Shown here: positions 1 through 64,000 of the stretch, piece after piece
How the letters are laid out: each line of letters starts with the position of its first letter
How positions within the stretch are numbered: position 1 is the stretch's first letter
NCBI GenBank assembly: GCA_009760885.1
Contig: CM019721.1
Span: 21,073,639-21,137,638, forward strand
Direction of reading: 5' to 3'
From: Achatina immaculata
Taxonomy: Eukaryota; Mollusca; Gastropoda; Stylommatophora; Achatinidae
DNA length: 64,000 nucleotides
Notes under the pieces: generated by a model
The model's input: the letters and a program-made list of their open reading frames with translations, nothing else
Told to the model about the DNA's origin: nothing
Database searches by the model: none
Made by a program: the position numbers and the translations under genes

Positions 1-1205
1 GGATTTCGAAAAGGAAGAAGCTGTCTCGACCAGATCTTTACTCTCAGAATAATACTTGAAGAACATATTGAAAAGGAGAAACCATTAATACTGAACTTCA
101 TAGATTTTAAAAAGGCATTTGACAGCATACACAGAGATTCATTATGGAGAATTTTATGTCTATATGGAATACCATCTAAAATTGTCAACATCATTAAGGA
201 CTTATACAATGGATATGGTTGTGCCGTCAAGACAGAAGAAGGGATGAGTGAATGGTTCCAGATTGAAACAGGCGTGAAACAAGGATGTATACTGTCTCCC
301 TTACTTTTTGGGATTACAATAGACTTCATAATGAAAAAATGCTGCACAGGTAACACAGGTATTGACTGGGTACATGGGACCCAACTAGAAGATCTTGATT
401 TTGCTGATGACATAACTCTTATCAGTAATAATGTGAATTCCATGCAAGAAAAAACAGATAGCCTGTCTTCACTGGCTAGCAAAATAGGACTTGAAATTAA
501 CAAGGACAAAACAAAAATAATGAAAATTCCCATCAATCAAAATGGAAAAATACACATAGAAGGGATAGATATTGAAGAAGTCAATCAATTTGCATACCTT
601 GGCAGCTACATAGACCAGGATGGTGACACTAGAAAGGAAGTTAGGATCAGAACTGCAAAAGCAGCATCAATCTTCAAGAATCTTGAGAACATATGGAATT
701 CAAAAGTTATAAGCACAAAAACCAAGTTAAGACTATTAATTCAAATGTAATATCCACCCTCATTTATGCATGCGAAAGCTGGAAAACAATAAAGAAATAG
801 AAAAGAAATTAGACTCTTTTGAAAACAAATGCCTAAGGAAAATACTCGGCATCAAGTGGAATGAATTCAAGAACAATGCAGAGATAAGACAGATGACTGA
901 ACAACAACCAGTCTCATGGATGATCAGGAAAAGAAGATGGACATATGTTGGTCACTTGATGAGAAGAAATGATCAGAGAATCCCAAAACAAGCTATCAAG
1001 TGGAACACAACAGGCCGAAGAAAAAGGGGCAGACCGCGTGAAACTCTGAAGAGGACATTATTAAAAGAGGCCAAGCTAACAGGCATAAAATCCTTTGATG
1101 AGGTTGAAAGACTCGCCGAAGACAGGAAAAATTGGCGAACTACTTTACGAGCCCTATGTGACGTCTAACGGCACGGGAAGGATATAAGGTATAAGATATA
1201 AGACT
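1..1205 (+). mobile_element. LINE family A, copy 1 (RTE-like reverse transcriptase, broken)
   Basis: This is a reverse transcriptase fragment of a non-LTR retroelement, cut at its 5' side by the window edge. It opens inside the RT domain (GFRKGRSCLDQIF). The first catalytic block FIDFKKAFD lies near nt 97-123, the QTG-like block ETGVKQGCILSP near 265-300, and an intact FADD box at 400-411. The frame breaks twice: compared with the copy at 33.6 kb, one base is missing near 738 and another near 788, so the C-terminal domain (GHLMRRN, RGRPRETLKR) is read in another frame at 770-1168. After the stop comes a short TATAAGA-type repeat, which serves as the family's 3' tail. The EN and C-terminal style is RTE-like by general resemblance; the clade is not proven. 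Confidence 0.85.
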
Positions 1206-1477
1206 ACAGATGAGTCGACATTTTGTGTTAAATGACATTTATTACTGCTGGGTCGAACTTGTGTGTTAGGTGTCAGTTATTACTGCTTGGTCGATCTTTT
1301 GTTTTAGGTACCCGTTATTACATCTGTGTCGACCTTTTGTGTTAGATGCTAATTATTAAAGCTGGTTCGACCTTTTGTGTTAGGTACCAGTTAATAAATC
1401 TTGGTCGACATTTTTTGTTAGGTATACGTTATTACAGCGAGTTCGATCTTTTGTGTTAGGTGCCAGTTATTACAGCT
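1206..1477. repeat. 38-bp minisatellite, block 1
   Basis: These are degenerate tandem copies of a 38-bp unit containing GTTAGGTGCCAGTTATTACA followed by a GGGTCGAC core. This block is part of a 1,240-bp tandem duplication with the next LINE copy. The same unit recurs at 2446-2990 and 5429-6484. Confidence 0.9.
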
Positions 1478-2445
1478 GAAGGGATGAGTGAATGGTTCCA
1501 GATTGAAACAGGCGTGAAACAAGGATGTATACTGTCTCCCTTACTTTTTGGGATTACAATAGACTTCATAATGAAAAAATGCTGCACAGGTAACACAGGT
1601 ATTGACTGGGTACATGGGACCCAACTAGAAGATCTTGATTTTGCTGATGACATAACTCTTATCAGTAATAATGTGAATTCCATGCAAGAAAAAACAGATA
1701 GCCTGTCTTCACTGGCTAGCAAAATAGGACTTGAAATTAACAAGGACAAAACAAAAATAATGAAAATTCCCATCAATCAAAATGGAAAAATACACATAGA
1801 AGGGATAGATATTGAAGAAGTCAATCAATTTGCATACCTTGGCAGCTACATAGACCAGGATGGTGACACTAGAAAGGAAGTTAGGATCAGAACTGCAAAA
1901 GCAGCATCAATCTTCAAGAATCTTGAGAACATATGGAATTCAAAAGTTATAAGCACAAAAACCAAGTTAAGACTATTAATTCAAATGTAATATCCACCCT
2001 CATTTATGCATGCGAAAGCTGGAAAACAATAAAGAAATAGAAAAGAAATTAGACTCTTTTGAAAACAAATGCCTAAGGAAAATACTCGGCATCAAGTGGA
2101 ATGAATTCAAGAACAATGCAGAGATAAGACAGATGACTGAACAACAACCAGTCTCATGGATGATCAGGAAAAGAAGATGGACATATGTTGGTCACTTGAT
2201 GAGAAGAAATGATCAGAGAATCCCAAAACAAGCTATCAAGTGGAACACAACAGGCCGAAGAAAAAGGGGCAGACCGCGTGAAACTCTGAAGAGGACATTA
2301 TTAAGAGAGGCCAAGCTAACAGGCATAAAATCCTTTGATGAGGTTGAAAGACTCGCCGAAGACAGGAAAAATTGGCGAACTACTTTACGAGCCCTATGTG
2401 ACGTTTAACGGCACGGGAAGGATATAAGGTATAAGATATAAGACT
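1478..2445 (+). mobile_element. LINE family A, copy 2 (duplicate of copy 1)
   Basis: This is an almost perfect repeat of 238-1205, shifted by 1,240 bp. It lacks the first RT catalytic block because the duplication begins inside the element. It carries the same two single-base deletions as copy 1, so the element was already dead when the segment duplicated. I found three differences: 1065/2305 A to G, 1165/2405 C to T, and 1238/2478 T to G. The FADD box is intact at 1640-1651. The fusion with array sequence upstream creates a false N-terminus. Confidence 0.88.
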
Positions 2446-2990
2446 ACAGATGAGTCGACATTTTGTGTTAAATGACAGTTATTACTGCTGGGTCGAACTT
2501 GTGTGTTAGGTGTCAGTTATTACTGCTTGGTCGATCTTTTGTTTTAGGTACCCGTTATTACATCTGTGTCGACCTTTTGTGTTAGATGCTAATTATTAAA
2601 GCTGGTTCGACCTTTTGTGTTAGGTACCAGTTAATAAATCTTGGTCGACATTTTTTGTTAGGTATACGTTATTACAGCGAGTTCGATCTTTTGTGTTAGG
2701 TGCCAGTTATTACAGCTGGGGCAGTCTTTTGTGTTAGGTACCAGTTATTACAGCTGGATCGACTTCTTGTGTAAGGTGCCAGTTATTACAACTGGGTCGA
2801 CTTCTTATGTTAGGTGCCAGTTATTACAACTGGTTCGACTTCTTATGTAAGTTGCCAGTTATTACAACTGGGTCGACTTCTTATGTAAGGTGCCAGTTAT
2901 TACAACTGGGTCGACTTCTTATGTAAGGTGCCAGTTATTACAACTGGGTCGACTTCTTATGTTAGGTGCCAGTTATTACAACTGGGTCGA
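2446..2990. repeat. 38-bp minisatellite, block 2
   Basis: This is a tandem array of the 38-bp unit. The last units (2760-2990) are the most regular, with a GTCGACTTCTTATG core every 38 bp. The first part duplicates 1206-1477. Confidence 0.92.
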
Positions 2991-3208
2991 CTAGAGGGTG
3001 TTGTTAACAAGTCTCTTGGACCCCCCCCCCCCACCGCCCACCCCCAAACTTCGCATCAGAAGATGGTGAACAATCGACTGCACGTTTTGTCTCTATGTGT
3101 GTCACAGTAACACGGCCGTTCTGTCCTTGTTTTAGTTTTGTCTTTTCCTGTTCTAATTTTATGTTCTAAATGTCACGTGTCTCCTCTCCCCTCACCTTCT
3201 CTCTATAG
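2991..3208. other. Non-repetitive block U1, copy 1, with poly-C tract
   Basis: This single-copy-looking sequence has a run of about 12 C near 3020 and ends in a long pyrimidine tract followed by ATAG at 3205-3208. On the plus strand that end looks like a strong splice acceptor, with a possible branch site (TCTAAT) about 55 bp upstream. An identical copy lies at 6482-6699. I do not recognise a gene in the block itself. Confidence 0.6.
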
Positions 3209-3322
3209 CTATATATTTGTTTAGCTGCCAGTGTATACTTAGATAATGACGGCGATGATGACGAAAAGAGGTTTCAAAGGCAACAGTTGAGGATGATAAG
3301 GACGAAAATGCAATAGTTGGGG
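3209..3322 (+). pseudogene. Decayed copy of candidate plus-strand exon
   Basis: This is the same sequence as 6700-6800 up to the first 30-bp repeat unit. The open frame would read LYICLAASVYLDNDGDDDEK and continue as RFQRQQLRMIRTK. Here, however, the first repeat unit has GAAAATGCAATAG where the other copy has GAAAAG followed by GT, so the donor-like GT is absent and the frame reaches a TAG. It is either a dead exon copy or not an exon at all. Confidence 0.25.
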
Positions 3323-3880
3323 ATGATAAGAACGAAAAGACAATGTTTGGGGATGATAAGGACGAAAAGGTAATAGTCAGAGATGATAAGGACGAAAATG
3401 CAATAGTTGGGGATGATAAGGACGAAAATGCAATAGTTGGGGATGATAAGAACGAAAAGACAATGTTTGGGGATGATAAGAACGAAAAGACAATGTTTGG
3501 GGATGATAAGGACGAAAATGCAATAGTTGGGGATGATAAGGACGAAAAGGTAATAGTTGGGGATGATAAGGACGAAAAGGTAATAGTCAGAGATGATAAG
3601 GACGAAAATGCAATAGTTGGGGATGATAAGAACGAAAAGACAATGTTTGGGGATGATAAGAACGAAAAGACAATGTTTGGGGATGATAAGGACGAAAAGG
3701 TAATAGTTGGGGATGATAAGGACGAAAAGGTAATAGTCAGAGATGATAAGGACGAAAAGGTAATAGTCAGAGATGATAAGGACGAAAATGCAATAGTTGG
3801 GGATGATAAGGACGAAAATGCAATAGTTGGGGATGATAAGAACGAAAAGGCAATTACTGGGAATAAGGACAACTCAAGGT
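3283..3880. repeat. 30-bp minisatellite, block 1 (about 19-20 units)
   Basis: The unit is 30 bp and contains GGGGATGATAAGGACGAAAA, ending GGTAATAGTT, CAATGTTT or TGCAATAGTT. Because 30 is divisible by 3, the array is open on both strands: plus reads a 10-residue acidic repeat (GDDKDEKVIV) over 179 aa, and minus reads a Ser-rich repeat over 226 aa. The plus reading does not continue in frame into the exon-like sequence upstream, where it meets TGA TGA. I treat both long frames as by-products. Many units contain the donor-like string AAAAG-GTAATA. Confidence 0.92.
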
Positions 3881-3945
3881 AATGACTGACTGATTGATTG
3901 ATGTACCTTTATTTCAAAAAGATTAAGAACAATATAAGAATAATA

Positions 3946-5428
3946 TGAGCAACACTTATATCTAACAGTTGCCAATATGAAAAACACTTATATCTAACAG
4001 GTGATAATATGAACAGCACTTATATCTAATAGTTGATAATATGAAAAACACTTATATCTAACTGTTTACTATATGAGCAACACTTATATCTAACAGTTGA
4101 TAATATGAACAGCACTTATATCTAACAGGTGATAATATGAACAGCACTTATATCTAACAGGTGATAATATGAACAACACTTATATCTAACAGATGATAAT
4201 ATGAGCAACACTTATATCTAACAGGTGATAATATGAACAGCACTTATATCTAACAGTTGGCAATATGTATAACACTTATATCTAATAGTTGATAATATGA
4301 ACAGCACTTATATCTAACTGTTTACTATATGAGCAACACTTATATCTAACTGTTTACTATATGAGCAACACTTATATCTAACTGTTTACTATATGAGCAA
4401 CACTTATATCTAATAGTTGATAATAGGGCAACACATATCTAACAGTTGGCAATATGTATAACACTTATATCTAATAGTTGATAATAGGGCAACACATATC
4501 TAACAGTTGATAATATGAACAACACTTATATTTAACAGTTTTTAATATGAACAACACTTATATCTAACAGTTGATAATATGAAAAACACTTATATCTAAC
4601 AGTTTATAATATGAGCAACACTTATATCTAACAGTTGATAATATGAGCACACTTATATCTAACAGGTGATAATATGAACAACACTTATATCTAACAGTTG
4701 ATAATATGAACAACACTTATATCTAATAGTTGATAATAGGGCAACACATATCTAACAGTTGATAATATGAACAACACTTATATCTAACAGTTTATAATAT
4801 GAGCAACACTTATATCTAACAGTTGGCAATATGTATAACACTTATATCTAACTGTTTACTATATGAGCAACACTTATATCTAATAGTTGATAATAGGGCA
4901 ACACATATCTAACAGTTGGCAATATGTATAACACTTATATCTAACAGTTGGCAATATGTATAACACTTATATCTAACTGTTTACTATATGAGCAACACTT
5001 ATATCTAACAGTTGGCAATATGTATAACACTTATATCTAATAGTTGATAATATGAGCAACACTTATATCTAACTGTTTACTATATGAGCAACACTTATAT
5101 CTAACAGGTGATAATATGAACAACACTTATATCTAACAGTTGGCAATATGTATAACACTTATATCTAACAGGTGATAATATGAACAGCACTTATATCTAA
5201 TAGTTGATAATATGAACAACACTTATATTTAACAGTTTTTAATATGAACAACACTTATATCTAACAGTTGGCAATATGTATAACACTTATATCTAACAGT
5301 TGGCAATATGTATAACACTTATATCTAACAGGTGATAATATGAACAACACTTATATCTAATAGTTGATAATATGAACAGCACTTATATCTAACAGTTGGC
5401 AATATGTATAACACTTATATCTAACAGT
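3946..5428. repeat. 32-bp minisatellite, block 1 (about 46 units)
   Basis: The unit is 32 bp with core AGCAACACTTATATCTAACA followed by GTTGATAATATG. Variants include TTTACTATATG and TGGCAATATGTAT. On the plus strand each unit carries an acceptor-like CTTATATCTAACAG. The array ends at 5428, where it fuses to the 38-bp array through the shared bases AGTTA. The 65 bp before it (3881-3945) is non-repetitive. Confidence 0.93.
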
Positions 5429-6481
5429 TAATAAATCTTGGTCGACATTTTTTGTTAGGTATACGTTATTACAGCGAGTTCGATCTTTTGTGTTAGGTGC
5501 CAGTTATTACAGCTGGGGCAGTCTTTTGTGTTAGGTACCAGTTATTACAGCTGGATCGACATTTTGTGTTAGGTACCAGTTATTACAACTCGGTCGATCT
5601 TTTGTGTTAGGTGCCAGTTATTACATTAGTGTCGACCTATTGTGTTTGGTGCCAGCTATTTCATTTGGGTCGACCTTTTGTGTTAGGTAAACGTTATTAC
5701 AGCTGGGTCGACCTTTTGTGTTAGGTGCCACTTATTACAGCTGTGTCGATCTTTTCTGTTGGGAGCCAGTTATTACAACTGGGTCGACATCTTGTGTTAG
5801 GTGTCTTAGGTACCAGTTACTGCAGCTGGGTCGACCTCATGTGTTAATTACCAGTTATTAAAGCTGGGCCTAATTTTTTTTGTTAGGTACCAGTTATTAC
5901 AGCTGGGTCGACCTTTTGTGTTAGGTAGAAGTTATTATAGCTCGGTCGACCTTTTGTGTTAGGTAGAAGTTATTACAGCTGGGTCAACTTCTTATGTTAG
6001 GTGCCAGTTATTACAACTGAGTCGACTTCTTGTGTTAGGTGTCAGTTATTACAACTGGGTCGACTTCTTGTGTTAGGTGCCAGTTATTACAACTGAGTCG
6101 ACTTATTGTGTTAGGTGCCAGTTATTACAACTGAGTCGACTTCTTGTGTTAGGTGCCAGTTATTACAACTGAGTCGACTTCTTGTGTTAGGTGCCAGTTA
6201 TTACAACTGAGTCGACTTTTTGTGTAAGGTGCCAGTTATTACAACTGGGTCGACTTCTTGTGTAAGGTGCCAGTTATTACAACTGGGTCGACTTCTTATG
6301 TTAGGTGCCAGTTATTACAACTGGTTCGACTTCTTATGTAAGTTGCCAGTTATTACAACTGGGTCGACTTCTTATGTAAGGTGCCAGTTATTACAACTGG
6401 GTCGACTTCTTATGTAAGGTGCCAGTTATTACAACTGGGTCGACTTCTTATGTTAGGTGCCAGTTATTACAACTGGGTCGA
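5429..6481. repeat. 38-bp minisatellite, block 3 (about 28 units)
   Basis: This is the third block of the 38-bp unit. Its start matches 2632 onward and its end matches 2990, but it is about 694 bp longer than the corresponding part of block 2. The array has therefore changed copy number since the 3.5-kb segment duplicated. Confidence 0.93.
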
Positions 6482-6699
6482 CTAGAGGGTGTTGTTAACA
6501 AGTCTCTTGGACCCCCCCCCCCCACCGCCCACCCCCAAACTTCGCATCAGAAGATGGTGAACAATCGACTGCACGTTTTGTCTCTATGTGTGTCACAGTA
6601 ACACGGCCGTTCTGTCCTTGTTTTAGTTTTGTCTTTTCCTGTTCTAATTTTATGTTCTAAATGTCACGTGTCTCCTCTCCCCTCACCTTCTCTCTATAG
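6482..6699. other. Non-repetitive block U1, copy 2
   Basis: This matches 2991-3208 with an offset of 3,491 bp. It contains the poly-C tract and the long pyrimidine tract CTCCTCTCCCCTCACC before ATAG, an acceptor-like end on the plus strand. Confidence 0.6.
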
Positions 6700-6800
6700 C
6701 TATATATTTGTTTAGCTGCCAGTGTATACTTAGATAATGACGGCGATGATGACGAAAAGAGGTTTCAAAGGCAACAGTTGAGGATGATAAGGATGAAAAG
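6700..6800 (+). CDS. Candidate exon of an unrecognised plus-strand gene
   Basis: This is a 101-bp open stretch between a strong acceptor (long pyrimidine tract then ATAG, ending 6699) and a donor-like AAAAG-GTAATA at 6796-6806. It reads LYICLAASVYLDNDGDDDEK then RFQRQQLRMIRMK, phase 0 at the start and phase 2 at the end, acidic and then basic. The following 30-bp array appears to be built from the exon's end, because each unit repeats GATGATAAGGA plus GAAAAG-GTAATAG. I found no partner exon: the first single-copy sequence after the arrays (near 7960) does not continue in frame. No family is recognised. It could be non-coding. Confidence 0.3.
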
Positions 6801-7072
6801 GTAATAGTTGGGGATGATAAGGACGAAAAGGTAATAGTTTGGGATGATAAGGACGAAAATGCAATAGTTGGGGATGATAAGGACGAAAAGGTAATAGTCA
6901 GAGATGATAAGGACGAAAAGGTAATAGTTGGGGATGATAAGGACGAAAAGGTAATAGTTGGGGATGATAAGGACGAAAAGGTAATAGTTTGGGATGATAA
7001 GGACGAAAAGAGAATGTTTGGGGATGATAAGGACGAAAAGGCAATTACTGGGAATAAGGACAACTCAAGGTA
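6776..7072. repeat. 30-bp minisatellite, block 2 (about 9-10 units)
   Basis: This has the same unit as 3283-3880, but about half as many copies in an otherwise matching duplicated segment. A donor-like GTAATAG is retained in most units. A 126-aa minus-strand frame is a by-product. Confidence 0.9.
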
Positions 7073-7129
7073 ATGACTGACTGATTGATTGATGTACCTT
7101 TATTTCAAAAAGATTAAGAACAATATAAG

Positions 7130-7965
7130 AATAATATGAGCAAAACTTATATCTAACAGTTGCCAATATGAAAAACACTTATATCTAATAGTTGATAATA
7201 TGAGCAACACTTATATCTAACAGATGATAATATGAGCAACACTTATATCTAATAGTTGATAATATGAGCAACACTTATATCTAATAGTTGATAATATGAG
7301 CAACACTTATATCTAATAGTTGATAATATGAGCAACACTTATATCTAACAGTTGATAATATGTATAACACTTATATCTAACAGTTGATAATATGAGCAGC
7401 ACTTATATCTAACAGTTGAAAATATGAGCAACACTTATATCTAACTGTTTACTATATGAGCAACACTTATATCTAACAGTTTATAATATGAGCAACACTT
7501 ATATCTAACAGTTGATAATATGAGCAACACTTATATCTAACTGTTTACTATATGAGCAACACTTATATCTAACTGTTTACTATATGAGCAACACTTATAT
7601 CTAACATTTGATAATATGAGCAACACTTATATCTAACAGTTTATAATATGAGCAACACTTATATCTAACAGTTGATAATATGAACAACACTTATATCTAA
7701 CTGTTTACTATATGAACAACACTTATATCTAACTGTTTACTATATGAACAACACTTATATCTAACTGTTTACTATATGAACAACACTTATATCTAACTGT
7801 TTACTATATGAACAACACTTATATCTAACTGTTTACTATATGAACAACACTTATATCTAACTGTTTACTATATGAACAACACTTATATCTAACAGTTGAC
7901 AATATGAGCAACACTTATATCTAACTGCTGACAAAATGAACAAAACTTATATCTAACACTGTCAA
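7130..7965. repeat. 32-bp minisatellite, block 2 (about 26 units)
   Basis: This has the same 32-bp unit as 3946-5428. Its end (7680-7900) is a homogenised run of the CTGTTTACTATATGAACAAC variant, which points to recent local amplification. The short stretch 7966-8040 after it is non-repetitive and carries no gene I recognise. Confidence 0.92.
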
Positions 7966-8040
7966 TAGAGACAAAGAACTAGTTTATGTGACATGACATT
8001 TGTGATCACTTAAGACAGGAAGCAACACATACAGAGTAAT

Positions 8041-8267
8041 GAGGCAGCCTAGCAACACAGTCTAGCAACAGTGAGACAGTCTAGCAACAATGAGACACAC
8101 TAGCAAGAGACATTCTAGCAACACATACACAACAATGAGACACTCTAGCAAGAAACATTCTAGCAACACATACACAACAATGAGACACTCTAGCAAGAGA
8201 CATTCTAGAAACACATACACAACAATGAGACACTCTAGCAAGAAACATTCTAGCAACACATACGTAA
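8041..8267. repeat. 45-bp minisatellite, block 1
   Basis: The unit is 45 bp, with AATGAGACACTCTAGCAAGA, then AACATTCTAGC and AACACATACACAAC. It encodes a 15-residue repeat in one frame (TMRHSSKKHSSNTYT), which is open only because 45 is divisible by 3. The same unit recurs at 15490-15780. Confidence 0.9.
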
Positions 8268-9590
8268 CAATGAGGTCAGCTGTTAACACATATAGAACAA
8301 AGAGGCAGAGTAGCAGAACATATAGAACAATGAGCCAAAGTAGCAGAACATACAGAACAATGAGGCAAGGTAATAGAACATACTAAAGAGAGAAGCAGAA
8401 ATAAAATCACTGATGAAGAGTTTAGTAGAACTGTCACAAGGAAGATAATGTTAGTGACTTGTGACAAATAAGGAGAGTCTAGTGACTTATGACAAGAAAT
8501 GAGAGACCACTGACATGTAACTAGAAATAAGAGACAATAATGTGACAAGAAATAAGAGACCAGTGATATGTAACAGACAGACCAATGACTTGTAAGAAGA
8601 TAGAAGAGATTCTTGACCTGTGGGAAAAAAGTGACATCTTGTTTCAAAATGTGACAAAACAGATGGATTATTGACATACAATAAAAAGGGTGAGATTATG
8701 AATTGTTTTGACAAGATAGGAGACTTTAGTCATTTATTGTGACATGACTTATGTCAAGGTTAATGATTTGTGACAAGGTTAATAATTTGTGACAAGGTTT
8801 GTGACTTGTGACAAGATTGGTGAGAATTTTGACTTTTGACAAGACCAGAGACTTTATTCACTTTTGACAAGACAGAAGAAAATGGTGTCTAGCACTATCT
8901 TGTTTTGACAAGAGCAGAGAAACTGTTGTCTGAAGAACAATAAATATAATTTAAAAATGAACATAGTCAATAGAGGAAAATTTGCTGGCAAAAGATGAAG
9001 GAGAAATATTGCTTTCTGACAAACATATGTAACGCAGCAACCATCATGTTAATAAACCAGGAACTGAGTATCTACTAGTTTATGTTGCTGTGTGTGTATG
9101 TAATATGTACCTATAATAAACATATACTATAGAAGCCAGTTTATAACAAAATAAAATCTGAAAGACTGCTTGGATCAATAACAGGAACTTGATCAAGTTC
9201 TGAGGCTGTCACTCTGTTACTGATAAATTTCCTTTTGTTAATTTTTCACTTTATTCATTCTAACATATCTCTGTTATATTTATTTATTCTTATATATCTT
9301 CTCTTATATTTATTTATCACTATATATATATATAAGTGAAGAACGTGAACACAAAGGCCTTACTTTGAACATCAAAAAGACAGAGACTATGGTTATATCT
9401 AAGAAACAGAATCCACCAACATGCAGTATTAAATTAAACGGAACCATTCTAAAGCAGGTGTAGAAATTCAAATACCTTGGAGCAGTAATAACTTCAGATG
9501 GGAAATGCAGAACAGAAATTAGGAACAGAATAGGCCAAGCAAAGACTGCATTTCAGAGAATGAGAAACATATTAACCAACACATCCTTAT
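8268..9590. repeat. 1,323-bp tandem duplication, unit 1
   Basis: This unit is repeated at once by 9591-10913 with a constant offset of 1,323 bp. Inside it are a 30-bp GAACATA...CAATGAG repeat (8290-8385), degenerate repeats rich in GTGACAAG (about 8420-8930), AT-rich sequence with no recognised gene (8930-9240), a TATTTATT array (9240-9335), and a LINE family B fragment (9336-9590). The break sits at CAATGA, shared by both sides. Predicted proteins in this stretch are shadows. Confidence 0.9.
9336..9590 (+). mobile_element. LINE family B fragment, copy 1
   Basis: This is a short piece of the RT thumb and C-terminal region. It corresponds to LNIKKTETMVISKKQNP through FKYLGAVITSDGKCRTEIRN in the copy at 30.8 kb. 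An in-frame TAG replaces the Gln of KQVQKFKYLG. It ends abruptly at the duplication break. Confidence 0.85.
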
Positions 9591-10913
9591 CAATGAGGTC
9601 AGCTGTTAACACATATAGAACAAAGAGGCAGAGTAGCAGAACATATAGAACAATGAGCCAAAGTAGCAGAACATACAGAACAATGAGGCAAGGTAATAGA
9701 ACATACTAAAGAGAGAAGCAGAAATAAAATCACTGATGAAGAGTTTAGTAGAACTGTCACAAGGAAGATAATGTTAGTGACTTGTGACAAATAAGGAGAG
9801 TCTAGTGACTTATGACAAGAAATGAGAGACCACTGACATGTAACTAGAAATAAGAGACAATAATGTGACAAGAAATAAGAGACCAGTGATATGTAACAGA
9901 CAGACCAATGACTTGTAAGAAGATAGAAGAGATTCTTGACCTGTGGGAAAAAAGTGACATCTTGTTTCAAAATGTGACAAAACAGATGGATTATTGACAT
10001 ACAATAAAAAGGGTGAGATTATGAATTGTTTTGACAAGATAGGAGACTTTAGTCATTTATTGTGACATGACTTATGTCAAGGTTAATGATTTGTGACAAG
10101 GTTAATAATTTGTGACAAGGTTTGTGACTTGTGACAAGATTGGTGAGAATTTTGACTTTTGACAAGACCAGAGACTTTATTCACTTTTGACAAGACAGAA
10201 GAAAATGGTGTCTAGCACTATCTTGTTTTGACAAGAGCAGAGAAACTGTTGTCTGAAGAACAATAAATATAATTTAAAAATGAACATAGTCAATAGAGGA
10301 AAATTTGCTGGCAAAAGATGAAGGAGAAATATTGCTTTCTGACAAACATATGTAACGCAGCAACCATCATGTTAATAAACCAGGAACTGAGTATCTACTA
10401 GTTTATGTTGCTGTGTGTGTATGTAATATGTACCTATAATAAACATATACTATAGAAGCCAGTTTATAACAAAATAAAATCTGAAAGACTGCTTGGATCA
10501 ATAACAGGAACTTGATCAAGTTCTGAGGCTGTCACTCTGTTACTGATAAATTTCCTTTTGTTAATTTTTCACTTTATTCATTCTAACATATCTCTGTTAT
10601 ATTTATTTATTCTTATATATCTTCTCTTATATTTATTTATCACTATATATATATATAAGTGAAGAACGTGAACACAAAGGCCTTACTTTGAACATCAAAA
10701 AGACAGAGACTATGGTTATATCTAAGAAACAGAATCCACCAACATGCAGTATTAAATTAAACGGAACCATTCTAAAGCAGGTGTAGAAATTCAAATACCT
10801 TGGAGCAGTAATAACTTCAGATGGGAAATGCAGAACAGAAATTAGGAACAGAATAGGCCAAGCAAAGACTGCATTTCAGAGAATGAGAAACATATTAACC
10901 AACACATCCTTAT
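9591..10913. repeat. 1,323-bp tandem duplication, unit 2
   Basis: This near-exact repeat of 8268-9590 joins the remainder of LINE family B at 10914. It carries the same TAG inside the RT fragment. Its content is as described for unit 1. Confidence 0.9.
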
Positions 10914-11382
10914 CAATGAATGTTAGAAAACGAGTCCTAAAATGCTATATTGAACCTATCTTGTTATATGGAAGTGAATCATGGACAATAAGCAAGTTTG
11001 CACAAAAATCATTGGAAGCAGCAGAAATGTGGTTTATTAGAAGAATGTTGCGAATCCCCTGGACAGCAAAAATAACTAATGAAGAATGTATGAGAAGAGC
11101 TGGAGAGACAAAAAACCTTGTCAAAAAGATAAGATAGAGACAATGTACTTTCATAGGACATGCAATGAGAAGAGGAGGCATTGAAAATATTATAACAACA
11201 GGGAAAAACAGAAGGAAGAAGATGAAGAGGAAGACCAAGAGAAATGATACTGGACAGTCTGATGGAATGGTGTGAGAGGAGGTCACCAACTGAGCTGATG
11301 GCCTGCATGAAGGATCGGATACTCTGGAGAAGCATAATAGCCAACGCCAGTCGGCATGGCACACGATGATGATGATGATATA
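10659..11382 (+). mobile_element. LINE family B, 3' half with (GAT)n tail
   Basis: This covers RT thumb to C-terminus: YLGAVITSDGKC, then MRNILTNTSLSMNVRKRVLK, GSESWTISK and RRMLRIPWTAK. It is broken by a TAG near 10783, a TAG near 11136 (after KKIR) and a frameshift near 11205. It ends at RHGT and a GATGATGATGATGATA tail before the AT-rich array resumes. The 5' part is absent, either through 5' truncation or through the duplication. Confidence 0.88.
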
Positions 11383-11430
11383 TATATATCTTCTTTTATA
11401 TTTATTTATCAATATATATCTTTTCTAATA
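11383..11430. repeat. AT-rich array remnant
   Basis: A few copies of the TATTTATTTATC...ATATATCTTCT unit also occur at 9240-9335, 10563-10658, 13386-13685 and 14637-15160. The LINE copies here look like insertions into one ancestral array. Confidence 0.75.
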
Positions 11431-12318
11431 GAGAGTTTAACATGAATCTATATTTAGCCTTTATAGATTACTCAAAATGTAGACAAAGAATATTACGATG
11501 CCATAACAGTTGGAGGTTATGAAATACCAGAGATTAGATATGCTGATGACACAGTATTGCTGTCCACAACACAAGAAGGAATGGAAAAACTAATTATGTC
11601 AGTCCGCAAGAACAGCGAAGAGCAGAACCTCTATCTTAATGCAAAGAAAACTAAAGTGATGACAACTGACAAAACAAACAAGGCAACTGAAATATGTATC
11701 AGTGAGGAAAAACTGGAAGAAGTGGAGAGTTTTGAATATCTTGGATCACTACTAACTAATAATGGAGATACAATGTGGGAAATTAAAAGGAGGACATCTA
11801 TTGCTCTTCAGAAAGTAAAACAAATAAAGAATCTGTGGAGAGGAGCAGACAGAACCACAAAAATAAGATTTTTAAGGGCATGCATCTTTCCCATCGCAAC
11901 ATATGCCTGTGAGACCTGGACACTTAACAAAACAGCTGAGAAGCACATAAATGCCTTTGAATGTAAATGCTATAGAAGAGTTCTCCAAATATCGTGGACA
12001 CAAAAAAGAACAAATATATCTATACTACAAGAGCTTAATATTGAAGAAGGCTGGCTAGTAAAGAGGATTAAAGAGAGAAAACTTAAATATTTTGGCCACA
12101 TTAAACGTCATGATAATTTAGAGAAGACCGTATTGGAAGGATACATAATGGGAAAAAGAAAAAGAGGAAGACCGAAACGAAGATGGCTGCAAGACATCGT
12201 TGATGATCTGGAAATGGATGCAGCAGCAGCAGGCCATCTTGCTCACAACCGAGAGGCCTACAGGAGTGCTGTTTGGGATGCAAAGTTCCGCAAGGGACAT
12301 GCAAAGGAATGAATGAAA
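11431..12318 (+). mobile_element. LINE family C, copy 1 with internal deletion
   Basis: This is an RTE-like RT fragment. It starts NLYLAFIDYSK, then jumps directly to the region before the catalytic box (DKEYYDAITVGGYEIPEIRY), which removes the rest of the FIDYSKAFD block and the fingers. YADD is intact at 11539-11550. The frame then stays open for about 250 residues to the stop at 12310: LNAKKTKVMTT, ESFEYLGSLLTNNGDT, ACETWTLNKTAEKHINAFEC, RGRPKRRWLQDIVDDLEMDA. The 3' end is a GAAT-type repeat. Confidence 0.88.
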
Positions 12319-13385
12319 GATTACTCAAAGGCATTTGACTGTGTACAACACCAGAAACTTTGAGAATAAATGCCAGCACATTTGATACAATTAACATCAC
12401 TGCTGTAACTAGACCAACAAGCAGCAGTAAGAATAAATGGTGAAACAACAACTTGGTTTGACATAAAACAAGGGGTCTGTCAGTGGTGCATATTGTCGCC
12501 TTATTTAACTTGTATCCTGAAAGTATAATGAGGAATATTAGAGAAGATGTAGACAAAGAATACTACAATGCCATAACAATTGGAGGTTATGAAATACCAG
12601 AGATTAGATATGACACAGTATTACTGTCCACAACACAAAAAGGAATGGAAAAACTAATTATGTCAGTCCGTAAGAATAGTGAAGAGCAAAACCTCTATCT
12701 TAATGCTAAGAGAAAACTAAATTGATGACAACAGATAAAACAAATAAGGCAGCTGAAATATGTATCAATGAGGAAAAACTGGAAGAAGTGGAGAGTTTTG
12801 AATATCTTGGATCACTGCTAACTAATAATAGAGATACAATGAGGGAAATTAAAAGGAAGACATCTATCGCTCTTCAGAAAGTAAAAAAAAATAAAGAATC
12901 TGTGAAGAGGAACAGACAGAACTTCAAAAATAAGATTTTTAAGGGCATGCATTTTTCCCATCGCAACATATGCCTGTGAGACCTGGGCACTTAACAAAAC
13001 AGCTGAGAAACACATAGATGCCCTTGAATGTAAATGCTACAGAAGAATTCTTCAAATATCATGGACACAAAAAAGAACAAATATATCCATACTACGAGAA
13101 ATTAATATTGAAAAAGACTAGCTTGTAAAGAGTATTAAACAAAGAAAACTTAAATATTTTGGACACATTAAACGTCATGATAATCTAGAGAAAACCGTTT
13201 TGGAAGGGTACATAATAGGAAAAAGAAAAAGAGGAAGATCAAGGCGAAGATGGCAGCAGGACATCGTTGATGATCTGCAGATGGATGCATCAACAGCAGG
13301 GCATCTTGCTCACAACTGAGAGGCCTACAAGAGTGCTGTTAGGGAGGCAAAGTTCTGCAAGGGACATGCAAATGAATGAATGAAT
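12319..13385 (+). mobile_element. LINE family C, copy 2 (many lesions)
   Basis: This starts at GATTACTCAAAGGCATTTGA, the exact place where copy 1 has its deletion break, and runs to a (GAAT)n tail at 13370-13385. It has several frameshifts and stops (for example near 12360, 12530, 12610 and 12720). The catalytic YADD is damaged: two codons are missing at about 12610, leaving RYDTVLL. Two copies head to tail with matching breakpoints suggest unequal recombination. Confidence 0.85.
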
Positions 13386-13689
13386 GAATATCTTCTCTAT
13401 TTTTTATTGTTGTATGATTGCTCTTGCAAGCTTTATTGTTATATATATTCTCTTATATTTATTTATTGTTATATATATTCTCTTATATTTATTTATTTTT
13501 ATATATATTCTCTTATATTTATCATTATATATATCTTCTCTTACATTTGTTTATTGTTATATATCATCTCTTATATTCTTTATTGTTATATGAGTGCTCT
13601 TGGAAGCTTTATTGTAACATATTTATTTATTGTTATATATTTTCTCTTATATTTATTTATTATAAATAACAATCTCTTTAACATTCTTT
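13386..13689. repeat. AT-rich 29-30-bp array, block 1
   Basis: Tandem copies of TCTTATATTTATTTATTG plus TTATATATCT. Overlapping Ile/Tyr/Leu-rich open frames arise from the composition and are not genes. Confidence 0.85.
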
Positions 13690-14146
13690 TCCATTACCCC
13701 ATATTTATCCACTATGCTGCCTAAATATGTGAAATACTCTACTTCCTCAGTTGGCACTCCCTCAATTATCATGAGGCTATTGCTTGCACTATTACCTTTC
13801 ATTATCTTTGTTTTTTGTCTTTTTTTTTTTATAGTTTCAGTTTCGCTGAATTCTTCCTTAAGATCTGAAGTTTCTATTACATTTGTGTGTGGCTGTGTGC
13901 CATATCATCTGAGAAGTCAAGATCTTCAAATTGGTTCCACAGTGTCCATTGTATCCCATTTCTTTTCCTTTGTGTGGTAGTTTTTATGATCCAATAATTT
14001 GCTAGGAAAAATAGTAATGGTGATAGCAAACATTCCTGCCACACACCTGTTTCCACTTTAAACTTTCTGTGAGAGTTCCTCTATGTGCGATTCTACAAGT
14101 TGTTCCTTCATATATGGTCTTTGTAAGCTTCGTTATCTTTGTTAAA
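13690..14146 (-). mobile_element. LINE family E, inverted 5' segment
   Basis: Read on the minus strand this is the RT palm of another RTE-like element: TIYEGTTCRIAHRGTLTES, an FSDD-type box (LEDLDFSDDMA) near 13895-13930, then KTKIMK and EEVEYFTYLGSIVDKYG, ending EKNVKEI at 13690. Several frame changes are needed. The next residues expected in the element are found directly beyond 14147, but on the opposite strand. See the twin-priming finding. Confidence 0.75.
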
Positions 14147-14636
14147 GCTAGAATAACCAAGGCCAGGACAGCATTTATCCAACTTAACAAAATATGGTCA
14201 TCTAAGAACATCAAAACAAGAACCAAAATTAGGCTTTAAAATACAAACATAAAGACTGTCCTGCTATATGACCAAGACAATACAACAGAGGATACAAACA
14301 TTCATGAACTACTGCTTGAGCAGAATTTTAAACATTAAATTGTAGGACAAGATCAGGAATGAGGAGGTCTGGGAAAGGGCAGGACAAGAACCTATGAACC
14401 TACAAATCATATCTAGGAAGCAGAGGTGGATTGGCCACACTCTGAGGAAACCCAATACCAGCATAGCAAGATTATTATATTATTTCTTGGAGAAGAGAAA
14501 TTATCACGGTGCTCAGAAACAAGGGAAGGAAGTAGATAATAATTTCAAGAACAAGGATGACTGAGAACCATTATCTGTGGCCTATGCTCTCAAGGGACTG
14601 AATGGCAATGATGATGATGATGATGATGATATATCT
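14147..14636 (+). mobile_element. LINE family E, 3' segment with (GAT)n tail
   Basis: This plus-strand C-terminal domain begins ARITKARTAFIQLNKIWSS and includes TRTKIRL and a WIGHTLRKP-like stretch near 14425-14450. It ends with CSQGTEW and GATGATGATGATGATGAT (about 14608-14632). It is broken by many stops. It continues precisely where the inverted segment stops. Confidence 0.78.
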
Positions 14637-15160
14637 TCTTTTATATGTATTTATTTTTACATATCTTATATTTATTTATTGTTATATAGCTTCTCTTATA
14701 TTTATTTATTGTTATATATCTTCTCCTATATTTATAGTTTTATATTCTCTTATATTTATTTATCAGTATATATCTTTTCTTATATTTATTTAATGTTATA
14801 TATCTTTTCTTATATTATAATATATTTTATATTTATTTATTGTTTTATATCTTCTCTTATGTTTATTTATTGTTCTATATTTTCTCTTATATTTATTTAT
14901 CATTATATATCTTCTCTTTCAATTATTTATTGTTAAGTAGATTCTCTTATATTTATTTATTGTTATATATTTCCTCTTACATTTATGTACTGTTATATAT
15001 CAATTCTCATATTTCTTATTGTTATAAATCTTCTCTTATATTTTTTTTTATATGTCAGCTCTATCATTATTTTACATGTCTTCTATTTTGCTCTTCATTG
15101 TTATTTGTCATCTCTTACATTCTGTAATGTTACATGTCTTCAGTTTTAATGTTACGTATC
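14637..15160. repeat. AT-rich 29-30-bp array, block 2
   Basis: This continues the array of 13386-13689 on the other side of LINE E. Units become more diverged toward 15160. Frames rich in Ile/Tyr/Leu are by-products. Confidence 0.85.
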
Positions 15161-15489
15161 ATCTCACACATTACTTTTTGTTAGGTATCAAATCTTAATC
15201 TTTGCTGTCCTTTCAATGACTTAAAATTTTACAAGTTTTCTCCTCCTCTTGTCATTTCTTTTTATTTGTCTCTCAGTTCCTCATATATGCATTACATTTC
15301 ACTCAGTTACTCATGCATGTATTAGGTGATAATGAATGTATTAGTTATTCATGTCTGTACGAATTACTCATGCATGTATAAGTTATTCATGCATGTATTA
15401 GTTGACACTGAATGTATTAGTTAATCATGTTTGTATTAGTTAATCATTGACTGTTACACATGCATGTATTAGTTATTCCTACATGTATT
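15161..15489. repeat. Degenerate TGTATTAGTTATTCATG repeats
   Basis: The first half is low-complexity T-rich sequence with no gene that I recognise. From about 15290 there are diverged copies of a 17-22-bp motif (TGTATTAGTTATTCATG), related to the arrays at 15955-20460. Confidence 0.7.
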
Positions 15490-15780
15490 AGAAATGAGAC
15501 ACTCTAGCAAGAAACATTCTAGCAACACATACACAACAATGAGACACTCTAGCAAGAGACATTCTAGCAACACAACAATGAGACAGTCTAGCAAGAAGCA
15601 TTCTAGCAACACATACAAAACAATGAGACACTCTAGCAAGAAGCATTCTAGCAACACAACAATGAGACACTCTAGCAAGAAGCATTCTAGCAACACATAC
15701 ACAACAATGAGACACTCTAGCAAGAGACATTCAAGCAAAACATACACAACAATGAGACACTATAGCAAGAAACAAAACAA
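15490..15780. repeat. 45-bp minisatellite, block 2
   Basis: This is the same 45-bp unit as 8041-8267, with a shortened variant lacking CATACA. Open frames on both strands are by-products. Its right end fuses to a 25-bp scrap of LINE family C (about 15774-15798). Confidence 0.9.
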
Positions 15781-15800
15781 ATAAGGCAGCTGAAATATAA

Positions 15801-15955
15801 TAATATGATCATAGTTGGGGATGATAAGGATGAAAAGGTAATAGTTGGGGATGGTAAGGGTGAAAAGGTAATAGTTGAGGATGATAAGGACAAAAAGGCA
15901 ATAGTTGGGGATGATAAGGATGTAAAGGTAATAGCTGGGGATGATAAGGAGTTGC
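15801..15955. repeat. 30-bp minisatellite, block 3 (5 units)
   Basis: This is the same GGGGATGATAAGGA-type unit as at 3283 and 6776, here more diverged (for example GGTAAGGGTG). It lies between the LINE C scrap and the 56-bp array. Confidence 0.88.
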
Positions 15956-17411
15956 TCATGCCTGTATTAGTTACTAATGTCTCTTTTAGTTACTCATGCT
16001 TGTATTAGTTACTCATGTCTCTTTTAGTTACTCATGCTTGTATTAGTTACTCATGTCTATATTAGTCTCTCACGGCTGTATTAGTTAAGCATACCAGTAT
16101 TATTTACTCTAACCTTTATAAGTTATCATGGCTGTATTAGTTAGGAATGCCAGTATTATTTATTCTAAGCTGTATAAGTTACTCATGACTGTATTAGTTA
16201 AGCATACCAGTATTATTTACTCTAACATACAAGTATTATTTACTCTAACCTGTATAAGTTACTCATGCCTGTATTAGTTAAGCATACAAGTATTATTTAC
16301 TCTAACATACAAGTATTATTACCCTAACCTGTATAAGTTACTCATGCTTGTATTAGTTAAGCATACCAGTATTATTTACTCTAACCTGTATAAGTTATCA
16401 TGGCTGTATTAGTTAAGCATACCAGTATTATTTACTCTAACCTGTATAAGTTATCATGACTGTATTAGTTAAGCATACCAGTATTATTTACTCTAACCTG
16501 TATAAGTTATCATGGCCGTATTAGTTAGGAATGCCAGTATTATTTACTCTAACCTGTATAAGTTACTCATGACTGTATTAGTTAAGCATATCAGTATTAT
16601 TTACTCTAACCTTTATAAGTTATCATGGCTGTATTAGTTAGGAATGCCAGTATTATTTACTCTAACCTTTATAAGTTACTCATGACTGTATTAGTTAAGC
16701 ATACCAGTATTATTTATTCTAACCTTTATAAGTTATCATGACTGTATTAGTTAAGCATACCAGTATTATTTATTCTAACCTTTATAAGTTACTCATGACT
16801 GTATTAGTTAAGCATACCAGTATTATTTATTCTAACCTTTATAAGTTATCATGACTGTATTAGTTAAGCATACCAGTATTATTTATTCTAACCTTTATAA
16901 GTAATCATGACTGTATTAGTTAAGCATATCAGTATTATTTACTCTAACCTTTATAAGTTATCATGACTGTATTAGTTAAGCATATCAGTATTATTTACTC
17001 TAACCTTTATAAGTTATCATGACTGTATTAGTTAAGCATATCAGTATTATTTACTCTAACCTTTATAAGTTATCATGACTGTATTAGTTAAGCATATCAG
17101 TATTATTTACTCTAACCTTTATAAGTTACTCATGACTGTATTAGTTAAGCATACCAGTATTATTTACTCTAACCTTTATAAGTTATCATGACTGTATTAG
17201 TTAAGCATATCAGTATTATTTACTCTAACCTTTATAAGTTACTCATGACTGTATTAGTTAAGCATACCAGTATTATTTACTCTAACCTTTATAAGTTATC
17301 ATGACTGTATTAGTTAAGCATACCAGTATTATTTACTCTAACCTTTATAAGTTACCACGGCTGTATTAGTTAGGCATGCCAGTATTATTTACTCTAACCT
17401 GTATAAGTTAC
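15956..17411. repeat. 56-bp minisatellite, left part
   Basis: The unit is 56-57 bp, containing AAGCATACCAGTATTATTTA, then CTCTAACCTTTATAAGTTA and TCATGACTGTATTAGTT. About 25 units. The array is split by LINE D at 17412 and resumes at 19101. Confidence 0.92.
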
Positions 17412-19100
17412 AGTAAGGACACAAAATGGACAACTGGTCAGTGGAGAAAGAGAAAAAATTGAAAGATGGAGGGAACACTTTAACACCCTACTAAACAGAA
17501 CACAAGCAGCACAAACAATAGACATACCTGAAACAAAAATGGAACTAAACATCAATACAGGACCAATAACAATAAGTGAAGTAAAGGAGGCGATAAAGAA
17601 GCTAAAATCAGACAGGGCACCAGGTGAAGATGAAGTGACTGCTGAGATGTTGAAAGTAGAAGAAACAGAAACACCAAAACAACTTTGCTGGATATTACAA
17701 CAAATTTGGGATCTAGAAAAAGCCCCAGAGGAGTGGAAAACTGTGCTTATAGTAAAACTACCAAAGAAGGGTGACCTCAGAGATTGCGGGAACTGGAGAG
17801 GCATTACCCTACTGCCACTCACCAGTAAAGTATTTTGCAGAATAATCATCAACAGAATTGTACCACCACTTGAGGAAACACTTCGGAAAGAGCAGGCAGG
17901 ATTTAGGAAAGGAAGATCATGCATAGACCATATATTTGTACTTAGACAAATATTAGAACAGGCAAATGAGTGGCATAGCACAACATATGCATTATTCATA
18001 GATTTTGAGAAAGCCTTTGACAGTGTCAACAGAGATGCACTGTGGAAAATCCTAAGATGGCATGGGCTCCCACATAAGATAGTAAATGTAATCAAAGCCC
18101 TATATAAGGATTTTCAGTGCAAAGTGATCTGTGGAGAACATACCTCCAGCAGCTTTAGGGTACAAACAGGCGTGAAACAGGGATGTGTACTATCACCAAC
18201 ATTATTTATCTTGGCAGTAGACTGGTTAATGAAGGAGGCAACATCAGACAAACGCAGAGGATTACAATGGACCCTTGACACAGTACTGGAGGACCTTGAC
18301 TTTGCGGACAACATTTGTCTATTATCAAGCAGTCACAAAGATATGCAGGATAAAATAAACAAGCTAACTCAGAATGCAAACAACATATGACTAAAGAGCA
18401 ACGTAGGAAAGATAAAGTTAATGAAGCAAAATGTGAACAACAGAAATGTACTCAGATTAGATAGCAAGTTAGTGGAAGAGTTCAACGATTTTGTATACCT
18501 TTGCAGTAGAGTAGTAGAAAGTGGAGACAGCACAGAGGACATCAACAGCAGACTTACTAGAGCAAACCAGGCTTTTGCAGTGCTGCAGACTATACTGAAA
18601 TAAAAAAAACTAAGCATAAATATGAAAATCAGGATATTTAAGAGTAATGTTCTAAGTGTACTACTCTATTGAAGTGAATGCTGGAAAATCACCAAAACCA
18701 TAGAAAACAAGTTGAATTTTTTCCAGACTAAATGTTTATGAAGAATTAGAAAAATATTTTGGCCAAACACCATAAGAAATAACATATTATTGGCAGAAAT
18801 GCAGATGAAGCCACTGACAACAATTATTGAGGAAAGACGCTGGCGATGGTTGGGACATGTGCTCCGAATGACTGACAACTCACTACCAAAAATAGCACTA
18901 AGATGGACACCACAGGGGAACAGAAGTAAGGATATACCAAAAGAGACATGGAGAAGAACAACAGAAAGGATGTTGAGCAATAGAGGGCTCACCTGGGCAA
19001 GAGCAGAAAAAAAGGCGAAGGACAGGCTTTTGTGGAAAACCCTTATGGAAGCCCCATGTGCCCTGGGCACTTAAGGTTCAGAGAGAGAGAGATGGAGAGA
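17412..19100 (+). mobile_element. LINE family D, RT and C-terminal domain, (AG)n tail
   Basis: This is a 5'-truncated RTE-like element that keeps a single reading frame throughout. In order it shows an N-terminal linker (WREHFNTLLNRTQAAQ), SDRAPGEDEVTAEML, LPKKGDLRDCGNWRGITLLP, AGFRKGRSCIDHIFVLRQ, the intact FIDFEKAFDSV block (about 17997), TGVKQGCVLSPTLF, a catalytic box reading FADN instead of FADD (18301-18312), then WLGHVLRMTDNSLPK and KDRLLWKTLMEAPCALGT. Four in-frame stops (18388, 18601, 18670, 18739) and the lost aspartate make it inactive. It is flanked by GTATAAGTTAC at 17401-17411 and 19101-19111, a possible target duplication that the host array could also supply. Confidence 0.9.
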
Positions 19101-19690
19101 GTATAAGTTACTCATGCCTATATTAGTTAGGCATACGAGTATTATTTACTCTAACCTGTTTAAATTACTCATGGCTGTATTAGTTATTCATATCAGTATT
19201 ATTTACTCTAACCTGTATAAATTACTCATGACTATATTAGTTATTCATATCAGTATTATTTACTCTAACCTGTATAAATTACTCATGGCTGTATTAGTTA
19301 TTCATATCAGTATTATTTACTCTAACCTGTATAAATTACTCATGACTATATTAGTTATTCATATCAGTATTATTTACTCTAACCTGTATAAATTACTCAT
19401 GGCTGTATTAGTTATTCATATCAGTATTATTTACTCTAACCTGTATAAATTACTCATGGCTGTATTAGTTATTCATATCAGTATTATTTACTCTAACCTG
19501 TATAAATTACTCATGACTATATTAGTTATTCATATCAGTATTATTTACTCTAACCTGTATAAATTACTCATGGCTGTATTAGTTATTCATATCAGTATTA
19601 TTTACTCTAACCTGTATAAATTACTCATGGCTGTATTAGTTATTCATATCAGTATTATTTACTCTAACCTGTATAAGTTACTCATGGCTG
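19101..19690. repeat. 57-bp minisatellite, right part
   Basis: This continues the array of 15956-17411 in a homogenised 57-bp form. As 57 is divisible by 3, it produces a 221-aa frame with a 19-residue repeat (LLMAVLVIHISIIYSNLYK), which I regard as spurious. Units alternate GGCTGTATTAG and GACTATATTAG. Confidence 0.92.
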
Positions 19691-20470
19691 TATTAGTTGC
19701 TAATGCCTGTATAATAGTTGCTCATGACTATTATTTACTCATGCCTGTGTTAGTTACTCATGGCTGTATTAGTTGCTAATGCCTGTATAATAGTTGCTCA
19801 TGACTATTATTTACTCATGCCTGTGTTAGTTACTCATGGCTGTATTAGTTGCTAATGCCTGTATAATAGTTGCTCATGACTATTATTATACTCATGCCTG
19901 TGTTAGTTACTCATGGCTGTATTAGTTGCTAATGCCTGTATAATAGTTGCTCATGACTATTATATACTCATGCCTGTGTTAGTTACTCATGGCTGTATTA
20001 GTTGCTAATGCCTGTATAATAGTTGCTCATGACTATTATTTACTCATGCCTGTGTTAGTTACTCATGGCTGTATTAGTTGCTAATGCCTGTATAATAGTT
20101 GCTCATGACTATTATTTACTCATGCCTGTGTTAGTTACTCATGGCTGTATTAGTTGCTAGTGCCTGTATAATAGTTGCTCATGACTATTATTTACTCATG
20201 CCTGTGTTAGTTACTCATGGCTGTATTAGTTGCTAGTGCCTGTATAATAGTTGCTCATGACTATTATTTACTCATGCCTGTATTATTTACTCATGCCTGT
20301 ATTAATTTAAATATATCTGTATTACTTGCTCATGCCTTTATTAGTTACTGATGTCTGTTTTTGTTACATATGTCTTTATTAGTTTGTTATTGCTTTATTA
20401 GTTACTCCCACCTGTATTAATTTCTCATTCATGTATTACATTTCAATCACTAATGAGTACTTCTTCTTAA
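19691..20470. repeat. 76-bp minisatellite and degenerate tail
   Basis: The unit is 76 bp, with TTAGTTACTCATGGCTGTAT, TAGTTGCTAATGCC, TGTATAATAGTTGCTCATGA and CTATTATTTACTCATGCC. It has about eight near-identical copies to 20280, then diverged remnants. Identity between units is very high, so the expansion looks recent. Confidence 0.92.
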
Positions 20471-20478
20471 ATTGTTTT

Positions 20479-20495
20479 TTTATTTTTCCTTTATT
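20479..20495 (-). terminator. Poly(A) signals of the minus-strand receptor gene
   Basis: On the minus strand AATAAA overlaps the stop codon (20490-20495), and a second AATAAA follows at 20479-20484. This fits the 3' end of a transcript whose coding region ends at 20491. The 3' untranslated region would be very short or run into the 76-bp array. Confidence 0.5.
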
Positions 20496-20852
20496 CTGGA
20501 AGAGAGTTCTCTGATGTGATACTTTGCTCATCTGGGGTTCTTGGACTTTCTCCTAAGTGACTATATACTTGGGTTTGCTGTTTTCTCGCTGGAGATTGGA
20601 ATGAAGGTTCTGGTAGTGGGAGAAACATGTCATCTTTCAGACCAAGTTCATGAATGCGCTTCCTTTCAGCTTGAAAAGTATTCCTATTTTGTTTGATAAT
20701 TTCATGCTTTCTCTTCCTCACAATGTAGAGTACATGGTCCAGAAAGAGAGATAGTGCCCACAGCATTATACAGAGACAGATGAGTGACTCCCAGGCATAC
20801 AGAGTCAGAAGAATGTCTGGACTTCTTTCTGGCTTTTCTTCCTTCTGAAGGT
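20491..20852 (-). CDS. Terminal exon: membrane span and cytoplasmic tail of an Ig-type receptor
   Basis: On the minus strand an acceptor with a T-rich tract (TTTTTTTGTGTTTGATAG) precedes a 362-bp coding stretch ending in TAA at 20491. It starts in phase 1: the first two bases AC complete a Gly-type G from the previous exon to give Asp. The product begins DLQKEEKPERSPDILL, then has a hydrophobic segment of about 22 residues (SLICLCIMLWALSLFLDHVL). A strongly basic stop-transfer patch RKRKHEIIK follows, and then a tail of about 70 residues with a YSHL sorting-type motif and several Ser/Thr-Pro sites. There is no frameshift or internal stop. The base composition is unlike the flanking arrays. 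This looks like the C-terminus of a type I membrane protein. The family is not recognised by name; function is inferred from the upstream exons. Confidence 0.7.
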
Positions 20853-23800
20853 CTATCAAACACAAAAAAATAAAGAATATGTCTGTTTTTCTCTTTTGTT
20901 CACACACTGTAAGATCTGCATTATGTTATGAAGCAATGTTGATAACACATAAACATACAAAAAATAGAACGCTGGACTCACAAACACACAAAAAATATTT
21001 AGAACGCTGGACTCACAAACACAAAAAAATAGTTAGAATGCTGCACTCACAAACACAACAAAAATAATTAGAAATTTGGACTCACAAACACAAAAAAAAA
21101 AAACAGTTAGAACGCTGGACTCACAAACACAGAAAAAAAACAGTTAAAATGCTGGAATGGGAAACACACACAAAAAAAGGGTTAGAACGCTGGATTAACA
21201 AACACAAAAAAGGGTTTAGAATGCTGCATTCACAAAACACACAAAAAAGGTTAGAACGCTACATCCACAAAACACACAAAAAGGGTTAGAACTCTGCATT
21301 CACAAAGACATATAAATGGGTTAGAACGCTGGATTTACACACACATAAAAAGGGTTAGAACGTTGGACCCACAAACATGCAAAAATCAGTTACAACGCTG
21401 GAGTCACAGACACTGAAAAAACACACAAAAGAACAGTTAGAATGCCTGAATCATAAATGCAAAAAACAGTTAGAACACTGGATACACAAACACACAAAAG
21501 AACAGTTAGAATGCCTGAATCACAAATGCAAAAAACAGTTAGAACACTGGAATCACAAATTCCCACAGAAAAAGAAAACAGTTAGAATGCTAGAATCATA
21601 AAGACACAAACAATATTTAGAACACTGAAACACAAACATACACAAAAAACATTTAGAATGCTGGAATCACAAACACAGACAGAAAACAGTTAGAATGCAG
21701 GAACCAAAACCACACAAAACAGATAGAATGCTGGAATCATAAACACACAGAAAAAAAGTTAGAATGCTGGTTTCACAAACACACAAAAATCAGTTGAAAT
21801 GCTGAAATCATAAACACAGAAAAAAACAGATAAAACGCTGGAATCACAAAGATACAAAAAATAATTAGAACACTAGAATAATAAACACACAAAAAACATA
21901 TAGAACGTTGGAATCATAAACATACAAAAAAAACAGTTAGAACGTTGGACTCACAAACACATACAAAAACAGTTATAATGCTGTACTCGCAAACACACAA
22001 AAAGAGTTAGACTGCTGACCTCACATATGCACACACACAAAAAAAACAGAACACTGTACTCACATACACACAAAAAATAGTTATAACGCTAGACTCCCAA
22101 ACAAGCAAAAACAGTTAGAATGCTGAACTCAGAAACACAGAAGAAAAAAAAAACAGTTAGAATGGTGGACTCACAAGCACATTAAAAACAGAACATTACA
22201 CTCACAAACAAACAAAAAATAGTTATAACACTGGACTCACAAACATACAAAACAGTTATAATGCTGAACTCCCAAACACACACACAAAAGATTTAGAACA
22301 CTGTACTCACAAACACACACACACAAAAGATTTAGAACACTGTACTCACGAACACACAAAAAACATTTAGATTGCTGGATTCACAAATGCACAAAAACAG
22401 TTACAACACTGAACTCACAAACACATACAAAAACAGTTATAATACTGGACTCTCAAACACACACAAAAAAAGGTTAGAATACTGGACTCCCAAATACACA
22501 CACACACAAAACAGAAACTGGACTCACCAACACACACAAAACAGAACACTGGACTCACCAAAACACAAAAAACAGAACATTGGACTCACCAACACACACA
22601 AAAGAAGACCAGTTAGAATGCTGGATACACAAATACACAAAATTCAGTTAGAATGCTGGATTCACAAATACACAAAAACAGTTATAATGCTGAGCTCACA
22701 AACACAAAACAAGAGAAAAAAAAAGAATGCTGGAAGCACAAACAAGCAACAATAAAAATAAAAAAAAACAGACCTCTGGACTCACCAAGACACAGAAAAA
22801 AAAAAAAAACAGTTAGAACACTGAACTCAAAAACACAATAAACCCATTTAGAACACTGGAATCACAAATAAATGAAAAATAACAATTATAATGCTGGACT
22901 CACAAACACATGGAAAACAGAAAGCTAGACTCACCAATATACACACACACACACACAAAACAAAAGTTAGAATGTTGGAATCACAAACATTCAAAAAACA
23001 AAATGCTGGAGGCACAAACAAGCATAAAAAAAGAACAGTTAGAAGGCTTAACTCACAGACACTCAAGAAACAGTTAGAACACTTAACTCACAGACACTCA
23101 AGAAACAGTTAGAACGCTTAACTCACAGACACTCAAGAAACAGTTAGAACGCTTAACTCACAGACACTCAAGAAACAGTTAGAACGCTTAACTCACAGAC
23201 ACTCAAGAAACAGTTAGAACGCTTAACTCACAGACACTCAAGAAACAGTTAGAACGCTTAACTCACAGACACTCAAGAAACAGTTAGAACACTTAACTCA
23301 CAGACACTCAAGAAACAGTTAGAACACTTAACTCACAGACACTCAAGAAACAGTTAGAACACTGGTCTCGCAAACACACAAGAAACAGAACACTGGACAC
23401 ACAAAAAAACAGTTAAAATGCTGGAATCACAAACATGAACGAACAAAAGCAGTTAGAACGCTGGACTCACAAACACACATGCAAAAAAAAAAAAAACAGA
23501 ATGCTGGACTCACAAACACACATAAAAAAGTTAGAACACTGAACTCACAATCACACAAAAATAAGTTAGAATGCTGGATTCACAAACACACAAAAAAGGA
23601 TTAGAACGCAGGATTCACAAAAAAAAATAAACACACACACACACAACAGTTAGAAAACTGAACTCACAAACACACAAAAAAAAGTTATAATGCTGGACTC
23701 ACAAACACACAAAAAACAGAATGCTGGACTCACAAGCACACAAAAAACAGAATGCTGGACTCACAAACACACAAAAAACAGAACGCTGGACTCACAAACA

Positions 23801-24055
23801 CACAAACATAGTTAGAATGTTGATCTCATAAACACAGAAAAAATAATAGTTATAATTCTGGACTCACAAACACACAAAAAGAAACAGAACGCTGGACTCA
23901 CAAACACACAAAAAACAGAAGGCTGGACTGACAAACACACAAAAAACAGAAGGCTGGACTCACAAACACACAAAAAAACAGAAGGCTGGACTCACAAACA
24001 CACAAAAAACAGAAGGCTGGACTCACAAACACACAAAAACAACTATATCACCAGA
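20853..24055. repeat. About 35-bp degenerate minisatellite in the last intron
   Basis: About 90 diverged copies of CAGTTAGAACGCTGGACTCA plus CAAACACACAAAAAA. A block at 23035-23350 is homogenised (CTTAACTCACAGACACTCAA, nine units of 35 bp). Another near 23880-24040 has GAAGGCTGGACTCACAAACA. On the minus strand each unit reads TTTTTTGTGTGTTTGTGAG, close to the acceptor of the adjacent exon. The first 100 bp next to the exon are not clearly repetitive. Short open frames here are by-products. Confidence 0.88.
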
Positions 24056-24139
24056 CTTAGAGTTTTTCTGCTGTATTCAGAAAGGGAACAAGAACAAAGA
24101 AAATAACAGTGAAAACTAATAGTGTAAGTATTTTTTGTA
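24056..24139. other. Short non-repetitive segment between two arrays
   Basis: Eighty-odd bases of single-copy sequence. On the minus strand a pyrimidine-rich stretch ends TTTCTGAATACAG near 24069, a possible acceptor, but no good donor follows. The neighbouring exons already join in phase without it. I make no gene call. Confidence 0.4.
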
Positions 24140-24560
24140 AACCTTTAGTCACATTATTTAGTCACATCATTTAGTCACATCATTTAGGCACATAATTTAG
24201 TCACATCATTTAGTCACACCATTTAGTCACATCTATTAGGCACATCATTCAGTCACATCATTTAGTCACATCATTTAGTCACATTATTTAAGCACATATA
24301 TTAGGCACATCATTGAGTCACATCATTTAGTTACATTATTTCGTCACATTATTTAGTCACATCTATTAGGCACGTCATTCAGTCATATCATTTAGTCACA
24401 TCATTCAGTCATATCTTTCAATTACATCCTTTATTCACACCATTTAGCCACATCATTTAGTCACATTATTTAAGCACATCTATTAGGCACATCATTCAGT
24501 CATATCATTTAGTCACATCTTTCAATCACATCCTTTAGTCACATCATTTAGTCACATTAT
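24140..24560. repeat. 13-bp minisatellite (TCATTTAGTCACA), left part
   Basis: Tandem and slightly degenerate 13-bp units. Interrupted by the TIR insertion and continued at 26129. Confidence 0.9.
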
Positions 24561-24849
24561 ACTCTTTCCGTGCCATTCGTCAATTTTTTGACGCTTCCTG
24601 TACCCCCGTTGCTTACCAGGCGTCACATTTTTAACGCTTGGTTTGTTTCAGTAAAACAACCGCTGTAACATTTAGATTGTATGCAGGAAACTCTCTACCG
24701 TAGAGAGCGGAACAACAACACAACTCCTTCAGATCATCAGAGAAAGTACCCCCCCTCAGACAAGTGTTTTGGCCCTTTAAACTCCTGACACTCTAAGGAG
24801 GGTGGGCCCCTCTGGGTCATGACTCCCAGAGGTCTTGTGAGTTGTTTTT

Positions 24850-24940
24850 TTTTTCTGAGTCCCGGGATTGAACCCATGATCTTCCAGTTGCCACTGCACT
24901 TTTTTGAAGTGCGTCTTTAGCGATTTAGCTACGGAGGACT
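24850..24940 (-). mobile_element. tRNA-like SINE head
   Basis: On the minus strand a B-box GGTTCAATCCC (24864-24874) follows an A-box-like TAGCTAAATCGCTAAAG (24915-24931) with 40 bp between them. A perfect GCACT/AGTGC stem with a 7-base loop stands in the anticodon-arm position, and a further AGT...ACT stem resembles the long variable arm of Leu or Ser tRNAs. GTCC near the 5' end can pair with GGAC near the 3' end. An A-rich run follows. This is a pol III promoter-type SINE head. The loop is not a good functional anticodon, so I do not call a tRNA gene. Confidence 0.6.
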
Positions 24941-25005
24941 GGTATTGGTTGTGGCAAATGAAGTTACTTATGTTCCCAATGCTTGTTTCGCATACTCCAC
25001 AGCCA

Positions 25006-25557
25006 TCATGAGGCCTTTTCTGCTGTTTCTGAAAGGCTTCTCAATGCCCATGCTCTTACTTGTCCCTTTATGCCCAGTTGCTTACACAGGTCATATGCTG
25101 ATGTTGCTATGAATCCTCTTGCTCCCACTTCTACAGCTATCACTTTTGCCCTGATGTCCCTAATTTCAATATTTGATGTCGTACCAGCACCTATGAAGTA
25201 TGTAGGTGGCACCTCAACTCTTTTGCTGTTATTTGCTTTATCGTTTGCCCTGTCTACGATGGCTACTAGTTCCTGCAACACTCTGTTGTGCCGCCAGGTG
25301 TACCGTCCTTGCCCTAAAGACACTCTACATGCTGACAGCACATGTTCCAATGTTTGCCTTTCGTTGCAGAGAGGGCACTTTGTATCTTCTGATACACCCC
25401 ATTTGTATAGGTTGGAGCCTGTAGGCAGAAGGTCATAAGTAGCTCTGATGATGAAGCTGAGCCTCAAGGGTGCCATTTTCCAGATGTCATTCCATGTTAG
25501 TGATCTCTGCAGGACTTCCTCCCATGTTAAAGGGAGATTTCTCCCATGATTGTACAT
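25006..25557 (-). pseudogene. C-terminal zinc-knuckle region of a non-LTR element (family G)
   Basis: This is a 183-residue open stretch on the minus strand. It contains LRLSFIIRATYDLLPTGSNL, then CPLCNERQTLEHVLSAC, a C-x2-C-x7-H-x4-C pattern known as the RT-associated zinc-binding region (zf-RVT type) at the C-terminus of some non-LTR retroelements. It continues with GRYTWRHNRVL and a conserved-looking tail (EIRDIRAKVIAVEVGARG). No RT palm is present upstream in the window, so the fragment is 5'-truncated or captured. The frame itself is open, which makes domestication a possibility, but I have no evidence of expression. Confidence 0.65.
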
Positions 25558-26128
25558 ATTTCGTACGCTTTTCCGGTGACACTTTTCAAAATGGTGAAAG
25601 AGTCCTTAGATACGAGCGATGCCGAGCGAGAAAAAGGACGAGAAACATGGACATTTTACAATTTTTGACGACGTAGACAGGGGTATGGACATGGCCTGTG
25701 ACCACCCCGCTGCTTTCGAATGTATCCCAATTAGATCTAGACATATTTAGACGACTGGAGAAGTAGTTAAGAGGCTTTTTCAGATATTAATTTAGCGAGA
25801 ATGCAACACATAATCACAATACGAGATCGACAAGTAGATCTAGACATCTCAGATGGTAAGTAGTGCATATCTAGACCTAGCCGATGGTGAGCTGGACACA
25901 ATCAGTGTCTAAAAACATCACATTACTTCTTTTTTCCTAAAAAACTCTGCATTTATGAAATTTTCATTCATTTAGTTATACTTTGAAACATAATAAGTAC
26001 ACGGAAGTACATGGAAATACTGTTTTCCATTCCATTTTATAACTATACCCACTTACAGACCAAGACCCGCGCTTTTATTCTGACACTCCAATACACGTCC
26101 GTGTTTCTTCCTGCGGCACGGAATGAGT

Positions 26129-26725
26129 CAGTCATATCATTCACATCATTTAGTCATATCTTTCAATCACATCATTTAGGCACATCTATTAGACATATGA
26201 TTTAGTCACATCACTTAATCACATCATTTAGTCATATCTTTCAATCACATCATTTAGTCATATCTTTCAATCACATCATTTAGTCATATCTTTCAATCAC
26301 ATCATTTAGTCATATCTTTCAATCACATCATTTAGTCATATCTTTCAATCACATCATTTAGTCATATCTTTCAATCACATCATTTAGTCATATCTTTCAA
26401 TCACATCATTTAGGCACATCTATTAGACATATGATTTAGTCACATCACTTAATCACATCATTTAGTCATATCTTTCAATCACATCATTTAATCATATCTT
26501 TCAATCACATCATTTAGGCACATCTATTAGACATATGATTTAGTCACATCATTTAAGCACATCATTTAGTCACATCTTTCAATCACATCATTTAGGCACA
26601 TCTATTAGACATATCATTTAGTCACGTCATTTAATCACATCATTAGTCACATCTTTCAATCACATCATTTAGGCACATCTATTAGGCATATCATTTAGTC
26701 ACATCATTTAATCACATCATTTAGG
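26129..26725. repeat. 13/26-bp minisatellite, right part
   Basis: This continues the TCATTTAGTCACA array. At 26228-26410 it is homogenised into a 26-bp unit (CATATCTTTCAATCACATCA plus TTTAGT). Longer mixed periods follow to 26725. Confidence 0.9.
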
Positions 26726-26854
26726 ATGACACTGACTTAATGACATCCTGACCATGAAATAGGGAGCAGGAAGTAATAAGTTATCACCAGATAAAAAAAA
26801 ACATTAATAACTTGTCACATATCAGTCGTGACATAACTTCAAGAGTTGTCTTAC

Positions 26855-26928
26855 CTTTAATATTTTTAATGTCTTCTTTTTTTCTTGGGTCATTTTCGTC
26901 CAAACAGTTCATAGCTGGGCCTTCCAGT
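26855..26928 (-). CDS. Linker exon of the Ig-type receptor
   Basis: This is a 74-bp exon on the minus strand between acceptor TTTGGCTGTCTTAG and donor AAAG-GTAAGA, a strong 5' splice site. It reads LEGPAMNCLDENDPRKKEDI then KNIK, starting in phase 2 and ending in phase 1. Joined to the upstream exon (…TGT GG) it gives Cys-Gly-Leu-Glu-Gly; joined downstream it gives Lys-Asp-Leu-Gln. It would supply the last strand of the Ig-like domain plus a charged juxtamembrane linker. Unlike most exons here, it is flanked by 100-200 bp of ordinary intron (26726-26854 and 26929-27149) rather than abutting an array. Phase agreement at both ends is the main support. Confidence 0.62.
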
Positions 26929-27149
26929 CTAAGACAGCCAAATTATAAGAATTATGGCAGGTTTGATTCTCATTCAACATTTCACACTGACAACATTTTG
27001 AGTTCTGAAATATGTTGTGAGTGTCAGCTGTCACATAAGTGCTGACAGTAAACTTGCTGTGATGTTAGAATCACACCTTGTTACTGTCATCATATTTTGT
27101 AGGTGTATGAAGTGTATGATTAAATGGGTAAAGATCATGGATTATACCA

Positions 27150-27310
27150 TTCTAGATTAAAATGCAACACATAGACTGCTTATATGACAAGATTAACATG
27201 CATCAAATAAACATACTATGATTAATATGCATCAAATAAACATACTATGATTAACATGCATCAAATAAACATACTATGATTAATATGCATCAAATAAACA
27301 GATTACATGA
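27150..27310. repeat. 29-bp minisatellite (about 5 units)
   Basis: The unit is CATACTATGATTAATATGCA plus TCAAATAAA. From 27311 to 27529 the sequence is non-repetitive intron with no exon that I can support. Confidence 0.85.
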
Positions 27311-27529
27311 ATCTAGACTGAAATGAAAACTTGCAGTTTAAATTTTCATGAAAAACATGCAGCATAATTTCACAAGTGAAGGGAGAACAGAAAGCAAAAT
27401 AAAACAATAGCAGTATACAAGGAATAAATCTGCAGACATCAAACAGTGTTGTAACAGAGCAGTTGTCTTCTTTCTCATTTGCTCAGACATTGGCACCAGT
27501 CTCTTTCACAAATCTACACTTTCATTCAG

Positions 27530-27915
27530 GTTTTCAGAAGTAATACAGCACTTCTCCTGTATGGCCTGGCAGGTTTTCAGCAGTAACACAGGACTTATCC
27601 TGTATGGTCTGGCAGGTTTTCAGCAGTAACACAGGACTTATCCTGTATGACCTGGTAGGTTTTCAGCAGTAACACAGGACTTATCCTGTATGGTCTGGTA
27701 GGTTTTCAGCAGTAACACAGGACTTATCCTGTATGGTCTGGTAGGTTTTCAGCAGTAACACAGGACTTATCCTGTATAGTCTGGCAGGTTTTCAGCAGTA
27801 ACACAGGACTTCTCCTGTATGGTCTGGTAGGTTTTCAGCAGTAACGCAGGACTTCTCCTGTACAGCCTGGCAGCTTTTCAGCAGTAACACAGGACTTCTC
27901 CTGTATGTTCTGGCA
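27530..27915. repeat. 43-bp minisatellite (about 9 units)
   Basis: The unit is 43 bp: GGTTTTCAGCAGTAACACAG, then GACTTATCCTGTATGGTCTG and GCA. Variation is low. An open frame at its right end is not a convincing exon. Confidence 0.9.
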
Positions 27916-28395
27916 GATACTTTGTCTCAGCACTTTGTGTAGCTGGCAACAACACAGGATGTGCTGTGCTGTCTCTGTTGCTCTTTGTCATTTGCACATA
28001 ACATTGGTGGACGAGTTTATAGCTTCTGGTGTCGGCTGCATCTTGATCTCAGTCAGCAGAGCGTCATTTGCTCAAAAGAATAGTTAAAAACTGAGTAGTT
28101 TGGTTTCAGACACCGCTCATGCGTCAATTCTTCAAAAAGTGTCCGGCAAGTTAGAATACGGGCAACATAGGTTCTAACATTTGGTGACACCATGTCTCAG
28201 CTGAAACTTGAAACAAAGAAAAGTTGACATCTCAGAGCACTTTATGGGATGGCTGGAGCTGACTGTTTCAAGTCAGGGATTTGCCCATATTTTCAAGCAT
28301 GGGATTTGCCCATAGTTTCAAGCCTGGGATTTGCCCATCTTGTTATAATGGTAAATCTTCAACATGTGCACTTTCAGGATTCAAACATTTACCAT
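27916..28395. other. Non-repetitive intron segment with possible LTR-edge remnant
   Basis: Mostly single-copy sequence. Near 28178-28190, TTTGGTGACACCATG follows CTAACA. This resembles the junction between an LTR end and a tRNA primer site in some gypsy elements (TGGTGAC core), but no coding remnant supports it. Three short copies of GGGATTTGCCCAT occur at 28270-28340. No gene is recognised. Confidence 0.35.
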
Positions 28396-29924
28396 GTGAT
28401 AGAGACATTCTGTATACTACACATACCCACAGGAAGACATTCTGTCTACTACATATACCCACAGGAAGACATTCTGTCTACTACATATATCCACAGGAAG
28501 ACATTCTGTCTACTACATATATCCACAGGAAGACATTCTGTCTACTACATATATCCACAGGAAGACATTCTGTCTACTACATATATCCACAGGAAGACAT
28601 TCTGTATACAACAAACATCCACAGGAAGTAATTATATTTACTACACGTACCCACAGGAAGACATTCTGTATACAACACACATCCACAGGAAGTCATTATA
28701 TCTACTACACACACCCACAGGAAGACATTCTGTATACTATAAACATCCACAGGAAGTCATTATATTTACTATACACACCCACAGGCAGACATTATATTTA
28801 CTATACTTACCCACGGGAAGAAATTATATTTACTACACACACCCACAGGAAGACATTATATTTACTATACACACCCACAGGAAGACATTATATCTACTAC
28901 ACACACCCACAGGCAGACATTCTCTATACTACAAACATCCACAAGAAGTCATTATGTCTACTACACACACCCACAGGAAGATATTCTCTATACTACAAAC
29001 ATCCACAGGAAGTCATTATATTTACTATACACACCCACAGGAAGACACTCTCTATACTACAAACATCCACAGGAAGTCATTATATTTACTACACACACCT
29101 ACAGGAAGACATTATATTTACTATACACACCCACAGGAAGACATTATATCTACTACACACACCCACAGGAAGACATTCTCTATACTACACACATCCACAG
29201 GAAGTAATTATATCTACTACAGACACCCACAGGAAGACATTTTGTGTACTACAAACATCCACAGGAACTCATTATATCTACTACACATACCCACAGGAAG
29301 ACATTATTTCTACTACACACACCCACATGAAGACATATTTACTACACAAACCCACAGGAAGACATTATATTTACTACACATACCCACAGGAAGACATTAT
29401 GTGTACTATACACACCCACAGGAAGACATTATATTTACTACACATACCCACAGGAAGACATTCTGTGTACTATACACACCCACAGGAAGACATTATATTT
29501 ACTACACATATCCACAGGAAGACATTCTGTGTACTATATACACCCACAGGAAGACATTATATTTAGTACACATACCCACAGGAATACATTATTTCTACTA
29601 CACTTACCCACAGGAAGACATTACATCTACTACACATACCCACAGGAAGACATTCTCTATACTATGCACATCAACAGGAAGACATTCTCTATACTACACA
29701 CACCCACAAGAAGTCATTCTTTCTACTACACACACCAACAGGAAGACATTCTCTATACTACACACAAACACAGGAAGACATTCTCTATACTACACACACC
29801 CACAGGAAGTCATTCTATCTACTACACATACCCACAGGATGACATTCAAGTACTATACATACCCACAGGATGACATTCAAGTACTATACATACCCACAGG
29901 ATGACATTCAAGTACTATACATAC
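28396..29924. repeat. 32-bp minisatellite starting at an exon donor site (about 48 units)
   Basis: The unit is 32 bp: CCCACAGGAAGACATTCTGT plus ATACTACACATA. None of the three plus-strand frames of the unit contains a stop, so a 551-aa frame runs through most of it, cycling PTGRH, PQEDI and HRKTF. I regard this as spurious. On the minus strand every unit contains CTGTGG-GTATGT, the donor of the exon at 29925-30010, and the first units match the exon edge most closely. Confidence 0.93.
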
Positions 29925-30010
29925 CCACAGCGAATAACATCTCCTCCCATTTCTGTAGAGTAGTGGAGTATGTCAACACCAGTGCGGGTAATCAATAGTT
30001 TTTTATCGTG
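29925..30010 (-). CDS. Ig-like domain exon, second half
   Basis: This is an 86-bp exon on the minus strand between acceptor ACTTATATGTTTCAG and donor CTGTGG-GTATGT. It starts in phase 0 and ends in phase 2. It reads HDKKLLITRTGVDILHYSTE then MGGDVIRCG. The GGDVIRC segment sits where the F strand of an Ig fold has its second cysteine. Together with the first-half exon the Cys-Cys spacing is 46 residues, which is normal for Ig domains. Both flanks are minisatellites whose units copy the adjoining splice sites. The upstream exon ends in phase 0 and the next begins in phase 2, so the join is clean. Recognition is by fold pattern only. Confidence 0.66.
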
Positions 30011-30136
30011 CTGAAACATATAAGTGTAATATAAACATCATGCTGAAATATATAAGTGTAATATAAACATCATGCTGAAACATATAAGTGTAATATAAAC
30101 ATCATGCTGAAATATATAAGTGTAATATAAACATCA
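30011..30136. repeat. 32-bp minisatellite starting at an exon acceptor site, first part
   Basis: The unit CATGCTGAAACATATAAGTG plus TAATATAAACAT begins directly at the exon edge. On the minus strand each unit reads TTATATGTTTCAG-CATGAT, nearly identical to the true junction TTATATGTTTCAG-CACGAT. It is split by LINE B and continues at 31478. Confidence 0.9.
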
Positions 30137-31477
30137 AGTTACTGAATGATATTTACAACAGTGGTTATATTCCCAGTGACCTGATTAAATCCACGTTTAT
30201 AGCACTACCAAAGAAACCAGGTGCAAAGGAATGTGACGACCACCGGACTATCAGCCTCTCATGTCACATAACGAAGCTACTTCTGAGAATCATTATGAGA
30301 AGAACAAGGAAAAAGAAAAATGGAAATAGCAGATGAACAGTTTGGATTTGTTGAAGGAAAGGGAACACACAATGCCATTTATGCTTTACGAACACTAACA
30401 GAAAGAGCTTTAGAAGTACAGAAACATAGTGAAATTATTAAAATGCTTGAAGACATCAATATAGACAGCAAAGACTTGAGGATTGTAAAACATCTATACT
30501 GGCAGCAAGAAGCAGCAGTTCGAGTTGAAAATAGAATTGGAAAATGCCAACCTATAAAACAACGGGTGCGACAAGGATGTGTACTATCTCCAGACCTTTT
30601 TTCTCTGTACAGCGAGAATATTCTAAGAACAATCATCACAGAACCAGGCATAAAAATTGGAGGATACAATATTAACAACCTTCGGTATGCTCACGACACA
30701 GTACTGATAGCTGAGAACCAACAAGACCTGCAAAATCTCTTGGATAAAGTCGCCAAAGAAAGTGAACAGAAAGGCCTTGCTTTGAATATCAAAAAGACAG
30801 AGACTATGGTTATATCTAAGAAACAGAATCCACCAGTATGCAGTATTAAATTAAATGGAACCACTCTAAAGCAGGTGCAGAAATTCAAATACCTTGGAGC
30901 AGTAATAACTTCAGATGGGAAATGCAGAACAGAAATTAGGAACAGAATAGGTCAAGCAAAGACTGCATTTCAGAGAATGAGAAACATATTAGCTAACACA
31001 TCTTTGTCAATGAATGTTAGAAAACGAGTCCTAAAATGCTATATTGAACCTATCTTGTTATATGGAAGTGAATCATGGACAATAGGCAAGTCTGCACAAA
31101 AATCATTGGAAGCAGCAGAAATGTGGTTTATTAGAAGAATGTTGCGAATCCCCTGGACAGCAAAAATAACTAATGAAGAATGTATGAGAAGAGCTGGAGA
31201 GACAAAAAACCTTGTCAAAAACATAAGAGAGAGACAATGTACTTTCATAGGACACGCAATGAGAAGAGGGGGCATTGAAAATATTATAACAACAGGAAAA
31301 ATAGAAGGAAGAAGATCAAGAGGAAGACCAAGAGAAATGATACTGGACAGTCTGACGGGATGGCGTGAGAGGAGATCACCAACTGAACTGATGGCCTGCA
31401 TGAAGGATCAGGTACTCTGGAGAAGCATAATAGCCAACGCCAGTCGGCACGGCACCTGGTGATGATGATGATGATGA
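30137..31477 (+). mobile_element. LINE family B, longest copy, (GAT)n tail
   Basis: An RTE-like element, 5'-truncated. It shows LPKKPGAKECDDHRTISLSC, DEQFGFVEGKGTHNAIYALR, RQGCVLSPDLFSLYSENIL, KFKYLGAVITSDGKCR, RRMLRIPWTAK, GHAMRRGGIE and RGRPREMILDSL. Two lesions remove activity. The FxDxxKAFD block is deleted between VQKH and SEIIKM, and the catalytic box reads YAHD rather than YADD (LRYAHDTVL). A frame change near 30318 separates the start. The last 380 residues are otherwise open. ATATAAACATCA flanks both sides (30125-30136, 31478-31489), a possible target duplication within the host array. Confidence 0.9.
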
Positions 31478-32421
31478 ATATAAACATCATGTTGGAAACA
31501 TATGCGTGTAATATAAACATCATGGTGGAAACATATCATGGTGGAAACATATAAGTGTAATATAAACATAATGTTGGAAACATATAAGTGTAATATAAAC
31601 AGCATACTGAAACATATAAGTGTAATATAGACATCATTGTGGAAACATATAAGTGTAATATAAACATCAAGTTGGAAACATATAAGTGTAATATAAACAT
31701 CATGTTGGAAACATATAATTGTAATATAAAAATCATATTGGAAGCATATAAATGTAACATAAACATCATACTGGTAAAATATGCATATAAACATCATACT
31801 GGAAACATATGCATATAAACATCATACTGGAAACATATACATGTAAGTTAAACATCAAGCTGTAAACATATATGTGTAAATTAAACATAAAGTGGAAGCA
31901 TATATTTTTAAATTAAACATCAAGCTGGAAACATATACATGTTAATTAAACACAAAGCTGTAAACATATATGTGTAAATTAAACATAAAGTGGAAGCATA
32001 TATGTGTAAAGTAAACATCAAGCTGGAAACATATATGTGTAAATTAAACATCATGCTGGAAACATATACATGTTAATTAAACACAAAGCTGGAAACATAT
32101 AGGTGTAAATTAAACATCATGCTGGAAACATATACATGTTAATTAAACATCAAGCTGGAATCATATATGTGTAAATTAAACATCAAGCTGGAAACATATA
32201 CATGTAAATTAAACACAAAGCTGGAAACATATACATGTAAATTAAACACAAAGCTGGAAACATATACATGTAAATTAAACACAAAGCTGGAAACATATAC
32301 ATGTAAATTAAACACAAAGCTGGAAACATATACATGTAAATTAAACACAAAGCTGGAAACATAACTATAAATTAAACTTCAAGCTTTAAACATATACATG
32401 TAAATTAAAAATCAAGCTGTA

Positions 32422-32458
<37 letters not shown>

Positions 32459-33602
32459 CATCAAACTGGAAACATACACATGTAAATTAAACATCAAGCT
32501 GTAAACATATATGTGTAAATTAAACAACAAGCTGTAAACATATATGTGTAAATTAAACAACAAGCTGTAAACATATATGTGTAAATTAAACAACAAGCTG
32601 TAAACATATATGTGTAAATTAAACAACAAGCTGTAAACATATATGTGTAAATTAAACAACAAGCTGTAAACATATATGTGTAAATTAAACAACAAGCTGT
32701 AAACATATATGTGTAAATTAAACAACAAGCTGTAAACATATATGTGTGAATTAAACAACAAGCTGTAAACATATATGTGTGAATTAAACAACAAGCTGTA
32801 AAAATATATGTGTAAATTAAACATCAAGCTGGAAATGTATAAGTATGATATAAACATCGTACTGAAATCATATAAGTGTAATATAAATATAATACTTGAA
32901 AAACATGCATGTAATATAAAAATTCTTTAAACATATATGTGTAATATAAACATTACCCTGGAAACATGTACATGTAATATGAACGCCACGCTGGGAACAT
33001 AAACATGTAATAGAAATATGATGCTGAAAACATATACGTGTAATATAAATATCATGGTGAAAACATACACATATAATATAAATGTCATCCTGGAAACATA
33101 TACCTGTAATGTGATTGTCATGGTGGAATATATGTGTAATATCAACATTATGCTGGAAACATATACCTGTAATATAAAGGTCATGGTGGAAACATATATG
33201 TGTAATATAAACCTTATGCTGGGAACATATACGTGTGATATAAACATTATACTGGAGACATATCCATGTAACACAAAAGGTAAGCTGGAAACAAACATAT
33301 ATAATATAAAAATCAGACTGGAAACATAATCATGTAATTTAAAGATCATGCTCGAAACTTATACTTGAAATATAAACATCATATTCATGACGCATACATG
33401 TAATAAAAACATCAATCTGAAAATAAACACGTAAAATATAACGGCATGCTGGATACACATACGAGTAATATAAACATTACCCTAGAAACATACACGTGTA
33501 ACAGAAACATCATGCTGGAAATACATATATGTAATATAAGCACCGTGCTTGAAATATAAACGTGTTATAGAAACATCATGCTGGAAATATATATGTGTAA
33601 TA
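31478..33602. repeat. 32/33-bp minisatellite, acceptor-type, continued
   Basis: This continues the 30011 array. The first part is 32-bp; around 32150-32820 it is a 33-bp form (TAAATTAAACAACAAGCTGT plus AAACATATATGTG), giving long by-product frames on both strands. A TA dinucleotide run lies at 32425-32452. Nearly all units keep CTG or CTT followed by the A-rich tract, so the minus strand keeps a pyrimidine-AG end. Confidence 0.92.
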
Positions 33603-34262
33603 TATATACACATAGAAGGGACAGATATTGAAGAAGTCAATCAATTTGCATACCTTGGCAGCTACATAGACCAGGATGGTGACACTAGAAAGAAAGTTAG
33701 GATCAGAATTGCAAAAGCAGCATCAATCTTCAAGAATCTTGAGAACATATGGAATTCAAAAGTTATAAGCACAAAAACCAAGTTAAGACTATTCAATTCA
33801 AATGTAATACCCACCCTCATTTATGCATGCGAAAGCTGGAAAACAACTAAAGAAATAGAAAAGAAATTAGACTCTTTTGAAAACAAATGCCTAAGGAAAA
33901 TACTCGGCATCAAGTGGAATGAATTCAAGAACAATGCAGAGATAAGACAGATGACTGAACAACAACCAGTCTCACGGGTGATCAGGAAAAGGAGATGGAC
34001 ATATGTTGGTCACTTGATGAGAAGAAATGATCAGAGAATCCCAAAACAAGCTATCAAGTGGAACACAACAGGCCGAAGAAAAAGGGGCAGACCGCGTGAA
34101 ACTCTGAAGAGGACATTATTAAGAGAGGCCAAGTTAACAGGCATAAAATCCTTTGTTGAGGTTGAAAGACTCGCCGAAGACAGGAAAAATTGGCGAACTA
34201 CTTTGCGAGCCCTATGTGACGTCTAACGGCACGGGAAGGATATAAGATATAAGATATAAGAA
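33603..34262 (+). mobile_element. LINE family A, copy 3 (3' part, frame intact)
   Basis: This C-terminal half of family A begins IHIEGTDIEEVNQFAYLGSY. It lacks both single-base deletions of copies 1 and 2: NSNVIPTLIYACESWKTTKE is continuous, and the frame stays open to the stop at 34224-34226. The 3' tail is TATAAGATATAAGATATAAG. It is inserted in the 32-bp array. The first 18 residues of the predicted frame are array sequence. Confidence 0.9.
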
Positions 34263-34365
34263 TATATATATCATATTGGAAACACATATGTTTAATACAA
34301 ACATCATAGTGGCAACATATACATGTAATATAAACATCATGATGGAAATACATACATGTAACATA
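34263..34365. repeat. 32-bp minisatellite remnant between two LINEs
   Basis: Three diverged units of the array (AACATATACATGTAATATAA). No gene. Confidence 0.8.
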
Positions 34366-34690
34366 AATAGGTCTCACAGGCATATGTTGCGATGGGAAAG
34401 ATGCATGCATTTAAAAATATTATTTTTGTAGTTCTGTCTGCTCCTCTCCACAGATTCTTTAGCTGTTTTACTTTCTGAAGAGCAATAGATGTCCTCCTTT
34501 TAATTTCCCTCATTGTATCTCCGTTACTAATTAGTAGTGATCCACGATATTCTAAGCTCTCAACTTCTTCCAGTTTTTCCTCATTGATACATATTTCAGA
34601 TGCCTTGTTTGTTTTGTCAGTTGTCATCAATTTAGTTTTCTTTGCATTAAGATAGAGGTTCTGCTCTTTGCTGTTCTTACAGACTGACAA
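34366..34690 (-). mobile_element. LINE family C, copy 3 (minus strand fragment)
   Basis: This reads on the minus strand as part of family C: NLYLNAKKTKLMTTDKTNKA, EEVESLEYRGSLLISNGDT, NACIFPIATYACET. Both ends are truncated, without the GAAT tail. The frame is open apart from the junctions. Confidence 0.88.
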
Positions 34691-34936
34691 GATATATATA
34701 TATATATAACAGAGAGTTTTTTATATTATATATAAATATATATGTTTTTATATATTATATTTTTTATATTATATATTTTACAGAGAGTTTTTATCTACAC
34801 ATGTTTTACAGATAGTTTTATATGTACATATATTTGAGTTTTATATGTACACAGTTTAAAGTAGATGGAGAATGAAAACAATTGATGCTGTGAAAGCAAT
34901 GAAACAAAGAAACAGAAAGTGACGACCCTAGCCTAC
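34691..34936. other. AT-rich intron sequence next to exon
   Basis: Low-complexity TATATA and TTTTACAGATAG-type repeats to about 34860, then single-copy sequence to the exon donor. No gene. Confidence 0.6.
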
Positions 34937-35064
34937 CCAAATTGTAAGGTTGACTGGAGGTTTTCCTGGACTGACCATGTGCAAGAGGTGGCAGGATATG
35001 ACTAGATTTCCGGTCAAAGACAGAGTCCCTGAGATAGATATGATTATTTCACCCGATGGCGGTT
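34937..35064 (-). CDS. Ig-like domain exon, first half
   Basis: This is a 128-bp exon on the minus strand between acceptor TCCATACCTTACAG and donor TTTGG-GTAGGC. It starts in phase 1 and ends in phase 0. It reads PPSGEIIISISGTLSLTGNL, then VISCHLL, then SPGKPPVNLTIW. The pattern fits strands A to C of an Ig-like fold: a PP linker, alternating hydrophobic residues, the B-strand Cys in VISC, and the C-strand Trp in NLTIW, 18 residues later. NLT is a potential N-glycosylation site. The two leading bases AA would complete Glu with the G ending the Thr-rich exon, giving VKLIVT-E-PPSG, a typical Ig linker sequence. The upstream array copies the acceptor site. No stop or frameshift is present. Confidence 0.68.
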
Positions 35065-35440
35065 CTGTAAGGTATGGATATATGATAGTTATCATACTAA
35101 TGTAGGTTCCACACGGCACTGATATATGATAGTTATCATGCTAATGCAGGGTCTACAAGGCATGGATATATAATAGTTATCATGCTAATGCAGGGTCTAT
35201 AAGGAAGGCATGGATATATAATAGTTATCATGCTAATGCAGGGTCTACAAGGCATTGATATATGATAGTTATCATACTAATGTAGGTTCTACATGGCACT
35301 GATATATGATAGTTATCATGCTAATGCAAGGTCTACAAGGCATGGATATATAATAGTTATCATGCTAATGCAGGGTCTACAAGGCATGGATATATGATAG
35401 TTATCATACTAATGCAGGGTCTACAAAGCATGGGTAAAAT
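35065..35440. repeat. 44-bp minisatellite starting at an exon acceptor site (about 8 units)
   Basis: The unit is 44 bp: GGCATGGATATATGATAGTT, then ATCATGCTAATGCAGGGTCT and ACAA. It begins at the exon edge. On the minus strand each unit ends TATCCATGCCTTGTAG, matching the true acceptor TATCCATACCTTACAG. Confidence 0.9.
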
Positions 35441-35911
35441 AGTATGGCCATGATTGATTAGACTGGTCATTGCAACACTGATAATAGTTATACTCTGCTC
35501 TGAGTAAGGACAGATGATGCAGCTGTTTGAAAGTCTAGTGGAGTAAAAAGGTTGTAGTTAATTTTGTCAGACTACTACTCAGATAGGTAAGGTTCTATCT
35601 GGAAGTCTTATCAATTGTTTCACAAGAAACTGAACATACCCAGATTTTCAGTAACTCCACATAGACAACAGCAACATAACTTGAAACTACTGACAGCCCT
35701 CTACAAATGAGAAATTACTGACAGCCCTCCACAAAAACTTGAAACTACTGAGAACCCTCCACAAAACTTGAAACTACTGACAGCCCTCCACAAATGCAAA
35801 ATTACTGACAGCTTTCCACAAAACTTGAAACTACTAAAAGCCCTCCACAAAAACGTGAAACTACTAACAGCCAACTACAAAACTTGAAACTACTGACAGC
35901 CCTCCACAAAA
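35441..35911. repeat. Single-copy sequence and 30-bp minisatellite
   Basis: 35441-35640 is non-repetitive with no gene. 35640-35911 has about nine degenerate units of AAACTACTGACAGCCCTCCA plus CAAAACTTG. Confidence 0.8.
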
Positions 35912-36140
35912 CTGACATGTAACAGTGGGGATTAAATTGAAGAGAGTATGAAAACGTCAACAGATTTAATAAGAGAACTAATGACAAATGACTGATGTTG
36001 ATGAATTGCTTAGACAGAAAACATATTTGATGCTCCACTCCCCAGCTAGAACAATTATTAGCCACATGAGGAGGAAGAGGACAACTCTCTCACAAAAAAG
36101 TTGCAACAGTGCTCACACAACATGGAATAGGAAAAAGCAG
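35912..36140 (-). other. Single-copy segment between two arrays, possible exon
   Basis: The 55-bp array stops here at TTTTCATTTAG-ATGTTC (minus strand), which aligns with the AG-ATGTTC step inside every array unit. By analogy with the other exons this could be an acceptor. A second pyrimidine-AG lies at about 36049 (ATTGTTCTAG), followed by an open stretch beginning WGVEHQICFLSKQFINISHL. No combination gives the phase 1 to phase 1 exon needed to sit between the Thr-rich exon and the Ig exon. I therefore do not call a coding region. Confidence 0.3.
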
Positions 36141-39100
36141 CAACTTTTGAACATCTAAATGAAAACACATGAATTACAATGCTTACTAACAGTAGTTAGT
36201 TCTGAACATATCACTGAATGCACAAGAATTACAACACTTAATAACACTAGATAGTTCTGAACATCTCACTGAATATGCAAGATTCCAACATTAGTTAGTT
36301 CTGAACATCTCACTGTATACACATGAATCATAACACTTACTAACACTAGTTAGTTCTGAACATCTCACTGTATACACAAGAAACACAACAGTTACTAACA
36401 GTAGTTAGTTCTAACATCTCATTGTATACAAAAGAATCACAACACTTCATAACAGTTGTTAATTCTGAACATCTCATTGTATACACAAGAATCAAAATGG
36501 TAACTAACAGTAGTTAGTTCTGAACATCTCACAGAATACACATGAATCACAAAACTTACTAACAGTAGTTAGTTCTGAATATCTCACTGTATACACAAGA
36601 TTCACAACATTTACTAACAGTAGTTAGTTCTGAACATCTCACTGAATACACAAGAATCACAACACTTGCTAGCAGTAGTTAGTTCTGAACATCTCACTGA
36701 AAACACATGAAGTACAACGCATAATAACAATAGTTAGTTCTGAACATCTTACTGAAAACACAAGAATCACAATGTTTACTAACAGTAGTTAGTTCTGAAC
36801 ATTTCACTGAATACACGAGAATCGTAACACTTACTAACAGTAGTTAGTTCTGAACATCTCACTGAATACACAAAGAAAGGAACACTTACTAACAGTAGTT
36901 AGTTCTGAACATCTCAGTGAATACACAAGAACCGCAATGTTTACTAACAGTAGTTAGTTGTGAACATCTCAATGAATACACAAGAATCATAACACTTACT
37001 AACAGTAGTTAGTTCTAATATCTCACTGAATACACACGAATCGCAACACTTACTAATATTAGTTATTTCTAACATCTAACTGAATACACAAAAATCACAA
37101 AACTTATTAACTATAGTTAGTTCTCAACATCTCACTGAATACACAAGAATCACAACACTTACTAAAAATAGTTATTTCTGAATATCTCACTGAAAACACA
37201 TGAATCATAAATCTTACTAACTGTAATTAGTCCTAAAATCTCACTGAATAGACAAGAATCACAACATTTACTAACAGTACTTAGTACTGAACATATCACT
37301 GAAAACACAAGAATCACAATACTTACTAACTGTAGTTAGTACTGAACATTTCACTAAATGCACAAGAATTGTAACACTTACTAACAGTAGATAGTTTTGA
37401 ACATCTCACTGAAAACACTTGAAGCACAAGGCTTACTAACAGTAGTTAGTTCTGAAAATCTCACTGAATACACAAGAATCACAACACTTACTAACAGAAA
37501 TTAGTTCTGAACATCTCACTGAAAACACAAGAATCACAAAGACTCCTAGGAGCAGTTAGTTCTGAACATCTCACTGAATACACAAGAATCACAAACTTAC
37601 TCACAGTAGTTAGTTCTGAACATCTCACTGTATACACATGAATCACAATGCTTACTAACCATAGTTAGTTCTGAACATCTCACTGTATACACAAGAATCA
37701 TAACACTTAATAACTGTAGATAGTTCTTAACATCTCACTGTATACAGAAGAATCACATTTATTAACAGTAGTTAATTCTTAACATCTCATTGTATACACA
37801 AGAATCACAATGGTAACTAACAGTAGTTAGTTCTGAACATCTCACTGAATACACATGAATCACAACACTTACTAACAGTAGTTAGTTCTGAACATCTCAC
37901 TGAATACACAAGAATCACAATGCTTACTAACAGTAGTTAGTTCTGAACATCTCACTGAAAACACAAGAATCACAATGCTTACTAACAGTAGTTAGTATTT
38001 AACATTTCACTTAATGCACAAGAATTGTAACACTTACTAACAGTAGATAGTTTTGAACATCTCACTGAAAACACTTGAAGCACAAGGCTTACTAACAGTA
38101 GTTAGTTCTGAAAATCTCACTGAATACACAAGAATCACAACACTTACTAACAGAAATTAGTTCTGAACATCTCACTGAAAACACAAGAATCACAAAGACT
38201 CCTAGGAGCAGTTAGTTCTGAACATCTCACTGAATACACAAGAATCACAAACTTACTCACAGTAGTTAGTTCTGAACATCTCACTGTATACACATGAATC
38301 ACAATGCTTACTAACCATAGTTAGTTCTGAACATCTCACTGTATACACAAGAATCATAACACTTAATAACTGTAGATAGTTCTTAACATCTCACTGTATA
38401 CAGAAGAATCACATTTATTAACAGTAGTTAATTCTTAACATCTCATTGTATACACAAGAATCACAATGGTAACTAACAGTAGTTAGTTCTGAACATCTCA
38501 CTGAATACACATGAATCACAACACTTACTAACAGTAGTCAGTTCTGAACATCTCACTGAATACACAAGAATCACAATGCTTACTAACAGTATTTAGTTCT
38601 GAACATGTCACTGAAAACACAAGAATCACAATGCTTACTAACAGTAGTTGGTACTGAACATTTCACTTAATGCACAAGAATTGTAACACTTACTAACAGT
38701 AGATAGTTTTGAACATCTCACTGAAAACACATGAAGTAAAACGCATAATAACAATAGTTAGTTCTAAACATCTCACAGAATACACAAGAATCACAACATT
38801 TAATAATAGAAATTAGTTCTGAACATCTCACCTAAAACAGAAGAATCACAAATAAACAGCAATTAGTTCTGAACATCTCACTGAATACACAAAATCACAA
38901 ACTTACTCACAGTAGTTAGTTCTCAACATCTCACTTTATACACATGAATCACAATACTTACTTACCATAGTTAGTTCTAAACATCTCACTGTATACACAT
39001 GAATCATAACACTTACTAACAGTAGTTAGTTCTAACATCTCATTGTATACACAAGAATCACAACACTTAATAACAGTAGTTAATTCTGAACATCTCACTG

Positions 39101-42100
39101 AAAACACAAGAATCACAATGGTTACTAATATTAGTTAGATCTGAACATTTCACAAAATACACAAGAATCACAAGATTTACAAACAGTAGTTAGTTCTAAA
39201 ATCTCACTGAATACACAAGAACGCAACACTTACTAACATTAGTTATTTCTAACATCTCAATGAATACACAAAAATGATAACACTTAATAACAATAGTTAG
39301 TTCTGAACATCTCACTGAATACACAAGAATCACAACACTTACTAAAAATAGTTAGTTCTGAACATCTCACTGAAAACACATGAATCATTATTCTTACTAA
39401 CTGTAATCAGTCCTAACATCTCACTGAATACACTAGAATCACAACACTTACTAACAGTAGTTAGTTCTGAATATATCACTGAAAACACAAGAACCACAAT
39501 GCTTACTAACAGTAGTTAGATCTGAACATTTCACAAAATACACAAGAATCACAAGATTTACAAACAGTAGTTAGTTCTAAAATCTCACTGAATACACAAG
39601 AACGCAACACTTACTAACATTAGTTATTTCTAACATCTCAATGAATACACAAAAATGATAACACTTAATAACAATAGTTAGTTCTGAACATTTCACTGAA
39701 TACACAAGAATCACAACACTTACTAAAAATAGTTAGTTCTGAACATCTCACTGAAAACACATGAATCATTATTCTTACTAACTGTAATCAGTCCTAACAT
39801 CTCACTGAATACACTAGAATCACAACACTTACTAACAGTAGTTAGTTCTGAATATATCACTGAAAACACAAGAACCACAATGCTTACTAACAGTAGTTAG
39901 TATTTAACATTTCACTTAATGCACAAGAATTGTAACAGTTACTAACAGTAGTTACTTCTGAACATCTCACTGAATACCCAAAAATCACAACACTTACTAA
40001 CAGAAATTAGTTCTGAACATCTCACTGAAAACACAAGAATCACATGAATCACAACACTTAATAACAGTAGTTAGTTATGAACATTTCACTGAATAAACAA
40101 GAACCACAATTTTTACTAATAGTAGTAAGTTCTGAACATCTCAGTTAAAACACAAGAATGACAATGCTTACTAACAATAGTTAGTTCTGAACATCTCCCT
40201 GATAACAAAAAAATCACAACACTTACTAATAGCAGTAAGTTTTGAACACCTCACTGAAAACAAAAAGAATCACAAAACTTACTAGCAGTAGTTAATTCTG
40301 TACATTTCACTGAAGACTCATAAATCAGAATGCTTACTAACAGTAGTTAGTTCTGAACATATCACTGAAAACACAAGAATCACAATGCTTACTAACAGTA
40401 GTTAGTTCTGAATACTTCACTGAATGCACAAGAATCGTAACATTTACTAACAGTAGTTAGTTCTGAAGATCTCACTGAATAGTCAAGAATCACAACACTT
40501 ACTAACAGTAATTATTTCTGAACATCTCACTTAAAACATTTTAATAAGAACGCTTACTAACTGTAGTTAGTTCTAAACATCTAATTGAATACACAAGAAT
40601 CACAAAGCTTACTAACAGCAGTTCTGAACATTTCACTGAATACACAAGAATCACACAGTTACTCACAGGAGTTATTTCTGAACATCTCACTGTAACCACA
40701 TGAATCACAACGCTTAGTAAACATAGTCAGTTCTGAACATCTCATAGTATACACATGAATAAGAACACTTAATGACAGTAGTTATATCTATCATCTCATT
40801 GTAAACACAAGAATCACAACACTTAATAACAGTAGTTAATTCTGAACATCTCATTGTATACTCAAGAATTACAGTGTAAATAACAGTAGTTAGTTCTGAA
40901 CATCTCACTGAATACACATGAATCACAACACTTACTAACAGTAGTTAGTTCTGAACATCTCACTGAATACACAAGAATCACAACGCTTACTAACAGTAGT
41001 TAGTTCTGAACATCTCACTGAAAACACAAGAATCACAATGTTTACTAATAGTAGTTAGTTCTGAACATTTCGCTGAATACACAAGAATAGTAACGCTTAC
41101 TAACAGTAGTTAGTTCTTAACATTTCACTGAATACACAAGAATAACAACATTTACTAACAGTAGTTAGTTGTGAACATCTCACTGAATACACAAGAATCA
41201 CAACACTTACTAACAGTAGTTATTTCTAACATCTTACTGAATAGAAAAGAATCGTACACTTACTAACATTAGTAATTTCTAACATCTCACTGAATAGACA
41301 CAAATCACAAAACTTAACAACAATAGTTTGTTCTGAACATCTCACTTAATACACAAGAATCACACCACTTACTAAAAATAGTTAGTTCTGAACATCTCAC
41401 TGTAAAAAACCATGAATTACAATGTTCGCTAACAGTAGTTAGTTCTGAACATCACACTGAATACACACGAATCACATTACTTATTAACAACAGTTAGTTC
41501 TGAACATCTCACTGAAAATGGAAGAATCACAATGCTTACTTACAGTAGTTACTTCTGAACATCTCACTATTTAAGCAAGAATGACAACGATTACTAACAG
41601 TAGTTAATTCTGAACATCTCATTGAATAAAGAAGAATAACAACACTTACTAACAGTAATTAGTTCTGAACATCTCACTTAATACACAAGAATCACAACGT
41701 TTACTAACAGTAGTTATTTGTGAACATCTCAATCAATACACAAGAATCACAACACTTACTAACAGTAGTTAGTTCTAACATATCACTGAATACACAATAA
41801 TCGCAATACTTAATAAGATTAGTTATTTCTAACATCTTACTGAATACACATGAATCACAATGCTTACTAACAGTAGTTAGTTCTGAAAATTTCCTCGAAT
41901 ACACAAGAATCACAACACTTGCTAGCAGTAATTAGTTCTGAACATCTCACTGAATACACAAGAACCACAACACCTAATAACAGTAGTTAGTTCTAATATC
42001 TCACTGAATAGACAAGAATCGCAACACTTACTAACATTAGTTATTTCTAACCTATGACTGAATATAAAAAAAATCACACCACTTAATAAGAATAGTTAGT

Positions 42101-42125
42101 TCTGAACATCTCACTGAATACACAT
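36141..42125. repeat. 55-bp minisatellite, left part (about 109 units)
   Basis: The unit is 55 bp: ACTAACAGTAGTTAGTTCTG, then AACATCTCACTGAATACACA and AGAATCACAACACTT. Units are diverged, and longer duplications are visible (about 655 bp at 37370-38690; about 381 bp at 39138-39900). Minus-strand frames with repeated SELTTV are by-products. On the minus strand each unit has TTCTTGTGTATTCAG followed by TGAGATG. Confidence 0.95.
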
Positions 42126-42154
42126 CTTTCTTCTTCTTCGTTCGCATTGTCTGT

Positions 42155-42964
42155 CTATATCTGCAGTCCTGTCTCTTGGATACATTTCACTGTTTTTTGT
42201 AATTCATGTATGGAACCATAGAGCTTATCTTCTTTAGTGGTTTCACTGGGCCAGTAATTATTTCTCAGTGTCTCATAGTTGATGCAGTTCTGGAGGATAT
42301 GTTCCACAGTTTGGGGCACCTGGGCACATGTACATAGATTAGTAATACCAACCTTAAACTTTGTATACATATGACTTCGGAGTCGGCTGTGTCCTGTTCG
42401 GAGATGGAAGATGGTGACTTGTTCCTTTCTGTTTAGCATGTGATAGTCATCATGTGGTGGTGTTTGTGGCTTCCTGTAGGTTTTTATCATGCTTTTCTTC
42501 TGATTATAAGTGATTGGTATGTCTGGTTGCTCCATTTCAGTGCCCTCTTTGGCCAGTTGGTCAGCTTTCTCATTGCCTGGTATCCCACAGTGGGAGGGAA
42601 TCCATTGCAAAGTGACTCCATGTTGTAAGCCAATTTTTGACAAGGCATCATTAAGGTCTGGTAGTTTGTTGCACTGAAGAGCCACCAGTACTGATCTTGC
42701 ATCTGTGAGAATTACTACAGGACATGTATCAATTCTGGAGTCTGATAGTTTTTCAACTGCAGCAATAATTGCCCTAACTTCTGCATCAAAGTTGTTGCAG
42801 TATTTTCCAGTAGGTATGGAAATCTTGTCAATGGTGTTGTTTGGATATTCAATATATGCTCCTGCCCCTCCATTCTTTATGGCATTATGTGCAGATCCAT
42901 CTGTATACACACGTATCCAGGTGTCACATGGATATTTGTCATCTAGAACACTAAGTGTGGCTGT
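42155..42964 (-). pseudogene. RNase H domain of LINE F
   Basis: This follows the RT in frame after a TAA. It has the four acidic positions of type I RNase H: YTDGSAHN, DAEVRAIIAA, LTDARSVLVAL and GNEKADQLAKEG, together with WIPSHCGIPGNEKAD. After it comes the usual C-terminal region with a Cys/His pattern (CTCAQVPQTVEHILQNC). The domain looks enzymatically complete. The reading frame ends at 42155. Confidence 0.9.
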
Positions 42965-44656
42965 TTATCTTACAAGACTGCTCTGCATCTCACCATTCTG
43001 CACACCTTTCACTTCAGTCTGAATAGTTATTTGTGTATAATCTGCTTCTTTCCATGGTGTATGCTCTGGTACAGATGATAATGGAGCGACTACAGTTGGA
43101 AGGTCAGGTATCAGCTTACGCATACGCTTGGCCTGATGAATAAAGCTGCTTCTTTTAAGCCGTCCTAATGCCAAGTTATTGAATCTCTCCTTCAGGGGAT
43201 GGCTTACAGAGCTAAGGAATTTTTCTCCCATGGTCATGACCTTTGTGTCTCTATGTTCCTTTAGTGGTTGAACACCAACTATTTTCTGCATTTCTACTAT
43301 TGGTGTGGACCTCATGGCACCTGTGATAATCCGTAGTGACTGATTTTGAACCTTGTCTAGATTATGCAGCGTAGTGTTTGATGCTGTGCACCAAGATGTT
43401 GAGCCATATTCTAAACGTGGTAGAATACTTTGCTGATATACATTCTTGAGGATTCTTTCACTAGCTCCCCATGTGGTTCCACTCAATTTTCTTAATATGG
43501 CTAGTTTTCTTCTGGCTTTTGCTTCTGCACTGTTGATGTGTTGCTTCCACGTCAGTTTTGAGTCAAGAGTCACTCCTAAGTAAGTGGGTTGGTTGTCCAT
43601 CCTTAAGGGTATTTCATTTACAAAGATCTTACCTGCTTTCTGTTTAGATGAGAGGGTGAACAGAGTGGTACTTGATTTCTCTGTGTTGATACTTACACAC
43701 CATTTGTTTGTCCATGATGTCAAGATGTCTGGTGCTCTTTGGAGTCTCTGTGTAGCAACTGTCGCATATTCATCTGTACACCACATGACCAGATCATCTG
43801 CATACAGTGCCGCTTTGATTCCATAGGGAAGTTCCTTGACCAGGTCATTAATGAATACAAGGAATAGTGTAGGCGAAAGGACTCCTCCTTGTGGTACACC
43901 GTGTCGCAGAAGTACTTTCTGGCTTTTGTGTCCATACATTACTACTCTAGCTCTTCTATTGTGTAAATAGGACTTTATCCAGTTGTACAGTCTTCCATTC
44001 ACATTGCAGTTTCTTAGTTTCCACAGCAGACCTTTTTTCCATACTTTATCAAAGGCTTTCTTCAGGTCTATCCACGCTGCTAGTACAAGGTTTTTCTCTT
44101 GGAATGCATCCTCAACTCTTGAGAGAGATAGGTCACTTGATTTCTGTACTGTAGTACTGCCTAAATCCTGCTTGTTGTGGAACGAGAAGGTTTTCACTTT
44201 CTAGGTACCATTTTAGCCTCAGGTCAATGATGCGTTCCATCATTTTGCATAGGCAGCTAGTGAGACTGATTGGCCTGTAGCTGGAGGCAGTATCACTGTT
44301 TTTCCCTGGTTTTAGCAGTGGTACCATGCTTGCTTCCTTCCAGATTTGAGGTAACTTACCTGTGCTCCAGCACATATTGAAAATATCCAACAGCTTTCCC
44401 ATTGCTGCCATTCCCAGGTTTTTGAACATTTCATTGGACACTCCATCTGGTCCTGGTGATTTCCTTGGTTTCAGTTTACTAACTGCTAGGTCTAACTCAC
44501 TGCGTGTGATTGGTGCATCCATGACCTCCACTTTTCTGACTTGTTCCTCCTCTTTCTGTGGCTCGATGCGCACTGTACGCTCCTTCTCTGGATGGATATC
44601 AATGTTGCAGTCCTGTGCAAACATGCGAGCAAAGTGATCTGCTACCTACTTAACTG
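42965..44656 (-). pseudogene. Reverse transcriptase domain of LINE F
   Basis: In order: LKPRKSPGPDGVSNEMFKNL, WKEASMVPLLKPGKN, SSYRPISLTSCLCKMMERII and QQAGFR, then a frameshift. After that come the catalytic block AWIDLKKAFDKVWKKGLLWK, LLRHGVPQGGVLSPTLFLVF, the intact YADD box in ALYADDLVMW, and a thumb region with YLGVTLDSKLTW and LPRLEYGSTSWCTA. All catalytic aspartates are present. The upstream portion lies at 44133-44656 and the rest at 42965-44197 in a second frame. A TAA separates it from the RNase H segment, which continues in the same frame. Confidence 0.9.
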
Positions 44657-47600
44657 ACTGAATACACATGAATCACAACACTTACTAAAAATAGTTAGTT
44701 CTGAACATCTCAATGAAAACACATAAATCACAATGTTCACTAAAAATAGTTAGTTCTGAACATCTCACTGAATACACAAGAATCAAAAGACTTACTAACA
44801 GTAGTTATTTCTGAACATCTCACTGAATACACAAGAATCACAATGCTTACTAACAGTAGTTAGTTCTGAACATCTCACTGAATACACAAGAATCACAACA
44901 CTTGCTAGCAGTAATTAGTTCTGAACATCTCACTGAATACACAAGAACCACAACACTTAATAACAGTAGTTAGTTCTGATCATCTCATTTAAAACACAAG
45001 AATCACAATACTTACTTATAGTAGTAAGTTCTGAACATCTCACTGAAAACAAAAAGAATCACAACACTTACTAAATGTAGTTATTTCTGAACATGCCACT
45101 GAATACACAGGAATTACAACACTTACTAAAAATAGTTAGTTCTGAACATGTCACTGAAAACAAATGAATCACAATCCTTACTAACGGTAATTAGTTCTGA
45201 ACACCTCACTGAATACACACGAATCACAATACTTAGTAGAAGTAGTTAGTTCTGAATATCTCACTTAATACATATGAATAACAATGCTTACTAACAGTAA
45301 TTAGTTCTGAAGATCTCACTGAATACAGATGAATCACAATGCTTAGTAACACTATTTAGTTCTGAACATCTCACTGAATAGACATAATTCACAACACTTA
45401 CTAACAGTAGATAGTTCTGAACATCTCACTGAATACAGAATAATTGCAACACTTGCTCACATTAGTTATGTCTAACATCTCATTAATACACAAAAATCAA
45501 AACAATTAATAAAAATAATTAGTTATGAAAATCTCACTGAATACACAAGAATCACAACACTTACTAACAATAGTTAGTTCTGAACATCTCACTGAATACA
45601 CAAGAATCACAACACTTACTAACAGTAATTAGTTCTAACATCTCACTGAATAAACAAGAATCACAACACATACTAACATTAGTTATTTATAACATCTCAC
45701 TGAATACACAAAAATCACAACACTTAATAACAATAGTTAGTTCTGAACATCTCACTGAATACACAAGAATAACAATGCTTACTAACAGTAGTTAGTTCTG
45801 AACATCTCACTGAATACACAAGAACCACAACACTTAATAACAGTAGTTAGTTCTGAACATATAACTTAAAACACAAAACTCACATTGCTTACTAACAGTA
45901 GTTAGTTCTGAACATCTCACAGATTAGTCAAGAATAACAACACTTACTAACAGTAGTTAGTTCTGAACATCTAACTGAATACACAAGAATCGCAACGTTT
46001 ACTAACAGTAGTTAGTTGTGAACATCTCACTGAATAGACACAAATCAGAACACTTAATAACAATAGTTAGTTCTGAACATCTCACTGAATACACAAGAAT
46101 CACAACACTAACTAAAAATAGTTAGTTCTGAACATCTCACTGGAAACACATGAATCACAATGTTCACTAAAAGTAGTTAGTTCAGAATATCTCACTGAAT
46201 ACACAAGAATCAGAAGACTTACTAATAGTAGTTATTTCTGAACATCTCACTGAATACACAAGAATCACAATGCTTACTAACAGTAGTTAGTTCTGAACAT
46301 ATCACTGAATACACATGAATCACAAAACTTACAAGCAGTAGTTTGTTCTGAACATATCACAGTATATACAGAAATCACAATGCAAATTAACCATAGTTAG
46401 TTCTGAACATCTCACAGTATACACATGAATCATAACACTTACTAACAGTAGTTAGTTCTGAAAATATCACTGTATACACATGAATCACAACAGTTACTAA
46501 CAATAGTTAGTTCTATCATTTGATTGTATACACAAGAATCACAATGGTAACTAACAGTTGTTAGTTCTGAACATCTCACTGAGTACAAATGAATCATAAC
46601 ACTTACTAACAGTAATTAGTTCTGAATATCTCAATGAATACACACGAATCACAATGCTTAATAACAGTAATCAGTTCTGAACATCTCACTGAATACACAT
46701 CAATGACAACACTTACTAGCAGTAGTTAGTTCTGAAAATCTCATTGAATACACATGAATCACAGTGCTTACTAACAGTAATTTGTTCTGAACATCTCACT
46801 GCATACACATGAATCACAATGTTTAGTAACAGTAGTTAGTTCTGAACATCTCACGGAATACACAAGAATCACAATACTTACAAACTGTAGTTAGTTTTGA
46901 AAATCTCATTGAATACACAAGTATTGCAACACTTACTAACACTAGTTATTTCTAACATCTCACTGAATACAGAGGAATGACAACACTTATTAACAATAAT
47001 TAGTTCTGAACATATCACTGAAAAACAAGAATCACAAATCTTCCTAACAGTAGTTAGTTCTGAAAATCTCACTGAATACACAAGAATAACAACGCTTACT
47101 AACAGTAGTTAGTTCTGAACATCTAACTGTATACATATTAATAACAACGCTTAATAAAACAGTTACTCCCGAACATCTCACTGAAAACACACGAATCATA
47201 TTTCTTACTAACCGTAATAAGTCCTAACATCTCATTGAATACACAAGATTCACAACACTTACTAACAGTAGTTAGTTCTGAACATCTCACTGAAAACACA
47301 AGAATCAAAACACTTACTATCAGTAGTTAGTTCTGAACATTTCATTGAATGTACAAGAATCGTAACACTTACTAACAGTAAGTAGTTCTGAACATCTCAC
47401 TGAATACAAAAAGAATAACATCACTTACTAACAGTAGTTAGTCCAAAACATCTCACTGAAAACACAAGAATCGCAACACTTGCCGGCAGTAATTAGTTCT
47501 GAACATCTCTCTGAATAGATGAGAATCACAATGCTTACTAACAGTAGTTAGTTCTGAACATCTCACTGAATACACAAGAATTACAACATTTACTAACAGT

Positions 47601-49140
47601 AGTTAGTTCTAACATATCACTGAAAACACATGAATCGCAACACTAAATAACAATAGTTAGTTCTGAACATCTCACTGAATACACAAGAATCACAACACTT
47701 ACTAAATATAGTTAGTTCTGAACATCTCACTGAAAAAACATGAATAAGAACACTTACTAACAGTAGTTAGTTCTGAACATCTCACTGAAAACACATGAAT
47801 CATAATTCTTATCAACCGTAATTAGTCCTAACATCTCACTGAATAAACAAGATTCACAACATTTACTAACAGTAGTTAGTTCTGAACATCTCACTGAAAA
47901 CACAAGATTCACAATGTTTACTAACAGTAGTTATTTCAGAACATTTCACTGAATACACGAGAATCATAACACTTACTAACAATAGTTAATTCTGAGTATA
48001 TCACTGAATACACAAGAATAACAACACTTACTTACAGTAGTTAGTTCTGAACATCTCACTGAATACACAAGAATCACAACGTTTACTAACAGTAGTAAGT
48101 TGTGAACATCTCACTGAATACACAACAATCACAACACTTACTAACAGTAGATAGATCTAACATCTCACTGAATACACAAGAATTACATCACTTATTACTT
48201 TTGTTATTTTTAACATCTTTCTGAATACACAAGAATCACAACACTTAATAAGAATAGTTGGTTCTGAAAATGTCACTGAAAACACAGCAATAAGAACGCT
48301 TAATAACAGTAGTTAGTTCTGAACATCTCACTGAAAACACAAGAATCACAATGTTTACTAACAGTAGTTAGTTCTGAACATTTTATTGAATGCATAAGAA
48401 TCGTAACACTTACTAACAGTAGATAGTTTTGAACATCTCACTGAAAACACATGAAGCACAACGCTTACTAACAGTAGTTAGTTCTGAACATCTCACTGCA
48501 TGCACAAGAATCACAAACTTACTCACAGTAGTCAGTTCTGAACATCTCACTGTATACACATGAATCACAATGCAAATTAACCATAGTTAGTTTTGAACAT
48601 CTCACTGTAGACACAGGAATCATAACACTTACTAACAGTAGTTAGTTCTTAACATCTCACTGTATACACATGAATCACAACAGTTACTAACAATAGTTAA
48701 TTATATCAACTGATTGTATACACAAAATCACTGCATTATCTAACAGTAGTTAGATACTGAACATCTCACAGAATACACATGAATCACAATACTTATTAAC
48801 AGTAATTAGTTCTGAACATCTCACTGAATACACAAGAATCACAATGCTTACTAACAGTAGTTAGTTTTGAACATCTCACTGAATACACATGAATCACAAC
48901 ACTTACTAGCAGTAGTTAGTTCTGAACATCTCACTGAATACACATGAATCACAATGCTTACTAACAGTAATTAGTTCTGAACATCTCACTGAATACACAT
49001 GAATCACAATGCTTAGTAACAGTAGTTAGTTTTGAACATCTCACTGAATACACAAGAATCACAACACTTACTAACAATAGTTAGTTCTGAACATCTCACT
49101 GAATAGGCAAGAATCACAACACTTACTAACAGTAGTTAGT
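44657..49140. repeat. 55-bp minisatellite, middle part (about 81 units)
   Basis: This continues the 36141 array on the other side of LINE F. Same unit, no exon seen. Confidence 0.95.
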
Positions 49141-51125
49141 TCTGAACACTCCTTGCACAGTAACATGAAGCAACATTTAATAGAAACTCTTCTAGCTAGA
49201 ACAAAACTCACTTCATAATAGTTCTAACCTACTATTAGAAAAACTCACGATGATCTCTGTCTAAAATGATAGCACAATCTAACCTATGATACAACCCTCA
49301 CTAATGGGAAGAATCGTACTCAAGAATCATTCTCATAATCACAATCGTAATCAACTGATACTGCGCAAAGTTCACATTCTCATTCTAATAATCCCCCCCC
49401 CCTTTCCCCTTATGTAAAAGACCAGAGCTTAAATGTCATCTACCATTTCTACTTTCTTTATTCCTGAACGTTTCTTGTTGAGAAAGTCTAAACTTCATGA
49501 AATCGCCTGTTTACAGACCTTGGTCTAGTCTCTCAAAAACAATATATAAAAACATGTCCAGAGAAAGCTCAGTAAAACTCATCAAAATCTCGGGATGTCA
49601 ACGTAGGAAAAAAAATGACCCTCAGTGAAAAACTAACTGGACGTTCCAAATGTAACTTTCATAAAACATGTCAGGAAAATTTTCACGACCACCCGTGAAT
49701 TTTTCGAGGTTCTAGCCTGAACTTTCTTTGACCTATCTACGACAAAAGAAGTAAGGGGTTATAATCAAACCGTAAAAAATACTTGATTTATCACAGATTA
49801 TATCCCTTAGATAGAATACTGTCACGGATATACCCACTCACTTAAAGTAGATATTTGACTATCAAATATCTAAAAAAATACTTTAACAGATAACTCTCAC
49901 TAGAGGTGAGCTATAAACACTCATTTCCAAAGCTGACCATGCAGCTACATAAATTGCCTGCACTCACATTGTGTACAAAATAGTACATTGAACAATTCTG
50001 GAGCTAAGCATAAATACACACACATATATACAACATTTTAGTAATGAGCTCTTTGAATTACACTATCTATTTCTCTGATATAGAAATAGGATAAGAGCAA
50101 AGGGTGGACTCATTACCCGAAGAACACTATCCAATTAGTGTCTTTTGTGCTTTTCTTTATAATCTTACGTTTTTTTATATTCCTGGCCACAGGAATACTA
50201 TCAGAAATTGAAGAAGTGTTAACTCCCGAGGGGGTCACCATGGATGTGGGCCCATCCATACCCTAAAAGGTAGTATTCTCCGCCCCTAATCTAGCCGTCG
50301 CCATTTTATAGAGTTTTTGAAGTGGAACAGAGGCCCCCGAAGAGTAGCCTTTCCATTCATTTCGAACATAGCTCAACTTCAAGCTTAGAACGGCGTGCAT
50401 GGATTCTATACGCTACACTGTCTCCCACTGCTTAGAACGGCATGCATGGATTCTGTATGCTACACTGTCTCCCATTGAAATGTTTGGCATTTCCATACGT
50501 TCATTGTGGATCGTTTTCTGTCAGGAGCGAGACTTATTTAACTGGCGAAATACTTAAAGGAACGTACGGTGCTGTTGCATCGACCTAATCTCCGTAGGGT
50601 CCTCCCCATAGTACCGAACATGGGGGCGCAACAAATTATCCATGAGTAGCCAAGGGTGCCTGCCGTATAAAAAGAAGGGGGACACCCCAGTACTTTCATT
50701 CACGTTCATACGAATGGCTCCCACTGCCATTGATAAGAACACATCCCATATGTGTGGAATCTCGTGCACATGATTTGACAAAATGTCAAAGAGGGTGCGA
50801 TGCTTTCTTTCATTCCTGGCATAGCTCTGTGGGTCATACAAGCCGTAGTAACGTGCTGAACATCGAGCTGTTTGAAGAGTTGTCTCAACGAATTATTCAC
50901 AAGCTCAGCCCGATTATCCGTTACCACTACAGATGGGGTGGAGTGACGCGGGATTATCCGCTGCAACAATACCTCAGCCACCATGTGGGCTGTCTTGTCT
51001 GGTACTGGGAAACATTCTGGCCATAGAGTTAGCCAGTCTAAGACATGAAGGATGTATTTATTCCCAGCCAGGGTCAGCGGATACGGACCTGAGAAATCCA
51101 ACGAGATCTTTTGAAATGGGATGCA
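49141..51125 (-). mobile_element. Gypsy-type element, duplicated 3' part (integrase end and LTR)
   Basis: This near-copy of 51432-53413 (offset 2,291 bp) reads on the minus strand. It holds part of the integrase core (SLDFSGPYPLTLAGNKY, VVVTDNRAELVNNSLRQLF), a frameshift, then RNERKHRTLFDIL and GVSPFFLYGRHPWLL. About 1.1 kb of untranslated sequence follows with a 51-bp doublet near 50390-50490, and then a purine-rich tract (GGGGAAAGGGGGGGGGG, 49393-49409) and a putative LTR. The upstream end is cut at 51125 inside integrase, where it fuses to the 55-bp array at ATGCAC. Confidence 0.85.
49143..49376 (-). repeat. Putative 3' LTR of the gypsy element, duplicate copy
   Basis: On the minus strand this follows the polypurine tract, begins about TGTGAAC and ends about GTGTTCA. 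The length is roughly 230 bp. The exact borders are uncertain because the neighbouring array also contains TTCTGAAC. The other copy is at about 51434-51667. Confidence 0.4.
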
Positions 51126-51431
51126 CAAGAATCGTAAAACTTACTAAAAGTAGATAATTTTGAACATCTCACTGAAAACACATGAAGCACAACTATTTCT
51201 AACTGTAATTAGTTCTGAACATCTCACTGAATACACATGAATCACAACACATACTAACAGTAGTTAGTTCTGAACATCTCACTTAATACATATGAATCAC
51301 AGTACTTACTAACAGTAGTTAGTTCTGAACATCTGACTGAATACGCAAGAACACAACACTTACTAACAATAGTTAGTTCTGAACATCTCACTGAATAGGC
51401 AAGAACACAACACTTACTAACAGTAGTTAGT
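51126..51431. repeat. 55-bp minisatellite segment between the two gypsy copies
   Basis: About five and a half units of the 55-bp array. Their order of variants matches the array portion just left of 49141, so the 2.29-kb tandem duplication included array and retroelement together. Confidence 0.88.
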
Positions 51432-54400
51432 TCTGAACACTCCTTGCACAGTAACATGAAGCAACATTTAATAGAAACTCTTCTAGCTAGAACAAAACTC
51501 ACTTCATAATAGTTCTAACCTACTATTAGAAAAACTCACGATGATCTCTGTCTAAAATGATAGCACAATCTAACCTATGATACAACCCTCACTAATGGGA
51601 AGAATCGTACTCAAGAATCATTCTCATAATCACAATCGTAATCAACTGATACTGAGCAAAGTTCACATTCTCATTCTAATAATCCCCCCCCCTTTCCCCT
51701 TATGTAAAAGACCAGAGCTTAAATGTCATCTACCATTTCTACTTTCTTTATTCCTGAACGTTTCTTGTTGAGAAAGTCTAAACTTCATGAAATCGCCTGT
51801 TTACAGACCTTGGTCTAGTCTCTCAAAAACAATATATAAAAACATGTCCAGAGAAAGCTCAGTAAAAGTCATCAAAATCTCGGGATGTCAACGTAGGAAA
51901 AAAAATGACCCTCAGTGAAAAACTAACTGGACGTTCCAAATGTAACTTTCATAAAACATGTCAGGAAAATTTTCACGACCACCCGTGAATTTTTCGAGGT
52001 TCTAGCCTGAACTTTCTTTGACCTATCTACGACAAAAGAAGTAAGGGGTTATAATCAAACCGTAAAAAATACTTGATTTATCACAGATTATATCCCTTAG
52101 ATAGAATACTGTCACGGATATACCCACTCACTTAATGTAGATATTTGACTATCAAATATCTAAAAAAATACTTTAACAGATAACTCTCACTAGAGGTGAG
52201 CTATAAACACTCATTTCCAAAGCTGACCATGCAGCTACATAAATTGCCTGCACTCACATTGTGTACAAAATAGTACATTGAACAATTCTGGAGCTAAGCA
52301 TAAATACACACACATATATACAACATTTTAGTAATGAGCTCTTTGAATTACACTATCTATTTCTCTGATATAGAAATAGGATAAGAGCAAAGGGTGGACT
52401 CATTACCCGAAGAACACTATCCAATTAGTGTCTTTTGTGCTTTTCTTTATAATCTTACGTTTTTTTATATTCCTGGCCACAGGAATACTATCAGAAATTG
52501 AAGAAGTGTTAACTCCCGAGGGGGTCACCATGGATGTGGGCCCATCCATACCCTAAAAGGTAGTATTCTCCGCCCCTAATCTAGCCGTCGCCATTTTATA
52601 GAGTTTTTGAAGTGGAACAGAGGCCCCCGAAGAGTAGCCTTTCCATTCATTTCGAACATAGCTCAACTTCAAGCTTAGAACGGCGTGCATGGATTCTATA
52701 CGCTACACTGTCTCCCACTACTTAGAACGGCATGCATAGATTCTGTATGCTACACTGTCTCCCATTGAAATGTTTGGCATTTCCGTACGTTCATTGTGGC
52801 TCGTTTTCTGTCAGGAGCGAGACTTATTTAACTGGCGAAATACTTAAAGGAACGTACGGTGCTGTTGCATCAACCTAATCTCTGTAGGGTCCTCCCCATA
52901 GTACCGAACATGGGGGCGCAACAAATTATCCAGGAGTAGCCAAGGGTGCCTGCCGTATAAAAAGAAGGGGGACACCCCAGTACTTTCATTCACGTTCATA
53001 CGAATGGCTCCCACTGCCATTGATAAGAACACATCCCATATTTGTGGAATCTCGTGCACATGATTTGACAAAATGTCAAAGAGGGTGCGATGCTTTCTTT
53101 CATTCCTGGCATAGCTCTGTGGGTCATACAAGCCGTAGTAACGTGCTGAACATCGAGCTGTTTGAAGAGTTGTCTCAACGAATTATTCACAAGCTCAGCC
53201 CGATTATCCGTTACCACTACAGATGGGGTGGAGTGACGCGGGATTATCCGCTGCAACAATACCTCAGCCACCATGTGGGCTGTCTTGTCTGGTACTGGGA
53301 AACATTCTGGCCATAGAGTTAGCCAGTCTACGACATGAAGGATGTATTTATTCCCAGCCAGGGTCAGCGGATACGGACCTGAGAAATCCAACGAGATCTT
53401 TTGAAATGGGATGCACGGAATGTCTGTCTCTTGCAGCAGTGCATTCTTATGTAGAATACTGGGTTTCCGACAACGGCCACAAGACTCTATATGTTGGTAG
53501 CAATCCTGAAACATGCTTGACCAATAATAATGAGAAGCCAACGCATAATACACCTTGTCTCGACCCATATGTCAATTTTCTTCATAGAATTGTAACAACA
53601 TATGATACTGGAGATAGCTAGGAACGTACAATCGCAATCGTACCTTCGGTTGATTAGGCTTGGAAAGAAAATATACTCTGTCCTGATGTAACATGAAGTT
53701 CTTATACTTCGGGGCAGTAGTTCCTGCCGCTTCAAGAGACACTTTGATTTTGGTTATTTCAGGATCTCGTCCCTGCTCATTCACTAGATCAGATCGATCT
53801 ATGTCTAGGATGGGTTCCTCAGATTCCGTATTGGAGGGGATGTACCCTCTGTAGTAATCCAATGGATAGTGATTTGCATTTATCGCCGCAATCTCTTTGG
53901 CATTTTCACTGAGCTCTTCGTCTTCCGTAGCTACCACAGGTTCTGGATTATTTATCCTGGAAAGGAGGTCAGCCGAAAAATTTCGACAACCTTTGATATA
54001 TTGGAGCTCCATATCTAAGCCGCAGAGATTCAACATCTATCGCTGCACCCTGGTATTCTGAATCTCCTGTATGCTTATAAATGCATCCACTAAGGGTCTA
54101 TGGTCAGACTTTACTACGAAGTATCTACTCACCAGGAAATATCTTAACTTCTGCATGGCATAATAGACAGCATGCGCTTCTCTCTCGACCACTTAGTCTG
54201 AGAGCACAACAGCTTCTGCAAAAGGAAATATGATGGTTCTTCAACTGAGAGCTCATCAGAAGTGGAAGCTGTCTGCACTAAACAGACTTCAACCACAACA
54301 TTGGAGGCATTTGTATACATGGTAACTGGTTTCTGCAAATCAGGATGCGAGAGAAGTGATATCTTCACTAGGCGATCCTTCAGAAACTCGAACGCCATTT

Positions 54401-55858
54401 GACAGTCTGAAGACCATTTGAATATATGACCCTTCTTGGTGAGGTCAACTATAGGAGCCACAATCTCCGAAAAATGGGGAATGAAACGTCGATAGTAACT
54501 ACACGTCCCCAGAAAACAGCGAACCTCCTTCACATTCAAAAGAGATGAGATTTCGCCAATGGCTCTGAGCTTCTCAGGATCAGGATCCTGACTGACTGAT
54601 GACATAACCGAGATACTTGGTCTCTGAGGCCGCAAAGTGGCATTTCGGTGGTTTAAGCTTGACCTTGTGTTCGAGCAAACGGTTGAATACCGTCTGAAGA
54701 TTGCGAACATGGTCTTCGAACATTCCATCAACGAACAACTATATATTGTCGATATAGACTTGAGCAAACTTTCCTAAGTCTTGAATACTGTGTCCGTGAG
54801 TGTGACAAAGCTAGATGGTGCCCCTTTTAAAACAAATGCCATAAAACTCCAACTGAAACAGCCAAAATGGCAGCTAAAGGCTGACTTCTACTGTGCATCA
54901 TCAGACAAGTGAATGGACCAAAAGCCACATCGAGTATCCAAAGTGCTGAAAAACTTGGCTTTGTCAATCGTGCTAAGAATATCCTCAATGTGTGGCAAAG
55001 GATACGACAATGAACGCGTCACAGCATTGAGTGCATGGTAGTCGCAACAGAAACGATGCGTACAGTCTTTCTAAGTCACCAAGACAACTGGTGATGACCA
55101 CTCTAAGATTGTGCAGGAAATGATTCCATCACGCAACATATTCTCAACGGCCTTCTCAATCACCTCTCTACTCACTAACGGAGTACGATATGGTTTCCTG
55201 GAGATTGGTGGATGATCGCCTGTATCAATTTCCATCCGAGCTGTCGAGGTCTGAGAAATCTCGGAATCAGTCAAGGCAAAGACATCATTGTTCTGTGTCA
55301 ACAAACTGGATATTATGTCTGTGTGCACATCAGGCCACTAAACTTGTCAAACGATAGTCTCGCGACGACTTTCAGTTGTTGACTCCTCAGTACTAGAATT
55401 CTGCTCAGCAGAATCGACTGACTCTGTGAGTGGTGTCAACTTGCCTAAAACGCAACCTCGTTTTAGTTTGATAAACTTGCTGGACTGATTGATTACTATC
55501 AACACGGGATAGTGATTAGTGTGGAGCTCACAAACGGAGTCTACTAACTCTATCTCTGGTTGTGACAGTAAGAATGGTGTGTCAATACCCTGAACCATAT
55601 AAGAACTACCAGAGGAGTAATATGGTTGGGCTTTTACCATCAGAGGAATAAGATTGATAGAATGTAGAGAAAGAAGAGAAGAACGCTGGATACGAAGAAT
55701 AGAGGCAATGTGTGCATCTAACTCTAAAGGGACCTTTTTGCAGTGAATGTTAAGTGTTTAGATTTGTAGTCTATAACAGCACCAGATCGAGACAGAAAAT
55801 CATCCCCAAGAATGGCGGACTGGTTTATGTTCAAAATAAACAATTCAATTTAATATAT
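51432..55858 (-). mobile_element. Ty3/gypsy-type pol, 5'-truncated and decayed
   Basis: On the minus strand from 55858 downward: end of the protease (SAILGDDFLSRSGAVIDYKS), linker, RT with RKPYRTPLVSREVIEKAVEN, DYHALNAVTRSLSYPLPHIE and FFSTLD. The catalytic box reads YIDN followed by a stop (near 54745) instead of YIDD. Next come YRRFIPHFSEIVAPIVDLTK, an RNase H start reading YTNASN instead of YTDAS, the integrase Cys pair (ESCGRCRKPS), the core SLDFSGPYP and TDNRAEL, and YDPQSYARNERKHRTL after a frameshift near 53131. A polypurine tract and LTR follow to 51432. Several stops and shifts make it inactive. Gag and a 5' LTR are absent. Confidence 0.9.
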
Positions 55859-55873
55859 ATTTAGAAGACTTCT
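55859..55873. repeat. Junction of gypsy and 55-bp array 2
   Basis: The bases AGAAGACTTCT (55863-55873) recur at 56156-56166 and belong to the second 55-bp array. They flank the LINE D fragment and may be its target duplication. Confidence 0.5.
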
Positions 55874-56155
55874 TAGCCACTGACAGCAATTATAAGGAAA
55901 GATGCTGGCGAAGGTTGGGACATGTGCTCCGAATGAGTGACAACTCAATACCAAAATAGCACTAAGATGGACACCACAGGGGGACAGAAGTAAGGGTAGA
56001 CCAAAAGAGACACGGAGAAGAACAACAGAAAGGATGTTGAGCAATAGAGGGCTCACCTGGGCAAGAGCACAAAAAAAGGCGGATGACAGGCATTTGTGGA
56101 AAACCCTTCCAGAAGCCCCATGTGCCCTGGGCACTTAAGGTTCAGAGAGAGAGAG
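55874..56155 (+). mobile_element. LINE family D, short 3' fragment with (AG)n tail
   Basis: This matches 18815-19098 of the longer copy: RRLGHVLRMSDNSIPK near the start, then frame shifts, then the shared end CCCTGGGCACTTAAGGTTCA and a GAGAGAGAGAGA tail. The predicted minus-strand frame here is a shadow. Confidence 0.88.
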
Positions 56156-57650
56156 AGAAGACTTCTGATAGTCTAAACTAAAGATAAACACTTCATCTTC
56201 CCAGACTGGAAGAAGACTTTTTGTAGTCTAAGCTGATGACAAACATTTCATCTTACCAGTGAAGTAGTAGACTACTGGTGGTCTATGTATAAGATAAGCA
56301 CTTCCTCTTCTCAAACAGGCAGAAGACTTCTTGTAGTCTAAGCTAAAGGTAAACACTTCATCTTACCAAAGAAGTAGAACACTCTTTTGAAGTCTAAGCT
56401 AAAGATAAACACTTCATCTTGACAGGTAGCAAGGTTCTGGTAGTCTAAAGTCATGCTGTCATTTCATATTACCAGACATTTAGCAGACTTCCTGTAGTCT
56501 AAGCTAAAGATAAACATTTCATCTTACCAGACAGATAGCAGACTTCCAGTAGTCTAAGCTAAAGATAAATAATTCATCTTACTAGACAGGAAGCAGATTT
56601 CCTGTAGTCTAAGCTAGAGATAAACACTTCATCTTACCAGACAGAAGACTTCCAGAAGTCTAAGCAAAAGATAAACACTTCATCTTAAAAATCATGTAGC
56701 AGACATCTGGGGTACTTTGCTAAAGATAAATACTTCATCTTACCTGACAAGTTGCAGTCTTCTGATAGTCTAAGCTAAAGATAAACACTTCTTCTTACCA
56801 GACAGGTAACAGAATTCTGATAGTCTAAGCTCAAAATAAAAAATCCATCTTATAAGGCAGGTTGAAGACTTTGTGTAATCTAAGCTAAAGATAAACACTT
56901 AATCTTACCATACAGGAAGCAAATTTCCTGTAATCCAAGCTAAAGATAAACACTTCATCTTACCAGACAGGAAGCAGATTTCCTGTAGTCCAAGCTAAAG
57001 ATAAACATTTCATCTTACCAGACAGAAGACTTCCTGAAGTCTAAGCAAAAGATAAACACTTGATCTTAAAAATCAAGTAGCAGACTTCTGATAGTCTAAG
57101 CTAAAGATAAACACTTCATTTTCCCAGACAGGTAGAAGACTTCTTGTAGTCTAAGCTCAAGATATAAACTTCATCTTACCAAACAGGTAGCAGACTTCTT
57201 CTAGTCTAAGCAAAAGAAAAACACTTCATCTTAAAAATCAAGTATCAGACTTCTGATGATCTAAGCTAAAAATAAACAATTTATCTTAACAAGACAGGTA
57301 GAAGACTTTTTGAAATCTAAGCTAAAGATAAACACTTCATCTTACCAGACAAGTAGTAGACTTCTTGTAGTCTAAGCTAAAGATAAACACTTCATCTTAC
57401 CAGACAAGTAGTAGACTTCTTGTAGTCTAAGCTAAAGATAAACACTTCATCTTACCAGACAGGTAGTAGACTTCTTGTAGTTTAAGCTAAAGATAAACAC
57501 TTCATCTTACTAGACTTCTGGTGTTCTATACTAAACATTTCATCATACCAGACAGGTAGTAGACTTCTGATAGTCTAAGCTAAAGATAAACAATTCATAT
57601 TATCAGACAAGTATAAGACTTCTAGTAGTCTAAGCTAAAGATAAACACAA
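56156..57650. repeat. 55-bp minisatellite 2 (about 27 units), exon-like unit
   Basis: The unit is 55 bp: AGTCTAAGCTAAAGATAAAC, then ACTTCATCTTACCAGACAGG and TAGTAGACTTCTTGT. On the minus strand each unit contains an acceptor-like TTTATCTTTAG, then 31 bp, then a donor-like GTCTG-GTAAGATGAAG. It lies in an intron of the minus-strand gene. Confidence 0.92.
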
Positions 57651-58029
57651 ATTTATGAACTATATTATGATATCAGGCTGGTCGGCTGGAATCTGATAAC
57701 CAGAGTTATGGAAACAAGATCTGAGGGCAGTACTTCTTATATATCTTATATCCTTCCCATGCTGTTAAATGTCACATAGGGCTCGCAAGGTAGTTCGCCA
57801 AATTTTTCCTGTCTTCGGTGAGTCTTTCAACCTCATCAAGGGATTTTATGCCTGTTAATTTGGCAGTACAGTGAAGCTATATTCTGACCTTCGTTTATAT
57901 TGTGCTCCATAACACGTGCTGTTCTGTGTTCTCAGTGGCATATTCATCTGCTAGGTTTAGTCAAACCTGTAACATCTGACAATTAGCAACTGTCTCTACA
58001 TGTAGCTTGGGAGTATATTTCATCTGTGA
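57651..58029 (-). mobile_element. Intron segment with LINE family A fragment
   Basis: 57735-57865 reads on the minus strand as the end of family A (KLTGIKSLDEVERL, then a frame change and RALCD) with the TATAAGATATA-type tail. The flanks 57651-57734 and 57866-58029 are single-copy with no exon that I can support. Confidence 0.7.
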
Positions 58030-58384
58030 CAATTGATATATCTCACTTGTGACTATTTCACATGTCACAATCAAAATATCTCACCTGTGACAATCAACTT
58101 ATATCATCTGTGACAATCAAGATTTTTTCACATGTGGCAATCAGTATATCTCACACATTATAATCAATATATCCCACATGTAACAATCAATATATCTCAC
58201 ATGTAACAATCAATATATCCAACATGTAAGAATCAATATTTCTCACATGTGACAATCAGGATATCTCAGCAGTGACAGTCAATATATCTCACCTGTGACA
58301 ATAAATATATCTCACCTGTGACAATCAATATATCTCACCTGTGACAACCAGTATATCTCACCTGTGACAGTCACTATATCTCAC
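58030..58384. repeat. 23-bp minisatellite starting at an exon donor site, copy 1
   Basis: The unit is TATCTCACCTGTGACAATCA plus ATA. On the minus strand each unit reads GATTGTCACAG-GTGAGATAT: the last 11 bases of the adjacent exon and a consensus-quality donor. It is degenerate at the far end, regular next to the exon. About 15 units. Confidence 0.92.
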
Positions 58385-58496
58385 CTGTGACAATCAATTT
58401 CACGTAGCCCAGCAAGTTATTTGATGGTTTTGGTAACTGATAGTTGACAGGAGATGGAGTTGTTGTTGGTGGGATTTTCCTGGCTGTGGACTTGGA

Positions 58497-58530
<34 letters not shown>

Positions 58531-58651
58531 GGTGGTGGTTGTGTCTTTTTTTCTGTAGTTGCTTCTGTTTCGCCGGTGGTTAATATAACACCATTGATAA
58601 AATTTCCTTCATCTTCCCCTTCCGCTTCATACTCCCCATCATTTTCTTTAT
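58385..58651 (-). CDS. Thr-rich stalk exon, copy 1
   Basis: This is a 267-bp exon on the minus strand, phase 1 at both ends, between acceptor TTTCTGTCTGTTCAAG and donor GTCACAG-GTGAGA. It starts acidic (DKENDGEYEAEGEDEGNF), passes through INGVILTTGETEATTEKK, then a poly-Thr run from a (GTT)n microsatellite, then KSTARKIPPTTTPSPVNYQL and PKPSNNLLGYVKLIVT. The Thr/Pro region would be an O-glycosylated extracellular stalk. VKLIVT resembles the last strand of an Ig domain or its linker. It can join in phase to the Ig exon at 34937-35064. A second copy with the same length lies at 59448-59714. The signal peptide and start of the protein are not in the window. Confidence 0.66.
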
Positions 58652-58756
58652 CTTGAACAGACAGAAAGTTGCTTATAATCTTAGTTGTATTTTGGGTATT
58701 ACATCACAAATATTTCGATAACACATTCATACATCGTTGTATACACATCCATATAT
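58652..58756. other. Short unique intron upstream of stalk exon 1
   Basis: Ordinary intron sequence, about 95% identical to 59715-59819. It contains the pyrimidine tract of the acceptor. Confidence 0.7.
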
Positions 58757-59096
58757 GTCACTTGTGACTATTTCACATGTCACAATCAATATATCTCACC
58801 TGTGACAATCAACTTATATCACCTGTGACAATCAAGATTTTTTCACATGTGGCAATCAGTATATCTCACACATTATAATCAATATATCCCACATGTAACA
58901 ATCAATATATCTCACATGTAACAATCAATATATCCAACATGTAAGAATCAATATTTCTCACATGTGACAATCAGGGTATCTCAGCAGTGACAGTCAATAT
59001 ATCTCACCTGTGACAATAAATATATCTCACCTGTGACAATCAATATATCTCACCTGTGACAATCAGTATATCTCACCTGTGACAGTCACTATATCT
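58757..59096. repeat. 23-bp minisatellite, copy 2, left of LINE C
   Basis: This matches 58044 onward unit for unit (offset about 712 bp), so array and exon duplicated together. It continues at 59405 after the LINE insertion and ends at the donor of stalk exon 2. Confidence 0.92.
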
Positions 59097-59404
59097 ATAC
59101 TACAAGAGCTTAATATTGAAGAAGGCTGGCTAGTAAAGAGGATTAAAGAGAGAAAACTTAAATATTCTGGATACATTAAATGTCATGATAATTTAGAGAA
59201 GACTGTATTGGAAGGATACATAATGGGAAAAAGAAAAAGAGGAAGACCAAAACGAAGATGGCTGCAAGAAATTGTTGATGATCTGCAAATGGACGCAGCA
59301 GCAGCAGGCCATCTTGCTCACAACTGAGAGGCCTATAGGAGTGCTGTTAGGGAGGCAAAGTTCCGCAACGAACATGCAAATGAATGAATGAATGAATGAA
59401 TGAA
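59097..59404 (+). mobile_element. LINE family C, copy 4 (3' end, (GAAT)n tail)
   Basis: This C-terminal piece reads ILQELNIEEGWLVKRIKERK, LEKTVLEGYIMGKRKRGRPK and RRWLQEIVDDLQMDAAAAGH, then a TGA in place of the Arg codon (HN-stop), then a (GAAT)n tail. It is flanked by TGACAGTCACTATATCT on both sides (59080-59096 and 59405-59421), as a target duplication or by array identity. It interrupts the 23-bp array in only one of the two duplicated intron copies, so it came after the duplication. Confidence 0.9.
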
Positions 59405-59447
59405 TGACAGTCACTATATCTCACCTGTGACAGTCACTGTATCTCAC
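59405..59447. repeat. 23-bp minisatellite, last units at the donor of stalk exon 2
   Basis: Two units, minus strand GTCACAG-GTGAGATA, directly abutting the exon. Confidence 0.85.
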
Positions 59448-59561
59448 CTGTGACAATCAATTTCACGGAGCCCAGCAAGTTATTTGATGGTTTTGGTAAC
59501 TGATAGTTGACAGGAGACGGAGTTGTTGTTTGTGGGATTTTCCTGGCTGTGGACTTGGAAG

Positions 59562-59596
<35 letters not shown>

Positions 59597-59714
59597 GGTG
59601 GTGGTGTCTTTTCTTCTGTAGTTGTTTCTGCTTCGCTAGTGACTGTTAAAGCAACATAGAGATAATTTCCTTCATCTTCCTCTTCTAGTTTAGTGTCCTT
59701 TTCATTTTCTTTTC
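59448..59714 (-). CDS. Thr-rich stalk exon, copy 2
   Basis: This 267-bp exon has the same splice sites and phases (1 and 1) as copy 1. It starts KENEKDTKLEEEDEGNYL, continues YVALTVTSEAETTTEEKT, has a longer poly-Thr run, and ends KSTARKIPQTTTPSPVNYQL and PKPSNNLLGSVKLIVT. Length and frame are preserved although the microsatellite length and one codon block differ, as expected under coding constraint. The 3' half is about 97% identical to copy 1; the 5' half differs at roughly a quarter of bases. The two copies could be used in series, or one at a time as alternatives, since both are symmetrical (1-1). No further upstream exon is found in the window. Confidence 0.66.
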
Positions 59715-60055
59715 CTTGAACAGACAGAAAGTTGTTTATAATCTTAGTTGTATTTTGGGTATTACATCACAAATATTTCAATAACACATTCATACATCAT
59801 TGTATACACATCAATACATGTCTACATAAATAGACTATGCTCACACACACACATATACCACGTATATGCGCCTTTATATCTTATTTGGTACTCAGGACAA
59901 TTAATTTACGTAATGAGCTCTGAACAACTGTCAATCTTTATTTCAGTCATTATCTTTGTAGTAATTATCTGTTCACATACGGATAGAGTATATGTCAAGA
60001 TTTCACATTACCACATCTTGATGGATGTGACACAGTGGTGGATAGAATAAGGTGC
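59715..60055. other. Unique intron or upstream sequence
   Basis: Single-copy sequence. The first 105 bp resemble 58652-58756. A stretch at about 59930-60000 is open on the minus strand (TLSVCEQIITTKIMTEIKID) with a possible acceptor, but its donor phase does not match the next exon, so I do not call it. Confidence 0.5.
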
Positions 60056-60804
60056 TATATTATTACAGGTTGATGAATAAGATAAGGTGTCATGATTAGA
60101 AGATATTGGACAAGATGAAATGCCATTTTATTACAGACTGATATGCGGGATAAAGTGTCATATTACTAAAGACTGATGGGATGGATAAAGTGTCATGTTC
60201 CTAGAGACTGATGGGAAGGATAAAATGCCATGTTACTACAAACTGATGGTAGGGATAAAGTGTCATATTACTAAAGACTGATGGGATAGATAAAGTGTCA
60301 TGTTACTAGAGACTGATGAGAGGGATAAAATGCCATGTTACTACAGACTGATGTGAGGGATAAAATGTCATGTTACAATAGACTGATGTGAGGGATAAAA
60401 TGTCGTGTTGTTATAGACTGATAGAATCGATAACATTTCATGTTGCTGTAAACTGTTGGGAAGGATAAAATGTCATGATACAAGAGACTGTTGAGAGGAA
60501 TGAAGTGTCATATTAATATAGACTGATGAGTGGGATAAAGTGTGAAGTTACTATAGATCGATTTGAATGAAAAAGCGTGATGTTAATATTGATTGATGAG
60601 AGGCATAAAGTGTCATGTTACTATAGACTGATAAGACAGATAAAGTGTCATGTTAGTACTGACGGATGGGAAGGATAAAATGTTATGTTGCAACAGACTG
60701 ATTTAATTGATAAAATGTCATTTTACTATAGACTAATGCGAGGGATACAATTTTTGTTACTATAGACTGATGGAATCGATAAAATGTCTTGTTACTAAAA
60801 ACTG
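60056..60804. repeat. 35-bp minisatellite (about 21 units)
   Basis: The unit is 35-36 bp: GACTGATGGGAGGGATAAAA plus TGTCATGTTACTATA. A two-unit remnant of the same array reappears at 62943-63022 between two LINEs. On the minus strand each unit includes TCCCTCCCATCAG, a pyrimidine-AG. Confidence 0.92.
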
Positions 60805-61090
60805 CCGGTTAATGGTTAGGGGTATCCTCTATCAAAGGAGAAGTAAGACGCCTCTTACCTCCGTCAGTCTACGGGACACCCTCAGGCAAGGTGTAGTACC
60901 CGAATGCCCCCCGATCAGGGTGACGTGAAGCCATGGGAGCAGGTGGTGGATGGAATAGGAGAGCAGCTGACAGATAATGTTGGTTATGGTCACCATTCTA
61001 TGATGGTAGGCAGATGATCTCAATGTAGGGACAATGGCTATGATCACTGACTAGTACAGTCACTACCCGGAAGGAAAGCAATGGTAAACT

Positions 61091-61489
61091 TCATTCATTC
61101 ATTCATTTGCATGTCCCTTGCGGAACTTTGCCTCCCAAACAGCACTCTTGTAGGCCTCTCGGTTGTGAGCAAGATGGCCTGCTGCTGTTGCATCCATTTC
61201 CAGATAGTCAACGATGTCTTGCAGCCATCTTCGTTTTGGTCTTCCTCTCTTTCTTTTTCCCATTATGTATCCTTCCAATATGGTCTTCTCTAAATTATCA
61301 TGACGTTTAATGTGTCCAAAATATTTAAGTTTTCTCTCTTTAATCCTCTTTACTAGCCAGCCTTCTTCAATATTAAGCTCTTGTAGTATAGATATATTTG
61401 TTCTTTTTTGTGTCCACGATATTTGGAGAACTCTTCTGTGGCATTTACATTCAAAGGCATTTATGTGTTTCTCAGCTTTTTGTTAAGTT
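61091..61489 (-). mobile_element. LINE family C, copy 5, nested insertion with 9-bp target duplication
   Basis: A minus-strand 3' fragment (AEKHINAFEC to KFRKGHANE) with a GAAT-type tail at its left end. It is flanked by TGGTAAACT at 61082-61090 and 61490-61498. Here the host is not a tandem repeat, so the direct repeat is a credible target-site duplication. The element is 5'-truncated. Confidence 0.9.
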
Positions 61490-62524
61490 TGGTAAACTAT
61501 CTTCTGGAAATATACCAAGAAACCCAAACAGCAATCATGGAAATTCAAATAGAAAAAGATCTGGTGGTGAGTCCCCCAGGCCAGATAGATCTAATTTTAA
61601 CACTGGGGAAGAGTGTGAGATAGAGGTTAGTACTAGTAATTGTGATGACGGACAATATCCTGACCGTGTTACCAAGGAAAACTCCTGCATCAAACTAAAA
61701 AGAAAAATAAGAGTAGGAACATGGAATGTAAGAAGTATGTATGAGGGAAAATATCAAGTAATAAGTGATAGGATGAAAAGAACGGGGATGCACATTTTGG
61801 GAATCTGCAAACATCGATGGAAAGGATCAGGACACTTTAAGAGCGAGAATGATAATATCTTTATATACTCTGATGGAGAATTAGGAGGAAAGAATGGAGT
61901 GGCTTTTTATTTGGACAAATCAACATCAAAAGCATTACTAGGCTACAATCCAGTTAGTGATAGAATCCTAACAATCAGACTTAAGGGCATTCCTAGAAAT
62001 GTAACAATAATCCAGATATATGCACCTACATCAGCAGCAGAAGAAGAGGAAGTAGAAAACTTTTATAACACACTGCAAACGACAATAGACAAGGTACAGA
62101 AAAATGATATTGTATTATTAAAGGGGGATTTTAATGCAAAAATTGGTACAGAAAGAACAGAAGATGAAGTACATGTTGTAGGGAAATTTAGCATAGGACA
62201 TAGAAATAGAGGCAGGTGACAATCTAATGGCGTTTTTGCTTGGAAAATGAGCTAATGATCGCTAACACACTTTTTAAACAACATCCAAAAAGACTTTACA
62301 CATGGACATCACCTGATGGGAAAACCAAGAATCAAATAGATTACATTTTAGTGCAAAGAAGGTGGAGGTCAAGTATAACATCAGCAAAAACTTTACCAGG
62401 TGCTGATTGTGACACAGACCATGAGTTACTAATTGCAGACATGAAGATAAAGATAAAAAAGACAGTTACGGGATCAAGACCACTCCGCTTTGATCTTACA
62501 AAAATACCAGAACAATGGGTATAG
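61490..62524 (+). pseudogene. AP-type endonuclease domain of the LINE
   Basis: This frame reads KIRVGTWNVRSMYEGKYQVI (strand with the catalytic Asn), then GICKHRWKGSGHF, where most relatives have a Glu (E-x-R-W) and here Lys stands in its place. It continues YAPTSAAEEEEVENFYNTLQ and LLKGDFNAKIGTERTEDEV. After a frameshift near 62210 it continues in another frame with TWTSPDGKTKNQIDYILVQR and DCDTDHELLIADMK, holding the final Asp-His. The replaced Glu and the frameshift argue against activity. Alternative name in databases: craniofacial-development-protein-2-like. Confidence 0.85.
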
Positions 62525-62942
62525 AAGTGAAGAACCGTTTCGAAATCCTGATGGCTGTACAGGAGGAGATGACACCAGATGAACTGGCTATGCAGGCCAA
62601 AGATATCTTAATAACAACAGCTAAAGACATGGTTCCAGTAAAGAAAACACAAAAGAATGGATGGATTACAGCAGGTACACTAGAAATGTTAAAACAATGT
62701 AGAGAAATGAAGATGCAATGGAAAGTGACAAACAACAACAAAGAGAAATATAAAACTTTAACAAACGAAGTACGAAGAAACATAAGAAAATACAAAAAAA
62801 CAATACATATAAGATTGTTGTGAAAGAATAAAAGACATCAGAAGTGTGGAAGAGATGGTGAAATGTTTAAAGAAATGAAGACATTGATGAGAAATGTCAC
62901 ACCTAAGCTAAATGTAATTTGTGATGAGATGGGGAATACCTT
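62515..62942 (+). pseudogene. Linker between endonuclease and RT of the LINE
   Basis: A frameshifted continuation: VKNRFEILMAVQEEMTPDEL, WITAGTLEMLKQCREMK, KYKTLTNEVRRNIRKYKK, then a stop at 62821, further stops, and DEMGNTL at 62925-62942. Typical charged helical linker of RTE-like polyproteins. Confidence 0.7.
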
Positions 62943-63022
62943 GACATGCTTCTAAAGACTGATGGGAGAGATAAAATGTTGTGTTACTATAGAATGATGG
63001 GAGCGATAAAAGTGATATGTTA
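62943..63022. repeat. Two remnant units of the 35-bp minisatellite
   Basis: Units of GACTGATGGGAGAGATAAAA type between two LINE fragments, showing that both were inserted into, or recombined within, the array at 60056-60804. Confidence 0.85.
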
Positions 63023-64000
63023 TAATACAGAAAATAATAACATTAACTTCAATCAGGAACTTGCCAATCATTCCAAAACACCCAGTGAACTTGAGGAGAT
63101 AGGTATAGATGAGTTATGGAATTCTTACAGCACAGCCATAATCACAGCAGCAAAAGTAAGCGCTGGACTGAAAAAACCAAATAGAAAAGCATGGATATCA
63201 GATAAAACATGGAAGTATATACATGAAAGACGAGCAGTCAAATTAGACATGTTGAATGTAAAAACAGATCTTGGAAAAGATCTGGCGAAAGCAATTTACA
63301 AAGAAATAAATAAGAAAGCAAAAAGTTCAGCTAGAAGGGATAAAAGAGAATACATAGACAATATGGTGAAAGAGGCAGAAAAAGCAGCAAAAACAGGAGA
63401 CAGCAAAACCTTATATAATATACAAAAGAGGCTAACAGGTACTATTACATCTAAAGAAAGACCAATCCTTAGCAAAACTGGAACACTATTAACATCAAAT
63501 AAAGACCAAAAGAAAAGATCGGCTAAACATTTCCAAGAAATACTTAATCGACCACACCCAAAAGAATTGTTAAACTTTGAAACTGACTTACCAGCCCCAC
63601 AACTAAATGTCAACCTAGATGAAATTACATTGTATGAAATTGAAACAGCAGTGAATTTAATGGCTAACAACAAAGCTGCAGGTGAAGACGAAATAACCAA
63701 AATGCTAAAAGGTATCAATAGTGAAAACATGAGACAACTACAGAGAATGTTTAACAAGATTTGGAAAGAAGAAAAGGTCCCTTCTAATTGGAAGAAAGGA
63801 ATCATTGTTAAAATACCAAAAAAAGGCAACCTTAGTGACTGTAACAACTGGAGAGGAGTAACCTTAATATCAGTTGTGTCAAAAGTATTTTGCAAGGTCA
63901 GTTTGAATAGACTTAAAGATATAGTGGATACTGCAATGAGAGAAGAATAAGCAGGATTTCGAAAAGGGAGAAGCTGTCTCGACCAGATCTTTACTCTCAG
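63023..64000 (+). mobile_element. LINE family A, copy 4 (linker and RT start), running off the window
   Basis: An open frame with LWNSYSTAIITAAKVSAGL, KKPNRKAWISDKTWKYIHER, KEAEKAAKTGDSKTLYNIQK, NNKAAGEDEITKMLKG and VKIPKKGNLSDCNNWRGVTL. One in-frame TAA at 63948-63950 replaces the Gln before AGFRKGRSCLDQIFTLR. 63954-64000 equals 1-47 of the window except for one base, so it is the same family as copy 1. The 5' end is truncated at the array. Confidence 0.9.

Follow-up and report, generated by a model that had tools for sequence, protein, structure and literature searches.

Predicted exon B (29925–30010, minus strand) lies between two minisatellites, of 48 and 69 units, that carry copies of its own donor and its own acceptor, respectively, an arrangement that the initial annotation of the window (the whole stretch of 64,000 nucleotides analysed) had recognised correctly. 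Our reading, to which we assign a probability of about 0.8, is that mirage-type minisatellites cross exon–intron junctions of a normally spliced, otherwise unremarkable gene located in minisatellite-saturated DNA. Judged from their sequence, the arrays are of a known kind, that of the mirages, with unusually many copies. Three exon groups of a six-exon gene model (A/A', D and B) were found to have arrays whose units hold the local splice site.

Exon B is 86 bp long, is entered in phase 0 and left in phase 2, and is in phase with the preceding exon D and the following exon E. One of the three frames of the block is open, with the translation HDKKLLITRTGVDILHYSTEMGGDVIRC followed by the bases GG. 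The donor-side array reaches 6 bases into the exon with an exact match (CTGTGG), and its first copy is the CTGTGG/GTATGT of exon B itself (the slash marks the junction). The acceptor-side array also extends 6 bases into the exon, where CACGAT stands against the CATGAT of the unit (match at 5 of 6 positions); its copy nearest to the exon ends in exon B's TATGTTTCAG/CACGAT. The arrays had been described as starting at the exon edges with no spacer, and such contact was indeed observed at both edges.

The donor-side minisatellite of exon B (28403–29930, minus strand, detected with TRF) comprises 48 units of the CTGTGG/GTATGT type, which are 32 bp in length except for the first three with 31 bp; one partial row of 49 was left out of the counts. 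The acceptor-side array as a whole covers positions 30005–33604 on the minus strand and has 69 usable units of 32 or 33 bp, rows with at least 16 gaps of 33 being left out. It consists of an exon-proximal piece with 4 units of 32 bp of the TTTCAG/CATGAT type (30005–30136, TRF) and a distal piece with 65 usable units, each about 33 bp long (31486–33604, TRF). The two pieces are separated by a reverse-transcriptase fragment with a TGATGA tail (about 30137–31485, plus strand), which we take to be of LINE type. About three further units of the same family (3.2 according to TRF) are located past a second LINE-type fragment, at 34261–34367 on the minus strand.

The earlier statement that each unit carries the splice site goes too far, although the shared junctions themselves are clear. 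The exact donor 12-mer CTGTGGGTATGT was found in 10 of the 48 donor-side units, while CTGTGG is kept in 40 of them. A GT in register is present in 33 donor-side units and missing in 15. On the acceptor side, 55 of 69 units have an AG in register and 14 lack it; the exact string TATGTTT(C)CAG followed by C(A/T)TGAT occurs six times over both pieces (once in the proximal and five times in the distal piece).

Arrays of this type are not confined to exon B. The donor-side minisatellite of predicted exon A' (exon at 58385–58651, minus strand) is located at 58014–58398 on the same strand (TRF) and is built from a 23-bp unit, ATTGATTGTCACAG/GTGAGATAT, which extends 14 bases into the exon. The same 23-bp unit forms the donor-side minisatellite of predicted exon A (exon at 59448–59714, array at 58769–59096 and 59405–59459, all minus strand, TRF). 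Here, 2.4 units (59405–59459) are present at the exon edge, and a LINE-type fragment splits off the portion at 58769–59096. In both arrays, the unit copies the last 14 coding bases exactly (14/14). The acceptor-side minisatellite of predicted exon D (exon at 34937–35064, array at 35069–35433, both minus strand, TRF) has 44-bp units and begins 4 bp from the acceptor edge, in register. The acceptor position reads AG in seven of the eight listed units and GG in one. The 44-bp unit resembles about the first 35 bases of exon D, with gaps.

According to the initial annotation, no class of intron made of serial copies of its own splice site had been described. However, such tandem repeats over exon–intron boundaries have been published as "mirages" in amphioxus, where they are described as minisatellite-like tandem duplications at 5' or 3' exon–intron boundaries (PMC3087553, PMC3902484). 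The genes named in these two sources are Adh3 and those of the globins BflGb6 and BflGb9; PMC3902484 adds repeats in PGBD5, which it likens to mirages, and cites troponin C. The reported unit lengths are 10–72 bp for Adh3, 150–160 bp for BflGb6 and 60 and 108 bp for PGBD5 (PMC3087553, PMC3902484). As stated by Ebner et al. 2010 (PMC3087553), many mirage units have kept AG or GT, but not all of them; the same source reports RT-PCR results suggestive of regular splicing and proposes intron gain from mirages.

The arrays described here resemble mirages in three respects. Splice-site arrays are present at both edges of predicted exon B, at the donor of A/A' and at the acceptor of D; exon sequence is part of the unit (14 exact bases for A/A', suggestive for D, 6 bases per side for exon B); and AG or GT is likewise found in many, but not all units (GT in 33/48, AG in 55/69). 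They differ in copy number, with 48 and 69 copies around a single exon, whereas 6 and 3 copies are given for two haplotypes of BflGb6 in the amphioxus source. A literature search of open-licence papers, in the passages that it returned, yielded no case matching these copy numbers on both sides of one exon. In a human interferon-induced transcript, minisatellite units contain splice donors, and the sites are used, going by the title of the work (cited in PMC2572611). Variable internal tandem repeats in human genes within segmental duplications have units of about 30 bp, are in some cases located at exon–intron boundaries and are said to create novel introns via cryptic splice sites (PMC2812944). 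Unlike these repeats, for which that source gives about 4 copies on average, the arrays observed here are long. Minisatellites are also present in the first intron of an earthworm metallothionein gene (PMC12783039, copying of splice sites not being stated in the passages concerned), and minisatellites and splicing in C. elegans are treated in PMC4039745.

The locus provides a clean high-copy example of a mirage, with a donor and an acceptor array around one predicted exon and dozens of decoys in each. It is a natural test case for how splicing selects the exon-proximal site, and likewise for whether duplication of junctions can shift exon ends or make introns. If the host is not a cephalochordate, the range of organisms with reported mirages would become wider. 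A search with one reverse-transcriptase ORF gave 246 matches; among the 120 listed, the closest (95% and 94% identity) are ENA and JGI contigs, and a sea cucumber and a lizard are represented at 41% identity.

The initial annotation further proposed that slippage began across the exon–intron junction on both sides of exon B. Support for such an origin was found at other arrays; at those of exon B it is weak or absent. For A/A', a junction-spanning origin is well supported, since only 3 of 20,000 shuffles matched the exon as well as the unit did, even with CAG dropped. For the array of exon D, the comparison is suggestive of such an origin: 32 of 5000 shuffles were as good as the observed unit, and 50 of 5000 when the first 3 bases were disregarded. 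At the donor of exon B, the likeness between unit and exon is weak once the last 6 exon bases are set aside, both for the proximal unit (778 of 20,000 shuffles as good) and for the consensus unit (1059 of 20,000). An anchored likeness of the acceptor-side unit to the exon beyond 6 bases was looked for and found to be absent.

The values for exon B, together with the presence of arrays everywhere in the window, are in line with another explanation, namely that the arrays had separate origins within the introns and simply extended as far as the exon, so that the junction match is a remnant of splice-site selection. We regard this as unlikely, since the units of A/A' hold exact exon bases and the unit of D resembles the exon start, which indicates that the duplication probably crossed those junctions.

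Unit identity relative to the copy at the exon edge was found to drop with distance in the acceptor-side array of exon B (rho − 0.45, p 0.0001), and weakly so in the donor-side array (rho − 0.27, p 0.07). The drop on the acceptor side may point to a special status of the exon end. Among 11 comparison arrays, the one at 5425–6483, with no known exon beside it, shows a stronger drop from one end (rho − 0.71), and in the array at 26137–26724 identity drops from the end located 26 bp from exon F (rho − 0.50). The remaining 9 of the 11 comparison arrays showed no such drop at p < 0.05.

Under the preferred reading of mirage-type duplications, each array would go back to a tandem duplication or an unequal exchange that included a junction. 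The copy at the exon edge would be held by selection while the other copies drift, and part of the units would have lost GT or AG through this drift. The exon-proximal site would be the one used in splicing, by exon definition. Most likely, the arrays have no function of their own.

The share of arrays is 52% over the whole window and rises to 84% outside the transposon mask. Within the non-transposon part of the gene span, they account for 85%, or 72% without a 13-kb array. For these values, TRF rows were merged by hand and the transposon mask was drawn by eye from open reading frames. Among the 12 modelled exon edges, 4 are located inside an array, a fifth (the acceptor of D) is 4 bp off and 7 are outside. 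This corresponds to 5 of 12 edges touching an array, or 4 of 10 with A and A' counted once. Compared with the array coverage of 52–84%, no enrichment of arrays at exon edges was found, indicating that an exon edge is no likelier to fall within an array than any other base of the introns. It is very unlikely that the introns of this genome grow mainly from their ends, with junctions seeding minisatellites and many of the distant arrays being fossil copies of splice sites. For the 24 arrays away from modelled junctions, the donor score of the consensus unit is higher on the gene strand (Wilcoxon p 0.049); the strand difference over all 29 arrays has a p value of 0.078. The acceptor scores of the array consensus units did not differ between the strands. 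The donor bias on the gene strand is a weak hint of junction-seeded arrays.

Many decoy splice sites had been named as a possible consequence of the repeated junctions. The GTs and AGs of the arrays were scored with a generic weight matrix, and all totals given here count the true sites as well. In the donor-side array of exon B, 58 of 264 GTs score at least as high as the true donor (6.1), while 46 of 62 AGs in the acceptor-side array score at least as high as the true acceptor (3.1). In the donor array of A', the score of the true donor (12.1) is attained by 6 of 31 GTs, and in the acceptor array of D that of the true acceptor (5.4) by 2 of 17 AGs. If the decoy donors of exon B were used, the lengthened exon would contain an in-frame stop in 261 of 263 cases, so mis-splicing at these units would nearly always be unproductive. 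Random intron sequence would lead to a similar frequency of stops in such extensions.

That many units equal or exceed the true sites of exon B in score is compatible with a role of the extra sites as alternative donors and acceptors, or in slowed splicing, giving regulated isoforms as in the human interferon-induced transcript, which we take to be 6-16/IFI6. The donor-side arrays share with that minisatellite a splice donor within the repeat unit. Nevertheless, such a function is highly improbable here: the stops added by the donor decoys argue against it, and the units that lack GT (15/48) or AG (14/69) make a keeping of the sites not evident. In addition, amphioxus mirages are said to leave splicing undisturbed (PMC3087553).

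The six predicted exons A, A', D, B, E and F, all on the minus strand, join to one open frame of 291 codons without an internal stop. Their phases (entry/exit) are 1/1, 1/1, 1/0, 0/2, 2/1 and 1/1 in this order. A single frame is open in A, A', D, B and E, and two frames are open in F. Exon E (26855–26928) is more than 130 bp away from the nearest array at both edges. For exon F (26057–26110), an array is located 26 bp upstream of the acceptor; inspected by eye, it does not contain a copy of that acceptor. Exons D, E and F were chosen by eye based on an open frame and splice signals, hence the agreement in phase is supportive, but not independent proof.

Pfam searches with the exon peptides yielded only low-complexity matches below the cut-off, with the Mucin match of exon A far under it. 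Three non-array stretches searched against Pfam in three frames gave one transposon domain (zf-RVT) and the weak Mucin match. Searches of solved structures with the exon peptides returned either nothing or 7 sequences at chance level (E 1.4–1.7), and a relative of the gene was not found in a large protein collection.

Exon A is Thr-rich and mucin-like, and A' is a duplicate of it. The introns directly upstream of the two exons are identical at 78 of 80 positions, whereas a Nei-Gojobori count over the first 35 codons gives 24 differences that alter the amino acid and 2 silent ones. This predominance of amino-acid changes next to a nearly identical intron suggests that A and A' are under selection at the protein level. 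That 29925–30010 is no exon at all and the whole pattern a chance feature of repeats would fit the lack of a homologue in the solved structures and the large protein collection and the selection of D, E and F by eye, but is very unlikely given the in-phase model, the splice signals at the other exons and the changes between A and A'.

A further candidate, exon C (24070 downwards), was omitted from the model, as joining it in phase with F gives SEKL and then a stop. It could be the last exon, or no exon. Exons D and B together may encode a divergent Ig-like domain, which we suspect from their Cys-Trp-Cys pattern.

The predicted six-exon gene model on the minus strand includes a mucin-like exon in tandem duplicate (58385-58651 and 59448-59714). 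Over codons 1-35, comparison of the two copies yielded a dN of 0.36 and a dS of 0.10 (24 versus 2 changes), while 78 of 80 positions are identical in the intron adjoining the duplicates. Together, these figures suggest diversifying selection.

On the same strand, from 24070 downwards, lies a candidate acceptor whose pyrimidine tract is strong (TTCTGAATACAG); it is immediately followed by a 3-kb array of 35-bp units (20946-24042), which contain the donor-like site TTTGTGAGT. Read in phase with the predicted exon F (26057-26110), the block starting at 24070 encodes SEKL and then a stop codon, and on this basis it is possibly the last exon, or else another mirage (a tandem array across an exon-intron boundary with units copying the splice site, a term from amphioxus).

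Splice-site-like units also occur in 55-bp arrays. The top donor score among the 29 consensus units, one per array, was obtained for the array at 56159-57648 (CTG|GTAAGA in gene-strand units); no exon adjoining it was seen. In the unit of an array of approximately 13 kb (36148-49148), GTAAGT resembles a donor and TATTCAG an acceptor. This array is broken by a reverse-transcriptase element at about 42158-44645, and its unit and flank recur in a shorter array at 51124-51439.

A separate reverse-transcriptase ORF is located at 11467-12309; among the matches listed, its closest relatives are 95% and 94% identical and lie on short ENA/JGI contigs, which makes it probable that public sequence collections already contain this organism or a near relative. 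A 30-bp repeat (3276-3854 and 6767-7045) is open on both strands and encodes DDKDEKVIVG-like decapeptides.
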